NCBI RefSeq assembly: GCF_039655865.1
Contig: NZ_JBBYXL010000009.1
Location: forward strand, 186,001 to 250,000
Origin: Prosthecobacter sp. SYSU 5D2
Lineage (GTDB): Bacteria; Verrucomicrobiota; Verrucomicrobiia; Verrucomicrobiales; Verrucomicrobiaceae
DNA length: 64,000 nt
Direction: 5' to 3'
This document shows, piece by piece, positions 1 through 64,000 of this stretch (positions within the stretch are counted from its first letter, which is position 1; each line of letters starts with the position of its first letter). The notes under the pieces were generated by a model. The model saw only the letters and a list, made by a program, of their open reading frames with translations, did not search any database and was not told where the DNA came from. A program made the position numbers and the translations under genes.

Positions 1-2
1 TG

Positions 3-665
3 GAATGCGCCAAAATCTACAACGCCCAGGGCGCTGACGAGCTCGTCTTTCTGGACATCACCGCCAGCCATGAGGAGCGCAAGACCATGGTGGACGTCGT
101 CGCCCGCACGGCGGAGTCCTGCTTCATGCCCCTCACCGTCGGTGGCGGCATCCGCACCGTCGCCGATATGCGGGAAATGCTCCTCGCCGGCGCGGATAAA
201 GTCGGCATCAACACCGCCGCCGTCAAAACCCCCGACGTCATAGATGCCGCTGCCGAGGCCTTCGGCTGCCAGTGCCTCGTCGTCGCCATTGATGCCAAGC
301 GCAACGAGCACGGCTCCTGGACCGTCTATACCCACGGCGGCCGTTACCCCACCGAGCTAGATGCCGTGGAATGGGCAGCTGAAGTCTGCCGCCGGGGCGC
401 GGGGGAGATCCTGCTCACCAGCATGGATTCCGACGGCACCAAAGCCGGCTACGACATCGCCCTCACCCGCGCCGTCAGCGAGGCCGTCACCATCCCCGTC
501 ATCGCCAGCGGCGGCGCCGGCAACATCCAGCACATGGCCGATGTCCTCAGCGCTGGCAAAGCCGATGCCGTCCTCGCCGCCAGCATCTTTCACTTCGGTG
601 AATACACCGTCCGCGACGTCAAGACCTTCCTCGACAGCCAGGGCGTCCCCGTACGTCTGGTGTAG
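3..665 (+). CDS. hisF: Imidazole glycerol phosphate synthase subunit HisF (5' end outside window)
   Basis: HisF is the cyclase subunit of imidazole glycerol phosphate synthase. With HisH it turns PRFAR plus ammonia into imidazole glycerol phosphate and AICAR in histidine synthesis. The frame is open from the left edge, so about 33 residues are missing, including the first catalytic Asp. The 220 visible residues carry the (beta/alpha)8 landmarks: FLDITAS, the phosphate loop [14 protein letters not shown] with the second catalytic Asp, the second phosphate loop IASGGAG, and an end at VPVRLV that fits the family length. It converges with the carboxypeptidase gene to its right. hisA lies about 38 kb away, so the histidine genes are not clustered in this window. 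Identification is secure. Confidence 0.95.
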
Positions 666-680
666 AACCGTTGCGCCGCC

Positions 681-701
681 ATGGAGCGCACGCGTCCCCG
701 C
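681..701 (+). repeat. 21-bp dispersed repeat, copy 1
   Basis: This 21-bp sequence starts ATGGAGCGCACGCG and ends CCCCGC. It recurs without mismatch as its reverse complement at 15220-15240. Both copies are in non-coding or decayed sequence, this one just after hisF. A perfect 21-mer is not expected twice by chance in 64 kb, so it is probably part of a genome-wide repeat family. Confidence 0.7.
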
Positions 702-788
702 GTGCTGTTTCCTGCGTCCCGCGGGAAACCGTTCTGCGACGTGCTATTGAGCATCCCCTGCGCCCCAGCCCAAGGAACTCCTACAAGC

Positions 789-807
789 TGAGGCCAGGAT
801 GGCCTCA
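789..807. terminator. Hairpin between convergent hisF and carboxypeptidase genes
   Basis: An 8-bp perfect stem (TGAGGCCA / TGGCCTCA) closes a 3-nt GGA loop in the gap between two convergent genes. There is no T tract on either strand, so it is only a weak candidate for a shared transcription stop. Confidence 0.35.
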
Positions 808-824
808 CACCTTGGACTCCCCCC

Positions 825-2438
825 TCACTGCCCCGAGGCCATCCGCACAAACTTCGCCAGGTCCTCCTTCTGCTTCTTCAGGTCCGGCAGGTTCAGGTAC
901 ATCATGTGCCCGGCCGTGTAGTCATCCTCCGTGATGTTTTTCATCAGCTCCGGGTGGATGTTCAGATGCGAAAAGGTATAACGGGAAGCGTAGTACGGAG
1001 TCGCCATGTCATAATAGCCGTTGGAAACATGCACCTTCAGATAAGGGTTGGCCGTCATGCTCTCCGCCAAAATTTCGGACACATTGGCAAACTCGTTCTC
1101 CGCATTCCAGTTCCACTTCCCCACGCTCGTCAGGATGTTATAAGGCCGGTCCTCCTCAAATTTCAGATCGTTGCGCACATAGTGGTTAAAGGTGGAGGTA
1201 AACGCGCTGAAGACCGCGTCCGCGCTCGGATCCCGCTCCGCGTGGTTGTTCAGCGCATCGCGCATGTAGCTCGTATAGCGGCTGTCGAACCGGCCCACTA
1301 CCAGCCGTTTTTCACGCAGCAGCTCCGCATTGAACCGGCTCAAGGACACCCGCAGATCGGACGCCTCCACAAAGCTCTCGCTCAGGCCCGTCAGCCGCGC
1401 CATCTGCTTCACCACCTTCGCCCGCTGCTCCGGGTCCAGCGCCGCGCCCATCAGCAGCGCCTGGTTATACTCCCCGCTGGTAAAGGCCTCCGCCTCCTTC
1501 AGCACCTCCGCCAGTGGCCTGCCCTGCAGCGCCTTCCCCAGCTTTTGGTGATACCACGCCGTCGCTGTGAAGCTGGGCAGGTATAAAACATACGGCAGGT
1601 CATTCCCCTCCGCTCCCCAGATGGTCTGGAAGTTCAGCACCGTGGACACCAGCATGATGCCGTTCAGGTTCATCTTATGCGTCCGCAGCAGCTCCCCGCT
1701 CAGGGCCGCCGCGCGAGTCGTCCCATAGCTTTCGCCAATCAAAAATTTCGGCGACAGCCACCGTGATTCCTTGGTGATGTAGAGGCGGATAAATTCGCCA
1801 ATGCTCGCCGCATCCTCCTTCACGCCGAAGAAATTCTTCGCGTCCTCCGGCTTGGCCGCCCGGCTGTAGCCCGTGCTCACCGGGTCAATGAAAACCAGGT
1901 CCGTCTCATCCAGCAGCGAGTATTCATTTTCCACCAGTTCATACGGTGGCGGCACCGCAAAGCCATCGTCCCGCAGCTTCACCCGCTTCGGCCCCAGCAG
2001 CCCCAGGTGCATCCAGACTGAGGACGACCCCGGTCCGCCGTTGAAAGAAAACGTCAGCGGCCGTTTCGCCATCTCCGTCACCCCCTTCTTCGCATACGCC
2101 ACATAAAAAATGTCCGCCGTCACCTTCCCCTCCCCGTCCTTCAGGCTCAGCATCCCCGCCGTCGCCGTGTAGTCCACCTTCTGGCCGTCAATCATGAGGC
2201 TGTGCTCCGTCACCTTTTTGACCTCCGCCGCCTCCGGCTTGCTCCCCTTCTCGTCCTTGCCGCCTTTGGCCTCCGGGGCCTTCTTGTCGTCTTTGGCATC
2301 AGCCTCCGCCTTGGCATCCTTCGCCTCCGCCTTCTTCTCCCCCACCACCTTTTCAGGCTCAGGAGCCTGCGCCAGCGCAGCCGCAGAAGTCAGCATCAGC
2401 AGAGAAACGATCCGTGCAAAGTGGGTCAGAGAAAGCAT
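825..2438 (-). CDS. Secreted serine carboxypeptidase, peptidase family S10
   Basis: This 537-residue protein is predicted to be an exported S10 peptidase that removes C-terminal residues from peptides. It has a signal peptide (about residues 1-24, ending ALAQA), then a linker of about 50 residues made almost wholly of K, A, E and D, then the catalytic domain. The domain shows NGGPGSSS near residue 133 (oxyanion region), the nucleophile motif GESYG with Ser about 237, and a C-terminal TAGHMMY with the catalytic His. I chose the ATG at 2438 because it directly precedes the signal peptide; an in-frame ATG 33 bases upstream would add an unhelpful polar extension. The gene stands alone between hisF and tRNA-Val. 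The charged linker may span periplasm or envelope, but that is inference. Confidence 0.88.
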   Translation of the reverse strand: MLSLTHFARIVSLLMLTSAAALAQAPEPEKVVGEKKAEAKDAKAEADAKDDKKAPEAKGGKDEKGSKPEAAEVKKVTEHSLMIDGQKVDYTATAGMLSLKDGEGKVTADIFYVAYAKKGVTEMAKRPLTFSFNGGPGSSSVWMHLGLLGPKRVKLRDDGFAVPPPYELVENEYSLLDETDLVFIDPVSTGYSRAAKPEDAKNFFGVKEDAASIGEFIRLYITKESRWLSPKFLIGESYGTTRAAALSGELLRTHKMNLNGIMLVSTVLNFQTIWGAEGNDLPYVLYLPSFTATAWYHQKLGKALQGRPLAEVLKEAEAFTSGEYNQALLMGAALDPEQRAKVVKQMARLTGLSESFVEASDLRVSLSRFNAELLREKRLVVGRFDSRYTSYMRDALNNHAERDPSADAVFSAFTSTFNHYVRNDLKFEEDRPYNILTSVGKWNWNAENEFANVSEILAESMTANPYLKVHVSNGYYDMATPYYASRYTFSHLNIHPELMKNITEDDYTAGHMMYLNLPDLKKQKEDLAKFVRMASGQ

Positions 2439-2547
2439 AAGACCACCATAAACGGAAATCCCCCCGCGCATCTTCAGATTCCATCATTTCCCAAAAAAAG
2501 AACTGGCAAACCTTCCACAAGAGGCTTAACTCCTCGTCCACCCAATC

Positions 2548-2622
2548 GCGCGGTTAGCTCAGTGGTAGAGCATTGCCTTCACACGGCAAGGGTCGCAGGT
2601 TCGAACCCTGCACCGCGCACCA
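2548..2622 (+). tRNA. tRNA-Val (anticodon CAC)
   Basis: The 75-nt cloverleaf folds completely. The acceptor stem is GCGCGGT/ACCGCGC, the D arm is GCTC...GAGC, the anticodon stem TTGCC/GGCAA carries the loop TTCACAC (anticodon CAC, codon GUG), and the T arm is GCAGG-TTCGAAC-CCTGC. The 3' CCA is encoded at 2620-2622. A protein-like frame running through it is a translation artefact. Confidence 0.97.
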
Positions 2623-2927
2623 TTCTACACGTTTAGAATCATCTGTTTTTGGAGTTTGAAGCTTGGTTCCACCAACCGGTAAAAGGCGTCTGGCTAAACC
2701 AGTGTGGAGTTCAGGGTAGCTGAATGTGAACCACCGATGCCACAGAGAGCACAGATGTTCAGAAACGGGTTTCCTTCCTTTCTTCGTCCCTATCTGTGTC
2801 CATCCGTGTCATCTGTGGTTGATCTGGGTTCTCAGCGCGCCCAATGCCAGGCATCAGACGAGACCGCTATTTCCCATCAAAGCGCCGATACGATGCAATA
2901 AAACGGCGCCCCAGTCCTCGCACTTCT
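2623..2927. other. Non-coding gap after tRNA-Val holding an inverted repeat
   Basis: This 305-base gap lies between tRNA-Val and the L,D-transpeptidase gene. Its only clear structure is the inverted repeat at 2729-2820. Open frames crossing it read as repeat-derived nonsense (runs rich in C, H and P), and I see no supported gene or strong promoter. Confidence 0.6.
2729..2820. repeat. Imperfect inverted repeat of the 'CACAGATG' type
   Basis: The left arm (2729-2756, AACCACCGATGCCACAGAG...) and right arm (2792-2820, ...CCGTGTCATCTGTGGTT) are imperfect reverse complements of about 28 bases, separated by 35 bases. The sequence is built from variants of CACAGATG / CATCTGTG. It has the look of a dispersed palindromic element, not of an operator. 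Confidence 0.65.
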
Positions 2928-3923
2928 ATGAAACCCTCTTCGGCGCGTCGCCGAATCCGTTTGTCCCTGGCAGTCCTCTTTGCCAGCAGCCTGTTTGGGC
3001 TCACCAGTTGCGCCACCCGTCCGGTGACGGTCGCGGAGGCGGCAGACGCTGGGGCGGATGAGGTGTCACGCACGCAGGCGGTGCAGTTGCAGATCTTTCT
3101 GGATGGGGAGAACTTTGGTCCCGGCGTGGTGGATGGGCATCTGGGGGAGTTCACCCGCAAGGCGCTGGCCCTTTACCAGGAGTCGCAGGGATTGCCGCCG
3201 AGTGCGGTGCCGGAGGTGGGCCACATCGTGCCCTACACGGGGTATGCGGTAACGGCGGAGGACCTGAAGCGGCTGGGGACGATGGCGGTGGAGCCGGCGG
3301 AGCAGGCGGCGCAAAAGAGCCTGCCCTATGTGGGGCTGGGGGAGCTGCTGGCGGAACGGTTTCACACCACGGTGGCCTTCATCGCGGAGCTCAATGCGGG
3401 CCGGTCTCTGGATGCGCTGACACCGGGCGAGGTGATCCGGGTGCCGAATGTCCGGCGGCCGCTCCGCGTGGACCGTTTCCCTTCGGGTTATGCCAAACCG
3501 CCCGCCTCTGTGGCAGCGACCCGGCACGTGATCGTGGATACGCGTTTTCGCATGCTGCGGGTGATGGAGGAGTCACGGTTGCTGGCGGCCTTTCCTCTGA
3601 CGCCGGGGTCTGAGGAACACCCGGCACCGAAGGGGGAATGGAAGATCACCAATGCTGTACCGTGGCCGTGGTATCGCTATGATGAAGGCGTGCTGAAAAG
3701 GGGCGAGCGGACCGAGACCTTTTACAATCTGCCCCCTGGACCTAACAGCCCGGTGGGTCTGCTGTGGGCAGGCCTGAACCGCCCCGGCGTGGGCATCCAC
3801 GGCACCGCCTTTCCGGAGACGATCGGCCGTGCAGGCAGCCATGGGTGCATCCGGCTTTCCAACTGGGACGCGGCGACGTTTTACACGCTGGTGCAGAAAG
3901 GCATGCCTGTGACCATTCGATAA
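2928..3923 (+). CDS. L,D-transpeptidase lipoprotein (YkuD/ErfK family)
   Basis: This 331-residue lipoprotein is predicted to cross-link peptidoglycan stem peptides or attach proteins to them. The N-terminus is a basic, hydrophobic signal ending in a lipobox (LTSC), so the mature protein should be lipid-anchored. It is followed by a peptidoglycan-binding-like segment (DGENFGPGVVDGHLG...), a LysM-like stretch around residues 135-180, and a C-terminal YkuD domain with GIHGT and the catalytic SHGCIRLSN motif. The ATG at 2928 is preferred over an upstream in-frame ATG because it puts the signal peptide at the N-terminus. The gene is monocistronic and converges with the next gene at 3973. Confidence 0.88.
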   Translation: MKPSSARRRIRLSLAVLFASSLFGLTSCATRPVTVAEAADAGADEVSRTQAVQLQIFLDGENFGPGVVDGHLGEFTRKALALYQESQGLPPSAVPEVGHIVPYTGYAVTAEDLKRLGTMAVEPAEQAAQKSLPYVGLGELLAERFHTTVAFIAELNAGRSLDALTPGEVIRVPNVRRPLRVDRFPSGYAKPPASVAATRHVIVDTRFRMLRVMEESRLLAAFPLTPGSEEHPAPKGEWKITNAVPWPWYRYDEGVLKRGERTETFYNLPPGPNSPVGLLWAGLNRPGVGIHGTAFPETIGRAGSHGCIRLSNWDAATFYTLVQKGMPVTIR

Positions 3924-3972
3924 ATGCTTCTCCTGGATGCTGGATTTCTGGGTTCGGAGGCCCGCATCAGGT

Positions 3973-5784
3973 TTAATCCCCCGCCTCGACCTTCAGCGCC
4001 TCCAGCGGTATGACCGCCAGCTCAGCGCTGTTGTTGTTGGCCAGTTCACGGCCTTCTCCCACCCGGCCCACTTTGCCGCCGGTATTGGAATAACCAACGT
4101 AGAGGTGTCCCTCGTGCTCGACAGCGTAAGGATAAGAAAGGGCGGCTTTGGGGTGGGATTCGCCGGGGCCTTCGGGGAATTCGGCATGGCGGATCACCAG
4201 CACCCGGCTGAAAACGTTTTCACCGGGCCGCGTCAGCGCAATCGTCAGAGGGGAGCGCATCGAGACATCGGCAGATGTCGTGCATACCAGATAATGCTGA
4301 CCGGTGCTGAGTGTGCCTGCATAGGGTTTGCTAGTGATCATGGGCAGATTGGAAGGCAGGGATTCTGTCCAGGTCCGGCCATAGTCCTCACTGATGGCGA
4401 TGAGCGCCTTCCGCTCGCCACCGTAGCGAGAGACATTGGTGATGCGTTTGCCGCTGACAAAAACGGTGGATTCACCCCACATGTCCAGGCCGTCCGGTGC
4501 CGGGATGACGACGAGGTCCCACTTCGTAAGATCATCGCCATGGCTGATGGCCACGGCGGCGGGATTGGCCGGCGGCTTCAGGTATTTGGCCACCCGGATG
4601 CCGGCCATGATCCAGTTGCCGTCCGCCATTTTTAAAGGCTCCTGCATCGGCCAGAAGCCACCCTCAATGACGGTGCCCTTCGCCTGCCAGGTCTGGGTGG
4701 TTTCATCCAGCACATAAGCGCGGGTATGGATGTCCTTCATGAAGCCGGTGTAAGCACCCATGAAGGCCCAGAGCTGGCCCTGGTGGGAGAGGAAAGAGCC
4801 GTGGCTGATGCCGGTCCCAGGCTCACCACGGTCCATGGTGGCCACGGGGCTCCAGGTCCGGCCCAGGTCCTCGCTCACGCAATAGCGGGCCTCTTCCGTA
4901 TCCGTGTTTTCAGCGCCTTTGTTGTGACCAAAGGAGGCGTATAGCTTGCCCTTGTGAAAGGCCAGCCCCACGCCGTGAAGGAAGCGATAACCGTCTTTGG
5001 TAAACTCATACGGCTTGATGACGGAGAAGCGCGTGCCTGGGGCCAGCGGCAGTTCCAGGCTTTTTCCCAGCGTCTGCTTTTCATCCCAGAGCGGCGTTTT
5101 GGCGGCCAGAGGCTGGGGAATGTCATGGGTGGCGGAAGCTGGCTGATAGCGGCTGGCCACTTCAGCCGGAGTCAGGGCGGTGGGAGTGTATCGTACCTCA
5201 TCCAAAGCTCCCATAAACTGCTGCCGCAGCGATCCCAGGTCATTCACCCCGCCGAGCGTGATGGGCGCAGTGTTAGCCATCAGCGGTCTGGTCAAAGAGG
5301 TCTCACCCACCGGCTGTCCGTTCAGGTAAAGCAGGGCCTTGGATTTATGCACCGTCAGCGTCACCTGATGCCAGTGCCCCGCCTTCAGCTTCTCCTGGGT
5401 GCTGATGGTCTTCCAGCCCCCCTGATGCAGATAGGCACGCAGCGTGCCGTCCGCCTCGACGGTGAGGCTCCATTGACGTTCATCGGAAGAATAGCGGTTT
5501 TTCGCCGCGATGACCTGCTGGCCGCGGTTCAGGTGATAGGGATTGAACCAGACGGAAAAAGTGAAGCCGTGTTCCCCTGGATTCAGCTTCATCGTGTCCT
5601 TCAGTTCAATCACCGGCCGGCCGTCCAGCACCAGGCTTTTCTCCACCGCTCCAGGTGCGGTTTTGACCTTGCCATGCAGCGTCATTGACCCTGGGTCCGC
5701 AGTCTCCAGCGGCCAGTGTTTGGAATCCAAGGCCAGGCCGGGATGCAAAGCTCCCAGGGACAGAAGTGCGATGAGTTTTTTCAT
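3973..5784 (-). CDS. Secreted LamG-domain plus sialidase-like (BNR) beta-propeller protein
   Basis: This 603-residue exported protein has a signal peptide (MKKLIALLSLGALHPGLA). A concanavalin/LamG-type jelly roll at about residues 20-220 includes GFTFSVWFNPYHLN and LTLTVHKSKALLYLNGQ. A sialidase-fold propeller follows, with Asp boxes SEDLGRTW and SEDYGRTW. The architecture suggests carbohydrate binding plus glycan cleavage. I cannot see a full sialidase arginine triad, so the activity is open. The ATG at 5784 is chosen over an in-frame TTG three codons earlier. It lies 128 bases downstream of, and codirectional with, the barrel glycosidase gene, and the gap holds a palindrome at 5879-5893. 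Confidence 0.78.
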   Translation of the reverse strand: MKKLIALLSLGALHPGLALDSKHWPLETADPGSMTLHGKVKTAPGAVEKSLVLDGRPVIELKDTMKLNPGEHGFTFSVWFNPYHLNRGQQVIAAKNRYSSDERQWSLTVEADGTLRAYLHQGGWKTISTQEKLKAGHWHQVTLTVHKSKALLYLNGQPVGETSLTRPLMANTAPITLGGVNDLGSLRQQFMGALDEVRYTPTALTPAEVASRYQPASATHDIPQPLAAKTPLWDEKQTLGKSLELPLAPGTRFSVIKPYEFTKDGYRFLHGVGLAFHKGKLYASFGHNKGAENTDTEEARYCVSEDLGRTWSPVATMDRGEPGTGISHGSFLSHQGQLWAFMGAYTGFMKDIHTRAYVLDETTQTWQAKGTVIEGGFWPMQEPLKMADGNWIMAGIRVAKYLKPPANPAAVAISHGDDLTKWDLVVIPAPDGLDMWGESTVFVSGKRITNVSRYGGERKALIAISEDYGRTWTESLPSNLPMITSKPYAGTLSTGQHYLVCTTSADVSMRSPLTIALTRPGENVFSRVLVIRHAEFPEGPGESHPKAALSYPYAVEHEGHLYVGYSNTGGKVGRVGEGRELANNNSAELAVIPLEALKVEAGD

Positions 5785-5878
5785 GGTTGGCAAGCAGGTG
5801 GGGCGGAGGCAAATGCCCGCCGCCTGGATGCAAACGGGCCTGGCCCGCCAGATCCTCCGGCATAAAACGGTGAAGTCG

Positions 5879-5893
5879 GTGTTATATTAACAC
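5879..5893 (-). promoter_or_regulatory. Perfect palindrome upstream of the LamG/BNR gene
   Basis: GTGTTA-TAT-TAACAC is a perfect 6+6 inverted repeat in an AT-rich patch about 95 bases upstream of the 5784 start codon. A TTGACA hexamer occurs on the minus strand at 5916-5911, though its spacing to a -10 hexamer is poor. It could be an operator or promoter site; the sequence alone does not decide. Confidence 0.35.
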
Positions 5894-5912
5894 GACATCC
5901 TGCCCAGCGTTG

Positions 5913-7502
5913 TCAAGGCTGCCTGACGGTGCAATGAAGATCCGTCAGAGCCTGTGAACTCTGCGCTTTTAAGAGGCGCACTTCCACCTCATTGGCCCCT
6001 GGTTTGAGATCCTTAGCCTGCACGTCATATTCCAGCCACCGGTCGTTGACTTTGGCCGAGGACAAAGGTGTACCGTTCAGAGTAACGGCAGCATCCGCAG
6101 CCTCGACGGGCTTTTTGAATTGCACCCGCAGCCGGACCTTCGGCTGGCTGCCCTGGGGCTTGGCGGCGTAGTCATCACCAACCCTGAAGCGGACCTTGGC
6201 GGAAGCATCTTTGGTTAGGGGAAGCGGTCGCGCAGGATTCAGATCGGGGATGCGCATGAAGTCCGCATGGGGATACGTACCGCCTGCTGCCGCGCCGAGT
6301 CCGCGAACGCTGGCAAAGTAATCCTGGTCGAGCTTTTGCAGCATCTCACGCGAGCCAAGCTCCCGCCACAGCGGGCTGTTGGGGTTGAAGGAATTGAACA
6401 GATAAATGCCATCGGCACCGGCCTGCCAGGCATTCAGCGCCCGTCCGCGATACGTTCCCACCGCGCGCCGCAACTTTTGGGAATCCGGGTCTCTGATGCG
6501 GGATTCATCAAAGGAGGGATACACTTTCACCCCGTGCTTGCGGCCCAGATCCACGCTGTAGCTCCAGTCATTGAGCTGAAAGTAGCCGCTGGGAATGAAC
6601 AGGTCCATCAGACCGTCAGCGAGCCACTTTTCCAGATCCAGCCCCACCGCACGGCAAAATTCCACGGAGTCCGGCAGGCGCATGGCCACCAGGATGGGGC
6701 GGCCACGCTTCAGGCCCTCTTTCTCGGTCATGGTGCGGATGCGCTGCATGAGTCCGGTCATGAGCGCGCGCTCGGCATCGTTGCATTCCGTGCCGGTCAT
6801 GGCCGCGCGTTTGAAGAAGACCGGATGGCGGAAGAAGTCCAGCTCGACACCGTCCACATCGTAGTTTTGGCAGACCTCCTCCACGTAACGGAAGGCCAGG
6901 TCACGGATCTCGTCGCGGGTGAAGTCCACGGCGGACCAGGCCCCAAATTTCGGCCTAACATCAGGTGTGCTGATGAGCCATTCAGGGTGCTCTGTTTTGA
7001 GCTTGTTAGCCCGGAACATCACCGGGCCATATTCGGTGCGGCTGCCGTCATGTGTGTCATTGAGCCGGAAGGACCAGAAGACCTCCATGCTGTTTTGGTG
7101 GCCAAAGTCCACCATCACGCGCAGCGGGTCCGTGCCGGCGGCCAGCAGCTCCGGCGTCATGTTTTTGGAAAACAACGCCTCCTTGGTGGAAAACACCTGC
7201 CCAACCTTCGTCCCATGGGTGAACAGGCCGAAGCCTGAGCTCCAGGTGCAATAGAAAAGGCTGTCCACCTGGGAACCCGCCAGGGCTGCGGTGCGATGCC
7301 GCAGCAGTTCCTCCGGCGCGGTGCTGGTGCAGAGATACACCGGCTCATTGCCATCATTGTTAAAGATGATCCGCCGTTGCCGTCCGGCGGCCTCCTTGCG
7401 CAACGTGCGCAGTTCATCCAGGGACTGGATGGGAGCTTGCGCCGCAGACGGAAGGGCACTGAGAACCAGGCCGAGCGCGGCCAGGAGGAGCGTCGTTTTC
7501 AT
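5913..7502 (-). CDS. Secreted family-10-like (beta/alpha)8 glycosyl hydrolase
   Basis: This 529-residue protein has a clear signal peptide (MKTTLLLAALGLVLSALPSAAQA). Its barrel resembles the GHL10/DUF4015 type of putative glycosidases: RVMVDFGHQNSMEVFWSFRLND, the acidic strand-end motif YDVDGVELDFFRHP, and QAGADGIYLFN near the end of the barrel. About 90 C-terminal residues (from KVRFRVGDDY) form a beta-rich accessory domain. The substrate is unknown. Upstream are the stand-alone DUF1080 gene (76-base gap) and downstream the LamG/BNR protein, all on the minus strand. The three probably act on one extracellular glycan, but that is inference. Confidence 0.75.
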   Translation of the reverse strand: MKTTLLLAALGLVLSALPSAAQAPIQSLDELRTLRKEAAGRQRRIIFNNDGNEPVYLCTSTAPEELLRHRTAALAGSQVDSLFYCTWSSGFGLFTHGTKVGQVFSTKEALFSKNMTPELLAAGTDPLRVMVDFGHQNSMEVFWSFRLNDTHDGSRTEYGPVMFRANKLKTEHPEWLISTPDVRPKFGAWSAVDFTRDEIRDLAFRYVEEVCQNYDVDGVELDFFRHPVFFKRAAMTGTECNDAERALMTGLMQRIRTMTEKEGLKRGRPILVAMRLPDSVEFCRAVGLDLEKWLADGLMDLFIPSGYFQLNDWSYSVDLGRKHGVKVYPSFDESRIRDPDSQKLRRAVGTYRGRALNAWQAGADGIYLFNSFNPNSPLWRELGSREMLQKLDQDYFASVRGLGAAAGGTYPHADFMRIPDLNPARPLPLTKDASAKVRFRVGDDYAAKPQGSQPKVRLRVQFKKPVEAADAAVTLNGTPLSSAKVNDRWLEYDVQAKDLKPGANEVEVRLLKAQSSQALTDLHCTVRQP

Positions 7503-7577
7503 GAGGATGTCTCTCCGGTAATGGCCGGGCTGGATTAAAATGTATGGAGCCTGCCTGTCAGGACAGACTGGCTGGCT

Positions 7578-8396
7578 TCATTTGCCGGTCCATTTTTCAG
7601 TGAACTGGCCTAACGGATGAAGTTCATAACGGCGGACAATCATCTCTGCGCCTTCCGTCTGGATGCAGATGCGGCCTTCGGCAGGCTTGCACTCAAAGGC
7701 TTCATTGACGAGCTGGCCGTTGACGAAGTATTGCAGCGTGTCGCCTTTGGCAATGACTTCCAGGCGGTTCCAATCGCCGATGGGCGCATCGGTATCGTGC
7801 TTGCCACGGAAGTTGATTTTGTCGGCCCAGTCCTCATCGCGCTTTTCCCAGTTGATGCGGCCTTTGGTCACCACCTGGCGGGGTGCGCCCTTCTTCCAGC
7901 GTTTCTCCTTGTCGCGGTCCAGTTCATACTCCGCCGTCACGCTGGTGATGAGTTCCGTGCCGTCGGGCAGCTTGGGTGACAGGACCAAAATATCGCCAAT
8001 GCCGCCTTCGATGATCTGCGCCTCGATGCTGGCCATCCAGGTATCTGAGTAGGCGCCATGCGGGCCGTAGGCGTGAACGAGGATGCCGTTGTCACGGGTG
8101 CGATCCGCGCGCTTGCCCCAGGTGTTCGGGCCCCATTTGAAATCCACCACGAGATGGTAGTCCTTGTATCCCTCTTTGGTGACCATGTAGCCATAACCGC
8201 GACCACTGATGTTGAGCTGGCCGTCCTTGAGCTGAAAGACCTCGCTGGCCGGGTCTGCGAAATCCTGTTTCGGATTAATGTGGTATTCCACCTCACCGGC
8301 CTTCATGAGGTCCAGGACGTTGATCTTCTCTTTGACCGGTTCAGCAGAAAAGAGGGCGGAAGTGAATGCCAGGAGGCAAAGTGAGGTCAGGCGCAT
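7578..8396 (-). CDS. Secreted DUF1080 / 3-keto-disaccharide hydrolase domain protein
   Basis: This 272-residue protein has a signal peptide (MRLTSLCLLAFTSALFSAEP) and one DUF1080 (PF06439) jelly-roll domain. Characterised members of the family hydrolyse 3-keto-glycosides, but the chemistry here is not proven. Its whole length, including the signal peptide, is nearly identical to the first 270 residues of the large fusion protein at 34526-38020; identical blocks include GYGYMVTKE and GPHGAY. This implies a recent duplication or gene conversion. The ATG at 8396 starts the signal peptide; upstream in-frame codons are rejected as low-quality sequence. It is followed codirectionally by the barrel glycosidase. 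Confidence 0.88.
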   Translation of the reverse strand: MRLTSLCLLAFTSALFSAEPVKEKINVLDLMKAGEVEYHINPKQDFADPASEVFQLKDGQLNISGRGYGYMVTKEGYKDYHLVVDFKWGPNTWGKRADRTRDNGILVHAYGPHGAYSDTWMASIEAQIIEGGIGDILVLSPKLPDGTELITSVTAEYELDRDKEKRWKKGAPRQVVTKGRINWEKRDEDWADKINFRGKHDTDAPIGDWNRLEVIAKGDTLQYFVNGQLVNEAFECKPAEGRICIQTEGAEMIVRRYELHPLGQFTEKWTGK

Positions 8397-8504
8397 GGTG
8401 TGTATGAATGAGGAACCCGGTATAAACGTTCCTTCTCCCTGGCCCTCTCCGCCCGAATCGCACCGGTGGTGATGCTTTTGTGATATTGAGGCATGGCCTG
8501 ATAA

Positions 8505-8535
8505 AGAAACAGCCGGGACGTTTCCGTCCCGGCTG
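8505..8535 (-). terminator. Rho-independent terminator of rpiB-glyA
   Basis: An 11-bp perfect GC-rich stem (CAGCCGGGACG / CGTCCCGGCTG, 8510-8535) closes a 4-nt loop. On the minus strand it is followed by GTTTCTTTAT. It lies 27 bases after the stop codon of the rpiB-glyA fusion and upstream of the DUF1080 gene, so it should separate the two transcripts. Confidence 0.85.
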
Positions 8536-8562
8536 CTCATTGGTGATTAGGGTTTGCCTCGT

Positions 8563-10272
8563 TTAAGGCAGCGGGAAGCGCTCGTTCACGGTGGCGATCT
8601 CGGCGCGGATGGAGGCGAGGACTTCGGCGTTGTCCTTGTTGGTCAGCGCTTTGTCAATCCAGTTGGCGATCTGCACCATCTCGGCCTCTTTCATGCCACG
8701 CGTGGTGACGGCAGGCGTGCCGATGCGGATGCCGCCGCCGAGGGTGATCTTCTCGGTATCAAACGGGATGCCGTTTTTGTTCACGGTGATGCCGGCGTGG
8801 TCCAGCGTTTCGCTGGCGACCTTGCCGTTCAAGCCGCGCGGACGCAGGTCCACCAGCATGAGATGATTGTCCGTGCCGCCGCTGACGATGCGGTAGCCGA
8901 GCTCTGACATGCGGGCGGCCAGGGCTTGGGCGTTCTTGACGATCTGCTTCGTGTAGTCGGCAAACTCAGGCTTCAGGCACTCGCCAAAGCACACGGCCTT
9001 GGCGGCGATGACGTGCATGAGCGGGCCACCCTGGACGCCGGGGAAGACCTGGCTGTTGATCTTCTTGATGAGGTCTTCGTTGTTGGTCAGCACGATGCCA
9101 CCACGCGGTCCGCGCAGGGATTTGTGCGTGGTGCTGGTGACGAAGTCCGCGTATTCCATCGGGTTCGGGTGCTGGCCACCGGCGACGAGACCGGCGATGT
9201 GGGCCATGTCCACGAAGAGATAAGCGCCGACGCTTTTGGCGATCTCGCTCATCTTCTTGAAGTCAATGATGCGCGGATACGCGGAGGCACCGGCGGTGAT
9301 CATTTTGGGCTGCTCGCGCTTGGCGACTTCGGCGAGTTCATCGTAATCAATGAGCTCGTTGTCCTGGCGGACGCCATACTGGCAGAAGTTGTAGAAGCGG
9401 CCGGAGAAATTGGCAGGGTTGCCGTGAGTCAAGTGGCCGCCGTGGGCCAGGTTCATGCCCAGCACCTTGTCACCCGGCTGCAGCACGCTGAAGTAAACGG
9501 CGGCATTGGCCTGGGAGCCGGAGTGCGGCTGCACGTTGGCAAATTTGGCACCGAAGAGCTTGCAGACGCGGTCAATGGCGAGCTGCTCCACCTTGTCCAC
9601 TTCTTCACAGCCACCGTACCAGCGCTTGCCGGGATAACCTTCGGCATACTTGTTGGTCAGGCAGGAGCCCTGCGCGGCCATGACGGCCTTGCTGGTGAAG
9701 TTCTCGCTGGCGATCAGCTCGATGTTGTTCTGCTGGCGGTGCTGCTCGCCACGCACGATTTCGGCGACGGCGGGGTCTGCGGATTCCAGGATGGTGAGGG
9801 GATGGAGTTGTGGCTGGGTGTTCATTTTGGCGACTCTGCGTCCGTGACGGCCACCGGCGAAGGGCGTCTTCAACCAGGCGTTGAGGATGTCCTTGGTGGT
9901 GGCTTCGGAAGTGGTTTTGGCGGCGAGGCACAGGACGTTGGAGTCGTTGTGCTCGCGGGTGATGGCGGCGGTTTCGGCATCGCTGACCAGGCTGGCCTGG
10001 ATGCCGGGATGACGGTTGGCGGCGATGCTCATGCCGATGCCCGTCGTGCAGACGAGGATGCCGGCATCGGCATCGCCAGAGAGGACGCTCTGGGAGACGA
10101 GCTCCGCATAGTCCGGGTAGTCCACGGAATCACCCGAATGGGTGCCGAAGTCCTGGACGGTATAACCGTTGCTTTTGAGATGGGCGACGACCGCCTGCTT
10201 CAGCACCACGCCGCCATGGTCGGAACCGATGGCGAGGGTTTGCGGCAGGTCTGGGGCGGTGGAGGTGCTCAT
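8563..10272 (-). CDS. rpiB-glyA: Fused ribose-5-phosphate isomerase B and serine hydroxymethyltransferase
   Basis: This single 569-codon frame encodes two complete enzymes. Residues 1-149 are RpiB (ribose-5-phosphate/ribulose-5-phosphate interconversion), with GSDHGG, the active-site [16 protein letters not shown] (Cys75, Thr77) and the usual C-terminal GGRHGRRV. Residues 150-569 are a full-length PLP-dependent SHMT (serine plus THF to glycine plus methylene-THF), with [22 protein letters not shown] and the PLP lysine in [13 protein letters not shown] (Lys384). Met150 sits exactly where a free SHMT would start, so an internal start could also release SHMT alone; no good Shine-Dalgarno precedes it. 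Separate rpiB and glyA genes are the rule, so this is a true fusion or a lost stop codon. A strong terminator follows. Both enzymes are cytoplasmic. Confidence 0.93.
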
Positions 10273-10412
10273 GGAGATGATTGGCGAAGGGGAAGTGAAA
10301 TGGAAAATGAAAAGATCGAATGCAAAGATGCAAAAAACGAATGATGCGGCGGGGTGCGGCAGGAAGACGGATCAAGAGGGAGCAGCATCACGGCAGAGCA
10401 TGTTCCCACTGA

Positions 10413-10910
10413 CTAATCTCCCTGCGCGGGACCTCGGCCGGCCTCCGCTTTCCAGGTTTGCTCGATGTAGGCCAGCACGCAGGGCAGCATCCGGGTCAGG
10501 TGCTCCAGGGTCTGGCGGTACTCGGAAAGGTCGCCTCCAAAAGGGTCGCTCAGGTCCCGGCCGCGCAGGCTGTCATCGGCGGCGAACTCGGAGATGAGGT
10601 AGATTTTATCATCCGCGTCCGGGTAATCCGAGAGGATGGCCGCCACATGGTTGCGGCTCATGGCGAAGATGTGGGTGGCCTCGTCCACGAGGTCCACGGT
10701 CACCGCCCGGCTTTTGTGGCCGCTGAGATCCAGCCCTTTTTCCTTGGCCAGCGTCACGCTGTAGCGGCTGGCCGGCTGGCCGGAATAAGCGCCCACGCCG
10801 GCGCTGCCGATCTTGTAATCGGACCGCTCCTTCACCAGATCACGGAACAGCACCTCAGCCAGGGGGCTGCGGCAGGTGTTACCGGTACAGACAAAGAGGA
10901 CGTTTTTCAA
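10413..10910 (-). CDS. Low-molecular-weight protein phosphatase, YwlE-like
   Basis: This 165-residue cytoplasmic protein has the LMW-PTP P-loop at the N-terminus, VCTGNTCRSP (Cys7...Arg13), and the general-acid Asp in DLSDPFG. In YwlE a threonine at position 11, within CTGNTCR, is known to favour phospho-arginine over phospho-tyrosine. This protein has the same CTGNTCR, so a protein-arginine phosphatase role is plausible; no McsB kinase gene is in the window to support it. The reading frame begins with TTG at 10910; no ATG gives an intact P-loop. It lies downstream of the toxin-antitoxin pair, on the same strand. Confidence 0.85.
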   Translation of the reverse strand: MKNVLFVCTGNTCRSPLAEVLFRDLVKERSDYKIGSAGVGAYSGQPASRYSVTLAKEKGLDLSGHKSRAVTVDLVDEATHIFAMSRNHVAAILSDYPDADDKIYLISEFAADDSLRGRDLSDPFGGDLSEYRQTLEHLTRMLPCVLAYIEQTWKAEAGRGPAQGD

Positions 10911-10940
10911 AAGGGCGCGCGGGTTTTCAGAGACTTACGC

Positions 10941-10958
10941 CCCGCCGGGCTCGGCGGG
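10941..10958. other. GC hairpin between toxin gene and phosphatase gene
   Basis: A perfect 7-bp stem (CCCGCCG / CGGCGGG) closes a 4-nt loop. There is no adjacent T tract, so it is not a typical terminator. It may be a short palindromic repeat. Confidence 0.35.
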
Positions 10959-11043
10959 ACGTCAGATTGCCCCGCCTGGGCGTTTTGTCAAAAGGGGAGT
11001 GGTCAGGAAGATGGAAGAGAGTTCCCGAAATCCAGATAAGAAT

Positions 11044-11538
11044 TTATTCTCCCGCCCTGAACAGACATTCTTTTATCAGCAATGGCCCAATAAAATACCC
11101 CGCCTCCAGCATGTCCATCAATGGACGCCTGACAGTTTGGATCAGTTTACGTTTCTTGGCTTCCAGGAGAAATCCGCAGGTTCCACGCACTTCCAAACCG
11201 TAAACGTTGGAAGCAATTCGTCTGGCCTTTCTTTCATCAATCAGAACGCGTGGAATACCTTCATTCCGTGCTGTCTGGATGACTGCGGCTTCCCCTGCGT
11301 CCAGTTCAGTAATTAGTAAAGGATCCACCGTGACTGGCGAAGCAACCCGGCAGCTTTGAATGATACGTGCAATTTCTTGGGCATCACCCGCCTCTTTGGC
11401 ATTCAACTCGTCCACGACTGCCTGAGGCAAGACCACCTCAGTAAAAACTTCACGCAACAACTGGCCAAGTCCGGCGCGTGTCAGGCCTAAAACCGGCCCA
11501 GTGTTGCAGACCACTGGCTGACCGTAATAATTACCCAT
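11044..11538 (-). CDS. PIN-like toxin of DUF3368 family
   Basis: This 164-residue protein is the probable toxin of a type II toxin-antitoxin pair. DUF3368 proteins have a PIN-type nuclease fold. Here the first strand is VVCNTGPVLGL, with Asn where classical PIN domains have Asp (as is usual in this family). It is followed by VVDELN, LDAGEAAVIQTA and LIDERKAR, which supply acidic residues. The ATG at 11538 overlaps the antitoxin stop codon by 8 bases (ATGGGTAA), implying translational coupling. An upstream in-frame start nine codons earlier is less likely. RNase activity is inferred from the fold only. Confidence 0.82.
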   Translation of the reverse strand: MGNYYGQPVVCNTGPVLGLTRAGLGQLLREVFTEVVLPQAVVDELNAKEAGDAQEIARIIQSCRVASPVTVDPLLITELDAGEAAVIQTARNEGIPRVLIDERKARRIASNVYGLEVRGTCGFLLEAKKRKLIQTVRRPLMDMLEAGYFIGPLLIKECLFRAGE

Positions 11539-11782
11539 CTGCAAACTCCTGTTCCAGTTCTTCACCGCCCAGGTCTGTGGCCGGAACTCCGTTATGGGCA
11601 GCTTCCAGCAAAAAGGCTGCCCGCGACATGCCGCACATCTTGCCTGCCTGGCCTGAAGACAGCTCCCCTAACTCAAAATACTTCAATGCCAGTAAAAACC
11701 GGCTCCGGCGCTGCAAGCTGGCAGTATCGGGGGCGTGCAACAGCAAGGTCGCAGGGAAATCAATCTCAAGGATTGCTGTCAT
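11531..11782 (-). CDS. UPF0175-family antitoxin
   Basis: This 83-residue protein matches UPF0175, small helix-turn-helix proteins that pair with DUF3368 toxins. The segment ELSSGQAGKMCGMSRAAFLL is the likely DNA-binding helix-turn-helix, and the acidic C-terminus (GGEELEQEF) is the likely toxin-binding part. It is first in the two-gene operon and is directly preceded by a good promoter at 11791-11818, which it probably autorepresses together with the toxin. The order antitoxin-toxin and the 8-base overlap are typical of such modules. Confidence 0.83.
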   Translation of the reverse strand: MTAILEIDFPATLLLHAPDTASLQRRSRFLLALKYFELGELSSGQAGKMCGMSRAAFLLEAAHNGVPATDLGGEELEQEFADG

Positions 11783-11790
11783 AACACGGC

Positions 11791-11818
11791 ATTATACTTT
11801 GAATCGGAACTCTCTCAA
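11791..11818 (-). promoter_or_regulatory. Sigma-70-type promoter of the toxin-antitoxin operon
   Basis: On the minus strand a -35 hexamer TTGAGA and a perfect -10 TATAAT are separated by 16 bases. The -10 ends only 8 bases before the antitoxin ATG, so the transcript should be leaderless or nearly so. The patch is AT-rich compared with its surroundings. Confidence 0.75.
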
Positions 11819-11834
11819 CTTAAAGCGCAGTCGC

Positions 11835-13133
11835 TCAAATCCGCCTCGCCTCCTGCACCTCCAGGGCCACCACTTTCCATTCGGATTCCACGGGGGCGAC
11901 GGTGACGGTGGCGGTGTAGCGGTTCACGCGGGTGTGGGCGTGGCCCCAGTGGCCGACGGTGCCCAGGGCGGTCCACTGGCAGTCGGTGATGAAACCCTGG
12001 CCGGTCGAGGCGGGCTTCACCGCCATGATCTCCACGCTGAATTCGCTGATGGTCACCCGGGTGCCTTCGCGGCCCTCCAGGGTCAGCGCCTGGAGCGTTT
12101 CCAGGTACAGTTTGCGCAGCAGCTCCCCGTCCACGCTGCGGGCCAGGGTGTCATAAATGTCGGATTCGGTCCGGTAGTCAAAGGCGCGGTAAACATTGCG
12201 CAGCAGGGGTGCGAGAATGGCTTCGGCCTGCGTGTTGTCGCTCACTTCAGGGACCGAGCTTCCCCGGGGGACGGTGACGACAAAGAGTGGCCAGGTGAGC
12301 AGCGCCCCGATGAACCAGGCACCCAGGAATGAAACGGCACCGCCGGGGAGCCGGTGGCTTTTTCTTCGCACCAGCAGAAAGATGACGAGGCCGCCGCAAA
12401 ACCAGATCACGCTGGCCATGGGAACACGCCAGGGCGGCAGGGTTTCAATCTTGGGCACGGCGGCCAGGGGGGCGGGCATGGGCAGACGGCCTTTGACCCG
12501 CCACCGGACTTGTTTTGAGGCGGCATCGGCTTCGATGACGTCGCTCTTCACGCCGAAAAAGACGCGGATGGGCAGTCGCTTCTGGCCCTGGATGTAGCCT
12601 GTCCATTGGAGGGTGATTTCGTCCGGCAAAGGCGGCAGCGGAAATTCCCACATCAGGCCGACCATGGCCTCACGAGTGGGCAGGCTGTCGCCTTCCTCCA
12701 GCGGCAGGGTGGCCCCGGGCTTGCCCTTGATGATGGAGGCCCCCAGGAAGTTTCCCTCCGCAGGCTTGCCCACGCCCGCCCGGCACCAGTCGGCCGCCTT
12801 GGCCTCCAGGGCATCGGCCAGGGCCTTTTGCTCATCGGCATTCAGGGAGATGGCTGCGGGCATCTTCGCCCAGGCCAGCACCGTGGTGGCATCAAACAGC
12901 ACCTCGAAGCGCATCTGGTTAGGCTCCAGGTACAGGTAGCCCTGGCTGATGACCTCAGCGGGAAGCTCTGGAGCTGCGTTTTGGGTGGCTGGCTGGGTGA
13001 GAATTTTCGACGGATCAAACTGCAGTGTCTGCGCAGAAAGCAGCGCAGGCAGGGCCAGCGCGGTGATCAGCATCCACCGCATCAAAAACTGCATGGATCC
13101 AGGTTTCATGGTCGCTTCATCGCCGTTGGCCAT
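11835..13133 (-). CDS. Uncharacterised membrane protein coupled to the Gfo/Idh/MocA gene
   Basis: I do not recognise this 432-residue protein. Visible parts are an N-terminal signal or membrane segment (FLMRWMLITALALPALLSAQ), a soluble domain of about 200 residues, two membrane segments near residues 245-295 (VIWFCGGLVIFLLV and FLGAWFIGALLTWPLFVV), and a soluble C-terminal domain of about 130 residues starting near LLRNVYRAFDYR. The C-terminal part vaguely recalls NTF2/IMS-like domains. The ATG at 13133 shares its A with the TGA of the upstream oxidoreductase (TGATG), which decides the start and implies translational coupling. Its function may relate to that oxidoreductase, but nothing in the sequence shows how. 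Confidence 0.7.
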   Translation of the reverse strand: MANGDEATMKPGSMQFLMRWMLITALALPALLSAQTLQFDPSKILTQPATQNAAPELPAEVISQGYLYLEPNQMRFEVLFDATTVLAWAKMPAAISLNADEQKALADALEAKAADWCRAGVGKPAEGNFLGASIIKGKPGATLPLEEGDSLPTREAMVGLMWEFPLPPLPDEITLQWTGYIQGQKRLPIRVFFGVKSDVIEADAASKQVRWRVKGRLPMPAPLAAVPKIETLPPWRVPMASVIWFCGGLVIFLLVRRKSHRLPGGAVSFLGAWFIGALLTWPLFVVTVPRGSSVPEVSDNTQAEAILAPLLRNVYRAFDYRTESDIYDTLARSVDGELLRKLYLETLQALTLEGREGTRVTISEFSVEIMAVKPASTGQGFITDCQWTALGTVGHWGHAHTRVNRYTATVTVAPVESEWKVVALEVQEARRI

Positions 13134-14545
13134 CAAAGGACCCACGGTTTCCTCCATTCTTTGGAGAGCAGTTTGGCGGCGGCTTCATTGCCTTCGATCT
13201 GCTCCGTCTGCGGATTCCATTTCAGGCCCGTGCTGCCGGTGCGCAGGGCGATGTTGGCCAGATGGGCGATGGTGATGCTGCGGTGGCCGATCTCGGCGGG
13301 TGTCGCGGTCGGCTTGCCGTCATAGATGCAGCTCAGGAAGTTGTCCGTGTGGTCCTTGCTCTCATAAAGGCGGATTTCCTCCGGGCCGATCTTCTCCCGC
13401 AGGATGGCCGGATCGCTGGCGGAGATCTTGCCCCGGTTCACGTAGATCCACTTGCCAGCGTCTCCTTCAAACATCACGCCCACATGGTCGAAGGGCTTTT
13501 TGCCGGGTGCCGTTTGGACCGTCTCGGCCACCTCTGGCATCAGCTTGTGGTCCGGGCTGGCCACCTGCATGATCACACCGTTTTCATAAACGCACTCAAA
13601 GGCAAAGGCGGTGGCGGTGTTGTACAGGGCGTCCTTGTCCAGGGTACCGGAGACGTTGCGCAGCTCCAGCGGGCCCGTGTGCTCCGTGCCCATGCCCCAC
13701 TGGGCGATGTCAATGTGATGCGCGCCAAAGTCCGTGATCATGCCGCCGCTGAAGTTGAAGTTATGCCGCCAGTTCAGCGGCAGCAGGGCCGGGCGGTAGT
13801 CCATCTGCTCCGCCGGGCCCAGCCAGAGGTCATAGTTAAAATCCTCCGGCAGCGGCGCCACATCGGTCAGGTCCGCCATGCCGTTCCAGTTGGAATGGCC
13901 GCCCGGCAGGCCCACCCGCACCCGCTTCAGCTTGCCGATGCGGTTGTTGCGCACCAGCTCGCAGGCCATGCGGAAATAGATGTCGCTGCGCTGCTGGCTG
14001 CCCGTCTGCCAGGTCACGCCCGCCTTGGCCACCTCATCGGCGATCAGCCGCCCTTCGGCCACATTCAGGGCCAGCGGCTTCTGCCCGTACACATGCTTGC
14101 CCTTGCGCGCCGCATACACCGCCATGTAGGCGTGCCAGTGGTCCGGGGTGGACACCTGCACCGCATCCAGGTCCTCCTGCTCCATCATCTCGCGGAAGTC
14201 CTCATACGCCGTGCAGGTCTTGACGTTCTTCTTGGCCGCCTGGGAATAGTGCTGGTCAATGATCTTGCGCCCCGCCTCGCGCCCGCCCGTTTCCTTGCCG
14301 TCATAGCCGTAGTGGCCGTATTCCTTCATCGGGTCCGCCACGGCGATGAGCTGGCACTTCTCATTGTTTAAAAACGAAGGCGTCCAGTCCCCGGCGATGG
14401 TACCCCAGCCGATGCAGCCCACCGTGATTCTTTCCGAAGGCGCTGGCCGCCCCTCTTTCCCGAACACACTGCTCGGCACAATGGTGGGAAAACCCAGCAC
14501 AGCGGCACTGCTGGCAAGAAACTGGCGGCGTGAAAATCGGTTCAT
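13133..14545 (-). CDS. Tat-exported Gfo/Idh/MocA family oxidoreductase
   Basis: This 470-residue protein has an N-terminal Tat signal (SRRQFLASSAAVLGF). A Rossmann NAD(P)-binding domain follows (ITVGCIGWGTIAGDW, AVADPMKEY), then the family's catalytic-lysine region, written YGQKPLAL instead of the usual EKP, and the alpha/beta domain with DFGAHHIDIAQWGMG. Relatives oxidise or isomerise sugars and inositols; exported versions are common in Verrucomicrobiota and Planctomycetes and may carry bound cofactor. The substrate is unknown. It is followed without gap by the unknown membrane protein (TGATG overlap). Confidence 0.88.
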   Translation of the reverse strand: MNRFSRRQFLASSAAVLGFPTIVPSSVFGKEGRPAPSERITVGCIGWGTIAGDWTPSFLNNEKCQLIAVADPMKEYGHYGYDGKETGGREAGRKIIDQHYSQAAKKNVKTCTAYEDFREMMEQEDLDAVQVSTPDHWHAYMAVYAARKGKHVYGQKPLALNVAEGRLIADEVAKAGVTWQTGSQQRSDIYFRMACELVRNNRIGKLKRVRVGLPGGHSNWNGMADLTDVAPLPEDFNYDLWLGPAEQMDYRPALLPLNWRHNFNFSGGMITDFGAHHIDIAQWGMGTEHTGPLELRNVSGTLDKDALYNTATAFAFECVYENGVIMQVASPDHKLMPEVAETVQTAPGKKPFDHVGVMFEGDAGKWIYVNRGKISASDPAILREKIGPEEIRLYESKDHTDNFLSCIYDGKPTATPAEIGHRSITIAHLANIALRTGSTGLKWNPQTEQIEGNEAAAKLLSKEWRKPWVL

Positions 14546-14836
14546 CGCTTCATTCTAGCGGGCACGGCCCCCCGGCGGCAACAGCGAACTCATGCCCGGA
14601 TTGAGAAAAGCGGCCCGGTTTTTGCCCTGTCGCGAGGATGGGCTCCAACCATGGCCGGGGATGCACCCTGCGGGTTTTTCAAGCTCCGGCCTCTTGCCTC
14701 ATCATTAAAAAAGACACCGGAGCAGGACCAAATCCTCAGTCTTCTTCAGGCGTACGCCCTGCGCCTTCGTCATCCCCCATAAAACTCACTTGCTCCGCTC
14801 CCCGGACCATGCGATTGATAAGGTTCAACCCTGAAC

Positions 14837-14911
14837 GCGCTCGTAGTTCAACGGATAGAATGGTGGTCTCCGAAGCCGCATATCCAGGTTCGATTCCTGG
14901 CGAGCGCACCA
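14837..14911 (+). tRNA. tRNA-Arg (anticodon CCG)
   Basis: The 75-nt cloverleaf has the acceptor stem GCGCTCG/CGAGCGC, an anticodon stem GTGGT/GCCGC with loop CTCCGAA (anticodon CCG, codon CGG), the T arm CCAGG-TTCGATT-CCTGG and an encoded CCA at 14909-14911. Decayed and AT-rich DNA begins directly after it, as often seen when a tRNA 3' end serves as an integration site. Confidence 0.96.
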
Positions 14912-14993
14912 GCCGAAAACTCACCTAATCGGCTGAAAATAAACTGCTTACAACGAGATGCTTATTTCGTCAGCGATTGTTCTTAAGACAGGT

Positions 14994-15020
14994 AAAATGC
15001 GCCAAAATGCAGGAAAATGC
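14994..15020 (+). repeat. Three phased AAAATGC direct repeats
   Basis: AAAATGC occurs at 14994-15000, 15004-15010 and 15014-15020, exactly 10 bases apart, i.e. one helical turn. This creates phased A-tracts that could bend DNA or serve as protein-binding arm sites. It lies between tRNA-Arg and the LysR remnant, in non-coding DNA. Confidence 0.6.
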
Positions 15021-15038
15021 GCTCAAAACCATTACAGG

Positions 15039-15197
15039 CTGGCAAGCCCTTCCGGTGCCCTGGTGCGGGCGCTTCCCGGCCTGAAAGCGCGGGACCTCCC
15101 GGTCCACGGGGTCTATGCCGGTCAGTGCGTCCTCCCCGCCCGCGTGAGTGCCTTCATTGACTTTGCCGCCCGCCACCTGGCCACCTTTGGGAAAGCC
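15039..15197 (+). pseudogene. C-terminal remnant of a LysR-family transcription regulator
   Basis: About 53 codons read LASPSGALVRALPG...DLPVHGVYAG...LPARVSAFIDFAARHLA. This is the typical end of a LysR-type effector domain (LVRVLP...PVHAVYP...LPAKVRAFIDF). The DNA-binding domain and most of the effector domain are absent, and the upstream sequence is non-coding. It is therefore a gene fossil, not a small gene. It sits between tRNA-Arg and an AT-rich orphan gene, and its continuation runs into the 21-bp repeat. Confidence 0.7.
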
Positions 15198-15219
15198 ACC
15201 TCGGAGAAAAAAGGCGGCT

Positions 15220-15240
15220 GCGGGGACGCGTGCGCTCCAT
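15220..15240 (-). repeat. 21-bp dispersed repeat, copy 2
   Basis: This is the exact reverse complement of 681-701. It lies just after the LysR remnant and 35 bases before the AT-rich orphan gene. Confidence 0.7.
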
Positions 15241-15274
15241 TTTCCAGAGGCGCTCAATAACATAGTTGACCCAT

Positions 15275-15865
15275 ATGATGACTAAAATTCAAAAAGTTAA
15301 ATCCGTCATCGCCATTGTTTTGTTTTTAATCTGCGTTGCGTTAATTTACCTTATCCAAGCGCTGCCCAAAAATTGGATTGGAGACCTGGATGCAATAGCG
15401 AAAAAAAGAGGAAAATTAATAGTATTTCAGATTTCACAAGCTGTAGTTGATTACAAAAAAGAAAACAATGGAGAGTATCCTGATAAAATTTCAGATCTCA
15501 TTCCATTGTACCTTACTGATCCCGGATCATTGTTGGGCGGCAGGATAGAAGGATGGTTGAAGATATCTGGAACTGACATGAGTCAGTGGCCTGAAGCAAT
15601 GGACATAACAGGGCTCGCCTCTCTGTATCCGAAAGAAGGAGGTGAGTTTATTGTGGTCCTTTCACCTGTTTTATATGGTTCGGAAGCGGTTCCGTTTTTT
15701 CATTTCCGCCCAGGCGATCACCCCGATGGACACATTAAATATGAGACTATGAATTATAAAGAGATGGACCTTGTCGAGGCTTGCAAGCTGGTCAGGTCAC
15801 CCAACTGGTCAGCAAAAATCCATGAAACAGGAGGGCTGCCACCTCCTCCAAAATCGTCTTTTTAG
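15275..15865 (+). CDS. AT-rich hypothetical protein with one membrane anchor
   Basis: I do not recognise a family with certainty for this 196-residue protein. It has one N-terminal membrane segment (SVIAIVLFLICVALIYLI) followed by a soluble domain. The stretch VVDYKKENNGEYPDKISDLIPLYLTDPG resembles the post-helix part of type II pseudopilins or DUF1559-like proteins. Base composition and codon use are strikingly AT-rich (many AAA, ATT and GAA codons) compared with GC-rich neighbours. That fits recent acquisition, as does its place beside tRNA-Arg and a LysR fossil. The ATG at 15275 is chosen over a TTG three codons upstream. The frame is intact and may be functional. Confidence 0.6.
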   Translation: MMTKIQKVKSVIAIVLFLICVALIYLIQALPKNWIGDLDAIAKKRGKLIVFQISQAVVDYKKENNGEYPDKISDLIPLYLTDPGSLLGGRIEGWLKISGTDMSQWPEAMDITGLASLYPKEGGEFIVVLSPVLYGSEAVPFFHFRPGDHPDGHIKYETMNYKEMDLVEACKLVRSPNWSAKIHETGGLPPPPKSSF

Positions 15866-16001
15866 GCTGACCCTCCTTTTTTTCATTCAAACGTGTTGAT
15901 GAGAGGCTATAACGGTCCCCGGCGGGACGCGGGGAACGGCACGCCGCATCTCGCGGGCGGTCCATTTTCACCGAGCGCGTCGCTTGACGCCGGGGCTGGG
16001 C

Positions 16002-17249
16002 ATGCCAAGGGTGGAGGCCATGCGCTTTCGTTCCTTCCAAGGTCTTGTCCCTGCCCCTGAACACGCGGCCGATGTGGCCGCCGTGCCCTATGACGTCGTG
16101 AACCGGGAGGAGGCCTATGCGCTGGCGCATGACAAGCCGCTGAGCCTGCTGCATGTGGACCGGGCGGAGATTGACCTGCCCGCAGAGGTGGACCCCTATG
16201 CGCCGGAGGTGTATGTGAAGGCGCGGGAGAACTTTGAAAAGCTCCAGGCCGAAGGTGCGCTGGTCCGGGAGACGGCGAAGATTTTGTACCTGTACCGCCA
16301 GACGGTGGGAGAGCACAGCCAGACGGGCCTGGTGGGTGTGTGCCACACGGAGGATTACGAGAATGACGTGATCAAGAAGCACGAAAAAACCCGCCAGGAC
16401 AAGGAGGATGACCGCACCCGCCTGGTGGATACGCTGAGTGCCAACACGGGCCCCATCTTCCTGACCTACCAGGGCGTGCCGGCCATTGACATGATCGTCA
16501 ATGATTTCCGCCTGCAGAATGATCCGACGCATGATTTCACGGCTCCGGACGGCGTGCGGCACCAGGTGTGGCGGCTGCCGGTGGGGCCGAGTGCGGACAT
16601 TGAGAAGCTGTTTTCCCACCATGTGCCAGCGGCCTATGTGGCGGACGGACATCACCGGGCGGCCAGCGCCTTCCGCGTCAGCAAACACCGCAAGGCCTCC
16701 AATCCTGAGCACAACGGGACGGAGGAGTACAACTGGTTCCTTTGCGTGCTTTTCCCCGGCAATGAGCTGAACATCCTGCCCTATAACCGGGCGGTGAAGG
16801 ACCTGAACGGGCGCGATGAGGCGGAGTTTCTGGCCGAAGTGGGCAAAGTCTTTACCGTGATCCCCACGGAGGTGAAGACACCTGCGGCCCCTGGCCATTG
16901 CAGCATGTACCTGGGTGGCCAGTGGTATGGCCTGGAGTGGAAGGCGGAGGCGGAAGCCAGCCCCATTGACCAGCTGGATGTCAGCATCCTGCAGGACCGC
17001 CTGCTCAGCCCGCTGCTGGGCATCGAAGACCCGCGCACCAGCAAGCGCATTGATTTCATCGGCGGCATCCGCGGCACCGAGGAGCTGGAAAAGCTGGTGG
17101 ATGGCGGCCAGCACGCCGTGGCTTTCAGCATGTATCCTGTGACGGTGGACCAGCTCATGGCCATCTCGGACGCGTCGCAGATCATGCCGCCGAAGAGCAC
17201 CTGGTTTGAGCCGAAGCTGCGCTCCGGCCTCTTCATTCACACCTTTTAA
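16002..17249 (+). CDS. DUF1015 family protein
   Basis: This 415-residue cytoplasmic protein belongs to DUF1015. The N-terminal signature is present (FRSFQGLVPAPEHAADVAAVPYDVVNREEA), as is the central AYVADGHHRAASAF with the conserved His pair. Some archaeal members (SerK) phosphorylate free serine, and bacterial members are often linked to serine and one-carbon metabolism. The function here is not established. The ATG at 16002 fits the usual short N-terminus; ATG 16020 is an alternative. It starts a codirectional stretch with the sulfatase that follows 83 bases later. Confidence 0.88.
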   Translation: MPRVEAMRFRSFQGLVPAPEHAADVAAVPYDVVNREEAYALAHDKPLSLLHVDRAEIDLPAEVDPYAPEVYVKARENFEKLQAEGALVRETAKILYLYRQTVGEHSQTGLVGVCHTEDYENDVIKKHEKTRQDKEDDRTRLVDTLSANTGPIFLTYQGVPAIDMIVNDFRLQNDPTHDFTAPDGVRHQVWRLPVGPSADIEKLFSHHVPAAYVADGHHRAASAFRVSKHRKASNPEHNGTEEYNWFLCVLFPGNELNILPYNRAVKDLNGRDEAEFLAEVGKVFTVIPTEVKTPAAPGHCSMYLGGQWYGLEWKAEAEASPIDQLDVSILQDRLLSPLLGIEDPRTSKRIDFIGGIRGTEELEKLVDGGQHAVAFSMYPVTVDQLMAISDASQIMPPKSTWFEPKLRSGLFIHTF

Positions 17250-17332
17250 AGGCGTGGATGAGCTTGGACAGCAGCGCCAGCGAGGGCTGCTTTTTCAAAG
17301 GCCGCGATAGACATGCGACAAGGGGCCGTTCC

Positions 17333-18934
17333 ATGGCGGCGATGATGAGCTTTGATTTATCTTACCCAGGACAGCGGTCGTTTGGTTCGGCGGCTGCCTG
17401 CCTGCTGCTTTTCACCGGGCTACTTCCCTGCCCTGCCCAAGGGCCTGCTCCAGCCGCGGCAGCGCCTGCCAGGCCGAATGTGATTGTGATCCTGGCGGAT
17501 GACATGGGCTGGGGCGATGCGCGCTGTTACCAGCCGGAGAGCAAGATCCCGACGCCGCACCTGGACCGCATGGCGGCGGAGGGTGTGCGCTTTACGGATG
17601 CGCACACGCCTTCCTCCGTCTGCACACCCACCCGCTACGGTCTGCTGACCGGCCGCTATAGCTGGCGCACCACGCTGAAAAAGGGCGTCCTGGACGGCTT
17701 CGACCCGCCGCTCATCGAACCGGGCCGGGAAACGCTGGCCTCCTTTTTGAAAAAGCAGGGTTACGCCACCGCCTGCATCGGCAAATGGCACCTGGGCATG
17801 ACCTGGACGCGGAAAGACGGCACGCCCATGCCGGACCGGCTCACGGAGGGAAAAGGCATCCATCGCGGCGGTGAGGAGGTGGACTTCACCCAGGAAACCG
17901 TGGGCGGCCCGGTGGACCATGGGTTTGACTCCTGGTTCGGCATCAGCGCCTCGCTGGACATGTCGCCCTACGTTTATCTGGAAGGTCGGCGCGTGGTGGA
18001 GCTGCCGCTGGAGGTGCAGCCATCCATCAAGGAGCCCGCCCTCACCACCTCCTCCGGCGTGCGGTCCGCCACCTTTGTGCTGGAGAAGGTCCTGCCGGAA
18101 TTTACCCGCCGCGCCGCCGCCTATGTGGAGAGTCGCGCAGGGAAAAAGGAGCCCTTCTTTTTATACCTGCCGCTGCCCTCCCCGCACCTGCCCGTGGTGC
18201 CGGATGCCGAGTGGAATGGCAAGACCGGTGCCGGCATCTATGCGGACTACACGGCCCAGACAGACGCCACCGCCGGTGCGGTCATGGCCGCGCTGGAACG
18301 CAGCGGCCAGGCGGACAATACGCTCATCGTCTTCACCAGTGACAACGGCGGCCTTTGGCATCAATGGGACCCGCAGGAGAAAGACGACGCCCGCTACCAG
18401 CCGACTCCCCGCGCCGCCTACAATGAGGAGCGCGGGCACCGGAGCAATGCGGGTCTGCGCGGGACCAAGGCGGACATCTGGGAAGGCGGCCACCGCGTGC
18501 CCTTCATCGTCCGCTGGCCTGCCCAGGTGAAACCGGCCGTGAGCGATGCTCTGGTGGAGCTGAACGATGTCTTTGCCACCCTGGCCGAGATCACCGGCAC
18601 GGCCATGCCTGACAATGCCGCCGAGGACAGCTTCAGCTTCCTTCCAGTGCTGAAAGGTAACGGCGGCGGCCGGGCCTTTGCCGTGCATCATTCCCTCCAG
18701 GGAGTCTTTGCCCTGCGCGAGGGTGCCTGGAAGTATGTGGAAAGCCGTGGCTCAGGCGGCTTCACCAACCCCAAAAAAGTGCTGCCGAAAAAAGGTGAGC
18801 CAGAGGGGCAGCTCTATCGCCTGGATACGGACCTCGCCGAAACCCGCAACCTCGCCGCCGAAGAAACCGCCATCGTGGAAAAGATGTCGAATCGGCTGAG
18901 GGAGATCCAGAAGGGTGCGAGGACGAGGAGGTGA
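17333..18934 (+). CDS. Secreted formylglycine-dependent sulfatase
   Basis: This 533-residue arylsulfatase-type enzyme is predicted to remove sulfate esters from carbohydrates outside the cytoplasm. A signal peptide covers about residues 1-36. The alkaline-phosphatase-like fold begins NVIVILADDMGWGDA with the metal-binding Asp pair. The formylglycine motif is CTPTR (Cys97), the Cys type that needs a formylglycine-generating enzyme. GKWHLG and TSDNGG supply further active-site residues. The ATG at 17333 has AGGGG 8 bases upstream, one of the few clear Shine-Dalgarno sites here. A DUF1501 gene follows, a pairing typical of Planctomycetes and Verrucomicrobiota. Confidence 0.92.
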   Translation: MAAMMSFDLSYPGQRSFGSAAACLLLFTGLLPCPAQGPAPAAAAPARPNVIVILADDMGWGDARCYQPESKIPTPHLDRMAAEGVRFTDAHTPSSVCTPTRYGLLTGRYSWRTTLKKGVLDGFDPPLIEPGRETLASFLKKQGYATACIGKWHLGMTWTRKDGTPMPDRLTEGKGIHRGGEEVDFTQETVGGPVDHGFDSWFGISASLDMSPYVYLEGRRVVELPLEVQPSIKEPALTTSSGVRSATFVLEKVLPEFTRRAAAYVESRAGKKEPFFLYLPLPSPHLPVVPDAEWNGKTGAGIYADYTAQTDATAGAVMAALERSGQADNTLIVFTSDNGGLWHQWDPQEKDDARYQPTPRAAYNEERGHRSNAGLRGTKADIWEGGHRVPFIVRWPAQVKPAVSDALVELNDVFATLAEITGTAMPDNAAEDSFSFLPVLKGNGGGRAFAVHHSLQGVFALREGAWKYVESRGSGGFTNPKKVLPKKGEPEGQLYRLDTDLAETRNLAAEETAIVEKMSNRLREIQKGARTRR

Positions 18935-18951
18935 GGGGCGGGCTTGAAGAG

Positions 18952-18968
18952 GGGACTTGGCAAGTCCC
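18952..18968. other. Near-perfect short palindrome after the sulfatase gene
   Basis: GGGACTTG-G-CAAGTCCC forms a 7-8 bp stem with a minimal loop in the gap between the sulfatase and DUF1501 genes. There is no T tract. It may be a small dispersed palindrome, not a terminator. Confidence 0.4.
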
Positions 18969-19067
18969 GCTCCTTGATGCTTGGCAGGTCACGTTCGTTG
19001 TTGGGAAAGTTTTTGGTTAGGGCAGGCGTATTGTGGGGACAACCGGCCTGCGGCTTTCCACACGATC

Positions 19068-20426
19068 ATGCACTCCGTCCCTCACCGACTCTCCCGACGT
19101 GATATGCTGCGCACGGCCTCGTGCGGGTTTGGTTATGTGGCCATGTCCGGCCTGGCGGCAGCCTCGGGCGGTGGAGGAACGGCGGATCTGATCCCACGCC
19201 CGCCCAAGGTGCAGGCACGGGCGAAGCGGGTGATCTTTCTGAACATGGGCGGCGGACCGGCGCAACTGGACACGTTCGACTACAAACCGCAGGTGGGTAA
19301 AAAACCGCACGCGGGCTCGGTGGTGAATTTTCAGCGGCATGGGGAGAGCGGCCTGTGGATCTCCGAACTGCTGCCCAATGTGGCCCGCCATGCGGACAAG
19401 CTGTGTGTGCTGAATGCCATGCACGCGGACACGGGCATCCATGCGCAGTCCATGCTGCAACTGCACACGGGCGACCGCCTGCGGCCCTGCCCGAGCATGG
19501 GCTCCTGGGTGGCCTACGGACTGGGCACGGAAAACCAGAACCTGCCCGGTTTCATCAGCCTGAACACTTCCAAACCAGCCGAATACTCCAGCGCCTGCCT
19601 GCCGCCGATCTATGGTGGAACGCCCATCGGCGTGAACGGGGAGAACATGTCTATGGCGACGATCAGCGACATTGAGGGAGGGCACCTGCCTCTGGCCGTG
19701 AAGCGGCGGCAGCTTGATCTGATCCAGGCGATGAACCGGGACCACCTGGCGATGCGCCGGGAGGATGAGCGGCTGGAGGGCGTGATCCAGACGATGGAGC
19801 TGGGCTTTCGCATGCAGGCGGCGGCTCCCGGCTTGCTGGACATCCGCCAGGAGTCTGCGGCCACGCTGGAGCGCTACGGAGTGGGAAAAAACTATGCGGT
19901 GGGCACCTGCAAAGCGTCGGACTTTGGCCGGCAGTGCCTGCTGGCGCGGCGCTTTTGCGAGGCGGGGGTGCGGTTCATCGAGCTGAACCATGGAAGCTGG
20001 GACCAGCACACAGACCACCGCCGGGATCTGCATGCCAACTGCTGCTCCATAGATGCACCCATCGCGGCACTGCTGGAGGATCTGGACCAGCGCGGCCTGC
20101 TGGAGGAGACCCTGGTGGTGTGGGGCGGCGAGTTTGGCCGCCCTGGGCTGACGCCGGGCAAGGACAACGACAAAACCGGCCACAATGCGCGGGCCTTTAC
20201 CTTCTGGATGGCGGGTGGCGGCGTGAAGGGCGGCCATGTGCACGGAAGCACGAATGAAACCGGGGCCGAGTGCGCGGAGGGGAAGGTGCACTTCCGCGAC
20301 ATGCATGCCACGATGCTTCATTTGTTAGGCCTGGACCCTGATAACCTGGCGGTGACGCAAGGCGGGCGCAGCATCCGGCTCACGGGGGTGCAGGGTGGGC
20401 AGGTGGTGCGGGGGATTCTGGCGTGA
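19068..20426 (+). CDS. Tat-exported DUF1501 protein (first copy)
   Basis: This 452-residue protein has a Tat signal ([23 protein letters not shown]) and the DUF1501 alkaline-phosphatase-like/sulfatase-like fold: [49 protein letters not shown] and [12 protein letters not shown]. The ATG at 19068 directly precedes the Tat signal. DUF1501 proteins have no proven reaction. In PVC bacteria they often sit beside a PSCyt/DUF1553 cytochrome gene or a sulfatase, and here the sulfatase is 133 bases upstream. A second copy is at 62658-63947. Confidence 0.88.
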
Positions 20427-20577
20427 GATCACTTTTCGATATGGCTGGGTAAGGGGGAGTTCTTTTGACAGGATTTTTTTGGATGTTTTTCATTATTTTT
20501 TGATTCCTGTTTATTTTATATGAGTGTCTTTTGATGCTGACTCCAGGGTGGGCTTTGCGGTATGATCGTGATAATCT

Positions 20578-21492
20578 ATGAAACGACCTGCCCTGCTGCA
20601 TTGCGTGATGTTGTGCCTGTCTGTGAATCTGCTTTTTCCTATGGAGGCGGGGGCGGTGGAGAATGATGGGAAGCTGCGCATTGTGGTGTTTGGGGCGCAC
20701 CCGGATGATGCCCAATACAAGGCGGGCGGAACGGCGGCAAAGTGGGCGAAGCTGGGGCACCACGTGAAGCTGGTGTCCGTGACGAACGGCGACATCGGCC
20801 ACTGGCAGTCGGCCGGGGGGCCGCTGGCGCAGCGGCGGCTGGCGGAGGTGAAGAAGGCGGATGCCATCGTGGGCGCGGAGACGCAGGTGCTGGACATCCA
20901 TGACGGGGAGCTGATGCCGACCCTGGAGAACCGGCAGAAGATCATCCGCATCATCCGGGAATACCGGGCGGACATTGTGATCTCGCACCGGCCGTGGGAC
21001 TACCATCCGGACCACCGGTATGTGGGCATCCTGGTGCAGGATGCGGCGTTCATGGTGACGGTGCCGTATATTTGCAGCGATGTACCTCCGCTGAAAAAGA
21101 ACCCGGTGTTTTTGTATTCGAGCGATGGTTTTCAGAAGCCGTATCCCTTCCAGGGGGACATTGTGGTATCAGTGGATGATGTGTTTGACCAAAAGCTGGC
21201 GGCCATCCATGAGATGCCCTCCCAGCACTATGAAGGCGGCGCGGGCGGCAGCGAGGAGCATGTGCAGCGGGTGCCAAGTGAGGCGGATGAGGCGGGGCGG
21301 AAGGCCTGGCTGAGGGACCGGTGGACACAGAGGCAGAGCGGGGAGGCCAAGCGCTTCCGTGAGGGGCTGCTGAAGTGGTATGGGCCGGAAAAGGGGGCGG
21401 AGGTGAAGTATGCCGAGGCTTTTGAAATCTGCGAATACGGGCGCAAACCGACGCCTGAGGAGATCCGGATTCTGTTTCCGTTTTTTCCGTAG
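20578..21492 (+). CDS. Secreted PIG-L / LmbE-family deacetylase
   Basis: This 304-residue exported protein (signal peptide about residues 1-26) belongs to the zinc-dependent N-acetylglucosaminyl deacetylase family. Motifs are VVFGAHPDDAQYKAGG (zinc ligands and catalytic Asp) and the third zinc ligand region in WDYHPDHRYVG. Family members deacetylate N-acetylated sugars or sugar conjugates. The gap before it (20427-20577) is AT-rich and carries TTGACA at 20465 without a convincing -10. A ceramidase-like gene follows 49 bases later. Together with the sulfatase this suggests removal of decorations from a host or algal glycan, which is inference. Confidence 0.87.
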   Translation: MKRPALLHCVMLCLSVNLLFPMEAGAVENDGKLRIVVFGAHPDDAQYKAGGTAAKWAKLGHHVKLVSVTNGDIGHWQSAGGPLAQRRLAEVKKADAIVGAETQVLDIHDGELMPTLENRQKIIRIIREYRADIVISHRPWDYHPDHRYVGILVQDAAFMVTVPYICSDVPPLKKNPVFLYSSDGFQKPYPFQGDIVVSVDDVFDQKLAAIHEMPSQHYEGGAGGSEEHVQRVPSEADEAGRKAWLRDRWTQRQSGEAKRFREGLLKWYGPEKGAEVKYAEAFEICEYGRKPTPEEIRILFPFFP

Positions 21493-21541
21493 CCACGCAT
21501 CTGTTGTGAGAGCGGGGTCCATGGCGGCGTAGGTAGTGGGC

Positions 21542-22978
21542 ATGAAGTCCAACCAACGGCGTCTGTTATCCTGTGTGTGTTTTCTGGGCCTGTGTGTGGC
21601 CCTGATGGCGGCGGAGAAACCGAAGCCGGTGTTTAGGGCGGGTGCGGCGGCGGTGGACATCACGCCGGAGCATTTCCCGATGAACATGCCGGGCGGCTTC
21701 AGCGCGAAGATGGCGGAGAAGGCGCATGATCCGTTTCACTCGCGGGCGCTGGTGATGGCGGATGGGGAGACGACTGTGGCGATGGTGGTGGTGGATCAGC
21801 TCGGAGCGGGACCGGAGGTGCTGGACGAGGCGAAAAAACGCGCTTCGGAAAAGACCGGCATCCCAATGGCTAACATGATGATCAGCTCCACGCATACGCA
21901 CACGGGGCCGTCCTTGAACACACGCAGCGAAGCCAGTGCGAAATATTATGAAAAATTTGTCGCGGGTGTGGCGGATTCCATCGCGCAGGCACATGGCGCG
22001 CTGAAACCGGCGGCGATGGGCGCGGCGGCGGCGCCGCTGGCGGAGGAGGTGTTTAACCGGCGGTGGTATGTAAAGGAGGACAAGATGCCGAAGAATCCGT
22101 TTGGCCGGTTTGACCGGGTGAAGACGAATCCGGGGACGAGCCCGGACGTGATCGAGCGGCCCGCCGGACCGACGGACCCGGACATCACGATCCTGTCCAT
22201 CCAGGATGCGAAGCGGAAGCCGGTGGCGCTTTATGCGAACTACTCGCTGCACTACGTGGGCGGTGTGCCGGAGGGCCAGATGTCGGCGGATTACTTTGGC
22301 GAATTTGCGCGTCTGATGCCTTCGCGCATCAAGGGAAATGATGACTTCGTGGCGATGATGTCCAACGGAACATCGGGAGACATCAACAACATCCCTTTTG
22401 GCGTGACAAGGCCTCCGCGTGAGCCGTTTGAGCAGATCCGCATCGTGGCGCAGAAGGCGGCGGACACGGCATGGAATGCCTGGCGGAAGATAAACAAACA
22501 TGAGAACGATGTGCGGCTGGGCATGGTGCAACGGGAGGTGACTTTGAAATATCGGAAACCATCCTCCCAGGAAGTGGCGGAGGCGAAGGCAGTGCTGGCG
22601 GTGAAGGACAAAGATGCCATCGCCCAGATGCCACGGCTGGCGCAGAACTATGCACGCAGCACAGTCAGCGCCGCCGAGCGCCCGGAGGAAACCGTGACCG
22701 TGCAGATCCAGGCGCTGCGGATCGGGAACTTTGCGGTGTGCGCGATCCCATTTGAGGTGTTTGTGGAGATCGGCCTGGATTTGAAAAAGCGCAGCCCTTT
22801 CCCACAGACCATGGTGGTGGGGTTGGCCAACGGGCGGCACGGGTATCTGCCGACACTGGAGCAACATTCGTTAGGCGGTTATGAGACGTGGATCGGCACC
22901 TGCCGCGTGCAGGAAGATACGTCGGTCATTTTGACGGATCATCTGCTGGAGATGCTGGCGGAGCTGAAGGGGGAGTAG
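21542..22978 (+). CDS. Secreted neutral/alkaline ceramidase-like amidohydrolase
   Basis: This 478-residue exported protein matches the N-terminal catalytic domain of neutral/alkaline non-lysosomal ceramidases. It has a signal peptide, then FRAGAAAVDITPE. Zinc-binding histidines are in SSTHTHTGPS and the NYSLHYVGG region, and the active-site serine motif is MMSNGTSGDINN. Ceramidases are about 650 residues or more; this one lacks the C-terminal Ig-like domain, as is common in environmental relatives, so its substrate may be another amide. The ATG at 21542 is preferred over a GTG two codons earlier. It converges with the GntR-type regulator gene. Confidence 0.82.
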   Translation: MKSNQRRLLSCVCFLGLCVALMAAEKPKPVFRAGAAAVDITPEHFPMNMPGGFSAKMAEKAHDPFHSRALVMADGETTVAMVVVDQLGAGPEVLDEAKKRASEKTGIPMANMMISSTHTHTGPSLNTRSEASAKYYEKFVAGVADSIAQAHGALKPAAMGAAAAPLAEEVFNRRWYVKEDKMPKNPFGRFDRVKTNPGTSPDVIERPAGPTDPDITILSIQDAKRKPVALYANYSLHYVGGVPEGQMSADYFGEFARLMPSRIKGNDDFVAMMSNGTSGDINNIPFGVTRPPREPFEQIRIVAQKAADTAWNAWRKINKHENDVRLGMVQREVTLKYRKPSSQEVAEAKAVLAVKDKDAIAQMPRLAQNYARSTVSAAERPEETVTVQIQALRIGNFAVCAIPFEVFVEIGLDLKKRSPFPQTMVVGLANGRHGYLPTLEQHSLGGYETWIGTCRVQEDTSVILTDHLLEMLAELKGE

Positions 22979-23040
22979 CGTCCATCAAAAGGCGTCATCA
23001 CGGCTGCACCTCTGCCGTGCTGCGGAGACTTATGGCAACA

Positions 23041-23090
23041 TTGGATATCCATTTTATCCAATTATAGCCATTTATAGCCAATATTTGGCG
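23041..23090. repeat. AT-rich direct repeats between convergent genes
   Basis: This short block contains the 10-bp palindrome TGGATATCCA (23042-23051) and two TTATAGCCA copies exactly 10 bases apart (23062-23070, 23072-23080). It lies downstream of two convergent genes, so a promoter role is unlikely. Confidence 0.4.
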
Positions 23091-23094
23091 AAGC

Positions 23095-24183
23095 CTACAC
23101 CGTCTCGCCGGCGACGAAGGCGGGGACGAGGCGGGTAGTTTTGGGGGGGAGGGTGCCGGTTTCGGCGAGCTGGCGGGCGGCGGTGGAGACGCGGCGGACG
23201 TAGTCCGGGATGCTGATGCTGTAACGGGTGACGGCGGGGACGGTGGCGGCGAAGAAGGGATCGTCATCGCGGGAGATGACGGCGATGTCATGAGGAATTC
23301 TCAGACCGCGACGGAGGAGGTGCATGGTGACGGTGAAGGCATGAATGGCGCGGGCGACGATGATGGAGGTGGGCGGATGTGCGGAGGCGAGGGCGGCATC
23401 GAGCAGGCGGCAGAGGTGGGCATTGCTGCCGTCATGGCGGAGGACGTGGAGATGGATGCCGGGGCTGGGTGTGAGGGATTCGCGCAGGCCGAGCTCGCTG
23501 TCGGCATCGCCATCGAAGGAGTCCAGGGGAAGGGCGAGAGCGAGGTTGCGGTGGCCTTTGCGCAGGAGCAGGGCACCGGCATGGCGGCAGGCGGCACGGT
23601 GATCCACATCCAGGGACGGGAGGGGCAGACCGGCGCGGCAGGAGCCGATGATGAGGCAGGGAATTTTGTTCTCAATGAACCAGCGCTGCATGGGCTCGCG
23701 CGAACCGAAGATGAGCCAGACGGTGCCGGGATGGCTGGCGATGAGCTTTTCCAATGCGCGGGCGGGATGGGCGGAGAAGCAGCGCGGGCTGACGTGCAGA
23801 TCGCTCTCGAATCCGGCACGGGTGAGGCTTTCACGAAGTGAGTGAAGGAGGATCATCCGCCGGGTATGGAGGGACTGAAAGGGGGTGGCCATGAGCAGGC
23901 CGACGGTGTGGCGCTGGGCCAGGCGGGGCCGTTTGGACAGGGGCTTCAAGATGCGGCGGCGGGAGCGGACGGAGACTTCGACGAGGTCTTCGGCCTCCAG
24001 TTCCTTGAGGGCGGCGCGGAGGGTTTTGCGGCCGACCTGGAGGGCTTGGGCGAGGTCGCGCTCGGCAGGGAGATGGCCGGTCCACAAGCCGGTGCGGATG
24101 CCTTTGCGAAGAGCGCTGACGGTCTGGGTGACCAGGGAGATGCGCTGGGGAAGCGGAGTCTGGAAGGTGGGGCGGGCTTTCAT
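23095..24183 (-). CDS. GntR-type regulator with LacI-type sugar-sensing domain
   Basis: This 362-residue regulator has an N-terminal winged helix of the GntR type (LPAERDLAQALQVGRKTLRA with the following ELEAEDLVEVS). A periplasmic-binding-protein-like effector domain follows (about residues 95-350, HTVGLLMATPFQSLHTRR..., SIIVARAIHAF, HDIAVISRDDDPFF). This arrangement matches AraR-like sugar-responsive repressors. The ATG at 24183 is chosen because the winged helix starts about 20 residues later; more upstream ATGs would intrude on the divergent gene. It faces away from the 24.3-34.4 kb operon across a 109-base gap that carries a palindrome, so it is the obvious candidate regulator of that operon. 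Confidence 0.88.
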   Translation of the reverse strand: MKARPTFQTPLPQRISLVTQTVSALRKGIRTGLWTGHLPAERDLAQALQVGRKTLRAALKELEAEDLVEVSVRSRRRILKPLSKRPRLAQRHTVGLLMATPFQSLHTRRMILLHSLRESLTRAGFESDLHVSPRCFSAHPARALEKLIASHPGTVWLIFGSREPMQRWFIENKIPCLIIGSCRAGLPLPSLDVDHRAACRHAGALLLRKGHRNLALALPLDSFDGDADSELGLRESLTPSPGIHLHVLRHDGSNAHLCRLLDAALASAHPPTSIIVARAIHAFTVTMHLLRRGLRIPHDIAVISRDDDPFFAATVPAVTRYSISIPDYVRRVSTAARQLAETGTLPPKTTRLVPAFVAGETV

Positions 24184-24240
24184 GACGGTGGTTTCCACAG
24201 GGAACCAGCAGGCTAACATTGCCCCGGACGCCTGTGCAAG

Positions 24241-24255
24241 CGCATGATGCATGCG
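24241..24255. promoter_or_regulatory. Candidate operator between regulator and catabolic operon
   Basis: CGCATG-ATG-CATGCG is a perfect 6+6 inverted repeat in the 109-base divergent gap between the GntR-type regulator and the esterase gene. Position and symmetry suit a dimeric winged-helix repressor. No binding data can be read from sequence. Confidence 0.45.
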
Positions 24256-24292
24256 AAACCAATCGCAGACGCCCATGTTCACCCCACCCGCC

Positions 24293-25261
24293 ATGAACGT
24301 TCTAGCAGCAGCCGTGCTGTGCCTGGCCTTGCTGACGGATGCGGTCCTGGCGGGGGCGGCGCCAAAGCCAGTGGATGACGCGGTGCCGCCGGTGATGCCG
24401 ACGCGCGCGGATGTGGCCTATGGCACGCATCCGAAGCAGGTGCTGCATTTCTGGCAGGCGAAGACGGAGGGACCTGCACCGCTGATCTTTTTCATTCATG
24501 GCGGCGGCTGGGTGGCGGGACACCGGCTGAGCACTTTGGGCACGTTTCTGGAAGAGGTGCTGGCGGAGGGCATCTCGGTGGTGTCCATCGAATACCGGTT
24601 TGTGACGGAGGCGCTGATGGCCGGAGTGAATCCACCGGTTCAGTGGCCGATGGAAGATGCGGCGCGGGCTTTGCAATTCGTGCGCAGCCAGGCGGCGGAG
24701 TGGAACATTGACAAAACGCGCATCGCGGCCTGCGGGAGCTCCGCCGGGGCCTGCACGAGCCTGTGGCTGGCCTTTCAGGATGACCTGGCGGATGCGGCCA
24801 GCAGCGACCCGGTGGCGCGCGAATCCACGCGGCTGTTTTGCGTGGCGGCGCATCTGGCCCAGACGACGCTGGACCCGCAGCAGATGCAGGAATGGACGCC
24901 TAACAGCAGGTATGGCGGCCATGCGTTTGGATTTATGCCGGACCCGGCGGATCTGACGACAAGAGACACGCGGTTTGCCCAGTTCCTGGCGGCGCGGGAA
25001 AGTCTGATGCCGTGGATCCAGCGCTATTCACCGTATGCGCTGGTGAGCGCGGATGATCCGCCGGTGTATCTGTATTACCGAACGCCTCCGGCGATGGGGC
25101 AGCCGGACAAGGATCCCACCCATAGCGCTAATTTTGGCGTGAAGCTGCAGGAGCGCTGCCGGGCAGAATCGGTGGAATGCGAGATGTTTTATCCGGGTGC
25201 TGAAAACGCCGTGCATCGGACGATACAATCTTATTTAATCTCACGCCTGAAGGCTCCCTGA
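24293..25261 (+). CDS. Secreted alpha/beta-hydrolase (BD-FAE/acetyl-esterase type)
   Basis: This 322-residue exported hydrolase starts with a hydrophobic signal segment (MNVLAAAVLCLALLTDAVLA). It shows the hormone-sensitive-lipase-like oxyanion motif HGGGW and the nucleophile motif CGSSAGA. A late His (NAVHRTI) is a plausible triad member. Such enzymes remove acetyl or feruloyl groups from plant or algal glycans. It is the first gene of the operon, and the aldolase follows after 9 bases. ATG 24275 would add six residues and is an alternative start. Confidence 0.82.
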   Translation: MNVLAAAVLCLALLTDAVLAGAAPKPVDDAVPPVMPTRADVAYGTHPKQVLHFWQAKTEGPAPLIFFIHGGGWVAGHRLSTLGTFLEEVLAEGISVVSIEYRFVTEALMAGVNPPVQWPMEDAARALQFVRSQAAEWNIDKTRIAACGSSAGACTSLWLAFQDDLADAASSDPVARESTRLFCVAAHLAQTTLDPQQMQEWTPNSRYGGHAFGFMPDPADLTTRDTRFAQFLAARESLMPWIQRYSPYALVSADDPPVYLYYRTPPAMGQPDKDPTHSANFGVKLQERCRAESVECEMFYPGAENAVHRTIQSYLISRLKAP

Positions 25262-25270
25262 ACAACTCTT

Positions 25271-26038
25271 ATGTCCCCTTCCCTTGTCCTGCAAAAATTA
25301 GCCAAAGGCCAGACGGTGGTCTGTGCGAAGGCCTGCTATACTGACCCTGAACTGGTGGAGATGATCGCCTCATCCGGATACGATGCGGTGTGGATCTGCA
25401 TGGAGCACAAACGCATGGATGCTGCGATGGTGTATTCGATTATCCAGGCGTGCAGGCTGGGCGGGGCGGATGCACTGATCCGGGTGAAGCCGTCGAACTA
25501 CACGGATGTGCTGCACCTGATCGAATGCGGAGCGCGCGGCATCATGCTGCCGCGAGTGAGGCATCCGGATGAGGTGCGGGCGGTGGTACAGGCAATGAAT
25601 TTTCCGCCGCTAGGGGTGCGGGGTTTTGACGGCATCCATGCGGAGGCGGACTTTGGGCGTATCCCGGCAGCGGAGTATCTGGCAACGGCGAACGAAGGGA
25701 ACTTTTTGGTGGTGCAGATCGAGGAACCGGAGGTGCTGGTGCATGTGGATGAGATCGCGGCGATGCCGGGCGTGGACATCCTTTTTGTTGGGCCTGCGGA
25801 CCTGACGCTGGGCCTGGGCAAATTTGGCCAGACGGGCGACCCGGAGGTGCGGGCGATTTTGCAAATAGTGGCCGATGCCTGCAAACGGCACGGCAAGGTG
25901 GCAGGCATCCCCTGTGCGCCGGAGCAGGTGGCGGACTACCGGGCGATGGGCTTTGAGTTTTTCAATGTCATCAGTGACTACCGTTGTGTTTTCCATGGCA
26001 TGAAGGCGGCGCGGGCGGCGGTGGGAATCGAGAAATAA
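25271..26038 (+). CDS. HpcH/HpaI-family aldolase (2-keto-3-deoxy sugar acid type)
   Basis: This 255-residue cytoplasmic class II aldolase has the family layout: catalytic-base region WICMEHKRMD, IRVKPSN, the metal-ligand segment VVQIEEPEVL, and LFVGPADLTLGLG. Characterised relatives (RhmA, GarL, HpaI) split 2-keto-3-deoxy acids into pyruvate plus an aldehyde. The exact substrate is not determined, but the neighbouring MFS transporter of acid-sugar type supports a sugar acid. It is spaced 9 bases after the esterase and 8 before the FAD oxidoreductase, as in a single operon. Confidence 0.88.
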   Translation: MSPSLVLQKLAKGQTVVCAKACYTDPELVEMIASSGYDAVWICMEHKRMDAAMVYSIIQACRLGGADALIRVKPSNYTDVLHLIECGARGIMLPRVRHPDEVRAVVQAMNFPPLGVRGFDGIHAEADFGRIPAAEYLATANEGNFLVVQIEEPEVLVHVDEIAAMPGVDILFVGPADLTLGLGKFGQTGDPEVRAILQIVADACKRHGKVAGIPCAPEQVADYRAMGFEFFNVISDYRCVFHGMKAARAAVGIEK

Positions 26039-26046
26039 AAACCATC

Positions 26047-27975
26047 ATGTCGCACGTCACGGAACAGCTTTTGAAATGTGATCTCCTGGTGGCAGGAGGG
26101 GGCATTTCTGGTGTTTGCTGCGCGCTGGCGGCGGCGCGGCTGGGGGCGCGGGTGATCCTGTGCCAGGACCGGTCCGTGCTGGGCGGCAATGCCTCCAGCG
26201 AGGTGCGGATGCACATTGTGGGGGCGACGGGGCTGGGTGGCGGCACGGCGCTGGAGGCGGAGCTGCGAGAGGGTGGCATCATTGAGGAACTGCGGCTGGA
26301 CCTGGCGGTGCAAAATCCGCAACGGTCATCAGCGATGATGGACCTGCTGCTGTATGACAAATGCAGGCGTGAGCCTAACATTGAGTTGCATCTGAATACG
26401 ACGGTGGTGAGGGCAGTAGTGGAAGGCGGACTGATCCGTGAGGTGCATGCAGAGCGGCCTTTGACGGAGGAGCGGCTCATCATCCGGGCGCGCACTTTTG
26501 TGGACTGCACGGGGGATGGGCGACTGGGCGTGGAGGCGGGTGCGCCTTATATGCAGGGGCGCGAGGGGCAGGCGGACTATGGTGAATCGCTGGCGCAGGA
26601 AGTGGCGGACAAGAAGACACTGGGCTCGACGATTCTGTTCCAGGCCAGGCGACATGCGCAGCCGATGCCCTTCACGGCTCCGCCGTGGGCGAGACGGATG
26701 AAGGCGGAGGATTTTAAGCTGCGGCCTTTTGGTAAAGATGGATCGGACCTAGGGCTGGAGTATGGTTACTGGTGGATCGAATGGGGCGGGTGCCTGGATA
26801 CGCTGAAGGACAATGAACGCATCCGTGATGAGCTGCTGGCGATCACCCTGGGAGTGTGGGACTTTGTGAAAAATCACTCGTCGGTGGATGCCTCTCATTG
26901 GGCGCTGGAGTGGATTGGTTTTCTGCCGGGCAAAAGGGAGAGCAGACGGTTTATCGGCCAGCATGTGCTGAGTGAAAGAGATCTGATAGAATCGCGCCCA
27001 TTTGAGGATGCGATTGCGTATGGAGGCTGGCCGATTGACACGCATCCGCCGGAAGGCGTAGATGCGCCGGAGCTGCCGCCGTGTACGCAGCATCACCTGC
27101 CCTGGCTGTATGACATTCCTTTGAGTTCGTGCATCTCCGCCGGGCCGCGTAATCTGATGTTTGCGGGGCGGAATCTTTCCGCCACGCACATTGCCTTTGC
27201 CTCCACGCGGGTGATGGCAACATGCGCGGTGGTGGGCCAGGGCGTGGGGACGGCAGCGGCGATGGCGCTGCGTGAGGGGGTGGATGCGGCGAACATTGTG
27301 CAACATCCGGAACTGATGCGAGCGATCCGGCAGCGGCTTTTGAGGGAGGATTGTTTTCTGCTCGGGGCGGTGAATGAGGATGATGGGGACCTGGTGCGCC
27401 AGGCATCCGGCATCGTGGCGTCCAGTTCGCAAGCCGGGTCCGGGCCGGAGGAAATCCGCAGCAGCCAAACGAGGTCGGTTCATGGGTCACCAGAGACATC
27501 AAAAGAGGCAGCGGGCAATCTTTGGGATGAGGTGCTGAGTGGTGAGACCGTTGGTGGCGCAGTGACCTGCGCACCGCCTGGGCGGGCGGTTCCAGGGCTG
27601 CACCGATGGATGAGCGACCCTGCTGAAGGGCTGCCTGCGTGGCTGGAGATCCAGTGGGAAACGGGTGTGCGGCTGAGCGAGGTGAGCCTGATTTTTGACA
27701 CGGGCCTGCACCGGCTGCTGACGCTGTCGCAGGCGGATGGCTATACCCAAAAGATGTGCTGGGGCCGCCCGCAGCCGGAGACGGTGAAGAACTATGCCAT
27801 CAGCCTGCAAACGGCGAAGGGGTTTGTGGAGATCGGCACCTTCCGTGACAATTACCAACGCCGCCGGGTGCATGGCTTTGAACCGGTGGACGATGTCATG
27901 GCTTTACGCATCACGATTCACGCGACGAACGGGATTGACCATGCGCGGCTGGTGGAAGTGCGCGCCTACGCCTAA
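26047..27975 (+). CDS. FAD-dependent oxidoreductase (FAD_oxidored, PF12831 type)
   Basis: This 642-residue protein opens with the dinucleotide-binding motif LLVAGGGISGVCCALAAARL and the family signature LGGNASSEVRMHIVG. It continues with FVDCTGDGRLG and FAGRNLSATHIAFAS, both typical of these flavoproteins. The last 100 or so residues look beta-rich, possibly a discoidin-like accessory domain. There is no signal peptide, so it should be cytoplasmic. The reaction is unknown; oxidation of a sugar or sugar acid taken up by the adjacent transporter is a reasonable inference. The ATG at 26047 excludes an upstream in-frame stretch that overlaps the aldolase gene. Confidence 0.85.
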   Translation: MSHVTEQLLKCDLLVAGGGISGVCCALAAARLGARVILCQDRSVLGGNASSEVRMHIVGATGLGGGTALEAELREGGIIEELRLDLAVQNPQRSSAMMDLLLYDKCRREPNIELHLNTTVVRAVVEGGLIREVHAERPLTEERLIIRARTFVDCTGDGRLGVEAGAPYMQGREGQADYGESLAQEVADKKTLGSTILFQARRHAQPMPFTAPPWARRMKAEDFKLRPFGKDGSDLGLEYGYWWIEWGGCLDTLKDNERIRDELLAITLGVWDFVKNHSSVDASHWALEWIGFLPGKRESRRFIGQHVLSERDLIESRPFEDAIAYGGWPIDTHPPEGVDAPELPPCTQHHLPWLYDIPLSSCISAGPRNLMFAGRNLSATHIAFASTRVMATCAVVGQGVGTAAAMALREGVDAANIVQHPELMRAIRQRLLREDCFLLGAVNEDDGDLVRQASGIVASSSQAGSGPEEIRSSQTRSVHGSPETSKEAAGNLWDEVLSGETVGGAVTCAPPGRAVPGLHRWMSDPAEGLPAWLEIQWETGVRLSEVSLIFDTGLHRLLTLSQADGYTQKMCWGRPQPETVKNYAISLQTAKGFVEIGTFRDNYQRRRVHGFEPVDDVMALRITIHATNGIDHARLVEVRAYA

Positions 27976-27981
27976 CTATTT

Positions 27982-29112
27982 ATGAGACTAACAACACATT
28001 CGATTTTTTTGATGACTGTCCTTCTGACAGGGTCCCCTGCCCTGCGGGCAGCGGAGGCGGTGATCCCGGCGAGCAAGGAGGTGCATGTGCTTGCGGCCTC
28101 GGCAGACACACCGGAGCTGCCTTACCTGGCGTTTCCGGCGGTGCTGGACCTGGGTGAGGAAGTGCTGATTTCCTTTAAACAGGGGCGGTCCCATGCGGCG
28201 GATCCGGGCGCGGTGCTGGAGGGACTGTGGATCCAGCGCAGCAGCGGGGCGGTGAAGGCGCGCCGCACGCTGGCGAAGATTGACGGCGAGATCATGCAGA
28301 TGGGTGAGTGGGTGCGCTTTGCCAATGGGGACATCACCAATTACATTGATGCGCAGCGCAAGGAGGCACCGACACGCACGGGGCTGCGCTTTATCCGGTC
28401 CACGGATGGCGGGCGCAGCTTTGGGAAAGTGGAGCGGCTGGGGGTGGTGGACGGGGTGGAGTATGGGTATGCCTTTGATGCGATCACCCAGGGCAAGACG
28501 ACGTGGATGCTGGTGATGACCTTTGCCAATCTGACGGGCGGTGAGCTGGTTTTTAAACGCGGCAGCCAGCCGGGATCGGTGGATGTGATCCGCACGGAGG
28601 ATGATGGCGGCACGTGGAAGTTTGTGCGCAGCATCACGCGTGAGCTTGACGGCGCGCCCATCAATGAGAGTGCGTTTATTCGCGACGGGGAGGATTTTTT
28701 GGTGACGGCGCGTGGCTATGACAACCGGCAGTGGCTGCTGCGGATGGATGATGAATTTAAGCTGAAGAAGCGGGTGGACCTGACGGCGGAGCATGACTTT
28801 ATCCAGTCCTATGTCGGGCGGCCCAGGCTCTTCATCAAAGACGGCGGCTTTTATCTGCTGGGGCGCAACTGGACGGACAAGGGGCCGATGAAACTGAGCC
28901 TGTTCAAGCTGGATGCGGAGACGCTGGGCATCACGCGGCATGTGCTGCTGGACAATGCGGAGGCTGAGCCGGTGGCGGACGGATACTATGCGCAGCCGTA
29001 CTGGCAGGAGCGCGAGGGCCGGATGCGGTTCAATGTGATCAATTACAAAAGGGGAGCGCAGCCAGGGCCTGACATCGTGCGGCTGGAATACGACTGGGAG
29101 GAGGTGAAATGA
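27982..29112 (+). CDS. Secreted sialidase-like (BNR) beta-propeller protein 1
   Basis: This 376-residue exported protein has a signal peptide (MRLTTHSIFLMTVLLTGSPALRA) and a sialidase-superfamily propeller with Asp boxes STDGGRSF and TEDDGGTW. It starts 6 bases after the FAD oxidoreductase stop codon and overlaps the MFS gene by 4 bases (ATGA), so it is clearly part of the operon. Whether it cleaves sialic-acid-like residues or another sugar cannot be told from motifs alone. The family also contains rhamnosidase-like and lyase-like members. Confidence 0.8.
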   Translation: MRLTTHSIFLMTVLLTGSPALRAAEAVIPASKEVHVLAASADTPELPYLAFPAVLDLGEEVLISFKQGRSHAADPGAVLEGLWIQRSSGAVKARRTLAKIDGEIMQMGEWVRFANGDITNYIDAQRKEAPTRTGLRFIRSTDGGRSFGKVERLGVVDGVEYGYAFDAITQGKTTWMLVMTFANLTGGELVFKRGSQPGSVDVIRTEDDGGTWKFVRSITRELDGAPINESAFIRDGEDFLVTARGYDNRQWLLRMDDEFKLKKRVDLTAEHDFIQSYVGRPRLFIKDGGFYLLGRNWTDKGPMKLSLFKLDAETLGITRHVLLDNAEAEPVADGYYAQPYWQEREGRMRFNVINYKRGAQPGPDIVRLEYDWEEVK

Positions 29113-30326
29113 ACCGTGCGTGGCTTGTGGTGGCGGTGCTGTGGGTGGTGGCGGTCCTGAACTATCTGGACCGCATCATGATCACGACGATGCGGGATTC
29201 ACTGACGGAGGTGATCCCGATGACGGATGCGCAGTTCGGTCTTTTGACATCGGTTTTCCTGTGGGTGTATGGGCTGCTGAGCCCGTTGGCGGGTTTTTTG
29301 GCGGACCGCTTCAACCGCTGCCGACTGATCATCATCAGCCTGTTTGTGTGGTCGCTGCTGACATGGCTGACGGGTTATGCGAAGACGTTTGAGCAGCTCA
29401 TCGTGGTGCGTGCGCTGATGGGGGTGAGCGAGGCGGCGTATCTGCCTGCGGCGCTGGCTTTGATCGCAGATTATCATCGCGGCAGTACGCGGTCGCTGGC
29501 CACGGGCATTCACATGACGGGCCTGAGCGTGGGCACAGGCCTGGGCGGCGTGGGCGGCTGGCTGGCGGAGAAACAGGGGTGGAGCTTTGCGTTTGAGGTG
29601 TTTGGGATTTTCGGCATCGGTTATGCCATCGTGCTCCTCTGGCTTCTGCGTGAGGCACCGCAGGAGAAGGCGGCCGTGGACACGGCGGGGCTGCCAGTTT
29701 TGGTCCCCAAAGCGCGGCTGGGCGAGGCGCTGGTGAGCCTCTTCAGCCGGGGCTCGTTCATTCTGCTGGTGGTTTACTGGAGCCTTTTCGGTCTGGCAGG
29801 CTGGGCGGTGATGGGCTGGATGCCGACATATTTCAAAGAGAACTTCGACCTGCAGCAAGGCGCGGCGGGCATCTCTGCCACGGCCTTTCTGGCGGGCGCA
29901 ATGCTGCTGGGCAAGCTGGTGGGCGGAGCCTGGGCTGACCGCTGGACGCGGACGAATCCGCGTGCGCGCATCCTGGTGCCTGCCATCGGCATGTTTATCG
30001 GTGCGCCGGCGATATTCCTCGTGGCAGGCACTAGCACGCTGGCCATCGCCATCGCGGGCCTGTCCATCTACGGCATGATGCGGTCGTTTTCGGATTCGAA
30101 CCTGATGCCGGTCCTGTGCCAGGTCTCAGACCCGCGCTACCGGGCCACGGGGTATGGGGTGCTGAACATGTTCGCCTGCATCATCGGCGGCCTAACTATT
30201 TATGCCGGAGGCGCGATGCGGGATGCCCAGGTGGGTGTGGACACCTTGTTTCAATCGGCCGCCGTAGGGCTGCTCATCTGCGGGGTGCTGATGCTGATGG
30301 TGAAACCGGCGAAGACTGCTTCTTGA
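29109..30326 (+). CDS. MFS transporter, anion:cation symporter-like
   Basis: This 405-residue inner-membrane protein has twelve predicted helices. It shows LNYLDRIMITTMRDSL in helix 1, the MFS loop 2-3 motif GFLADRFNRCRL, and GRSAYLP-like residues in helix 4 (GVSEAAYLPAALALI). The pattern is that of the ACS family, which imports hexuronates, glucarate and other acid sugars with protons. It is preceded by a real Shine-Dalgarno (GGAGG, within the end of the BNR gene) and overlaps that gene by 4 bases. It is the only importer in the operon. Confidence 0.9.
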   Translation: MNRAWLVVAVLWVVAVLNYLDRIMITTMRDSLTEVIPMTDAQFGLLTSVFLWVYGLLSPLAGFLADRFNRCRLIIISLFVWSLLTWLTGYAKTFEQLIVVRALMGVSEAAYLPAALALIADYHRGSTRSLATGIHMTGLSVGTGLGGVGGWLAEKQGWSFAFEVFGIFGIGYAIVLLWLLREAPQEKAAVDTAGLPVLVPKARLGEALVSLFSRGSFILLVVYWSLFGLAGWAVMGWMPTYFKENFDLQQGAAGISATAFLAGAMLLGKLVGGAWADRWTRTNPRARILVPAIGMFIGAPAIFLVAGTSTLAIAIAGLSIYGMMRSFSDSNLMPVLCQVSDPRYRATGYGVLNMFACIIGGLTIYAGGAMRDAQVGVDTLFQSAAVGLLICGVLMLMVKPAKTAS

Positions 30327-30359
30327 GTGTTTTCCTTCCATGAATTTACCTTTTCGATC

Positions 30360-31424
30360 ATGAAACTGCACCTCCTGACATGGCTCTTTTTCACTGGGGT
30401 ATTCAACGCCGGTTCCATCCGGGGTGAAGTGGCGACGGAGCCTGAGGACATCGTCCGTTACGTGGCGGTGGACAATGTCTGTGCGTGGCCAAATTTGACG
30501 TTGCTGAAGGATGGCAGTATTGCGGCCATCATCCATAACCAGCCCAGCCATGCGCGAATGGAAGGTGACATTGACTGCTGGACCAGCCGCGACGGGGCGA
30601 TGTGGGAAAAGCGTGCGCAACCGGCCCCGAATGCGCCTGGCACAGTGCGCATGAATGTGGCGGCAGGCAAGGCGACAAATGGCGACCTGGTGGTGCTGTG
30701 CTCGGGCTGGACGCTGAAGAATGGCGCGCCCAAGACGGTGCTGCCCTGCTGGGTGACGAGGTCCGCCGACAGCGGAAGCACCTGGGAGGTGATCCGCGCC
30801 TTTCCCGAGGCTGAGCCAGGGTGGACGCACTTTGTGCCGTTTGGCCCCATCCTGCCGGGGGAGGATGGACGGTTACACACTTCTTGTTATGCTCGCGGCC
30901 TGGAAGACCGGAATGCGCGGCAGGTCTGGCACTTTGCCAGCAGGGACGAGGGCAGGACGTGGAAGCGTGGCGCGGTGATCGGCCAGGATCACAATGAGAC
31001 CTCGATCTTCCATCTGGGCGGGAAACGCTGGCTGGCGGCTGCGCGAAACAATGCGGCCGCCCACGTGGTGCTTTTCCGTTCGGATGATGACGGTGAGAGC
31101 TGGCAGGGAGGTGAGCCCATCACCGCAAACCGCGAGCTGAACGCGCATCTGCTGCGCCTGGCGGATGGCCGAATTTTGCTGTCCTATGGCAATCGATCAC
31201 CAGGGGAGTTTGGCGTCCTGGCCAAATTCAGCACGGATGAAGGCCGCACCTGGAGCACCCCCGTCCGGCTGGCACACAGCCTGTCATCGGACTGCGGTTA
31301 TCCCAGCAGTGTGCAGCGTGCGGATGGGCGCATCGTGACGGCTTTTTATTCCGCATCGGCTGTAAACCATGAGCGCTATCACATGGGTGTGGCCATCTGG
31401 AAAGCTCCTGATTTCAAACCCTGA
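30360..31424 (+). CDS. Secreted sialidase-like (BNR) beta-propeller protein 2
   Basis: This 354-residue exported protein has a signal peptide (MKLHLLTWLFFTGVFNAGSIRG) and a six-bladed sialidase-type propeller with four Asp boxes: SADSGSTW, SRDEGRTW, SDDDGESW and STDEGRTW. It resembles the exo-alpha-sialidase family found in Verrucomicrobiota. The ATG at 30360 precedes the signal peptide and lies 33 bases after the MFS stop. It is followed by a third propeller protein. Confidence 0.82.
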   Translation: MKLHLLTWLFFTGVFNAGSIRGEVATEPEDIVRYVAVDNVCAWPNLTLLKDGSIAAIIHNQPSHARMEGDIDCWTSRDGAMWEKRAQPAPNAPGTVRMNVAAGKATNGDLVVLCSGWTLKNGAPKTVLPCWVTRSADSGSTWEVIRAFPEAEPGWTHFVPFGPILPGEDGRLHTSCYARGLEDRNARQVWHFASRDEGRTWKRGAVIGQDHNETSIFHLGGKRWLAAARNNAAAHVVLFRSDDDGESWQGGEPITANRELNAHLLRLADGRILLSYGNRSPGEFGVLAKFSTDEGRTWSTPVRLAHSLSSDCGYPSSVQRADGRIVTAFYSASAVNHERYHMGVAIWKAPDFKP

Positions 31425-31452
31425 AACGTTTAAACTCATTCCTTTTATAAGC

Positions 31453-33066
31453 ATGATCCGCATCCTTTGTTTGATCCCATTGCTGGCCTGCGCGCTCCAG
31501 GCGGCCGATGACAACGACGGTATTGAGTGGCTGGTACAATACGATGGCAAAGCTGTACCTGAGGCCCCTTGGAGGGTCATTGGGCAGCCGAAGGCAAGTC
31601 TTCAAGAGGATGGGCTTTTGCTGACGGATGATTCTGCTGAGTTCGGTTATTATCGTGCGCCGTGGAAGGCTGCGCCGGGTAATGAGATCATTGTGGAAGC
31701 AACGGTCAAAGCGGGTGCGGCCACGGGATCACAAAGGAACAAACCTTCCACTTCGCTCTGGCCCTGGCGCGATGGGGCACCGGTGATGGTGCAGGTGAGC
31801 GATGGCGTGCATCAGGAAGGACTGGTGCTCTTTCCTGCACAAGCCACAAGCTTTACGGACCGCTTCATCCCCATGGATACGACGAACCGTTTTCATACTT
31901 ACCGGCTGGTCATCCACGGCACGCACATGAGCATGTGGGTGGATGGTGAACTGAAGGTGGAGGGGCAGAATGCGTTCTGGAAAAAGGCGGACAGCTCGGA
32001 GCCTTTTATCCAGTTTGGATCCAGTGCGAAAACCGCGACGGGGGAGGCGCATTGGAAGTCAGTCAGGCTGGGTATTCGCAAGGCGTCAGCAAAGCCGAAG
32101 GCTGCGCCTGTCAAGATCACCGTCAGCGAGCCCTGGGACTTGACACGTCAGGAGGTGCGGCAGACGCGGCCTTATTTGTATGACATGGGCCAAGGCCTGC
32201 TGCTGATGAGCGTGGCCCAGGGGCCGGATGCTTTTTATGAACCGTATGGGCTGCTGAAATCCACGGATGCCGGCAAGACCTGGGCACCCATTCCAGGGCT
32301 GGACCAGCTAGACACCACTCCCCTGCCCGTGCTGCGCCGGCCGGATGGCAGCATCCTGGCCGTGTCCCGCTGGACCTGGTTGCAGGCGGATGGCAGCGTG
32401 CAGGGCAAAACCGTGCATCTGAACGCCGATGCCACGCAGTTCACCATGCACGACAACCGGATCCATTTGCCGAAACAATACGCCAATGAGACAAAGGGAG
32501 ATCAGACCATCTGCGAGCGTCACATCTGGAATGATGCGGATGGCGGTGTGACGATGGTCCTGTGGACACGCAAGGCGGTACCCATGGCCGATGGCCGCAA
32601 AAAAACTGAACGCATGTCCCACCTGATGCGGTCCACGGACAACGGCCTGACGTGGAACTATTTCTCCACCATCGGCCCCGGCGGCGAGCCTGCGGTGGTA
32701 CGGCTTTCGGATACGAAAATGACAGCGGTCATCCGTGGCGACCGGGACTCGCGGATGAAGCAGATGTTTTCTCATGATGGCGGCAAGACCTGGGATGAAC
32801 CGGTCTCGCTAGAGGTGGGCAAGGTGCTGCCGGATCTCGTGCTGATGAGTAATGGCGTGCTTGCATGCAGCTATGGCCGGCCTGCGTCCTGCCTGATGTT
32901 CAGCCTGGATGGCGGCAAGACCTGGCCTTCCCACCATGTCATCTCAGACCGGGTGGGTTTCAATTACACCAGCATCCGCGAGATCTCACCCGGGCGGCTT
33001 CTTTACATCCACGATGCGCCGAAGATGAATGCGATGTACATTGATGTTGAGCGGGCCGGGGAATGA
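31453..33066 (+). CDS. Secreted jelly-roll plus BNR beta-propeller protein 3
   Basis: This 537-residue exported protein has a signal peptide (MIRILCLIPLLACALQA). A beta-sandwich module of about 200 residues follows (IIVEATVKAG..., TYRLVIHGTHMSMWVDGELKVEG), resembling LamG/DUF1080-type domains. A C-terminal sialidase-type propeller has the Asp boxes STDAGKTW, STDNGLTW, SHDGGKTW and SLDGGKTW. The first module probably binds carbohydrate. Its stop codon overlaps the ATG of the next gene by 4 bases (ATGA). Confidence 0.8.
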   Translation: MIRILCLIPLLACALQAADDNDGIEWLVQYDGKAVPEAPWRVIGQPKASLQEDGLLLTDDSAEFGYYRAPWKAAPGNEIIVEATVKAGAATGSQRNKPSTSLWPWRDGAPVMVQVSDGVHQEGLVLFPAQATSFTDRFIPMDTTNRFHTYRLVIHGTHMSMWVDGELKVEGQNAFWKKADSSEPFIQFGSSAKTATGEAHWKSVRLGIRKASAKPKAAPVKITVSEPWDLTRQEVRQTRPYLYDMGQGLLLMSVAQGPDAFYEPYGLLKSTDAGKTWAPIPGLDQLDTTPLPVLRRPDGSILAVSRWTWLQADGSVQGKTVHLNADATQFTMHDNRIHLPKQYANETKGDQTICERHIWNDADGGVTMVLWTRKAVPMADGRKKTERMSHLMRSTDNGLTWNYFSTIGPGGEPAVVRLSDTKMTAVIRGDRDSRMKQMFSHDGGKTWDEPVSLEVGKVLPDLVLMSNGVLACSYGRPASCLMFSLDGGKTWPSHHVISDRVGFNYTSIREISPGRLLYIHDAPKMNAMYIDVERAGE

Positions 33067-34418
33067 GGCAGCATCGTTGGATGAACCGCCGCCAATTTTT
33101 TACCACGGGTGCTGCTGCGCTGGCCTGTCCTGTTTTTGCTGACACGAAGGGCCGTCCGCCGCGCATCCTGCTGAGGCCGGGGACGTATCAGAATGGCAAC
33201 ATCGGAGACATTGCGCACTCGCCAGGGGCACTGCGGATGTTTGAGACGCTGTGGCCGGAAGCGGAGATGACTTTGTGGCCGCGCGGCATCAGCCCGGAGG
33301 CGAAGGCGAGCCTGGAAAAAAACTTCCCGCGTCTGCGAATCGTGGAGGGGGAAATCAAGAGCAAAGGGGAGCTGACGACGCCGGAGCTGAGGGCGGCGTG
33401 GAAGGAGGCGGACTTCATGCTGCATGGCTCCGCACCGGGATTCAAAGGCGGTGAATACCTGCCTGCGTGGCGGGCGGCGGGCGGAAAGCCGTATGGGCTA
33501 TTTGGCATCACGAACGATCCGCTCTCCGGCATCAATGGCAGCTTTCCAGAAGGCGGGACGCTGAAGCAACTGCGGGCGGCGATCGAGGCGCTGCCGAAGG
33601 ATCATCTGCGCTCCGGCACGCGCACGCTGCTGAACGGGGCCTCTTTTGTCTTCTGCCGAGACAGCCTGTCGCAGCTTTATTTTGAGCGGCAGGGAGTGGC
33701 CAGCCCGCTGGCCTTTGGACCGGACAGCACCTTTGCGCTGCACCTGCGCGATGATGCGCGGGCGGCGGCCTATTTGCAGGAGCAGGGGCTGGAGGCGGAC
33801 CGCTTCATCTGCGTGATCCCGAGGCTGCGCTACACGCCATCGGAAGCGGCGACCCGGGCGGCGGAAACGAAGGGCTCTGCGGCGAAGTCGGCGGTCAATG
33901 AACGCACACGCAAGGCGGACCACGAGAAGCTGCGGGGCCTGATCATCCGCTGGGTGCGGGAGACGGGGCAGAAGGTGCTGGCCTGCCCGGAGATGTCCTA
34001 CGAAGTGGCGCTGGCGAAAGAGGAGCTGGTGGATCCGCTGCCGGAGGATGTGAAGGCGAAGGTGGTGTGGCGGAACAGCTACTGGCAGCCGGATGAGGCG
34101 GCCTCCATCTATGCGAAGGCGATGGCAGTGGTGAGCTGCGAATGCCACTCCCCCATCATCGCGCTGACCAACGGCACGCCGGCCTTCTACATCCGCCAGC
34201 CGACGGATACGGTGAAGGGACAGATGTATCATGACATCGGCGCAGGTGACTGGAACTTTGAGGTGGATGAAACAAGTGCGGATGAACTGTGGACGCGGCT
34301 GCAGCCCATCCACGCGGATCTGGCCCAAGCCCGTGAAAAGGTGAAAACGCTGATGGCAGGCGTGCAAAAGGTGCAGACCCGGATGGTGGAGGCGGTGCGG
34401 GCGAGCCTGGGGGCGTAA
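33063..34418 (+). CDS. Apparently exported polysaccharide pyruvyl transferase-family protein
   Basis: This 451-residue protein matches PF04230 (CsaB/WcaK type): GNIGDIAHSPGALR near the N-terminus, FVFCRDSLSQLYFERQGV, LAFGPDSTFAL and SCECHSPIIALTNGTPAF. Known members transfer a pyruvyl ketal from PEP to a sugar in the cytoplasm. This one instead begins with a Tat-like signal (MNRRQFFTTGAAALACPVFA), which would take it away from PEP. The start at 33063 overlaps the previous stop (ATGA); ATG 33081, directly before the signal, is equally possible. It ends the tightly spaced operon, 107 bases before the DUF1080 fusion gene. Confidence 0.75.
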   Translation: MRQHRWMNRRQFFTTGAAALACPVFADTKGRPPRILLRPGTYQNGNIGDIAHSPGALRMFETLWPEAEMTLWPRGISPEAKASLEKNFPRLRIVEGEIKSKGELTTPELRAAWKEADFMLHGSAPGFKGGEYLPAWRAAGGKPYGLFGITNDPLSGINGSFPEGGTLKQLRAAIEALPKDHLRSGTRTLLNGASFVFCRDSLSQLYFERQGVASPLAFGPDSTFALHLRDDARAAAYLQEQGLEADRFICVIPRLRYTPSEAATRAAETKGSAAKSAVNERTRKADHEKLRGLIIRWVRETGQKVLACPEMSYEVALAKEELVDPLPEDVKAKVVWRNSYWQPDEAASIYAKAMAVVSCECHSPIIALTNGTPAFYIRQPTDTVKGQMYHDIGAGDWNFEVDETSADELWTRLQPIHADLAQAREKVKTLMAGVQKVQTRMVEAVRASLGA

Positions 34419-34496
34419 AAGCTGCCCATCGGGCTTGGCATCACAAAAACACCAGCACCGGTGTCAATCTGGCGGAGCGACAAGGGGGAAAGGATT

Positions 34497-34511
34497 CGTT
34501 ATTACTTAACG
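34497..34511. promoter_or_regulatory. Small palindrome upstream of the DUF1080 fusion gene
   Basis: CGTTA-TTACT-TAACG is a perfect 5+5 inverted repeat 15 bases before the ATG at 34526, in an AT-rich patch. It might be an operator or part of a promoter. The evidence is limited to symmetry and position. Confidence 0.3.
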
Positions 34512-34525
34512 TCTTCTCCCCCATC

Positions 34526-37500
34526 ATGCTGCGCCTCACCTCCCTCTGCTTTCTTGCTCTCGGTTCCGCCCTTATTGGGGCTGAGCCAGTCACCCAAAAA
34601 ATTGATGTGCTGGAGCTGATGAAGGCCGGTGAGGTGGAATACCACATCAACCCGAAGGCTGATTTCCATGATCCGGCCAAGGAGGTCTTCCAGCTCAACG
34701 ACGGCCTGCTGAACATCAGCGGGCGGGGCTACGGCTACATGGTCACCAAGGAAAGCTACAAGGACTACCACCTGGTGGTGGAATTCAAATGGGGCCCAAA
34801 GACCTGGGGCAAACGCGAGGACCGTACCCGGGACAATGGCATCCTGGTCCACGCCTACGGCCCGCATGGAGCTTATGGCGACACCTGGATGGCGAGCATT
34901 GAGGCACAGATCATCGAAGGCGGCATTGGGGACATTTTGGTACTTTCCCCCAAGCTGGCCGACGGCACGGAGCTGGTCACCAGTGTCACGGCGGAGATCG
35001 AGCTGGACCGAGACAAAGAGAAGCGCTGGAAGAAGGGCGCCCCCCGGCAGGTGGTGACGAAAGGCCGCATCAACTGGGAAAAACGCGATGAGGACTGGGT
35101 GGACAAGATCAACTTCCGCGGCAAAAACGACCCGGATTCCCCAGTGGGTGAGTGGAACCGCCTGGAAGTCATCGCCAAAGGCGACACGCTGCAATACTTC
35201 GTCAACGGCCTGCTGGTGAACGAGGCCTTTGACTGCAAGCCCGCCGAGGGCCGCATCTGCATCCAGACGGAGGGCGCGCAGATGATCGTGCGCCGTTATG
35301 AACTTCATCCGTTAGGCCAGTTCACTGAAAAATGGAACCCCATCCAGGCCAGCGGCGGCAGCGATGTCAGCGTGCGGGACGGCCAGACAGCCGCCCTCTC
35401 CCCGGAGGAGTCCTTGAAAAAAATCCAGCTGGATGGCGACTATGAGGCGCAACTGGTGGCCGCTGAACCGCTCGTCATGGACCCGGTGGAAGTGACCTGG
35501 GATGCGGAAGGCCGACTGTACGTGGCGGACATGCGCGACTATCCGCTGGGGCCTGAGCCGGGCGAACCGGCCCTGTCCCGCATCCAGCTTCTCACCGATG
35601 AGGACGGCGACGGCCGCATGGACAAGGCCGTGACCTTTGCCGACCACGTGGACCATGTGCAGGGGCTGCTGCCCTACAACGGCGGGCTCATCGCCACCAC
35701 CCGCACGCAGATTCTTTTCCTGAAGGACACCGACGGCGACGGCAAGGCGGACATCAATGAGCCTCTGATCAAGGGCTTCAATCCGCGCCACAGCCAGCTC
35801 CAGGTCAGCGCGCCGCGCTGGGGTCCGGATAACAAAGTGTATTTCAACAACGGCCTGGACTCCAAGGAGATCTATCCCGTGGTAGGCAGCGATCCGGCGA
35901 ATGTCACCCGCTTCAATTTCCGCTGGGATCCGAAGACGGGCAAGATCGAGCCAACGAGCGGCTACGGCCAGTATGGCGGCGCGTTTGATGACTACGGGCG
36001 GCATTTCTTCTGCTCCAACCGCAACCCGCTGATGTTCGCCGTCATGCCGTATGAGGCCGTGATGCGGAACCCGTATGCCGGCATCGGCCAGGGGCATGAG
36101 GACATCGCCCCGGCAGGTGCGGAGACGCGAGTGTATCCGCTCATGATCACGCACACCACCGCAGATGCGCATGCGGGGACAAACACCGCTTGCAGCGGTC
36201 TGGGAGTGTATCGTGGGCCATTGATGCCGGAGCTGAAGAACAACGTCTTCGTGCCGGATCCGACCGGACAGCTCGTGACACGATACAAAGTGGAGCCCAA
36301 GGGCGCCTCCCTGAAAGCCACGCGTGTGGGTGACCGCACGGAGTTTTTCCGCAGCAGCGATGAATGGTGCCGCCCGGTGAACATGACCACCGGCCCGGAC
36401 GGCGCGATGTACATCTGTGACATCTACCGCCGCTGGATTGACCACGCCCGCTTCTTCCCGGAGGAGTTTGTGAAGAACAACGACATGCGCCAGGGCGAAA
36501 ACGAAGGCCGCATCTGGCGTATCGTGAAGAAGGGCCAGAAGGTGGCCAAAGTGGAGCCTGCGCCCAAGGATGCCGGGGAACTGAAAGCCTGGCTGAAGCA
36601 CGAAAACGCCTGGCAGCGGGAGACCGCGCAGCGTCTGCTGGCGGAACAAGGCGCAGCCGGCGGCGGCGAAACCGTCGTGGACGCCAGCCGCAAGACCTTC
36701 TTTGACGTGCTCAACAAGCCAGATGCGGACGCCGCCGCAGACGCCGCCGTCATCCAAGCACGCGCGACCGCCATCAGCGAATCGCCGGAAGACGCCTGGA
36801 TGACGCGGGCCGTCCTTAGCGCCAGCACGCACTCCGCCGGGGCAGTTCTGGACGCGGTGATCCGCCAGGGAAAAGTCACGCAGACCTATTCCGCCCAGCG
36901 CATGGAGACCCTGCGCTCCCTGGCCAGTGCAGCAGCGGCAGCAGGGCACCCAGATGACTTTGCCCTGGCCCTCAAAGGCGTGCAGGAACAGGCCGGCAAG
37001 CTGACCTGGTGGAAACCGGCCCTGCTGCAAGGCCTGGCGGAAGGCCTGCCCAAATCCGGCGGCAAGCTGGGTGCCAAAACCCTGGCCGCCTTTGTCGCCA
37101 AACCGCCCGCCGGGTCCGAGGCCGCAGCCACGGAAATCAGCGCCTTGCTCACCCTCGTGGATGAGGTCATGAGCGATGTCAAAGCGCCCCTGGACCAGCG
37201 CCTGGCCGTCATGCCCTTGCTGGCCCAGCGCCCCTGGGAAAAGGCCGAGCCCGTCCTGCGCACGCTGCTGAAAGACGGCCAGCCGACAGAGCTGCAAACC
37301 GCCGCCCTGGCCGTGCTGAAGAAGTATGGCGCGGACAAGGCCTCCCCTTTGGTCTATGACCTGCTGCCCACAGCCGGCCCCACCATCCGGCGGGATCTGG
37401 TGACGCTGCTCACCTCCAATGCCAAAACGGCGCTGGCCTTGTTCAAGCGCATGGACCAGGGCGAGTTCTCCCCTGCCCTGGTGGATGTGGAAACCCGCTG

Positions 37501-38020
37501 GCGCTACCAGCGCGGCACCGGTGAAATGCGCGACCTGGCCGTGAAGCTCTTCGGCCAGGCCAGCGAGGACCGCGCGGCGGTCATCACCAGCTACATGGAC
37601 AGCCTGCATCTGAAAGGCAATGCCGCCAAAGGCCAGCAGGTCTTTTCCATGGTCTGCATCACCTGCCACAAACACGGCGACCTGGGCGTCGAAGTCGGCC
37701 CGCCCCTTTCCGATGTGAAGGCTAAGCCGCCGGAGGCGCTGCTGTCCGACATCCTGGACCCCAACCGCATGGTGGAGGCCCGCTGGTGCGCCTATACGGT
37801 GGAGACCAACGACGGGCGCCTGCTCAGCGGCCTCATCGTCGCCGAATCCGCCGACAACGTGACCCTCAAAATGATGGGAGGCCTGAGCGAAACCATCCAG
37901 CGCAGTCAAATTAAGAAGATGGTCAGCACCGACAAAAGCCTCATGCCCCCCGGCCTGGAAGCCGCCATCACCCAGGAACAGATGGCCGACCTCCTCGCCT
38001 TCCTCCGCGGAGCACCGTGA
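34526..38020 (+). CDS. DUF1080 - PVC-type dehydrogenase - HEAT-like - cytochrome c fusion
   Basis: This 1164-residue exported protein has four parts. They are a signal peptide; a DUF1080 domain (to about residue 270) almost identical to the stand-alone gene at 7578-8396; a membrane-bound-dehydrogenase propeller of the PVC type (about 295-680, with LLTDEDGDGRMDKAVTFAD, LKDTDGDGKAD and DGAMYICDIYRRWIDH); and an alpha-helical HEAT-like region (about 690-1020). It ends in a haem domain with CITCH (Cys1044, Cys1047, His1048). Such dehydrogenase-haem proteins are typical of Planctomycetes and Verrucomicrobiota. The fusion suggests periplasmic oxidation of a sugar coupled to cytochrome electron transfer and to 3-keto-glycoside cleavage, which is inference. 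It may be read through from the upstream operon. Confidence 0.87.
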   Translation: MLRLTSLCFLALGSALIGAEPVTQKIDVLELMKAGEVEYHINPKADFHDPAKEVFQLNDGLLNISGRGYGYMVTKESYKDYHLVVEFKWGPKTWGKREDRTRDNGILVHAYGPHGAYGDTWMASIEAQIIEGGIGDILVLSPKLADGTELVTSVTAEIELDRDKEKRWKKGAPRQVVTKGRINWEKRDEDWVDKINFRGKNDPDSPVGEWNRLEVIAKGDTLQYFVNGLLVNEAFDCKPAEGRICIQTEGAQMIVRRYELHPLGQFTEKWNPIQASGGSDVSVRDGQTAALSPEESLKKIQLDGDYEAQLVAAEPLVMDPVEVTWDAEGRLYVADMRDYPLGPEPGEPALSRIQLLTDEDGDGRMDKAVTFADHVDHVQGLLPYNGGLIATTRTQILFLKDTDGDGKADINEPLIKGFNPRHSQLQVSAPRWGPDNKVYFNNGLDSKEIYPVVGSDPANVTRFNFRWDPKTGKIEPTSGYGQYGGAFDDYGRHFFCSNRNPLMFAVMPYEAVMRNPYAGIGQGHEDIAPAGAETRVYPLMITHTTADAHAGTNTACSGLGVYRGPLMPELKNNVFVPDPTGQLVTRYKVEPKGASLKATRVGDRTEFFRSSDEWCRPVNMTTGPDGAMYICDIYRRWIDHARFFPEEFVKNNDMRQGENEGRIWRIVKKGQKVAKVEPAPKDAGELKAWLKHENAWQRETAQRLLAEQGAAGGGETVVDASRKTFFDVLNKPDADAAADAAVIQARATAISESPEDAWMTRAVLSASTHSAGAVLDAVIRQGKVTQTYSAQRMETLRSLASAAAAAGHPDDFALALKGVQEQAGKLTWWKPALLQGLAEGLPKSGGKLGAKTLAAFVAKPPAGSEAAATEISALLTLVDEVMSDVKAPLDQRLAVMPLLAQRPWEKAEPVLRTLLKDGQPTELQTAALAVLKKYGADKASPLVYDLLPTAGPTIRRDLVTLLTSNAKTALALFKRMDQGEFSPALVDVETRWRYQRGTGEMRDLAVKLFGQASEDRAAVITSYMDSLHLKGNAAKGQQVFSMVCITCHKHGDLGVEVGPPLSDVKAKPPEALLSDILDPNRMVEARWCAYTVETNDGRLLSGLIVAESADNVTLKMMGGLSETIQRSQIKKMVSTDKSLMPPGLEAAITQEQMADLLAFLRGAP

Positions 38021-38054
38021 GGCATGTGCGGCCCTCCCCCCGCATCACGCGAAG

Positions 38055-38269
38055 AGCGTCCCAGAGGGCGGTGGCAAGCGCTCAAACGCGACACCTCTGT
38101 TCTTTGAAGGCGGTTTGCAGCCTAACGTAGTGTGTGACCGAATGGCATCGTTCGGCCAGGGCCTTTCGAGGCGCGCCAATCTTCCAAGCGGCCTCACCTG
38201 GCCTAGCGAAAAATGGCGTCGCCGAGGCAAGGTTGCCCTTGCCTCTCTGCCACCGCTCTCCTGGACGCT
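38055..38269. repeat. Inverted-repeat-bounded element of about 215 bp
   Basis: The ends 38055-38076 and 38248-38269 are inverted copies matching at 19 of 22 positions (AGCGTCC...GCGGTGGCA). Just inside the right end is a perfect 9-bp hairpin (GAGGCAAGG / CCTTGCCTC, 38224-38245). The interior has no convincing gene. The element fills most of the gap between two convergent genes. Its size and terminal inverted repeats resemble a miniature inverted-repeat element, though no target-site duplication is evident. Confidence 0.6.
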
Positions 38270-38311
38270 GTCGCAGCTCAGGAGAATCTTTCCCATCCGA
38301 AGATTTGCGGC

Positions 38312-39115
38312 CTAACTTTCTTCCACCACGGGGTTGGTGAGGGAGCCGATGCCTTCGATCTCAATGGTGACGCTGTCGCCAGCCTTCAGCCAGAGCTGGG
38401 GGTTGCGGGCCATGCCGACGCCCTGAGGGGTGCCGGTGAGGATGACGGTGCCGGGCAGCAGGGTGGTGCTGGCGCTGAGGAAGGCGATGACGGTGCGCAC
38501 GTCAAAGATCATGTCGTTGGTGTTCCAGTCCTGCACGGCCTCGCCATTCAGAATCGTTTTGATGCCGAGTGCGTTAGGATTCGGGATTTCATCCTTCGTG
38601 ACCAGCACAGGCCCCAGCGGGCAAAAGGTGTCAAAGGTTTTGCCACGGCACCACTGGCCACCACCGCCGTTTTTCTGCCAGTCGCGGGCGCTCACGTCAT
38701 TGGCGCAGGTGTAGCCCAGGACATAGTCCAGCGCGTTTTCTTTGCTGACGTTTTTGGCGGTCTTGCCAATGACAACAGCCAGCTCGCACTCATAGTCCAC
38801 CTGGTCGCTGCGCAGGGTGCGCGGCAGCTCGATGGGGCCGCCCGGATGCTGCAGGGAGCCGGGAGTCTTCATGAAAAGGATGGGATGCTCGGGCAGGGCG
38901 GAGCCGGTTTCTTCTGCGTGGAATTTGTAGTTCAGGCCGATGCACAGGATGGACACGGGCTGCACCGGGGCCAGCAGTGTGGCCACATCAGCCACGGTTT
39001 CCGTCACGCGATATTCGCCAAAGAGGTCGCCTTCAATGACCAGGGCGGAGCCGTCCGGCTGTTGGGCGGCATAGGAAGTTTGACCGGCAGAATCTGAGTA
39101 ACGGATGATTTTCAT
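38312..39115 (-). CDS. Fumarylacetoacetate hydrolase family protein
   Basis: This 267-residue cytoplasmic enzyme is of the FAH superfamily (acylpyruvases, 2-hydroxyheptadienedioate isomerases, 2-keto-3-deoxy-L-fuconate-type hydrolases). The metal-binding residues are visible in DYECELAVVIGK and the CANDVSARDWQ segment, and the C-terminal VILTGTPQGVG is characteristic. The precise substrate cannot be assigned. Cleavage of diketo acids would fit catabolism of sugar acids by the nearby operon, but the gene is on the opposite strand. The ATG at 39115 gives the normal N-terminus MKIIRYS. Confidence 0.88.
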   Translation of the reverse strand: MKIIRYSDSAGQTSYAAQQPDGSALVIEGDLFGEYRVTETVADVATLLAPVQPVSILCIGLNYKFHAEETGSALPEHPILFMKTPGSLQHPGGPIELPRTLRSDQVDYECELAVVIGKTAKNVSKENALDYVLGYTCANDVSARDWQKNGGGGQWCRGKTFDTFCPLGPVLVTKDEIPNPNALGIKTILNGEAVQDWNTNDMIFDVRTVIAFLSASTTLLPGTVILTGTPQGVGMARNPQLWLKAGDSVTIEIEGIGSLTNPVVEES

Positions 39116-39166
39116 GAATGGAGGGGAGAGGTGAACATGTACGCGCCTTGCTGGCAAATTTAATGA

Positions 39167-39931
39167 TTATCTGCGGTTGAAGGCAACACAGTCCTCATAC
39201 CGGGCACCGCTGCCGCCAAACATGTCCAGGGCGCTGCCGATGGTGCCGTCCACTTTCCCCAGGCTGAGCTCGTCCAGGCGGGCCAGATCGCCCAGATGGC
39301 GGATGCCGCCGGCATAGGTCATGGGAATGGGGCTGTGGTCCCCTAAAAAGACCACGAGATCCTCGTCCATGCCTTCGCATTTGCCCTCCACATCCACGGC
39401 GTGGATGAGGAACTCCGCGCAGCAGCCGGCCAGGTGTTTCAGCGTTTCAGGCGTGACATGCAGATCCGTGAGCGTCTGCCAGCGGTTCATGGCGACAGTC
39501 CAGCCATCGGCGGTGGCTTTGCAGCTCAGGTCAATGACAAGGCGGTCCCTGCCCGCAGCCGCGACCATTTTTTGCAGCCGCGTTTCTGAAAACGTGCCGT
39601 CCGTTTCAAACAGGTAGCTGGTGACGATGACGTGGCTGGCCCCGGCTTCCAGGTATTCTGCTGCATTGCAGGGGCGGATGCCGCCGCCGACCTGGAGACC
39701 GCCCGGATACGCCCCCAGGGCGGATTTGGCAGCGGCTTCATTGCCAGGCCCCAGGAGGATGACGTGGCCGCCGGTGAGGCCATCTGCCTGATATTGACGG
39801 GCATACCAGGCAGGATCGCGGTCGCTGACAAAGTTGGTTTTTAAACCGCTGCCGGAATCGCTAAGGCTGGAGCCGACAATCTGCTTCACCTGGCCGTCGT
39901 GGAGATCAATGCAGGGGCGGAAACGGGTCAT
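39167..39931 (-). CDS. hisA: HisA, eukaryotic/HIS6-type ProFAR isomerase
   Basis: This 254-residue enzyme isomerises ProFAR to PRFAR, the step before HisF-HisH in histidine synthesis. It is of the divergent HIS6 type known from yeast and plants and from scattered bacteria. The N-terminus is RFRPCIDLHDGQVKQIVG, followed by GGHVILLGPGN, LQVGGGIRP, the catalytic region LVIDLSCKA and MTYAGGIRHLGDL. The typical bacterial HisA signature is absent. It is divergent from rsfS, with a 191-base gap holding TTCAGT repeats. Confidence 0.9.
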   Translation of the reverse strand: MTRFRPCIDLHDGQVKQIVGSSLSDSGSGLKTNFVSDRDPAWYARQYQADGLTGGHVILLGPGNEAAAKSALGAYPGGLQVGGGIRPCNAAEYLEAGASHVIVTSYLFETDGTFSETRLQKMVAAAGRDRLVIDLSCKATADGWTVAMNRWQTLTDLHVTPETLKHLAGCCAEFLIHAVDVEGKCEGMDEDLVVFLGDHSPIPMTYAGGIRHLGDLARLDELSLGKVDGTIGSALDMFGGSGARYEDCVAFNRR

Positions 39932-39932
39932 T

Positions 39933-39962
39933 GTTCGGTGTTCAGTTTACAGTGTTCAGTTT
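39933..39962. repeat. Short TTCAGT-type repeat block between hisA and rsfS
   Basis: The block contains the hexamer TTCAGT twice and related pieces (TTCGGTG, TTTACAGTG). A longer block of the same type is at 45980-46027. It directly abuts the hisA start codon. Confidence 0.5.
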
Positions 39963-40122
39963 GCCGCAAAAGCCAGGTGCGGCTGTGTATATCAGGGAGG
40001 AGGGGCGGGGGTGCAAGCGGCGGAGAAGGCATTTAGGACTGTTCTGCCAAGGTGCTGCCTACCTTGCGGACTTGCTTTCTGTGCAAAAGTGGAGTTCAGA
40101 GTCCGTTGCTTTAAATACAACC

Positions 40123-40608
40123 ATGGAATCTATCGAGATCGCGCGCCTGTGCGCCAAGTATGCCGACGAAAAGAAGGCTGAAAACATCCTGCTGCTGGAC
40201 CTGCGCGGCCTGTCCCCGGTGACGGACTTTTTTGTCGTCGCCACGGCCAGTTCCAACCCCCAGCTCCGCGCCGTCCGCGACAACATCGTGGACGAACTTC
40301 GCGACCGGCACGACCAGCGCCCGATCATCAGCGAAGGCACGTATGAGAGCCAGTGGCTGATTTTGAACTACCCTAACGTGCTGGTGCATGTCCTCTCCCC
40401 CGAGAAGCGTGAATACTATGCCCTGGAAGAGCTGTGGGGAGATGCCCCCAAGCTGGACTGGCAGGACACAGCGCCTGTGGGCGAGCCGGTGCCCCGCGTG
40501 AAAAAGCCGAAGGTGAAAAAGGCCGCCGTCAAAAAAGTGGCTGCCAAAAAAGCTCCTGCCAAGAAGGCGGCAAAAAAAGCTGCCAAGAAAGCTGCGAAGA
40601 AGAAGTGA
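40123..40608 (+). CDS. rsfS: Ribosomal silencing factor RsfS with a lysine/alanine-rich tail
   Basis: Residues 1-115 of this 161-residue protein are RsfS, which binds ribosomal protein uL14 and keeps the subunits apart when nutrients run low. Conserved features are DLRGLSPVTDFFVVATASSN and YALEELWGDAP. The last 36 residues (from about 126) are almost only K, A, V and P, in KKAAVKKVAAKKAPAKKA-like repeats of the histone H1/AlgP type. The normal family length is about 105-130 residues, so the tail is an added nucleic-acid-binding-like extension. The ATG at 40123 is chosen because the RsfS domain starts there; a longer upstream open stretch is not protein-like. Confidence 0.92.
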   Translation: MESIEIARLCAKYADEKKAENILLLDLRGLSPVTDFFVVATASSNPQLRAVRDNIVDELRDRHDQRPIISEGTYESQWLILNYPNVLVHVLSPEKREYYALEELWGDAPKLDWQDTAPVGEPVPRVKKPKVKKAAVKKVAAKKAPAKKAAKKAAKKAAKKK

Positions 40609-40648
40609 CCGTTTGGGCAGAGGCTGTCACTGCCTCTTCCCTACCATC

Positions 40649-42469
40649 TCATTCCCGCTGCAGTGCACTGACCTCCACGTTGGCTTGACGCAGGCGGGCG
40701 GAGATTTCCCGAGTGATCTCGTAAAGAAGGGAGATTTTTAAAGCCGGTCGCGTTTCATTGAGGGCGGCAAACCATGCACGAGGAATGACGAGGCAGTTCA
40801 CGAAGCCGAGGGCGATGACATCCGCTGAGCGAGGTGACGCATCCAGGAAGGCCATCTCACCGACCGTCATGCCAGCGGTCAGCACGTCCACACGCTTTCT
40901 GTTCTGGTTTTCTGTGCGGATCTGCACTTCCACGCTGCCTTCCAGAAGCACCAGCATTTCATCCGCCATCTCCCCGGCCGTGATGAGCGCCTGCCCGGCC
41001 TCGTAACGCCGGCGGGTCAGTTCCGTGCGCATAAGTTCCAGATCCTCTGCCGTGCAACTGCGAAACAACGCGCACTGCTCCAGAGGAATGTTCCCCGCCG
41101 GCCGCCAGGAGGCTCCCGTCACCTCCAGGAGCAAAGCATCCTCGCACGCCTCCAGTGCAGCATCTTCTGTGGCAAACAGCATGCTGGGGGTGAATCCTGC
41201 ATCTGGCAGCCGTGCCTCAAATTTACCCGGATGGCAGATGACCATCCGGACCCCCTGTTTGATGAGTTGCGACCGCAGCTCCCCTATCAAACGCAGACTG
41301 ACGGCATCCACACTGACGACCGCGCGCAGGTCCAAAATGAGCTGTAAACAGCCCGCGTCAGCCAGTTGCTGAGCTTTCCTCAACACAGGCTCCAGTGTGG
41401 TAAAAATAAGCCCTCCCTGCAGTGCCAGGATCTGGATGCGTGAACCATGACGGCGCAACGATTCCCGTGCCGCAGGTGGCAGGCGGCGACGCGCGACCAC
41501 CTCCCCACCATGATAGGCCTGGCGCACCGCCGTCCGCGGAGTCGCCGCCGGATTCAGCATGTGCAGAGCCAGCTCTTGGGAAAGGTCCATGCAGACTTTG
41601 ATTCCACGCAAGCTGTTCCCCTGGGTGTCAAGCGGCGGTGAAAACACACCAATGCCCAACTGCCCGGGCAGCACTGCCAGGATACCCCCGCCCACGCCGC
41701 TCTTGGCCGGCAGCCCCACACGATACACCCATTCGCCAGACCAGTCATACATGCCGCAGGTGGCCATGACCCCCAGCACATTGTCCACATACTCTGCCGG
41801 GATCACCCGCTTTCGGGTCACGGGTTGCACCCCCTGGTTGGCCAGTGTCGCCCCCATCAGTGCCAGATCCCGGCAGGTTACGCGTATGGAGCACTGCTTA
41901 AAATAAGTCTCCAAGATCTCATGCGGATCTTCATCCAGGATGCCAAAATTCCTCAAAAGCCAGCCAATGGCCCGGTTCCGGTGTCCGGTCTCGCTTTCAC
42001 TTCTGTAAATGGACTCATCAATATCCAGCTGGCGCCCGGCAAAGGCGCTCAGGTAATCCAAGATCCGGTCAATGCGTGATTTGCCATCCTCCGGCAAAAC
42101 CTGACCGCAAGTGGCGATGGCACCGGCATTGATCATCGGGTTAAACGGCACTCCGCTGCCTTCCTTCAGGCTGATCGCGTTGAAGGCTTCCCCCGAAGGC
42201 TCGACGCCAATGCGCGACAGGATGTGCTTCTCCCCCCGGTCCTGCAATGCCAGGCCATAGGCCAAAGCCTTGGACACGGACTGGATGGTGAAACTGTGAC
42301 GTGTATCCCCCACCTCATAAACATGACCGTCACGGGTGGCGATACAGATGCCAAAAAGCCGGGGGTCCGCCTTGGCCAGCTCCGGAATATAATCGGCGAG
42401 ATGACCGTCCATGACGGACGCATAGCGAGCATGAAGCACCTGTAGATACTCCTGGATGGGTGAGAGCAT
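40649..42469 (-). CDS. glsA: Glutaminase fused to STAS and cyclic-nucleotide-binding domains
   Basis: This 606-residue protein has three domains. Residues about 1-310 are a serine-dependent GlsA glutaminase (glutamine to glutamate plus ammonia), with ADYIPELAKADP, the catalytic Ser-Lys pair in FTIQSVSKALAYG, FNPMINAGAI and SGVGGGILAVLPG. Residues about 330-440 resemble a STAS domain (LQLILDLRAVVSVDAVSLRLIGEL). Residues about 460-580 are a cNMP-binding/CRP-like domain (AGQALITAGEMADEMLVLLEGSVEV, PRSADVIAL). The accessory domains suggest allosteric control by a nucleotide second messenger and protein partners. The STAS domain has no obvious anti-sigma partner here. A small hairpin abuts the start codon. 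Confidence 0.88.
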   Translation of the reverse strand: MLSPIQEYLQVLHARYASVMDGHLADYIPELAKADPRLFGICIATRDGHVYEVGDTRHSFTIQSVSKALAYGLALQDRGEKHILSRIGVEPSGEAFNAISLKEGSGVPFNPMINAGAIATCGQVLPEDGKSRIDRILDYLSAFAGRQLDIDESIYRSESETGHRNRAIGWLLRNFGILDEDPHEILETYFKQCSIRVTCRDLALMGATLANQGVQPVTRKRVIPAEYVDNVLGVMATCGMYDWSGEWVYRVGLPAKSGVGGGILAVLPGQLGIGVFSPPLDTQGNSLRGIKVCMDLSQELALHMLNPAATPRTAVRQAYHGGEVVARRRLPPAARESLRRHGSRIQILALQGGLIFTTLEPVLRKAQQLADAGCLQLILDLRAVVSVDAVSLRLIGELRSQLIKQGVRMVICHPGKFEARLPDAGFTPSMLFATEDAALEACEDALLLEVTGASWRPAGNIPLEQCALFRSCTAEDLELMRTELTRRRYEAGQALITAGEMADEMLVLLEGSVEVQIRTENQNRKRVDVLTAGMTVGEMAFLDASPRSADVIALGFVNCLVIPRAWFAALNETRPALKISLLYEITREISARLRQANVEVSALQRE

Positions 42470-42470
42470 G

Positions 42471-42487
42471 CCGTGCGAAAAGCACGG
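42471..42487 (-). promoter_or_regulatory. Hairpin directly before the glsA start codon
   Basis: CCGTGC-GAAAA-GCACGG forms a perfect 6-bp stem that ends one base before the glsA ATG on the minus strand. No Shine-Dalgarno lies between, so the hairpin could lower translation initiation or mark a leader structure. Confidence 0.35.
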
Positions 42488-42682
42488 AAAGTGCCAATAA
42501 ATAGGACTTTTTATGATTTCAAATAATTATGCCTATACCCGTCCCAACCGGGCCAGAGATCGGGCTTAACCATAAAATTTTAAAATCAAAAACAAATCCG
42601 GCTGACCGCTCACTGGCGGAATCAGCCCCAGCCTGCGATAGGCGGCCAGCAATTGTGCAGCCCTGTCACTTCGAGTTCGCTG

Positions 42683-44152
42683 TCATCGCAGGGTATAACT
42701 GAACAGGCTGGCGTCCTGGAAACGGAAGCGGAGTTTGAAGGGCCTGCTCTTGGGCAGGGTTTCGTGCCGGGTCCAGCGGACGGTGTGGCGGACCTGGTCG
42801 GCGGTGAGGGGCTGGCAGTCGGCGGCGGTATAACCGGAAAGCGGGTGGCCGTTTGAGTCCAGCACTTCCACCACGAGGCGGCCTTTGGCGGCGTTGGCAT
42901 TGATCTCCAGGATGCCGGTGCGGGGAAGTGCGTCCCTACCAGGATCGGCAATGGGGAGGGTTTCGACCATGGCTTCTTCGGTGCCGGCATCCAGGGAGAC
43001 CCAGCCGTCCAGCCGCCATCGGGCCAGGGCGATGGTGATGCGCTTGGGTGGGCGCGGTGCGCCGTGGGTGGCATTGATGGCGGTGTAATAATGCCAGACT
43101 TCGTCCTTCACCACGATGGGCGCGATGGCGACGTTCATGACGGAGCGGTCGTAAGTGGTGCCGGAGGGAATGACGGGGCTGCGGTCCGCCAGGCGCTGCC
43201 ATTGCAGACCGTCCCGGCTGGTGATGAGCTGGCCCTCCATGGGGCCGTCGTATTTGGACTGGCCGGGCTTCTTGGTCTCCAGGATGTCCGTGATGCGAAA
43301 CAGAGGCACGATGCCAAGGTAGGAGTTTCCATAGGCGAAGCCGTTCATGGCATAGAACTCCGTGCGCTGCTCCGGGCGGGTGACCCAGGCGTCGTCCATT
43401 TCATCCGGCTCCAGCACCACTTTCATCTCGGACCAATGAATGAAGTCGTCGCTGGTGACGACGCCGCCGAGGCGTTTCTGGCGGTTGGAGGCGGGGAAGT
43501 ATTTGGGGGAGAAGGGGCGGATGTAGGCGAAGTATTTTCCGGTGGCCGGATCGTGCATGAGATGGCCAAGCTCCGAGCCCACAGTGATGACCGGCTTCTC
43601 GCCGTAGCGCGTCCAGTGGATGCCATCGGGCGAGTGGTAACCGGAGAATCCACCGACCTTGATGGTTTCATTGGCCAGGGCCTTGTAGCGTTTGGCGGGG
43701 TCGGGGTCCGTGGGATCGAAGATGACCGCGCCACCGCCCTTGGGCAGCACCCGGTTGGTCGGCAGCCCATTGGAGGGAAAGAGGTCCATCTTGGGTTTGG
43801 TCCAATGGATGCCGTCGCGTGAGGTGGCATAAAGCTGGCTGTACCACATGCGGAACTCGCCAGTTTTTTCGTCATGGAGAGTGGTGCCGTAAATGCGCAC
43901 GGCATCTCCGCCCTCCCAAGGCTGGTCCGCCACCAGGACGGGCTCAGGCCATTTGTCTGCGGCATGAATGCGGCGGGTGGTGCCTGACTGCCGGGCGATT
44001 TGGGAGTCGTCCACAAAGAGCTCGGTACCGGGCCGGAGAGCCTTCAGTTCATCTGCCGCATGGATCACCGGGCCAGGCAGCAGCGCTAATACGACCCCAA
44101 CGGCGGCCGCAGGACGGAGGCTGAGTTTGACGGACGAGAGGAGCGTGTTCAT
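42683..44152 (-). CDS. Secreted propeller-type glycosidase-like protein
   Basis: This 489-residue protein has an N-terminal hydrophobic signal region (RPAAAVGVVLALLPGPVIHA). Repeated strands carry the pattern S-x-DGIHW (TSRDGIHWTKP, SPDGIHWTRYG, TSRDGLQWQRL), similar to GH32/GH43-like five-bladed propellers without canonical Asp boxes. The C-terminal 100 residues form a beta domain (LEINANAAKGRLVVEVLD). The substrate is unknown. The ATG at 44152 is preferred over an in-frame TTG nine codons upstream. It is 98 bases downstream of the tonB-exbB-exbD-coiled-coil operon, on the same strand. Confidence 0.72.
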   Translation of the reverse strand: MNTLLSSVKLSLRPAAAVGVVLALLPGPVIHAADELKALRPGTELFVDDSQIARQSGTTRRIHAADKWPEPVLVADQPWEGGDAVRIYGTTLHDEKTGEFRMWYSQLYATSRDGIHWTKPKMDLFPSNGLPTNRVLPKGGGAVIFDPTDPDPAKRYKALANETIKVGGFSGYHSPDGIHWTRYGEKPVITVGSELGHLMHDPATGKYFAYIRPFSPKYFPASNRQKRLGGVVTSDDFIHWSEMKVVLEPDEMDDAWVTRPEQRTEFYAMNGFAYGNSYLGIVPLFRITDILETKKPGQSKYDGPMEGQLITSRDGLQWQRLADRSPVIPSGTTYDRSVMNVAIAPIVVKDEVWHYYTAINATHGAPRPPKRITIALARWRLDGWVSLDAGTEEAMVETLPIADPGRDALPRTGILEINANAAKGRLVVEVLDSNGHPLSGYTAADCQPLTADQVRHTVRWTRHETLPKSRPFKLRFRFQDASLFSYTLR

Positions 44153-44250
44153 GATCCGGCGCGTGGTTTGAAGATTCAAACAGGGAGTTTAAAGACCGGA
44201 AGGGTCTCCCTTGTCAACCTTGCGCCTTACTTCACTGCCTTCCGGGCCGC

Positions 44251-44796
44251 TCAGCGTTCTTTGGCGAGCTTGTTATACTTTTCCACGAGCTCGTTGTAGG
44301 CCTGGATCTGGGCGTTGAGCTTGGTGATGGCGGAGTCGCGCTCGGTGGCGAGCTGCTTGAGGGCGGCGTTGGCTTTTTCGATGGCGGCGTTTTGGGCGCT
44401 AACTTCGGTATTGCGGTCCTGGATGGCCTCGCTGCCTTTGCCGGCCAGCTCTTTGTAGGCGGTGAGCTCGGCCTTGGAGACGTTGGCTTCGTTCATCCAA
44501 TAGGCGAGGCTGAAGCCGCGCCCGCTCTGGTCCTGGGTGCGGAGCTGGACTTCCTCGGTGGCATCCAGCAGGGCGGCTTCGGTCTCGGCACGCAGGGTGG
44601 TGATGCGGGCGATCTCCTGCTCATAGCGCATGGCCTTTTCCTCAAACTCGATGCGCAGCTTGTTCTCGGCGATGAGCTGGGCGGTGATCTCATCAATGCG
44701 CGCATTGAGCACGAACTCGCGCTGCCACTGGACGGCACAGATGCCGCAGAGACCAAGGACGATGAAGGCGAGCAGGGTAAACAGAAAGGCCTTCAT
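44251..44796 (-). CDS. Membrane-anchored coiled-coil protein of the tonB operon
   Basis: This 181-residue protein has one N-terminal membrane segment (FLFTLLAFIVLGLCGICAV). The rest is nearly all heptad-patterned and rich in A, E, K and L (EITAQLIAENKLRIEFEEKAMRYEQEI and later repeats), so it should form a long periplasmic or cytoplasmic coiled coil. I do not recognise a named family. It follows exbD after 3 bases as the fourth gene of the operon and may act as a stator or brace for the Ton complex, which is inference from position. Confidence 0.72.
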   Translation of the reverse strand: MKAFLFTLLAFIVLGLCGICAVQWQREFVLNARIDEITAQLIAENKLRIEFEEKAMRYEQEIARITTLRAETEAALLDATEEVQLRTQDQSGRGFSLAYWMNEANVSKAELTAYKELAGKGSEAIQDRNTEVSAQNAAIEKANAALKQLATERDSAITKLNAQIQAYNELVEKYNKLAKER

Positions 44797-44799
44797 TGT

Positions 44800-45291
44800 T
44801 TATTGCTGGGGGGCGGGAGAGGGAGCAGGTGCGGGTGCTGGCGCAGAGGAGGCGGCCGGAGCCGGGGCGGGGCCTGCACCCCCGGCGGTGGGCTTGACGT
44901 TGAAGGCGACTTTATTGAAGCCCATGCGGCGGACGGCATCCAGGGCCTTGACCATTTCCGAAAACGGGGTGGCGGAATCGCCGCTGATGTAAACAGGGGT
45001 GTCCGGGTCTTTTTTGAAGCGCTCGCTGAGCCGGGCCTCCAGGTCTGGCAGGGAGACGGGCGCGGTGTCCAGGAAGACGTCACCGGCAGCATTGACGCCT
45101 ATGTTGACCATGTCCGGCTTGAAGTCGGGCTGGCTGGCGGCAGCGACGGGCAAGTTGACCTTGATGGTCTGCTGCTTGGTCATGGTGAGGCTGACCATCA
45201 TGAAGGAGGCCAGCAGGAAGAACATGACGTCAATGAGCGGGATGATCTCCAGCCGGGTCTTCTTGTGGGCGATGGGGGAATGGATTTTCAC
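44800..45291 (-). CDS. exbD: ExbD/TolR-family proton-channel subunit
   Basis: This 163-residue inner-membrane protein has a short cytoplasmic N-terminus, one membrane helix with the essential Asp (IIPLIDVMFFLLASFMMV), and a periplasmic domain (DVFLDTAPVSLPDLEARL, PVYISGDSATPFSEMV). It ends in a 30-residue A/P-rich tail (APAPAPAPSPAPQQ) that is unusual for ExbD. It works with ExbB to power TonB using the proton gradient. It lies 25 bases after exbB and 3 before the coiled-coil gene. Confidence 0.92.
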   Translation of the reverse strand: MKIHSPIAHKKTRLEIIPLIDVMFFLLASFMMVSLTMTKQQTIKVNLPVAAASQPDFKPDMVNIGVNAAGDVFLDTAPVSLPDLEARLSERFKKDPDTPVYISGDSATPFSEMVKALDAVRRMGFNKVAFNVKPTAGGAGPAPAPAASSAPAPAPAPSPAPQQ

Positions 45292-45316
45292 AGGCCGTGA
45301 GGAGGTGGTCTAACCA

Positions 45317-45967
45317 TCAATGCTTTTTGGCGCTCACCTGGTCAAAGCCGTGCTGGGCGGCCAGGATGAGGACGTTGTTCGCAGCGGCTTCGAGGTCGAA
45401 CTGGAGCTTGGCCAGACGGCTGTGGAAGTAGTTCATGGGCACCAGGGTGGCGATGGCGATGAGCAGGCCGGCAGCGGTGGCGATGAGCGCCTCGCCGATG
45501 CCGCCGGTGACCTTTTCCACGGCGAGCTCGGAATCCCCGATGGAGGAGAAGGAGCCCATGATGCCGGTGACGGTGCCGAGAAGGCCGAGGAGCGGGCCGA
45601 GGGTGACGATGGTATCCATGGCCCCGAGGAAGCGGCCTGCATTCTGCAGCTCATGCCCGGCGGCCACCTCCAGCGCGCCCTGCATGGAGCTGTGCTGGTG
45701 CTTGAGGCCGTGATGGATCATGCGCACGACAGGATCGGTGGTTTTTTCAGAGAGGGAGATGGCCTTGGCCTGGTCCCCGGCCTCCAGCGCGGCATACACC
45801 TGCTCTCGCTGGCGGGCGCTGCAACGGGCGCTGAAACGCAGCCACCAGAACACACGCTCCACCAGGACGCAGACGGCAAAGGCTGCCACCACCAGGATGG
45901 GATACATGATGGGGCCGCCATCGTGGATGAGTTTGATGACGGCGTTGGCGAGGGGGAGCGGGGGCAT
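45317..45967 (-). CDS. exbB: ExbB/TolQ/MotA-family proton-channel subunit
   Basis: This 216-residue protein has three membrane helices in the ExbB pattern. The first is GGPIMYPILVVAAFAVCVLVE, and the conserved pair is LGPLLGLLGTVTGIMGSFSSIG with GIGEALIATAAGLLIAIATLVP. It forms the ring around ExbD dimers that energises TonB. It is second in the operon tonB-exbB-exbD-coiled coil; the tonB stop is 101 bases upstream, a gap filled by a TTCAGT-like repeat block. Confidence 0.92.
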   Translation of the reverse strand: MPPLPLANAVIKLIHDGGPIMYPILVVAAFAVCVLVERVFWWLRFSARCSARQREQVYAALEAGDQAKAISLSEKTTDPVVRMIHHGLKHQHSSMQGALEVAAGHELQNAGRFLGAMDTIVTLGPLLGLLGTVTGIMGSFSSIGDSELAVEKVTGGIGEALIATAAGLLIAIATLVPMNYFHSRLAKLQFDLEAAANNVLILAAQHGFDQVSAKKH

Positions 45968-45979
45968 GGGGGAGGAGTT

Positions 45980-46027
45980 ATCAGTATCCGGTAATCAGTT
46001 TTCAGTCGTCAGTATTCGGTATTCAGT
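45980..46027. repeat. TTCAGT-type short repeat block between tonB and exbB
   Basis: Nearly every 7-8 bases a variant of TCAGT or TTCAGT recurs (ATCAGTATCC, AATCAGTTTTCAGTC, GTCAGTATTCGG, ATTCAGTC). It matches the shorter block at 39933-39962. The repeat lies inside an operon without adding a gene. Confidence 0.55.
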
Positions 46028-46068
46028 CTGGCTGGCCGGCTTGGGGCGGCAACTGAATGAGAACCGGG

Positions 46069-46917
46069 TCAGCGCAGTTTAAAGGCAATGGGCAGGCGGA
46101 AGCTGCGGACGGTGCCGGTGGGGAAGCGCCAGTTGTTGCGCACCCAGGAGGCGGCGTAGTTGTCCAGCTCCGAAAAGCCGGTGCCGCTGGAGACGCTGAC
46201 GCTGTCCACCGATCCGGAGGGGCTGACGCGGATGGTGAGGGTGACTGAGCCTTTGATACCGCGCGAGCGGGCGAAGGAAGGATAGGGAGGTGCGGGGAAT
46301 TTGCCTTTGCCACCGGAGCCCACGGCTCCATTGCCACCGCCGCCGCCACCGCTGCCCTGGGTGCCACCTGGGGCTGCGACCGTGCTGGTGGCCCTGCGGG
46401 GAGCGGCCTTGGCCACGGTGGGCTGGGGTTTAGGCTTGGGCTTCGCAGGATCCACCACCTTCAGCACCGTCTCGATAACTGGCGCGGCCTGGACGGTGAA
46501 AAGGTCCTCGGTGATGAGGGCTTCCGTCAGCTCCGGCAGGTCCAGCATCTCGGGCGTGACCTCGACGATCTCCGGCACCTCGAGGATCTCCGGGGTCTCC
46601 ATTTCATTGCTGACCACTTCCGGTGCTTCTTCCATGGCCTGCAGCTCTGCCATCGTCGTGTCCTGGCTGGCCACCTCGCTGGCACCCATGCCGGCGGCAC
46701 CGGAAAGGGTGATGACCATGGGCACTTCAAACCGCAGCATGCCAATGAGACCGATGAGCAAAAACGAACCCGCAATGGCAACGAGCCAGGCGACGCCGCA
46801 GAGGCTGTCTTCCCTGGGGCAGAATCTCCAGGTGGTGCTGGCACGGGCGGACACGGCACTGGTTTCCTGGCGGGGAAGGCTCAGAGCTGGAGATCCGATG
46901 AGGGCCATTTGTGACAT
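46069..46917 (-). CDS. tonB: TonB energy-transducing protein
   Basis: This 282-residue protein has a cytoplasmic segment of about 50 residues, one membrane helix (WLVAIAGSFLLIGLIGML), and an acidic stretch (PEILEVPEIVEVTPEMLDLPE). A proline/lysine spacer (PAKPKPKPQPT), a glycine-rich linker and the C-terminal TonB domain (PPYPSFARSRGIKGSVTL, VRNNWRFP) complete it. It passes ExbB-ExbD energy to outer-membrane receptors such as the one at 54917. It is first in the operon. The ATG at 46917 is chosen; ATG 46908 is possible. It is divergent from the repeat-protein gene at 47028. Confidence 0.9.
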   Translation of the reverse strand: MSQMALIGSPALSLPRQETSAVSARASTTWRFCPREDSLCGVAWLVAIAGSFLLIGLIGMLRFEVPMVITLSGAAGMGASEVASQDTTMAELQAMEEAPEVVSNEMETPEILEVPEIVEVTPEMLDLPELTEALITEDLFTVQAAPVIETVLKVVDPAKPKPKPQPTVAKAAPRRATSTVAAPGGTQGSGGGGGGNGAVGSGGKGKFPAPPYPSFARSRGIKGSVTLTIRVSPSGSVDSVSVSSGTGFSELDNYAASWVRNNWRFPTGTVRSFRLPIAFKLR

Positions 46918-47027
46918 AACGCTGGGGGGGAGATTGAGATACGTTTGCGATAATGACGATTGATCAGACAACGTCAAGGAGCTATTGCGACGCGATCTCA
47001 CAGAATTTGCGTTATTTTAGGCCTTCC

Positions 47028-48077
47028 ATGCTTTCTCCCTCCCCACCATCCCCTGATGAAATCAATGCTCAGGCCAAAAAATGGATGCAGCACGGCATTC
47101 AATTGCTGGAAAAGGGTGACCGCGATTCACTGCTGGAGGCGCAGGTGAGTTTTGAGGAGGCGATCGCTTTGCGGGAAACCCTGCCGCTGAATGAGGACCC
47201 CGTTTTCCGCTGGGGCCTGACTGCAGGCTGGATGAACCGGGGAGATGCGCTGACGAGGCTGGGCGGCCCGGAGCGGCTGGAGGAGGCACTGCGGTGCTAT
47301 GACATCGCCATCGCCCATGTGCACCGGCTGCCACTGGACGGGCATCCGATGATCCGCTGGCGGCTGACGGTGGCGTGGATCAACCGGGGCATCACGGAGC
47401 AGGCGAAGGAGGATGAGACGGCGGCGGAAAAAGCGCTGCGCTGCTTTGACACCGCGCTGCAAGTCATGAAAGGGCAGGCGGAGAATCCGCGCCAGGACTA
47501 TCAGCAGGTGCAGGCGGCAGCCTGGATGAACCGGGCGAACGCGCTGCTGCGCCTCTCCCCTGCCCCGTGGCGGGAGGCGGCGGAGGCGGCACGCCAAGCA
47601 GTCAAACACAGCCGCAGCGAGGAGGCAGCGGGCGGCATCGCGGCAGAGACAGGGATCAAGGCCCGTTATGTGCTGTGCCAGGCCCTGGCCCACCTGCTGG
47701 AGACACCGCCGGTGAATGCGGACGAGGCGGAGGCCTGGATCCTGGAGGCGACGGATGCGGTGGAGGAGGTGATGAGCCTAACCGGGAATGCTGAAAAGCA
47801 CCGGGCGCTGCGGGAAGCGGTTTTTCACTTTGGCTGCCGCATTTACCGGGCCTTCCAGCCGCATTTCCTGGCGGAGTTTATGCATGACAGTGCGGCAGAG
47901 GGAGAAATGTCTGACCGCATGCGGCAGGCGGCCCAGGAAGCACTGGCCCAGGCTGCCGCGCAGATCCGGCAGGAAAATCTGGCAGGTTACACACCAGGCC
48001 GCCTGGACCGGCTCATCCAGACACTACAATCCCTGAGTGAGGCAGGGAAAAAGATCAGCGGTCCGGCCGTGGGTTGA
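47028..48077 (+). CDS. TPR-like helical repeat protein
   Basis: This 349-residue soluble protein has no signal peptide and is made of helical repeats with a TPR flavour: ARFEEAIALRE-like and WMNRGDAL units (LTAGWMNRGDALTRLGG, LTVAWINRGITEQAK, QAAAWMNRANALLRL) separated by EALRCYDIAIAHV-type helices. It is probably a protein-protein scaffold in the cytoplasm. I do not recognise a named family. It is divergent from tonB across a 110-base gap. The ATG at 47028 gives the first repeat helix a normal lead; the longer upstream frame overlaps the tonB promoter region. Confidence 0.65.
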   Translation: MLSPSPPSPDEINAQAKKWMQHGIQLLEKGDRDSLLEAQVSFEEAIALRETLPLNEDPVFRWGLTAGWMNRGDALTRLGGPERLEEALRCYDIAIAHVHRLPLDGHPMIRWRLTVAWINRGITEQAKEDETAAEKALRCFDTALQVMKGQAENPRQDYQQVQAAAWMNRANALLRLSPAPWREAAEAARQAVKHSRSEEAAGGIAAETGIKARYVLCQALAHLLETPPVNADEAEAWILEATDAVEEVMSLTGNAEKHRALREAVFHFGCRIYRAFQPHFLAEFMHDSAAEGEMSDRMRQAAQEALAQAAAQIRQENLAGYTPGRLDRLIQTLQSLSEAGKKISGPAVG

Positions 48078-48082
48078 ACCTG

Positions 48083-49324
48083 CTACCCACCGGATGAAAC
48101 CACCTTTGGCTGACGCACCCGCTGAATGATGACGGGGGCCGTGCTGCCGTGAACGATGATGGAGACGAGCACGATGAAAGCGGTGAGCGCCCAGAGTTGC
48201 GGCGCGTTTTCAAACTCGGCTTCTTTGAGGCCAAAGGAAAGGTAGAAGAATGAGCCGACCCCGCGGATGCCGAAAAAACTGACGGCGAATTTGTGTGGGA
48301 GATTCATGCCTGTGCCGATAAGCGAAATGAAGCCGGAGAGCGGGCGCAAGACAAACACAAAACCCAGGCCAAGCAGCGCCATTTCCCAGGTCAGCGGAGC
48401 CAGGATGCCGGTGGCGAGGCTGCCACCGAAAAGGACAAGGATGACCGAGAGCAGGATTCTTTCGACCTGATCAATGAAGGTGTGCAGGGTCGAGTGATAT
48501 TGATGTTTCAGCTCGTGATTACGAATGGTGATCGCGGCAATAAATACGGCGATGAATCCATAACCCTGAGCCAGTTCGGTGAGGCCATACACCAGCAAAG
48601 TGGCGGATACGGCGACCATGCCTTCCCGCACTTTCAAAAGCTTGTGATGCGCCGGCAAATGGAAGAACAGATAAATCACCGCCTTGCCCGTCCCATAGCC
48701 CATCGCGACTCCTGCCGCGACACGGTATAACAAATCATACACCAACCATTTGCCAAACCATGGATCACCGGTCTGTGCGGCGGCAGCCATGGCCACCGCC
48801 ATCCAGACGAAAGGGAATGCCATGCCATCATTGAGCCCGGCCTCTGCTGTTAAGGAAAAACGCGTTGGGTCTTCCGTTCCTTTGTTCGGCTCATCCACTT
48901 GTACATCGGCGGCAAGGACGGGATCTGTAGGAGCCAGTGAGGCTGCAAGCAGGAGGGCCGAAGCCAAAGGCAGGCCAGCCCACCAGTAACCCAAAAAGGC
49001 AAGGCTGCCGATGCTCAGCAGCATGGCAACGGAGATGAGCCGGAAGGGCACATTCCAGTTACGAAAGTTAAACCCCCGGTCAATTTTCAAACCCGTGCCC
49101 ATCAGGGCGATAATGACGATCAGCTCGGAGAGATGAACCGTGAAGCTTTCATTACGAAGCGGGCTGGGCCACGGAAAGATGTCCGTCAGGCTGTAAACCA
49201 CGACGCCGAAAAGCAAAAAAACGATAGAATAGGATATCTTCAAAAACTGCGCCAGCGTCGGCACCCATGACACGGCCAGGCCGATGAACCCGATGATGGC
49301 AAGGCTTAAGATGTAAGTATCCAT
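48083..49324 (-). CDS. CPA1-family sodium/proton antiporter
   Basis: This 413-residue inner-membrane protein has about 12 helices and belongs to the NhaP/CPA1 cation:proton antiporters. The family motif is clear: SLAPTDPVLAADVQVDEPNKG, then FSLTAEAGLNDGMAFPFVW. The usual ESGLND is EAGLND, i.e. one Ser-to-Ala change next to the ion-binding Asp. There is no large C-terminal regulatory domain. The ATG at 49324 is preceded by TTGGAG; a TTG three codons upstream is not preferred. It stands alone, convergent with the repeat-protein gene. Confidence 0.9.
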   Translation of the reverse strand: MDTYILSLAIIGFIGLAVSWVPTLAQFLKISYSIVFLLFGVVVYSLTDIFPWPSPLRNESFTVHLSELIVIIALMGTGLKIDRGFNFRNWNVPFRLISVAMLLSIGSLAFLGYWWAGLPLASALLLAASLAPTDPVLAADVQVDEPNKGTEDPTRFSLTAEAGLNDGMAFPFVWMAVAMAAAAQTGDPWFGKWLVYDLLYRVAAGVAMGYGTGKAVIYLFFHLPAHHKLLKVREGMVAVSATLLVYGLTELAQGYGFIAVFIAAITIRNHELKHQYHSTLHTFIDQVERILLSVILVLFGGSLATGILAPLTWEMALLGLGFVFVLRPLSGFISLIGTGMNLPHKFAVSFFGIRGVGSFFYLSFGLKEAEFENAPQLWALTAFIVLVSIIVHGSTAPVIIQRVRQPKVVSSGG

Positions 49325-49402
49325 TGACTCCAAGATACATCAAGATCGTCCGAAGAGGGATGATCGTGTGTGTCTAATTAATCTCAAGCCACTCCCGAGG
49401 AG

Positions 49403-49427
49403 CCATGCCATCCTTTGGCATGGTTTT
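49403..49427. terminator. Strong hairpin between antiporter and PLD genes
   Basis: An 8-bp perfect stem (CCATGCCA / TGGCATGG) with a 5-nt loop is followed on the + strand by TTTTATAATA. Its position just after the PLD-family gene (minus strand, stop at 49445) suits a terminator for that gene, but the T tract lies on the other strand, so direction is uncertain. Confidence 0.5.
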
Positions 49428-49444
49428 ATAATATGAGCCTGATC

Positions 49445-50689
49445 CTACATCTGGTACTCGAAGAGGCGGCAGAAGGCGCCCTGGAACCAGCGGCCTAACG
49501 ACAAGTTCAGATCCGGCCGGTGCAGGCGTTTGCTCTGTTCGCGGTCACGTCGGATCATATCGAGCTGGCGGGCGCTGAAGGCATCGTCCAGGACATTGAG
49601 GTTGTTCTCGTCATTGATGAAAAAGGAGCGCTGGTCCAGGTTGGTGGACCCGGCGATGCTGAGGTGGCCGTCCACCACGACGAGCTTGCCATGGGTCATG
49701 GTGGGCTGGAATTCATACAGCTCCGCACCGGCCGCCACCAGGGTGCGCAGGTAGCGGGTATTGACGGAGCGTGAGGCGGGAAAATCAATGTGCTTCCCTG
49801 GAATGATGATCTGCACTTTGACGCCGCGTTTCATGGCCTCCAGCAGCGCCACCCGCAGCGGGCGGTTGGGGATGAAGTAGGCATGAGCGATGATGATGGA
49901 ATCCTGCGCGGCGCGGAAGGCCAGGAGGTAGCTGCTGCCGAGGGTATCGCCCAGTTTTTCAGGGGAACCCATGGCCATCTGGGCTTTCAGTTTTCCGGCG
50001 GTGGGGAGCGGCGGATAATAGTCCGGGCCGGTCAGCCTGTGGCCGGTGAGCTCCTGCCAGTTGTCATTAAAATGATCCTGAAGCTGGGCCACGACGGGGC
50101 CGCGCAGCTCATACTGGGTATCCCGCCAGCGGTGGACGTTTTCGGCATGGCCATCCCAGCAATAGGCCCAGCCCGCGCCGCCCATGAAACCAATTTTTCC
50201 ATCGGCCACCAGCACACGGCGATGCGTGCGATGGAGGAAGCGCCAGGGCATGAAGAGGTTCATGGGCCGGTAAAGATGAAGCTGCACGCCGGCATCGCGC
50301 ATGGCCTGCAGATGCGCATCGCCATACTTGGAGCAGCCAAAGGCATCCAGGATGACATGCACCTGCACACCGGCACGGGCACGCTCCACAAACATCTGGG
50401 TGAACTTCTGCGTAGGCTCGCTGTCCACGCAGACATAGGATTCAAAAGTGATGGTCTTCTGCGCCTGGCCCATGGCCCGGAGCATGGCGGGAAAGTAGTT
50501 ACCACCATTTTCCAATGTGCGGATGGCATTGCCGTCCGTCCACGGAGTTTTGACCACCTGGGCGAGCTCCGCCGCAAAGGCAGGCGTGCGCACCGGCGGC
50601 GGTGATTTGGAGACGCTCTGAAAACCGACCGCCACACAGGAACTGAGCAGCGGCAGGCAGAAGAGGGTTAAAAGGAACAGTCTGGGCAC
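49445..50689 (-). CDS. Phospholipase D-family (cardiolipin synthase-like) lipoprotein
   Basis: This 414-residue protein has a lipoprotein signal (FLLTLFCLPLLSSC, lipobox LSSC). Two PLD domains each carry an HKD-type motif, first THRRVLVADGKIGFMGG and second THGKLVVVDGHLSIAGSTNLD. In the first the usual HxK spacing reads H-R-R, so this half may be altered. The arrangement matches cardiolipin synthase B-type enzymes that join or exchange phosphatidyl groups. Lipid anchoring outside the inner membrane is unusual but known. The start codon is GTG at 50689. Confidence 0.82.
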   Translation of the reverse strand: MPRLFLLTLFCLPLLSSCVAVGFQSVSKSPPPVRTPAFAAELAQVVKTPWTDGNAIRTLENGGNYFPAMLRAMGQAQKTITFESYVCVDSEPTQKFTQMFVERARAGVQVHVILDAFGCSKYGDAHLQAMRDAGVQLHLYRPMNLFMPWRFLHRTHRRVLVADGKIGFMGGAGWAYCWDGHAENVHRWRDTQYELRGPVVAQLQDHFNDNWQELTGHRLTGPDYYPPLPTAGKLKAQMAMGSPEKLGDTLGSSYLLAFRAAQDSIIIAHAYFIPNRPLRVALLEAMKRGVKVQIIIPGKHIDFPASRSVNTRYLRTLVAAGAELYEFQPTMTHGKLVVVDGHLSIAGSTNLDQRSFFINDENNLNVLDDAFSARQLDMIRRDREQSKRLHRPDLNLSLGRWFQGAFCRLFEYQM

Positions 50690-50753
50690 GATGGGGGCCG
50701 ACTATGCACTGCCCGGGGACTGAGACGAATTGATTTAGCTGACCGTGCACATT

Positions 50754-52541
50754 TCAATGCCAGGGCACGCGGGCACTGCGACGGCGCAACCCCAGCCCCA
50801 TGAAGCCTGCCAGCAGGAGGACGGCACGCCCTGGTTCTGGAATGACCGCCGCGCCGAGCACCAGGAATCCATCCCGTTGAAACACATACATGCCTGGCAG
50901 GTCTGAGACGACCTCAAAGAGGCTGGCGACGTCCCCGGTGATGTCGCCACCGACTTCCAAAAAGGCCCAGTCGTAAAGCTCAGGGTCGGTGATGGCCGCA
51001 GCATTGCCGACATGGATGGTGATTTTCTCTGTCTCTCCGGCCACCAATGAGAGGTTGTTTTCAAGGGTAAACACCAGGTCTGAGGAGCCGCCGGAGGGAT
51101 GGGCATCAAAGGCCAGGGCGCTGCCGGCTTCCAGCGTGAGGCCTTGCAGGGTGATGGGGGCCAGTGAACCGGCCACTTCAAGGACGCCGTTGTTTTTCAC
51201 CACCACAGGGCCGCTGCCCAAAGCGCCCTCGTGATTGATGATGAGACGTGCTTCGGTACCGGTATAACCGCCAATGCTGCTGCCCCCGGTGAAGGTATTG
51301 CCAGCGACAAGGGTGGTGGTTCCGGCCAGGGCATTCAATGCCAAGCCACCGGCCAAAGCCACGTGGGCACCGGCGGCGGCCCCGGTTTTAGTCAGGTAAT
51401 AACCGCCACTGACATCCGAGTGAAAAAGTGTGAGCGCACGGCCGGCAGCGGTGCTGGTGAGGGTGGCCGCAGAGATGATGCCGGGTGCGGCAGGCACGGC
51501 ATCTGCCAGCAGTGGATCCGCACCGATGTTCACCGCGCCGCCAGCGCCCAGGGTGATGGTGCCTGCTCCGGCAGCCCCCACCTGCATGAGACCGGCGGTG
51601 GCCACGTTCAACGTGCCGGTGCTGCCACCCGTGCCGATGGACAGAGCTCCGGTGCTGCGCCATGCGCCGCCCGTCTCAATGGTGGCCGTACCGGTGCCAT
51701 AAATCGGCGCGGGGGATGCCCCCTCAGCGCCGTTATAAAAACCGATGTATGCCGTGCTGCTGTTTTCCACCACGCCGGAATCGTTGACGACCAGGCTGCC
51801 CACGCCGGAATGACCGACATAAAAGCTCGTCGCCGTCCACTTGCTGCCCGTGCCGGTGACGGTGACATTGGCAGTGCCTGCGTTGCGATTAAGATCCTGG
51901 CCGTAACCGGCGACGTAGGCGCCCGCAGTCTTCACGAGACCGCCGTTTTCCACCAGTACCGTCGCGGCCCCCTGATAGCCCATGAGCAGGGTCCCGACGG
52001 CCATCTCGCCGCCGCTTTTCACATTGAGCAGGCCGTTTGAGCCGGCATACCGGCCGACGTGGGTGGTGATGGTGGTGGTGAATTTGCCCCCGTTGCTGAC
52101 GGTCAGGCTGCCATTCCCCCGGGCAGCGATCATGGTCTGGCCGCTGGTGGTTTTATTGATCACGCTGCCAGCGCCGTCCAGCAGGACGGAGCCGGTTGAG
52201 CCTGCAGCGTCAGCGATGTAAAAGGTGCCGGTAACTGTGAGCATACCGCCGGAGGAGGCTTTGGTGACTTCCAGCGTACCACTGTTGATGCTGAAGGCAG
52301 CGGCAGACTGGGAGGTGTCCTGCACCGTGATGGTACCGCCGTTATTCAATAATACCGGTGTCGTTGTCGTGGGGAGGGATGGGTAAGGGGTCGCCCCGCT
52401 CCAGGTCCAGTTGGTGGGCTCCTGCCAGGCCCCGGTGCCGGTGTTATTCCAGGTGGCAGTCTGGCATTGAGCCACTTGTCCCAGACCTGTGGCGATAAGG
52501 AGACCCAAGAGGCATTTGAGGGAAAAGGGAATCAACTTCAT
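50754..52541 (-). CDS. PEP-CTERM autotransporter-repeat protein A
   Basis: This 595-residue exported protein has a signal peptide (KCLLGLLIATGLGQVAQC), then repeated beta-helix units of the autotransporter-associated kind (GSLTVSNGGKF, GTLNVATAGLMQVG, GTATIETGGAW). It ends in a PEP-CTERM sorting signal: VIPEPGRAVLLL, a hydrophobic stretch and RRR. An exosortase should cut and process it at the cell surface. No autotransporter barrel is present. It is a tandem paralogue of the next gene, alike over its whole length. The ATG at 52541 begins the signal peptide; its leader has a C-tract/G-tract pair (see 52553-52629). Confidence 0.85.
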   Translation of the reverse strand: MKLIPFSLKCLLGLLIATGLGQVAQCQTATWNNTGTGAWQEPTNWTWSGATPYPSLPTTTTPVLLNNGGTITVQDTSQSAAAFSINSGTLEVTKASSGGMLTVTGTFYIADAAGSTGSVLLDGAGSVINKTTSGQTMIAARGNGSLTVSNGGKFTTTITTHVGRYAGSNGLLNVKSGGEMAVGTLLMGYQGAATVLVENGGLVKTAGAYVAGYGQDLNRNAGTANVTVTGTGSKWTATSFYVGHSGVGSLVVNDSGVVENSSTAYIGFYNGAEGASPAPIYGTGTATIETGGAWRSTGALSIGTGGSTGTLNVATAGLMQVGAAGAGTITLGAGGAVNIGADPLLADAVPAAPGIISAATLTSTAAGRALTLFHSDVSGGYYLTKTGAAAGAHVALAGGLALNALAGTTTLVAGNTFTGGSSIGGYTGTEARLIINHEGALGSGPVVVKNNGVLEVAGSLAPITLQGLTLEAGSALAFDAHPSGGSSDLVFTLENNLSLVAGETEKITIHVGNAAAITDPELYDWAFLEVGGDITGDVASLFEVVSDLPGMYVFQRDGFLVLGAAVIPEPGRAVLLLAGFMGLGLRRRSARVPWH

Positions 52542-52552
52542 GAGCAATGTTT

Positions 52553-52629
52553 CCCCCCCTTTGGTATTGCAACACCATGCAGGAGCCCAACCAGCAGGCG
52601 GGACTTCGTGATAACATTGTCGGGGGGGG
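52553..52629 (-). promoter_or_regulatory. Leader of PEP-CTERM gene A with complementary C and G tracts
   Basis: On the minus strand the leader holds a run of eight C (52629-52622) and, 62 bases later, a run of seven G (52559-52553) that ends 11 bases before the start codon, where a Shine-Dalgarno would be. The runs could pair and hide the ribosome-binding site. The arrangement is repeated at 54567-54635 before the paralogue. Confidence 0.5.
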
Positions 52630-52762
52630 CAAGATTGGATAAGCACCGGCCATGCCATTTGTTTCCCTGTGAACCCCACCATATCACAGAAGTACCGACA
52701 TTCCTCTTCTCCGTGTGCAGTGGTGTGTGCGATGGCCTCTGCATCCGCCTGCGGCCTAACCA

Positions 52763-54556
52763 TCATCGGCGGCGACGAGACCCCAAACCCATCAGGCCGC
52801 CAAGCAAGAGGACGGCACGCCCTGGTTCTGGTATGACAGCCATGCCGAGAACCAGAAACCCGTCGCGCTCAAAGACATAGAAATCAGGCACGTCGGAGAT
52901 CACTTCGAAGAGGTCCGGGTCATAACCGGTGATGCCACCGGTGGTCTTGAGGAAGGCCCAGTCATACAATTCCGGGTCAGTGATAGCAGCGGCATTGTTT
53001 AGGTAAATGGTGATCTTTTCCTCAGGATTGGTGACAAGGGACAGCATGGTGCTGATCTCAAATTTTGGCGCGTCCGTTCCACCGACAGGATGGGCATCAA
53101 AAGCCAGGGCGCTGCCGCCTTGCAGGGTGAGGCTGCTGAGGGTGGTGGTGGCCACGCCCGCAGCGACCTCCAGCGTGCCATTGTTCTGGACAAGCACAGG
53201 CCCGCTGCCGAGCGCGGTGGCATGACTGAGAATGAGGCGGGCCTCAGTGCCGGTATAACCGCCGATGCTGCTGCCACCGGTCAAGGTATTTGCCCCAATG
53301 AGAGTCGTCGTGCCGGCCAGGGCATTCAATTTCATGCTGCCAGCCAAAGTAACGTGAGCCCCGGCAGCGGCACCCGTTTTAGTGAGGTGGTAGGCACCGG
53401 TCATGTCCGTGTGAAACAGCGTCACCGCACGGTCCGTGGCCCCGGTGATGGTGGCGGCATTCACTATTCCCGGCGCGGCAGGAAAGGCTTCGGGCAGAAG
53501 CGGATCCGCGCCGATGTTGAGGCTGCCTTGGTCCCCCAGGGTGATGGTGCCATTGCCGGAATTGACCAGGACACTGCCCGCGCTGGCAAGGTTCATCGTA
53601 CCTGTGCCGCCGTTGCCGCCGATGGTGATGCTGGCCGTGCTCTGCCACAGACCGCCGGTGCGAATATTCACCGTTCCCGTGCCATAGATGGGCGGTGTGG
53701 GAACAGTGCCCACTGGAGCGGAAGAGGAGACTCCGCCATTAAAATGGCCGATGGCTGCCGTGCTGGTGCTGGCCACAACGCCAGAGTTCTCAATGTTCAT
53801 GGTGCCGGTGCCGGAATGGCCCACATAGAGAACGGTCGCCTCCCACCGGCTGCCCTCTCCCGTCACATTCACTGTTCCCGTCCCGCCACGCCGGTTGGCA
53901 TCCTGGCCGAAGCCACCAATGTAGCTGCTCCCGGTCTTGACATACCCTGCGGATTCCACATTCAGCGTGCCATTGCCGCGATAACCCAAGATGAAAGTGC
54001 TGGAGGAGACGTAGCGACCGGCCGTATTGACGGTCAGGGTGCCCACGCCTGTGGCACCGCTGCTGGAGCCCAGCCCCACATGCGTGGTGCCGACGACATT
54101 GACCCGGCCCTCATTGCTGACGACCATGCTGCCCGTGCCTGCGCTGCCAATGTGCATCTGGGCATTGCCTGTCTTGTTGAGGATGCTGCCCAGGCCATCC
54201 ACCAGGACGGACCCGGTGCGCGCTGCCAGGCTGCCAATGTGAAACGTGCCCGATACTCCAAGCACACCGCCCGTGCTGCCTTTGGTGATTTCTATCCGGG
54301 CGGTGTTCATGGTCAGAACGCCTGCCGACTGGGTAGTGTCCTGCACCACCGCCGTGCCAGCGTTGATGAGCACCGTCGTTGCCGTATCCGGCAGGGAGGT
54401 CGGCGGAATGGTGCCCGTCCAGCTCCAGTTAGCCGGTTCCTCCCAGTTTCCAGGAGCCGCGTCCTGCCAGGTGGCCGTCTGGGCTGTCAACAAAGTGCTG
54501 CTGGCCAGGATCAGGCAACTGGCGGAATAAAACTGGCGGAGGAAGGGACTTTTCAT
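52763..54556 (-). CDS. PEP-CTERM autotransporter-repeat protein B
   Basis: This 597-residue paralogue of protein A, directly upstream on the same strand, has the same order of parts. A signal peptide ends LTAQ, beta-helix units follow (GTLTVNTAGRYVSS, GTGTVNVTGEGSRW, GTVNIRTGGLWQSTA), then a conserved LTKTGAAAGAH and SSIGGYTGTEARL block, and the PEP-CTERM tail VIPEPGRAVLLLGGLMGLG with four Arg. The C-terminal halves of A and B are closely alike and the N-terminal repeats more divergent, as expected for surface proteins. The exact role (matrix, adhesion) is not shown. No exosortase gene is in this window. Confidence 0.85.
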   Translation of the reverse strand: MKSPFLRQFYSASCLILASSTLLTAQTATWQDAAPGNWEEPANWSWTGTIPPTSLPDTATTVLINAGTAVVQDTTQSAGVLTMNTARIEITKGSTGGVLGVSGTFHIGSLAARTGSVLVDGLGSILNKTGNAQMHIGSAGTGSMVVSNEGRVNVVGTTHVGLGSSSGATGVGTLTVNTAGRYVSSSTFILGYRGNGTLNVESAGYVKTGSSYIGGFGQDANRRGGTGTVNVTGEGSRWEATVLYVGHSGTGTMNIENSGVVASTSTAAIGHFNGGVSSSAPVGTVPTPPIYGTGTVNIRTGGLWQSTASITIGGNGGTGTMNLASAGSVLVNSGNGTITLGDQGSLNIGADPLLPEAFPAAPGIVNAATITGATDRAVTLFHTDMTGAYHLTKTGAAAGAHVTLAGSMKLNALAGTTTLIGANTLTGGSSIGGYTGTEARLILSHATALGSGPVLVQNNGTLEVAAGVATTTLSSLTLQGGSALAFDAHPVGGTDAPKFEISTMLSLVTNPEEKITIYLNNAAAITDPELYDWAFLKTTGGITGYDPDLFEVISDVPDFYVFERDGFLVLGMAVIPEPGRAVLLLGGLMGLGSRRRR

Positions 54557-54916
54557 GCACAAGACTCCCCCCAAGGATTTGGGCGTGGACTCTCAGCGAC
54601 GGCGCAAGGCTATCCTGATGAAAGGCTTCGGGGGGATGTTTCTTGATCAAGCATCCGACATGCCATCACGCCCGCCTTCAGCGACACTCAGCACAGAAGT
54701 ATCGGGAAGAAGCCGTTCAGCACGCAGCCGCGCAATCAGGGCCAGACGTGGCAGCGCCGAGTGAAGCGGTCGCAAGGGCTGCTGATCAAAATTTGTCCTG
54801 CCGAGACAAAATCTCAAAATCCCATTTGACGATGATGCTCATGAGACTTAATCGCAGACCGCTCTATTGCGACTGATACTCACTTCCGTTTCCACCCGAG
54901 AGACGACTCTGACTCC
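54557..54916. other. Non-coding divergent region between PEP-CTERM gene B and the TonB receptor
   Basis: This 360-base gap serves both divergent genes. Its left part is the protein B leader (54567-54635). The right part, before the receptor, turns AT-rich and has TTGACG at 54826 with a weak TAATCG 17 bases later as a possible promoter, the 8-bp palindrome CTCATGAG within 54838-54845, and no convincing Fur box. I see no gene in it. Confidence 0.5.
54567..54635 (-). promoter_or_regulatory. Leader of PEP-CTERM gene B with complementary C and G tracts
   Basis: The minus strand has six C (54635-54630) and, 57 bases on, six G (54572-54567) just before the start codon at 54556. The order, spacing and the upstream GGCATG motif match the leader of gene A. 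Base pairing would mask the G-rich ribosome-binding segment. Confidence 0.5.
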
Positions 54917-57145
54917 ATGAAATTCAACACCTCATCAATCCGATCCCTCCCCAAAGGATTTGCCTGGACATCCACCCTCGGCTTCGTGGGCACCCTGGCT
55001 GCCCAGACCGCCGCCCCTGCTCCTGGACCCGCAACACCCGCAGCGAATGCCTCCACAGACGAAGCCACCGAACTGCCTGAAGTGGTCGTCTCCGCCGAAA
55101 CAGAAAAGGTTTACAAGCCCGAGCGCCTGCAGTCTCCGAAAATCACCGAGCCTCTGCGTGATGTGCCCCAGACCATCACGGTGATCCCGAAAGCGGTGAT
55201 CGAAGACCGCGGAGCTTTCAGCCTGCGTGATGTGCTGCGCAACACGCCTGGCATCTCCATGCAGGCGGGTGAAGGCGGCGGCGGCCTGCCGGGTGATAAC
55301 CTGACCATCCGCGGCTTTGGTTCCCGCAATGACATTTATCAGGATGGCGTCCGCGATCTCGGCTCCTACAACCGCGATCCCTTCAACACGGAACAGGTGG
55401 AAGTGACCAAAGGCCCGGCCTCCGCCAACAACGGACGCGGCTCCACCGGCGGCTCCATCAACATTGCCACCAAGATGGCCAACCTGGAGCAGGGCGGTGT
55501 GGTCTCGCAGTCCTTTGGCTCTGACAATCTCTACCGCAGCACGGCGGACTATAACATGCCCCTGTCTGAGCATTCCGCCCTGCGTGTGAATGCCCTTTAC
55601 CACTCCGCCGATACTCCCGGCCGTGACATCGCCAACCAGGAGCGCTACGGCATCGCCGCCTCCCTGGCCTTTGGTCTGGGCACCGACACGCGCGTGTTCC
55701 TGAACTATCAGCACCTGACGGAAAACAACATCCCGGACTATGGCATTCCCTGGGTGCCTAACAATGGCACTTTTGTCGGCAGCGGAGCCGGTCTCGGCAG
55801 GTATGCTGACGGACCGCCACCCGTCAGCTTTGACAGCTTTTACGGCCGCGAGAACACCGACTTCGAAGATGTGCAGAGCGATATCATCACGGGCATCATT
55901 GAGCACGACTTTTCAGACAATCTGAAACTGCGCAATGTGCTGCGCTACGGCCGCACCCACCGCGAATCCGTCATCACAGCTCCGCGTTTCTTTGATACGG
56001 ATGGCGGCACTCCGGGCAACCAGTACACGAGCCGCATCAACCGCCAGATGCAGGCCCGCGAGCAGACCCAGGAGATCTTCTCCAACCAGACCAACCTGAA
56101 TGCCAACTTCGAAACTGGCATCCTGAAGCACGCCCTGGTGGCCGGGATGGAGATCTCCATGGAACGGCAGGTCAATGCCAATGCTGCCCGTGGCGACGCC
56201 GGATCCCGTGGCGACGTGCTGGACCCGAACTTCAATGATGACGCCTACACTGGCCGCCCCACCTTGCCGACGCCTGCGGAATCCCACCTGGACACCATTG
56301 CGTTCTATCTCTTCGATACGATCAACATCACCCGTTTTGTGGAATTGAACGGCGGTCTGCGCTTTGATCACATTGAGGCGGATGTGCGGGGCGTGGGTGC
56401 AAACCGCGACCAGTCCCGCCGGGATGACATGCTGAGCTGGAAGGCTGGCATCGTGGTGAAGCCCGTGGAATACGGCAGCATCTACTTCGGCTATGGAACA
56501 TCCTTCAACCCGTCCATTGACACCAACACCGGTCTTGGCCTGAACGCCGCCCAGGTAAGCCTGGAGCCTGAGGAAAACCGCAACATGGAGCTCGGCACCA
56601 AGTGGGACTTCCTGGACGAGCGACTGTCCTTCAATGCCGCCATCTTCCGCTCTGAGAAGACCAATGCCCGCACCACGGATGTGGCAGGCAATACCGTCCT
56701 GGCAGGCAACCAGGTGGTGGAAGGTGTGGAATTCGGCCTGGCCGGGAACATCACCAAAAACTGGAGCGTCTTCGGCGGCTATGCCTACATGCGCAGCGAG
56801 GTGGAAGAGTCCGGCAACGCGGCTGAAATCGGTCAGTCCCTGGGGAACACCCCGGATCATTCCTTTAATATCTGGACCACCTACAACCTGCCTTACAATG
56901 TGCAGGTGGGCTTTGGTGCCCAGTATGTGGGTGACCGCCAGAATGGCAATTCCGCCACCTCCCGCACCGCCCCCGGCTACTGGACTTGCGACGCCATGCT
57001 CAACTACCAGGTCAATGACAAGTTCAACATCCGGCTGAATGTCTATAACATCGCGGACGAGCGCTACATTGACCGGGTCGGCGGCGGCCACTTTGTCCCC
57101 GGTCCGGGCCGCTCGGCCGCGATCACGGCCAGCTATAAGTTCTAA
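54917..57145 (+). CDS. TonB-dependent siderophore receptor (Fiu/FhuA-like)
   Basis: This 742-residue outer-membrane receptor has a signal region with a long Ala/Pro linker, a TonB-box-like LPEVVVSAE at about residues 52-60, and the plug domain ([72 protein letters not shown]). A 22-strand-type barrel ends in Phe (ASYKF). The pattern is that of ferric-siderophore receptors. The PiuC-like dioxygenase that follows is a common partner of Fiu/PiuA receptors, so iron-catecholate uptake is likely. A GC-rich terminator-like hairpin follows the stop codon. Confidence 0.9.
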
Positions 57146-57167
57146 GCCCTTTCTGCCGTGCAAACCT

Positions 57168-57221
57168 GCCGGGGGCGATGATGTGCCAGTGCGCGCATCG
57201 CCTCCGGCGTTTTCCCTTTTT
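57168..57221 (+). terminator. Terminator or attenuator between the receptor and piuC
   Basis: A 13-bp GC-rich stem with one G-U pair (GCCGGGGGCGATG 57168-57180 with CATCGCCTCCGGC 57196-57208) and a 15-nt loop is followed by GTTTTCCCTTTTT. It lies 22 bases after the receptor stop and just before the piuC ATG, so it should end or reduce read-through into piuC. Confidence 0.8.
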
Positions 57222-57228
57222 AAATTTC

Positions 57229-57921
57229 ATGCTCATCACCATTCCAAACGTCCTCACCCCTGAACAAGTCGCCCATGGCCGCCGGCTGCTGGATGCGGCC
57301 GACTGGGTGGATGGCAAAGTCACCGCCGGCTACCAGTCCGCCAAGGCCAAGGACAACATGCAGCTCCCGGAAAACAGCCCTGCGGCCAGGGAACTGGGGG
57401 AAATGATCCTGGGGGCCCTTTCGCAAAACCCCCTCTTCATGGCAGCGGCGCTGCCCCTGCGCATCTTTCCCCCGCTCTTCAATCGCTACGCCGGCGGGCA
57501 GTCCTTTGGCACCCATGTGGACAATGCCATCCGCCAGTTTCCCAATGCCCCCGTGCGCATCCGCACCGACCTCAGCGCCACCCTTTTCTTTGCCGCGCCG
57601 GAGGAATACGACGGCGGCGAGCTGTGCATCGAGGACACCTATGGTGTGAAAAGCGTGAAGCTGCCGCCCGGCCACATGGTCCTGTATCCGGCCACCAGCC
57701 TGCACCACGTCACCCCCGTCACGCGCGGAGCACGCATCTGCTCCTTCTTCTGGCTGCAAAGCATGATCCGCGATGACGGCCAGCGCTCCCTGCTCTTTGA
57801 CCTGGACCTGGCCATCCAGCGCCTGGGCCATGAACTGGCCGGCAATGAAACGGCAGACAAAACCACCGTCCAGCTCACCGGCGTGTATCACAATCTGCTG
57901 CGCCAGTGGGCCGAGATGTGA
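57229..57921 (+). CDS. piuC: Fe(II)/2-oxoglutarate PKHD-type dioxygenase, PiuC/YbiX family
   Basis: This 230-residue cytoplasmic dioxygenase is of the PKHD-hydroxylase family. The iron-binding triad is visible: His-x-Asp in [10 protein letters not shown] and the distal His in TSLHHVTPV, with the 2-oxoglutarate Arg in [10 protein letters not shown]. Homologues (YbiX, PiuC) sit next to siderophore receptors and are induced by iron starvation; their substrate is not settled. The ATG at 57229 gives the standard N-terminus [13 protein letters not shown]. It lies just downstream of a terminator-like hairpin and before a repeat block and the PepSY gene. Confidence 0.9.
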
Positions 57922-57930
57922 AACCCGCTT

Positions 57931-58093
57931 GAATGACGAATGACGAATGACGAATGACGAATGCAGGATGACGAAAATGCCGCCATTGGCCAGACTGTCA
58001 CCGAGTCTCCTCATCTACGCTCTTATTCATTAGCCCGCGACTCCCCATCCTTCGTTTACCCCGCGCGAAATCATTCGTCATTCGTCATTTTCC
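57931..58093. repeat. (GAATGAC)n tandem repeats with inverted copy
   Basis: Four perfect GAATGAC heptamers start at 57931 and are followed by three degenerate units (GAATGCA, GGATGAC, GAAAATG). About 100 bases later, 58071-58093 carries the reverse-complement series (TCATTCG twice, then TCATTTT). The two ends could pair into a long hairpin. The block fills the gap between piuC and the PepSY gene and abuts the latter's start. Confidence 0.65.
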
Positions 58094-58098
58094 TCCCC

Positions 58099-59298
58099 AT
58101 GCATCTCACTTTTCACCGCAGCATCTTCTGGGCTCACCTGATAAGCGGCCTCCTCGCGGGTCTCGTCATCCTTTCCATGTCCGTCAGCGGGCTGATGATC
58201 GCTTATGAGGTCCAGTTGATGGACTGGATCAACCGCGACCTGCGCGTCACCCCGCCATCCGCGGAGGCAGTGCATCTGGACGTCGAAACCCTGGTGGCCA
58301 GGGTGCAGGAAGGCAAGCCCGGGCTGAGCCCGACCGGCTTCACCTGGAAGGCGGATCCCGGAGCACCGGTCACACTTTCGGTTGGGCGTGAAGGGCATTT
58401 TTATGCCAACCCCTATACCGGCGAGTTTCTGGGAGAGGGCAACCACACCTGGCACGATTTTTTTCACGATGTCACCTCCTGGCACCGGTTTCTCACCGGC
58501 ACCGGCCTGTCCAAGGAAGCGGGCAAGCTCATCACCGGCAGCGGCACGCTCATCTTTGGCATCCTTTTGGTTAGCGGAATCTACCTCTGGTGGCCCCGGC
58601 ACTGGCGCTGGGTGAATGTGCGGGCCGTGCTCCTCTTCAACCGCAAGCTCAAAGGCCGCGCCCGCGACTGGAACTGGCACAACGTCTTCGGGTTCTGGAG
58701 CGCCTTCCCCATGCTGTTCATCATCCTGACCGGGCTGATCATGTCTTTCTCCTGGGCCAATACCCTGCTCTTCCGCGCCACAGGCAACGAACCGCCGCCG
58801 CCCCGCACCCGTGGTCCTGGAGGGCCGGGCGGACCGCCCCCAGGAGGAAGCATGGCCCAAGCGGGACCTCGCAATGAAAGCGGAGCGCGGACGCCTCCGT
58901 CCGCCTCCCTGGCCGGCCTCTCCCCCCTGCTCACCGAAGCCCGTGCCCAAGTCCCCGGCTGGGCCAGCCTGAGCCTGCGCCTGCCCCCAAAACCTGGTGA
59001 CCCCTTCCCCGTCATGGTGGACCGGGGCGGTCGCGGCCAGGTGCACCTGCGCACCATGCTGCTGCTGGACACGGCCCAACAAAAAGTGCTGCCAAACCCC
59101 GACGACCTTAGCCAGCAAAACCTGGGCCGCCGCCTGCGCATGTACTCCCGCTACCTGCATACCGGAGAGCTCTTCGGTTTCCTGGGCCAGACCGTCGCCG
59201 CCCTCTGTACCTTCGCCGCCGCCCTCCTCACCTGGACCGGCTTCGCCCTGGCCTGGCGCAGGTTCTTTGGGAAAAAAGGAAAGGTTTCCGCCACCTAA
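58099..59298 (+). CDS. PepSY-associated membrane protein (putative ferric reductase-like)
   Basis: This 399-residue inner-membrane protein has four membrane segments. The first is IFWAHLISGLLAGLVILSMSVSGL. A periplasmic PepSY-like domain includes THWHDFFHDVTSWHR-type residues. Further segments are ITGSGTLIFGILLVSGIYLWWPRHW and NVFGFWSAFPMLFIILTGLIMSF, and the last segment lies near TVAALCTFAAALLTWTGF. The pattern fits PepSY-TM proteins (PiuB type) linked with siderophore receptors, often thought to reduce ferric complexes. A low-complexity P/G loop (about residues 225-265) includes a palindromic insert at 58887-58904. The ATG at 58099 starts just after the repeat block. Confidence 0.83.
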   Translation: MHLTFHRSIFWAHLISGLLAGLVILSMSVSGLMIAYEVQLMDWINRDLRVTPPSAEAVHLDVETLVARVQEGKPGLSPTGFTWKADPGAPVTLSVGREGHFYANPYTGEFLGEGNHTWHDFFHDVTSWHRFLTGTGLSKEAGKLITGSGTLIFGILLVSGIYLWWPRHWRWVNVRAVLLFNRKLKGRARDWNWHNVFGFWSAFPMLFIILTGLIMSFSWANTLLFRATGNEPPPPRTRGPGGPGGPPPGGSMAQAGPRNESGARTPPSASLAGLSPLLTEARAQVPGWASLSLRLPPKPGDPFPVMVDRGGRGQVHLRTMLLLDTAQQKVLPNPDDLSQQNLGRRLRMYSRYLHTGELFGFLGQTVAALCTFAAALLTWTGFALAWRRFFGKKGKVSAT

Positions 59299-59431
59299 AG
59301 TGAGGCGGGCACTCCTGCCAGCCCCTCAATATTTGAGGTGGACACCCTCCTTCGGCCAGGTTGGATGGCAGTATATCCATGATGATCCAAGTCCGTTTCA
59401 AACCGCTTCTCTTCGGTTTGCACCGTCACAC

Positions 59432-60898
59432 TTACCCCGCAGCACTTCCTGCGACCAGTTTCCATGGCGGCGGGGGCGGGTTTGCGGGACTGAACAGCGG
59501 ACGGGTGAGAGGGCGGGGCATTTTGGGAGCCAGTTCTTCCACCGAGCCCTGCGGCAGGGTGAGGGTAAAAGTGGTTCCTTTGCCAAGCTGGCTCTGGCAT
59601 TCCACATTGCCATTCATGGACTGGGCCATGCGGTGGACGATCCATAAACCGAGACCGTTGGAGCTTTCCCCGCCGGTGGGACGCGGGGTGAGCTTGGAGA
59701 ATTTTTTGAAGAGGTTGGCCTGATCCGCCTCGCTGAGACCGGGGCCCTGATCGGCGACAGAGATGGCGACGGTGCCGCCATCCAGCGCGAGGCCGCAGTC
59801 CACCGTGGTCCCAGGGGGGGAGTATTTGATGGCGTTGGAGATGAGGTTGTCCAGGATCTGCTCCACGGCGTGCTCATCCGCCAGGGCGACGACGCGGGCC
59901 GCCCTGACAAGGAGGTTCAGGCGGATGTTTTTGGCCTCGGCACGCAACTGGTAGCTGGAGGTCATTTTGACCATCAGCGGCTCCACCGGGCAGTTGATGA
60001 TCTTCATCTGGATGGAGCCTTCCTCGATGCGCTGCACGTCCAGGAGGTTGGCGATGATGTCGAGCATCCGTTTGCACTGTTTCTGGATGACGGTGGAGGT
60101 CTCGCTGATCTGGGCCGGGGTGGGGCTGGCGTAGAAGCCGAGAAGCTCGGCATAACCGCTGATGCCGCAAAGGGGGTTTTTCAGGTCGTGCGCGGCGATG
60201 TTGAGAAACTCATCCTTCTCCTGATGCAGCCGTACCAGGCGCTCATTGGCGCTGGAGAGCTGGGCCAGGGCAGCCTCCATCTGCTGAAAAGCGCGGCGGC
60301 GGGTGCGCTCGAAGATGCAGCCCAGGAGGGTCATGAAGCAGATGAGCCCGCAATACCCGGCGAAGCTGATGGTGGCCTCCCACTCGGGACTGTAGGTATG
60401 CGGCACATGGACGCCCGCGACTTCCAGCAGGCCAAACACGGTGGCAGAGACAAAACAGAGGGCGGACCAGATGAGGGCGTCCTTGATCTCAAGCAAAAGC
60501 AGCACGCACAGCGGGATGGAGGCCAGCCAGGCGATGGCATGGCCGTAAAGGCCGCCTTCAATGGCACACAGGCCGGTGAAACCGCAGAACAGGACCAGCG
60601 CGAAGAGATGCCCGGCCAGCCGGAGGTCACGGGTGCGGCGCAGGATGGACGGGATGAGGGCGAAGGCGAGGCTGCAAACCAGAATGATGGCCACTCCCCA
60701 CCAATGGCTGGCAAAGGCGTAAAACAGGGAATAAGCCAGGCCAAACAGGCCGCCCATCCAGCCGAAGCGGATCTGCAGCCGGCTGCGACGGAGCAACTCC
60801 GGCGTCTCGCTCAGCTCCTTCGGTATATAGGAATCCCAACGCCCAAACAGCCTTTCCAAAAGACTGGCAAAGCTGGATGGAGGCGCGGCCGGTGTCAT
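59432..60898 (-). CDS. Sensor histidine kinase with multi-helix membrane sensor
   Basis: This 488-residue inner-membrane kinase has about six helices (residues 45-195) with no large periplasmic domain, a short coiled coil and a full kinase core. The H box is FLNIAAHDLKNPLCG (His near 237), N box QILDNLISNAIKYSPPG, G1 VADQGPGLS and G2 SSNGLGLWIV. The C-terminal 35 residues are Pro-rich. There is no response regulator gene in the window, so it is an orphan here. The ATG at 60898 lies 2 bases after the TGA of the FadL-like gene, so the two are cotranscribed and probably functionally linked. Confidence 0.88.
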   Translation of the reverse strand: MTPAAPPSSFASLLERLFGRWDSYIPKELSETPELLRRSRLQIRFGWMGGLFGLAYSLFYAFASHWWGVAIILVCSLAFALIPSILRRTRDLRLAGHLFALVLFCGFTGLCAIEGGLYGHAIAWLASIPLCVLLLLEIKDALIWSALCFVSATVFGLLEVAGVHVPHTYSPEWEATISFAGYCGLICFMTLLGCIFERTRRRAFQQMEAALAQLSSANERLVRLHQEKDEFLNIAAHDLKNPLCGISGYAELLGFYASPTPAQISETSTVIQKQCKRMLDIIANLLDVQRIEEGSIQMKIINCPVEPLMVKMTSSYQLRAEAKNIRLNLLVRAARVVALADEHAVEQILDNLISNAIKYSPPGTTVDCGLALDGGTVAISVADQGPGLSEADQANLFKKFSKLTPRPTGGESSNGLGLWIVHRMAQSMNGNVECQSQLGKGTTFTLTLPQGSVEELAPKMPRPLTRPLFSPANPPPPPWKLVAGSAAG

Positions 60899-60900
60899 GA

Positions 60901-62244
60901 TCAAAAGGCGATCTTGGTGGTCAGGCCGATCCAGTGGGACTGCAGTTTCACACGGCTGCCCTTATACTCACCGCCACGGATGGAGGTGGCGCTGGAGCGC
61001 TGGAAGGCGGGCAGGTCATACTGATAGGCCAGGTCCACGGCATACCGCCCGCTCTTATACCCCAGACCCACTCCGAGGGTATGCTCGGAGATGGCTGCGG
61101 TCATGGGTAGCAGGGTTTCTGTCGGGATGGGATTGCTGCCGTAGGCATAGCCCATGCGCAGAAAGAGGGAGTCGGTCAGTTCGTATTCAAAACCCAGCCG
61201 GAGGACGATGCTGTCCTTCCATTTGAGCTGGATGTTGTCCTCCAGGGACCTGGAGCCGGTGGTGGCATTCACCGCCGCATTGGAGCCTTTGTCCAGCCGC
61301 ACCTCCAGCACATCGTAGGCGCTGCTCCAGTCCACCCACTCGGCCTGGGCGCCGACATTGAGTTTCTTCATCGCCTGCCAGGAAAATCCGATGGCGGCTT
61401 TTTGGGGCAGGCGGGTGGCCACTTTGGCGTCGTATTCAAATCCGCCCGGCACACCAGTCAGTCCCGCATCCGCCAGCTGGCGGGTCACGTCTCCACGGGC
61501 GGTGCCACGGGTGTGGATGTGCGTGGCAGTCCGATAGCTGAAGGCCATGGCAAAAGTCTCCATGGGCTTCCATTGCAGAGACAGATCCCCATTGGCCCCA
61601 AAGCCTTCCGTCTCCAGATCCAGCAGTGTTTTAAATCCCGCCAGAGCGGGGTTTGACTGGAAGGTGTATGGGGTGGTCAGCTCATTGCGGTTATAAACCA
61701 GGCCCACATTGGCACCCACGGACCAATGATCCGTCAGCCTCCAGCCCAGGCCCAGCGCGGCGCGCATGTTCAGGATGGAGGAGCGGTGGTGACGCATGCC
61801 ATAGCTGGTGGCCCCGGTGGCGCCGCCGGGCGGATCACGGAAATACCAGTCCGCCAGGCGGGTGGAATCCGTCAGCAGGCTGAGGCTCATGCCCAGCCGG
61901 TCCGCCAGTGACTGACGCCAGACCAGCTCCGGCAGCAGCCCCCAGGTATCGGTCAGCCTGCCGTCGTCCCCCCAGGCATTGTCATAACTTCCGTGAGCCC
62001 AAGCCCCGGCGATGCCTACCGAAAAATCCGACTCCGTCAAAAACCCAAGCCCGGCCGGATTCATGGCCGCCGTCGTGACGGCATCCGTTTCATCCGCCAG
62101 CGTGGCCCCGGCCATGCCCATGCTACGGGCACCGAGCCCATTGCGGTCAATACCGCTGGCCAGAGCAATGGATGGTAAAAGGAAGACAATCCAAGCTCCC
62201 AGAAAACAAAAAGGTGAATTGATTCGAAACCACACTCTCAACAT
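60901..62244 (-). CDS. FadL/OmpP1-family outer-membrane transport protein
   Basis: This 447-residue protein has a signal peptide (FLGAWIVFLLPSIALASG) followed by the FadL/OmpP1 N-terminal signature NGLGARSMGMAGATLADETDAVTTAAMNPAGLGFL. About 14 amphipathic beta-strands end in Phe (TKIAF). Family members move hydrophobic compounds, such as long-chain fatty acids or aromatic hydrocarbons, across the outer membrane. The ATG at 62244 precedes the signal; the upstream in-frame stretch is AT-rich and not protein-like. It is the first gene of a two-gene operon with the histidine kinase. Confidence 0.85.
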   Translation of the reverse strand: MLRVWFRINSPFCFLGAWIVFLLPSIALASGIDRNGLGARSMGMAGATLADETDAVTTAAMNPAGLGFLTESDFSVGIAGAWAHGSYDNAWGDDGRLTDTWGLLPELVWRQSLADRLGMSLSLLTDSTRLADWYFRDPPGGATGATSYGMRHHRSSILNMRAALGLGWRLTDHWSVGANVGLVYNRNELTTPYTFQSNPALAGFKTLLDLETEGFGANGDLSLQWKPMETFAMAFSYRTATHIHTRGTARGDVTRQLADAGLTGVPGGFEYDAKVATRLPQKAAIGFSWQAMKKLNVGAQAEWVDWSSAYDVLEVRLDKGSNAAVNATTGSRSLEDNIQLKWKDSIVLRLGFEYELTDSLFLRMGYAYGSNPIPTETLLPMTAAISEHTLGVGLGYKSGRYAVDLAYQYDLPAFQRSSATSIRGGEYKGSRVKLQSHWIGLTTKIAF

Positions 62245-62657
62245 ATGAAAAATATGGTTTATATAAATTTTCAAGCATCTTATTTTACCAAAAATCATCA
62301 TAAAAGCCTCATTTTGAGGCGTTTTGCATGATTTACAGGTAATCTGGCGGAGGGTGCATTCGTCGTTTCGCACTGTCTATCCCCGCTGCTTTTTGCAATT
62401 CAGTCTGGAAAAAAGATCGGTCATCATCCGAAGAATTGAATGCCCCATGTCAGACATTCGGAAAATCAGACTGTCTTGGCCAGCCTCCTGCCATCGGCTT
62501 CAGCCGTTTGTCTCTTCAGCCTGGAGTCCTGAGCCCATGTGATGGAGCATCCTGCTATGGGGCGCTGACTACGTCCGGTAGAAACGAAAAATGCTGCAAG
62601 GTCGCTCCTGCCCTCATCGTTTCGGCGAACGTAATCTCTAAAAACCCCCTGCCCTCA
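62245..62657. other. Non-coding divergent region before the second DUF1501 gene
   Basis: This 413-base gap is AT-rich on its left half. It holds a small hairpin at 62306-62325. Several frames cross it without protein-like composition. I see no gene; it should contain the divergent promoters of the FadL-like and DUF1501 genes, but no hexamer pair is convincing. Confidence 0.55.
62306..62325. terminator. Short hairpin with flanking A and T runs
   Basis: AAAA-GCCTCA-TTT-TGAGGC-G-TTTT is a 6-bp stem flanked by A4 and T4, so it looks like a weak bidirectional terminator. It lies upstream of both divergent genes, so it could instead end a short leader transcript. Confidence 0.4.
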
Positions 62658-63947
62658 ATGAATCCTACCTCCACCTCTTTTGGCCGCCGCCAGTTCGTCG
62701 CAGGCGCGGCACAGACTTTTCTCGGCGTCTCGGCGCTCAGCCAACTGGGTTCAAAAGCCCTGGGGGCGGGAGCAAATGCCAGCCCGCAGAAGCAGGTGCC
62801 GACAGCGCGCAATGTCATCTATTTGTACATGAACGGCGGGATGAGCCATCTGGACACCTTTGATCCCAAGCCGGACAGCGATGTCATGGGCCTGACCAAG
62901 ACCATCAAGACCAGAGTGGACGGCATCCGCCTGAGCGAGAACGTGCCTCTGCTGGCACGGCACGCGAACAAGCTGGCCATCCTGCGCGGGATGAACTCCA
63001 CCCAGGGAGCGCATGAGCAGGGCAATTACTTCATGCACACCAGCTACACGCCACGGAGCAGCATCCGCCACCCTTCCATGGGCGCGTGGTTGCAGAAATT
63101 CCAGGACCGTGGCAACCCCACGCTGCCAGGCAGTGTGATGATCGGCAATGAAAGCCGCCATCCGGGCGCGGGCTTTTTTGAATCCCGCTTTACCCCGCTG
63201 ATGATCAATGACCCTGAGAGCGGCATCAACAATGTGCGGCCGCTGGACTGGTTCACGGAGGACCGCTTCGCCAGCCGGCTGAGCCTGGCCAAGAAGCTGG
63301 ACCAGAAATTTGCCTCCACCTACGATGTCAAAAACGTGCGTGCCTACAGCGACATGTATGATGACGCGGTGAAGATGATGAAGAGCGAGGAGCTGAAAGC
63401 CTTTGACCTGGATGCGGAGCCGGATGCCGTGCGTGAGAAGTATGGCCGTGACCGCTTCGGCCAGGGCTGTCTGCTGGCACGCCGCCTTGTCGAGCATGGC
63501 GTGCGCCATGTGGAAGTGAGCCTGGGCGGCTGGGACACCCACAATGCCAACTTTACCCGCGTGCCTGAGCTCTGCGACCAGCTGGACTCCGCCATGAGCG
63601 CGCTGCTGGGCGACCTGGAGGCGCGGGGCATGCTGAATGAGACGCTGATTGTGCTGGCGACGGAATTCGGCCGCACGCCAGACATTAACAGCAACGACGG
63701 CCGCGACCACCACCCGGCAGGCTTCAGCTGCGTGATGGCGGGCGGTGGCATCCGCGGCGGCCAGGTTTACGGCGCTACGGATGAGCGGGGTGACAAGGTC
63801 ATCGAAGGCTCCACCGGCATCCCGGACCTGAACGCCACCATCGGCTATGCCCTGGGTCTGCCACTGGATGCGGTGCTGTATTCCCCCACGAAGCGCCCCT
63901 TTACCATCGCGGACAAAGGCAAGCCGCTCACGCAGCTCTTCGGCTGA
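62658..63947 (+). CDS. Tat-exported DUF1501 protein (second copy)
   Basis: This 429-residue protein has a Tat signal (FGRRQFVAGAAQTFLGV) and the DUF1501 fold: VIYLYMNGGMSHLDTFDPKPDSD, the central FGQGCLLARRLVEHGVRHVEVSLGGWDTH, and LIVLATEFGRTPDINSNDGRDHHP. It belongs to the same family as 19068-20426 but to a different subgroup (ATEFGRTP instead of GGEFGRPG). Such genes usually follow a DUF1553/PSCyt cytochrome gene; here the upstream gap is non-coding and the gene stands alone on its strand. The ATG at 62658 directly precedes the Tat signal. Its reaction is unknown. Confidence 0.88.
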   Translation: MNPTSTSFGRRQFVAGAAQTFLGVSALSQLGSKALGAGANASPQKQVPTARNVIYLYMNGGMSHLDTFDPKPDSDVMGLTKTIKTRVDGIRLSENVPLLARHANKLAILRGMNSTQGAHEQGNYFMHTSYTPRSSIRHPSMGAWLQKFQDRGNPTLPGSVMIGNESRHPGAGFFESRFTPLMINDPESGINNVRPLDWFTEDRFASRLSLAKKLDQKFASTYDVKNVRAYSDMYDDAVKMMKSEELKAFDLDAEPDAVREKYGRDRFGQGCLLARRLVEHGVRHVEVSLGGWDTHNANFTRVPELCDQLDSAMSALLGDLEARGMLNETLIVLATEFGRTPDINSNDGRDHHPAGFSCVMAGGGIRGGQVYGATDERGDKVIEGSTGIPDLNATIGYALGLPLDAVLYSPTKRPFTIADKGKPLTQLFG

Positions 63948-64000
63948 TATCGTTTTTAACAGGATTCCCCCTCAGCCCCCGCTGCCGCCAGGTGCCGGGG

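Follow-up and report, generated by a model that had tools for sequence, protein, structure and literature searches.

The final gene of a tight co-directional run in Prosthecobacter sp. SYSU 5D2 (33063..34418, + strand; coordinates are those of the window, the whole 64,000-nucleotide stretch of contig NZ_JBBYXL010000009.1 analysed here) encodes a member of the PF04230 (polysaccharide pyruvyl transferase) superfamily, and belongs to a large, apparently undescribed bacterial group that resembles the pyruvyltransferases which attach pyruvate to sugars of the cell surface. The boldest reading, given a probability of roughly 0.45, is that this group forms a widespread, undescribed class of pyruvate-ketal hydrolases ('depyruvylases') derived from ketal-pyruvyltransferases, in which the arginine for the PEP phosphate would have given way to an acid and the enzyme would have moved outside the cell as an accessory to polysaccharide utilisation; in a variant of this reading, the same site would serve enol ethers of the unsaturated uronyl or ulosonyl type that lyases and sialidases produce. 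The clade is probably exported, catabolic and not dependent on PEP. The removal of pyruvate from sugars is put forward tentatively as the likeliest activity of these proteins, because they are predicted to be exported, their genes sit near sugar-degrading ones, and an acid occupies the donor-phosphate site.

The product has 451 residues from the ATG at 33063, which overlaps the stop codon of the preceding gene (ATGA), or 445 from a second ATG at 33081. It matches Pfam PF04230 at E 1e-12 and 49 bits (cut-off 25.3), over profile positions 1-276 of 280. The co-directional run begins at 24251, and upstream of it lies a divergent GntR regulator (23095..24294, - strand; GntR E 9.9e-11, Peripla_BP_3 E 4.5e-15) whose periplasmic-binding-protein-like sensor domain is of a sugar-sensor-like type. 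The run, all on the + strand, is opened by an alpha/beta hydrolase (BD-FAE; 24251..25261, Pfam E 9e-22) and continues with an HpcH/HpaI-type aldolase (25271..26038; Pfam E 3e-24, under every NCBIfam equivalog cut-off), an FAD-dependent oxidoreductase (26047..27975, FAD_oxidored E 4.6e-86; the frame is open from 25984 and its first in-frame ATG is at 26047), a probably secreted protein that matches no Pfam family and is a probable beta-propeller, with Asp-box-like motifs seen by eye (27982..29112), an MFS transporter (29109..30326, MFS_1 E 6.8e-53) and two BNR (sialidase-like) beta-propeller proteins (30327..31424, BNR_2 E 6.7e-24; 31369..33066, BNR_2 E 1.6e-11, with an in-frame ATG at 31453 as the possible true start). 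Taken as a whole, the run from 24251 to 34418 looks like a carbohydrate-catabolic operon, although the two BNR genes are weak evidence by themselves, since the genome has 28 BNR_2 matches.

The first-pass annotation had set the gene next to an aldolase that makes or breaks pyruvate units, and had proposed that an exported member in this position could act in the other direction or on a different donor. This is loosely true at most for the position, as the HpaI-type aldolase lies about 7 kb upstream in the same co-directional run with five genes between. When the window operon was compared by blastp with every gene called in 80 sampled loci of the family, no HpaI match was found, and the contig of the closest same-genus relative (63% identity) carries none of the other genes of the window operon. 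On these grounds the aldolase was dropped as a functional partner. No single conserved partner gene, HpaI or other, was found across the 80 loci.

A profile built from the six paralogues of the window genome was used for the family searches and found members in 41 of the 56 genomes searched (the window genome counted). The family is present at no fewer than 465 confirmed places in named genomes, and 80 loci were kept; the clade occurs in Verrucomicrobiota, Planctomycetota, Bacteroidota, Acidobacteriota and others. Removal of two duplicates (L005 and L007) and two partial matches from 135 matches left 131 full-core members, 35 of which come from the genome or genus of the window. In a maximum-likelihood tree made by a quick method and with long-branch warnings (51 of the 131 family members, 9 of 10 RLH-class and 14 SFH-class sequences), the 51 members formed one clade (SH-aLRT 100) separate from the RLH and SFH classes, its exact place being unsure because of the long branches. 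The family profile also aligned over its full length with that of the RLH class (WcaK and others; one sequence of this set, L137, is a truncated piece) with an hhalign probability of 99.8% and E 5.7e-29 in a single comparison.

Validated pyruvyltransferases carry the motifs NxGD, RxxxS/T and H according to a published analysis (PMC10629545), and all three are kept in the clade. NIGD at residues 40-43 (33198..33209, +) corresponds to the acceptor/catalytic NxGD of ketal-pyruvyltransferases, its N, G and D being present in 131/131 members. R193 (33657..33659, +), the counterpart of CsaB R148 and Pvg1 R217, is Arg in 130 of the 131 (the other reads X) and is followed four residues later by S or T in every one. 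Likewise, K379 (34215..34217, +), the counterpart of CsaB K328, is invariant (131/131), and the column of WcaK K357 holds Lys in 10/10 sequences. The difference lies in the ECH of residues 354-356 (34140..34148, +), which in the profile alignment has an acid where CsaB has R306 and Pvg1 has R337, ahead of the conserved catalytic-site His (H356; H in 131/131). This column reads E in 122 members and D in 9, so that none of the 131 has the Arg of the modelled PEP-phosphate site, against R in 10/10 RLH-class sequences. Ordinary SFH-class PF04230 proteins have Ser there, and Arg at the phosphate column is therefore not universal in the superfamily. The acid is also present in the seven members of the sampled loci that have no recognisable export signal, and hence it tracks the reaction rather than the location.

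In the published Pvg1 model, R217 and R337 contact the carboxylate and the phosphate of PEP, respectively (PMC10629545). The reported docking of CsaB names R148, R306, H308 and K328, and all of these but R306 were mutated. The role of R306/R337 as phosphate ligand is a docking result rather than one from a complex structure, which counts against the preferred reading. The alignment of donor-site residues with CsaB and Pvg1, which the first-pass annotation had suggested as a check, accordingly gave a retained carboxylate Arg and a phosphate Arg turned into Glu or Asp throughout the 131 members.

The same pattern of likeness and difference is seen with the individual relatives. CsaB of Paenibacillus alvei (TIGR03609) is of the same superfamily, and the counterparts of its R148, H308 and K328 are kept in the clade; of the NCBIfam models its own fits the window protein best, but at 26.1 bits the match falls well short of the equivalog cut-off of 213.1, and the window protein differs in having Glu for R306, in its predicted export and in lying outside any cell-wall polymer locus. 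WcaK, the colanic acid pyruvyltransferase of E. coli, aligns over its full length and has N13, G15, D16, R183, D206, R242 and H337 in common with the clade, whereas its GTRLHS is replaced in the clade by E/D-x-H-S/T, and WcaK has no signal and is encoded within a synthesis operon.

The predicted model of the window protein (mean pLDDT 92.6, pTM 0.91) has two Rossmann-like domains in the GT-B arrangement. Its top solved fold matches are the UDP-GlcNAc 2-epimerases (MnaA/WecB) and BshA, with Z of about 23 and rmsd of 4-5 over about 340 residues; they share the GT-B fold but only 9-12% identity, a likeness in fold only. WbbZ is reported to give the same epimerase matches (PMC10629545). Pvg1p (5ax7) and WbbZ (6x1l), which have the GT-B fold and the motifs NxGD, RxxxS/T and H in common with the window protein, were not among the best 50 fold-search matches listed, which is no argument against kinship. 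By sequence, the six-row profile had no match to solved structures below E 0.3, and a WcaK query had no match. A generic fold with such best matches, in a clade set apart by about 1.2 changes per column, would be expected if the protein performed some other glycan chemistry on a GT-B scaffold (as a glycosidase, a transglycosylase or a binding protein) with no pyruvyl group involved. The near invariance of the three pyruvyltransferase motifs and of the counterparts of CsaB R148, H308 and K328 speaks against this, and the explanation is considered unlikely.

The gene neighbourhoods point to breakdown of glycans. The 80 loci were gene-called by a crude greedy method, in which seven lost their PF04230 gene, and 51 of the remaining 73 yielded 144 co-directional close genes. 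In tables limited to the 25 most frequent Pfam families per set, the commonest among these neighbours were the TonB receptor barrel (10), GDSL (6), FAD_oxidored (4), SusD (3) and GH5 (3), followed by fucosidase, RG lyase, heparinase and sulfatase (2 each). The control was drawn from more distant genes of the same loci (100 were sampled out of 208 eligible, and the first 80 of these scanned), and its top 25 families were mainly sulfatases, kinases and WD40 proteins. The neighbours vary from locus to locus, which counts against the preferred reading. Among loci looked at one by one, those of Pedobacter combine a heparinase-like family (8r75, E 6e-38) with an alpha-L-fucosidase and a GDSL esterase, others have alpha- and beta-galactosidases, a GH28 enzyme or an MFS transporter, and a Spirosoma plasmid record carries the member WP_231780417.1 within a SusC/SusD locus. 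Signal-less members of Nonomuraea and of a Spirochaetales genome adjoin ABC sugar-import genes in the two loci examined, which fits a catabolic enzyme that is placed wherever its oligosaccharide is found. Colanic acid is a pyruvylated, acetylated exopolysaccharide that contains fucose and glucuronate, and the set of fucosidase, uronate-type lyase and esterase seen here would resemble what the breakdown of a colanic-acid-like exopolysaccharide needs. Around the other five paralogues of the window genome, sulfatases, DUF1501 proteins, an alpha/beta hydrolase and housekeeping genes were seen by eye; no common partner was found among them in this inspection, and several had no evident glycan partner, a further point against the preferred reading. 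In tandem arrangements, nine of 14 adjacent pairs mix two subtypes (EPH and another), where about six would be expected from the overall mix, a difference to which no weight is given.

Two members are fused, behind Sec signals, to degradative enzymes, one to a GH33 sialidase (1eur, E 2.9e-37) and the other to an alginate lyase (8bdq, E 1.3e-50). A PL8 lyase gene adjoins a tandem PF04230 pair on its upstream side in one locus (L053), and another PL8 is found in a second (L067). The first of these was looked at as a link to xanthan lyase, which is of the same family, but it is closer to chondroitinase AC (E 3.5e-43 vs 8.4e-18) and is therefore not counted for pyruvylated mannose. The idea of the first-pass annotation that the enzyme acts in the reverse direction or on a different donor has lost its aldolase argument, yet it is favoured by the change of the phosphate Arg to Glu or Asp and by the degradative neighbours and fusions.

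These partners also bear on the nature of the substrate. Polysaccharide lyases create 4,5-unsaturated uronyl ends, and some sialidases create 2,3-unsaturated ulosonic acid. PEP too belongs to the alpha-carboxy enol ethers, and the chemistry of the family is protonation of the double bond followed by capture of the cation; the same chemistry could therefore act on sugar-borne enol ethers of this kind, the acceptor being water or a hydroxyl. Such a substrate would agree with the loss of the phosphate Arg alongside a kept carboxylate Arg and with the heparinase-like, PL8 and RG lyases nearby, and it accounts for the fusions to alginate lyase and sialidase no less well than pyruvate removal does. 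It counts against pyruvate removal that lyase and sialidase partners suit an enol-ether substrate equally. However, enzymes of the GH88/GH105 type already fill this role, and many loci show neither a lyase nor a sialidase in view, which makes an enol-ether substrate rather improbable.

A biosynthetic pyruvyltransferase could also be exported, using PEP delivered across a membrane or another donor. The retained motifs are consistent with this, and Pvg1p provides a precedent. The first-pass annotation held that known members need cytoplasmic PEP, but Pvg1p is described as working in the Golgi on PEP supplied by transporters (PMC10435577), so that export alone is no reason to rule out PEP as donor. 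Pvg1p resembles the window protein, as predicted, in acting outside the cytoplasm, and differs in being a membrane-anchored Golgi enzyme of synthesis whose R337, the phosphate contact of the model, is acidic in the window protein. The charge reversal at this modelled ligand is invariant, and the neighbours of the clade are degradative, whereas four annotated ordinary PF04230 genes adjoin glycosyltransferases or polysaccharide genes. A catabolic role is simpler and fits better than an exported PEP-dependent enzyme that needs imported PEP, and exported biosynthesis is regarded as quite unlikely.

Export is indicated by the N-terminus, which the first-pass annotation had described as Tat-like. 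Translation from the ATG at 33081 gives exactly the N-terminus that it quoted, MNRRQFFTTGAAALACPVFA (33081..33140, +), and the twin arginine is kept whether translation starts at 33063 or at 33081. An RR-type signal opens each of the six PF04230 genes of the window genome, in which RRxF is invariant, and the genome encodes TatC; with its RR and following hydrophobic stretch, the window protein has the sequence features of a Tat substrate. Cleavage would be possible after VFA; the signal also contains ALAC, which weakly resembles a lipobox. An RR with a hydrophobic 13-mer near the N-terminus was found in 76/89 family genes, against 60/566 neighbouring genes and 1/32 ordinary PF04230 sequences (two pooled sets with a few proteins in common). 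Among the 129 anchored members (the 131 minus two without the NIGD anchor pattern), 116 pass a similar test, one has KR, three have an RR just below the cut-off and nine have none, a count that used generous stop-to-stop N-termini and a threshold chosen after a first look at them. Two of these nine are the sialidase and lyase fusions, where a new N-terminus of Sec type has taken its place, which leaves seven with no recognisable signal. Plain Sec-type signals also occur in four relatives from the same genus, all of which retain the ECH motif; this replacement of Tat by Sec in relatives and fusions implies that export continues by a different route. A normal first beta-strand mistaken for a signal would have undone the earlier description, but in the confident model residues 1-20 have a block-mean pLDDT of 53-59, and the signal precedes the first core strand at residues 28-32. 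The window protein is thus very probably exported, as far as its sequence can tell. That the signal goes unused and the protein stays cytoplasmic, as the seven signal-less members might suggest, is very improbable in view of the excess of signals over both controls, the exchange of Tat for Sec and the position of the first core strand behind the signal.

Under the preferred reading as a pyruvate-ketal hydrolase, the Tat-exported protein would find its substrate beyond the cytoplasm, in poly- or oligosaccharides undergoing breakdown by the organism. PEP would not be used, E354 having replaced the site for its phosphate while the R193 carboxylate pocket and H356 are retained. Most likely it would hydrolyse a sugar-borne 1-carboxyethylidene (pyruvate) ketal: R193 would hold the carboxylate, and H356 and E354 would provide the acid and the base that act on the ketal oxygens and on water. 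The products would be pyruvate and a free diol, so that exo-glycosidases or lyases could continue.

The superfamily and the fold are known, while the predicted location, the conserved active-site residue and, probably, the direction are new. No paper on the group was found in the open-access literature on Tat-linked, planctomycete/verrucomicrobial or utilisation-locus PF04230 proteins or on the breakdown of pyruvylated polymers, as far as that literature was accessible. Within the accessible literature on pyruvylated glycans, no dedicated pyruvate-ketal-removing enzyme was found named, and the word 'hydrolase' is absent from the main text of a review of these glycans.

Bacterial and algal polysaccharides commonly bear pyruvate ketals. 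Even if the clade does not remove pyruvate, several hundred loci in Verrucomicrobiota, Planctomycetota and Bacteroidota that match 'polysaccharide pyruvyl transferase' are still probably misnamed. If it does, the clade would supply a missing step in the degradation of pyruvylated exopolysaccharides and algal galactans and would offer a tool for editing them, and it would represent an anabolic transferase made catabolic with a charge reversal at a single site.

The PF04230 domain is naturally fused downstream of a Sec-type signal in two loci from other genomes, namely L064 (6750-10283), where it is joined to a GH33 sialidase and the fusion carries a PD40-like repeat at its C-terminus, and L089 (55-2499), where the partner is an alginate lyase. 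The MAG that holds L064 is named Candidatus Kuenenia stuttgartiensis, which is unexpected for a locus encoding a secreted sialidase fusion, and the label may be wrong. Sec-type signals replace those of Tat type in a subclade from the window's genus, which has REALQFENIGDSGRVPGT at the first strand; its members are found in L167 (8533-9876, minus strand), L168 (8833-10164, plus strand), L170 (4988-6325, minus strand), and L169.

PF04230 genes also occur in tandem, with two to four per array, in L058 (3899-9260), L037, L038, L039, L041, L042, L053, L066, and L076. The subtypes of the acidic ExH motif often differ within an array (EPH together with EMH or ECH).

Within the window, the ORF at 40649-42469 (minus strand), judged by eye, presumably encodes a fusion of glutaminase, STAS-like, and cyclic-nucleotide-binding domains. 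Upstream, across the GntR regulator from the PF04230-containing run, lie genes for a sulfatase, a DUF1501 protein with an RR signal, a PIG-L deacetylase, and a neutral-ceramidase-like protein (17258-22978), and these genes may form a linked catabolic cluster.

Follow-up and report, generated by a model that had tools for sequence, protein, structure and literature searches.

Organization of the fusion gene

The window, by which we mean the whole 64,000-nucleotide stretch of DNA that was analyzed, carries on its forward strand an open reading frame (ORF) at 34526-38020 that starts with ATG and encodes a chain of 1164 amino acids, at exactly the coordinates of the original prediction. The chain begins with a putative Sec-type signal peptide, MLRLTSLCFLALGSALIGA (34526..34582), which was recognized by eye, evolves fast, and was modeled with low confidence. 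It is followed on the same strand by a divergent DUF1080 domain (PF06439) with a beta-sandwich fold (residues 20-265; 34583..35320), assigned by Pfam, AlphaFold2, and Foldseek, and by a DUF7133/TIGR02604 beta-propeller (residues 289-680; 35390..36565), assigned by Pfam/NCBIfam, a model of the isolated domain, and Foldseek. Next comes a HEAT-like helical-repeat region (residues 681-1029; 36566..37612), in which AlphaFold2 placed about 19 consecutive helices (residues 683-1028). The chain ends in a TIGR02603 cytochrome c domain (residues 1030-1162; 37613..38011), identified with NCBIfam and the PDB structure of Kustd1711, with the haem-binding motif CITCH at residues 1044-1048 (37655..37669).

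The AlphaFold2 model of the whole chain, built from an alignment of 45 sequences, had a mean pLDDT of 85 and a pTM of 0.65; at this pTM, the placing of the parts relative to each other is unreliable. A flexible linker was modeled around residues 276-285, between the beta-sandwich and the propeller. The original prediction had described a four-domain fusion, and both the profiles and the structure prediction bear this out: a signal peptide and four folded parts, with CITCH in the last, make up one secreted chain encoded by one ORF. An ORF of 865 amino acids on the reverse strand overlaps the fusion gene. It resembles nothing found and the domains are all in the forward frame, and it is most likely a shadow.

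Conservation of the fusion in related genomes

We searched for the same fusion in other genomes and found it in 34 of the 35 genomes of the same genus, counting the window's own. Some of these copies are cut by contig ends, and the copy in genome G024 holds a stop. The lone exception (G032) is 78% complete and had no copy at the threshold used. The fusion also occurs in further genera of the family and in other families of the order, and was seen in families f1 and f3; Verrucomicrobiaceae bacterium UBA2429 is one carrier. In an evenly drawn sample of farther relatives from the phylum no fusion was found, and these genomes had a stand-alone DUF1080 of this subfamily or a propeller protein. Because the parts occur in the same order and in one frame in nearly all genomes of the genus as well as in families f1 and f3, the fusion is not due to chance. 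A chance join or a frame artefact was ruled out, as full-length ORFs are conserved and dN/dS is low.

Between the window and its relative G019, dN/dS was 0.055 for the DUF1080 domain, 0.041 for the propeller, 0.135 for the helical region, and 0.056 for the cytochrome. At 0.04-0.14, dN/dS shows purifying selection on each of the four parts, and the value for the DUF1080 domain indicates that it is roughly as constrained as the remaining parts. Conservation and selection together support that the parts of the chain work together. The fusion is thus real, old, and conserved; it is also uncharacterized, and our literature search found no study of it.

Repeated joining and exchange of the DUF1080 domain

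We constructed a tree of the DUF1080 subfamily and found that fused and stand-alone copies are interleaved, which requires about five changes of state. One row labeled as alone in this tree (L037) is the interrupted G024 fusion, and another (L039) is a DUF1080 joined to something else. In the trees of the two domains, the fusions of G018 and G009 (L069 and L071) have propellers in the larger clade of the genus and DUF1080 domains in the window's clade. This conflict points to a different history of the DUF1080 domain in these two copies, by module exchange or possibly gene conversion.

Other arrangements were also observed. In G236, a propeller-haem protein of 985 amino acids and a 62-63% identical DUF1080 of 269 amino acids are encoded by consecutive separate genes, flanked by a ceramidase-like gene on one side and a further TIGR02604-type haem protein on the other. 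In Akkermansiaceae UBA2367, two DUF1080 genes form a cluster with the gene of such a haem protein, which they flank. G115 and G037 have kept the propeller-cytochrome protein, and no DUF1080 of this kind was seen beside it. The window's genome itself has three other ORFs joining DUF1080 and cytochrome c (1268, 1197, and 1439 amino acids), which differ in make-up and contain ordinary DUF1080 domains; two of them carry other inserts (SGNH lipase, LamG). The 1268-residue ORF (L082:2615-6418) reads DUF1080, SGNH lipase, DUF7133, HEAT, and cytochrome c. These other joins and arrangements suggest that DUF1080 has probably been joined to this kind of haem protein more than once.

The window also contains a stand-alone paralogue of the DUF1080 domain at 7578..8396 on the reverse strand, with 88% amino acid identity. 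The two copies form an inverted repeat of 807 nt that is 84% identical (7578-8396 on the reverse and 34530-35336 on the forward strand) with 26 kb between them. The paralogue adjoins a gene at 8566-10272 on the reverse strand that encodes ribose-5-phosphate isomerase B (LacAB_rpiB) and serine hydroxymethyltransferase in one chain of 569 amino acids, a relative of the same length being found in G161. In G019 and G034, the paralogue is beside this same gene and directly upstream of the fusion. Compared with that layout, the 26-kb gap indicates that the window has been rearranged.

Gene context

Among the genomes compared, the genes flanking the fusion were not conserved, and they point to no sugar pathway. 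Since the neighbors differ among genomes, the genes upstream in the window (esterase, aldolase, FAD enzyme, MFS, BNR) were not taken as evidence, and gene context was dropped as a guide to the substrate. In the window's genome, separate DUF1080 and TIGR02604 genes lie within 3 kb of each other in only about three pairs, near a rough expectation estimated by hand. Three further loci on the reverse strand of the window were recorded. The gene at 39170-39931 encodes a HisA for which TIGR02129, the eukaryote-type model, gives a far better match than the bacterial one. The gene at 40652-42469 combines glutaminase, STAS, and cyclic-nucleotide-binding domains. At 50757-54574 are tandem large genes of 670 and 603 amino acids with 73-74% nucleotide identity in blocks and no Pfam match.

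A divergent DUF1080 subfamily

The N-terminal domain matched 3keto-disac_hyd (DUF1080, PF06439) over residues 56-257, with E about 1e-20 to 5e-22 and a score of 79.4 bits against a gathering cut-off of 26.8, and pLDDT was mostly >90 in its AlphaFold2 model. Foldseek retrieved 3u1x, 9fbe, 3s5q, 3osd, 8tda, and 8v31 (E about 1e-6 to 1e-5). The nearest solved folds include a 3-keto-glycoside eliminase/hydratase with 2-hydroxy-3-keto-glucal, two 3-keto-2-hydroxy-glucal hydratases, and BT2157. BT2157 has been described as a 3-ketotrehalose hydrolase, and DUF1080 proteins neighbor LacABC-type dehydrogenases in several bacteria, Caulobacter among them (PMC9007349). An endo-glucanase/xanthanase activity has been reported for one DUF1080 (PMC10881899).

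The window's domain matches the Pfam profile from position 27 on, the LFDGK..GW start being missing. Alignments of the subfamily with ordinary DUF1080 proteins showed the motif QTEG (residues 247-250; 35264..35275) where many ordinary members, including the solved ones aligned, have the canonical QDHG or QxHG. The Glu that replaces the histidine is invariant in 19 sequences of the subfamily; the papers searched did not say whether the QDHG histidine is catalytic. Because this subfamily is divergent and lacks the usual histidine, homology does not suffice to assign 3-keto cleavage to it, and the original prediction's assignment of this activity to the domain is not supported. The same 19 sequences, fused and stand-alone and with identity down to 45%, have 44 invariant columns of about 250, many of them charged. 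Judged from this alignment, the subfamily looks like one with a working site, perhaps for a different substrate. The domain may be an enzyme of different specificity, or it may bind sugar.

The latter would make the DUF1080 domain a carbohydrate-binding module holding a haem-linked oxidoreductase on a glycan, comparable to CBM1 in the fungal AA12-cytochrome pyranose dehydrogenase. The window's genome has 37 DUF1080 matches, and among its other fusions the domain is an add-on to a Ser/Thr kinase, a sulfatase, a cupredoxin-PA14 protein, and a trypsin-like protease, which makes sugar binding a serious rival. DUF1080 also occurs together with LamG in another haem protein of this genome, its matches overlap with those of CBM66 (PMC5673643), and it has seemingly been exchanged between fusions. 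However, the number of invariant columns, many of them charged, is above what we would expect for a binding module, and stand-alone secreted DUF1080 copies exist too. We regard a pure binding role as a tentative reading, and somewhat unlikely. The Ser/Thr protein kinase of the window's genome (L084:1-3102) has its DUF1080 at the C-terminus.

A propeller with a sugar-dehydrogenase fold

The propeller matched DUF7133 over residues 292-669 (E 5e-113, Pfam) and TIGR02604 over residues 305-670 (E 8e-110; 367.6 bits against a cut-off of 122.2). Modeled alone, it reached a pTM of 0.91 (AlphaFold2), and the best 41 PDB matches in Foldseek belonged, with few exceptions, to HHIP, sGDH, aldose dehydrogenase, or AA12, with HHIP, the Thermus putative glucose dehydrogenase 2ism, sGDH 1cq1, AA12, and aldose dehydrogenases at the top. 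A search of the propeller profile against PDB sequences gave nothing significant, and a search of a viral fold library gave nothing informative. The isolated model and the PDB fold matches make the claim of a dehydrogenase fold a good one. The original prediction of a dehydrogenase propeller therefore stands as to the fold but not as to the active site.

The score of the propeller against GSDH (PF07995) was 14.7 bits, below the gathering cut-off of 25. When its profile was aligned to the GSDH proteins encoded in the window's genome (probability 98.5), the RN of GLRNPWG came to lie opposite GYGQ-YGG; the catalytic His of sGDH (HxGG..FGPDG) had no counterpart in QLQVSAPRWGPD in this alignment. 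At the positions that we take to be the PQQ site of sGDH (catalytic His and Arg-Asn pair), the propeller thus appears to have Gln for the His and Gly-Gln for the PQQ-binding Arg-Asn. The matching column is His in just 2 of 30 aligned DUF7133 domains. From the late Arg-x-Arg motif of sGDH, the second Arg is presumably kept (R616), the first being W614. SNRNP was considered as the Arg-Asn pair and dropped, since the profile alignment puts GYGQ there. PqqC was searched for across the phylum, with five genomes of the class over the cut-off and none in the window's genome or in the genomes of its family that were searched; PqqE had only matches below cut-off. A PQQ enzyme by plain homology is not supported by the His/Arg alignment, the PF07995 score, and the lack of PqqC. 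The propeller probably does not use PQQ bound in the way of sGDH, and PQQ taken up externally or another cofactor is possible.

Two EF-hand/dockerin-like loops of the form DxDGDGxxD probably bind Ca in a structural role: DEDGDGRMD (residues 358-366; 35597..35623), in which D358, D362, and G363 are near-invariant, and DTDGDGKAD (residues 401-409; 35726..35752), in which D401 and D405 are invariant. A polar set late in the propeller (D612, W614, R616, D632, R635, and H640) is strongly conserved and is a candidate for a site of its own.

The propeller could instead be a non-enzymatic platform for binding or assembly, as in HHIP, with the haem serving electron transfer or sensing for other proteins. 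HHIP, its best fold match, is to our knowledge not an enzyme, the active-site residues of sGDH are absent, and the window's genome has 23 TIGR02604 ORFs over cut-off with very different partners. Against this, the conserved polar set and the covalent haem suggest redox catalysis, and we consider such a platform improbable.

Helical region and haem domain

The helical region matched HEAT_2 weakly, with 20.1 bits against a cut-off of 27.7, and its profile matched designed HEAT-like alphaRep chains. The haem domain matched TIGR02603 over residues 1031-1161 (E 1e-41; 142.1 bits against a cut-off of 68.15) and was nearest to the C-terminal domain of Kustd1711 both in sequence and in Foldseek. In that domain the haem has His/Met ligation and a potential of about +350 mV that is tuned by Ca, and an Hfq-like insertion of five strands is present (PMC11791136). 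In the AlphaFold2 model, the window's domain is small and helical, with five extra strands (residues 1089-1134; 37790..37927) placed as in the Hfq-fold 'nose' of Kustd1711. Met1140 (SLMPPG; 37943..37945) aligns with Met292 of Kustd1711, the distal ligand mutated in 7zs1/7zs2, and is the predicted axial ligand, so that His/Met ligation is predicted from the alignment.

Interpretation

We propose that the gene encodes a haem-linked sugar oxidoreductase that is secreted and has a glycan-acting domain tethered to it, a reading that we hold at about even strength. In this reading, a member of the PVC-type heme-binding CxxCH family, a c-haem protein secreted to the periplasm or the surface, would have gained an N-terminal DUF1080-type sugar domain. 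The propeller, with its soluble quinoprotein sugar dehydrogenase fold, would bind or oxidize a saccharide, and the tethered His/Met haem would relay the electrons to a carrier in the periplasm. The DUF1080 domain would bind or cut the same glycan, and the helical region may space or dock the haem. Several points count against this reading: the papers searched gave no measured activity for any DUF7133/TIGR02604 protein, the His and Arg positions of sGDH are not conserved, the GSDH score is below cut-off, the best fold match HHIP is not known as an enzyme, the genes around the fusion vary, and G115 and G037 have the propeller-cytochrome protein with no such DUF1080 seen next to it.

Oxidation at C3 followed by elimination or hydrolysis is one possible chemistry and not the default. 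The original prediction had combined these steps in one polypeptide, the propeller oxidizing a glycoside at C3, the haem removing the electrons, and the DUF1080 domain eliminating or hydrolyzing the 3-keto-glycoside. Its electron-transfer half is plausible, as the predicted His/Met cytochrome c would be able to accept electrons, but we found no evidence of a C3 oxidation feeding it; C3 oxidation with 3-keto cleavage is a hypothesis beyond the reach of homology. The 3-keto-glycoside eliminase/hydratases among the DUF1080 relatives, the DUF1080 genes beside LacABC-type dehydrogenases, the fold of the propeller, and the strong constraint on the fused DUF1080, with its many invariant polar residues, speak for the full sequence of steps. 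However, the QDHG histidine is Glu throughout the subfamily, sGDH-type enzymes oxidize C1 and not C3, their catalytic His is missing here, and PqqC was not found in the window's genome or in those of its family that were searched. We consider this full scheme unlikely. A related version, in which a PQQ-independent propeller dehydrogenase with its own c-haem oxidizes a glycan and the divergent DUF1080 cleaves the oxidized product in one chain, is rather unlikely as well.

PVC bacteria have dozens of propeller-cytochrome proteins and DUF1080 domains whose purpose is mostly uncharted, and their natural and conserved fusion suggests that both act on the same thing. The fusion also offers a single protein whose own haem can report oxidation of a substrate. 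If true, oxidation followed by cleavage would amount to the recently described 3-keto route of glycan breakdown carried out within a single chain, and a one-chain oxidative glycan-cleaving enzyme would give a function to the large uncharacterized DUF7133 family.

Comparison with known systems

Like the PVC-type heme-binding CxxCH proteins (TIGR02604/PF23500 with TIGR02603), the fusion has a propeller and a C-terminal haem over the curated cut-offs, whereas most of the 23 copies over cut-off in the window's genome have no DUF1080 in the same ORF. It shares fold and PF06439 with 3-keto-glycoside eliminase/hydratase and BT2157, but the known DUF1080 enzymes are separate proteins, and the fused domain lacks the LFDGK..GW match and has Glu for the His of QDHG. 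The propeller fold is that of sGDH, aldose sugar dehydrogenase, and AA12; the fusion differs in lacking the His/Arg of the PQQ site, in its GSDH score below cut-off, and in having c-type rather than b-type haem. AA12 pyranose dehydrogenase also unites a carbohydrate module, such a propeller, and a cytochrome. With Kustd1711, the diheme cytochrome of Kuenenia, the fusion has in common the cytochrome c fold, the expected His/Met ligation, and the five-strand insertion, but its one haem is at the end of a multidomain chain. The logic of a dehydrogenase combined with DUF1080 is also that of the lactose 3-dehydrogenase LacABC of Caulobacter (PMC9007349). There, in contrast, these are encoded by separate genes. 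The dehydrogenase fold of LacABC also differs from that of the fusion's propeller.
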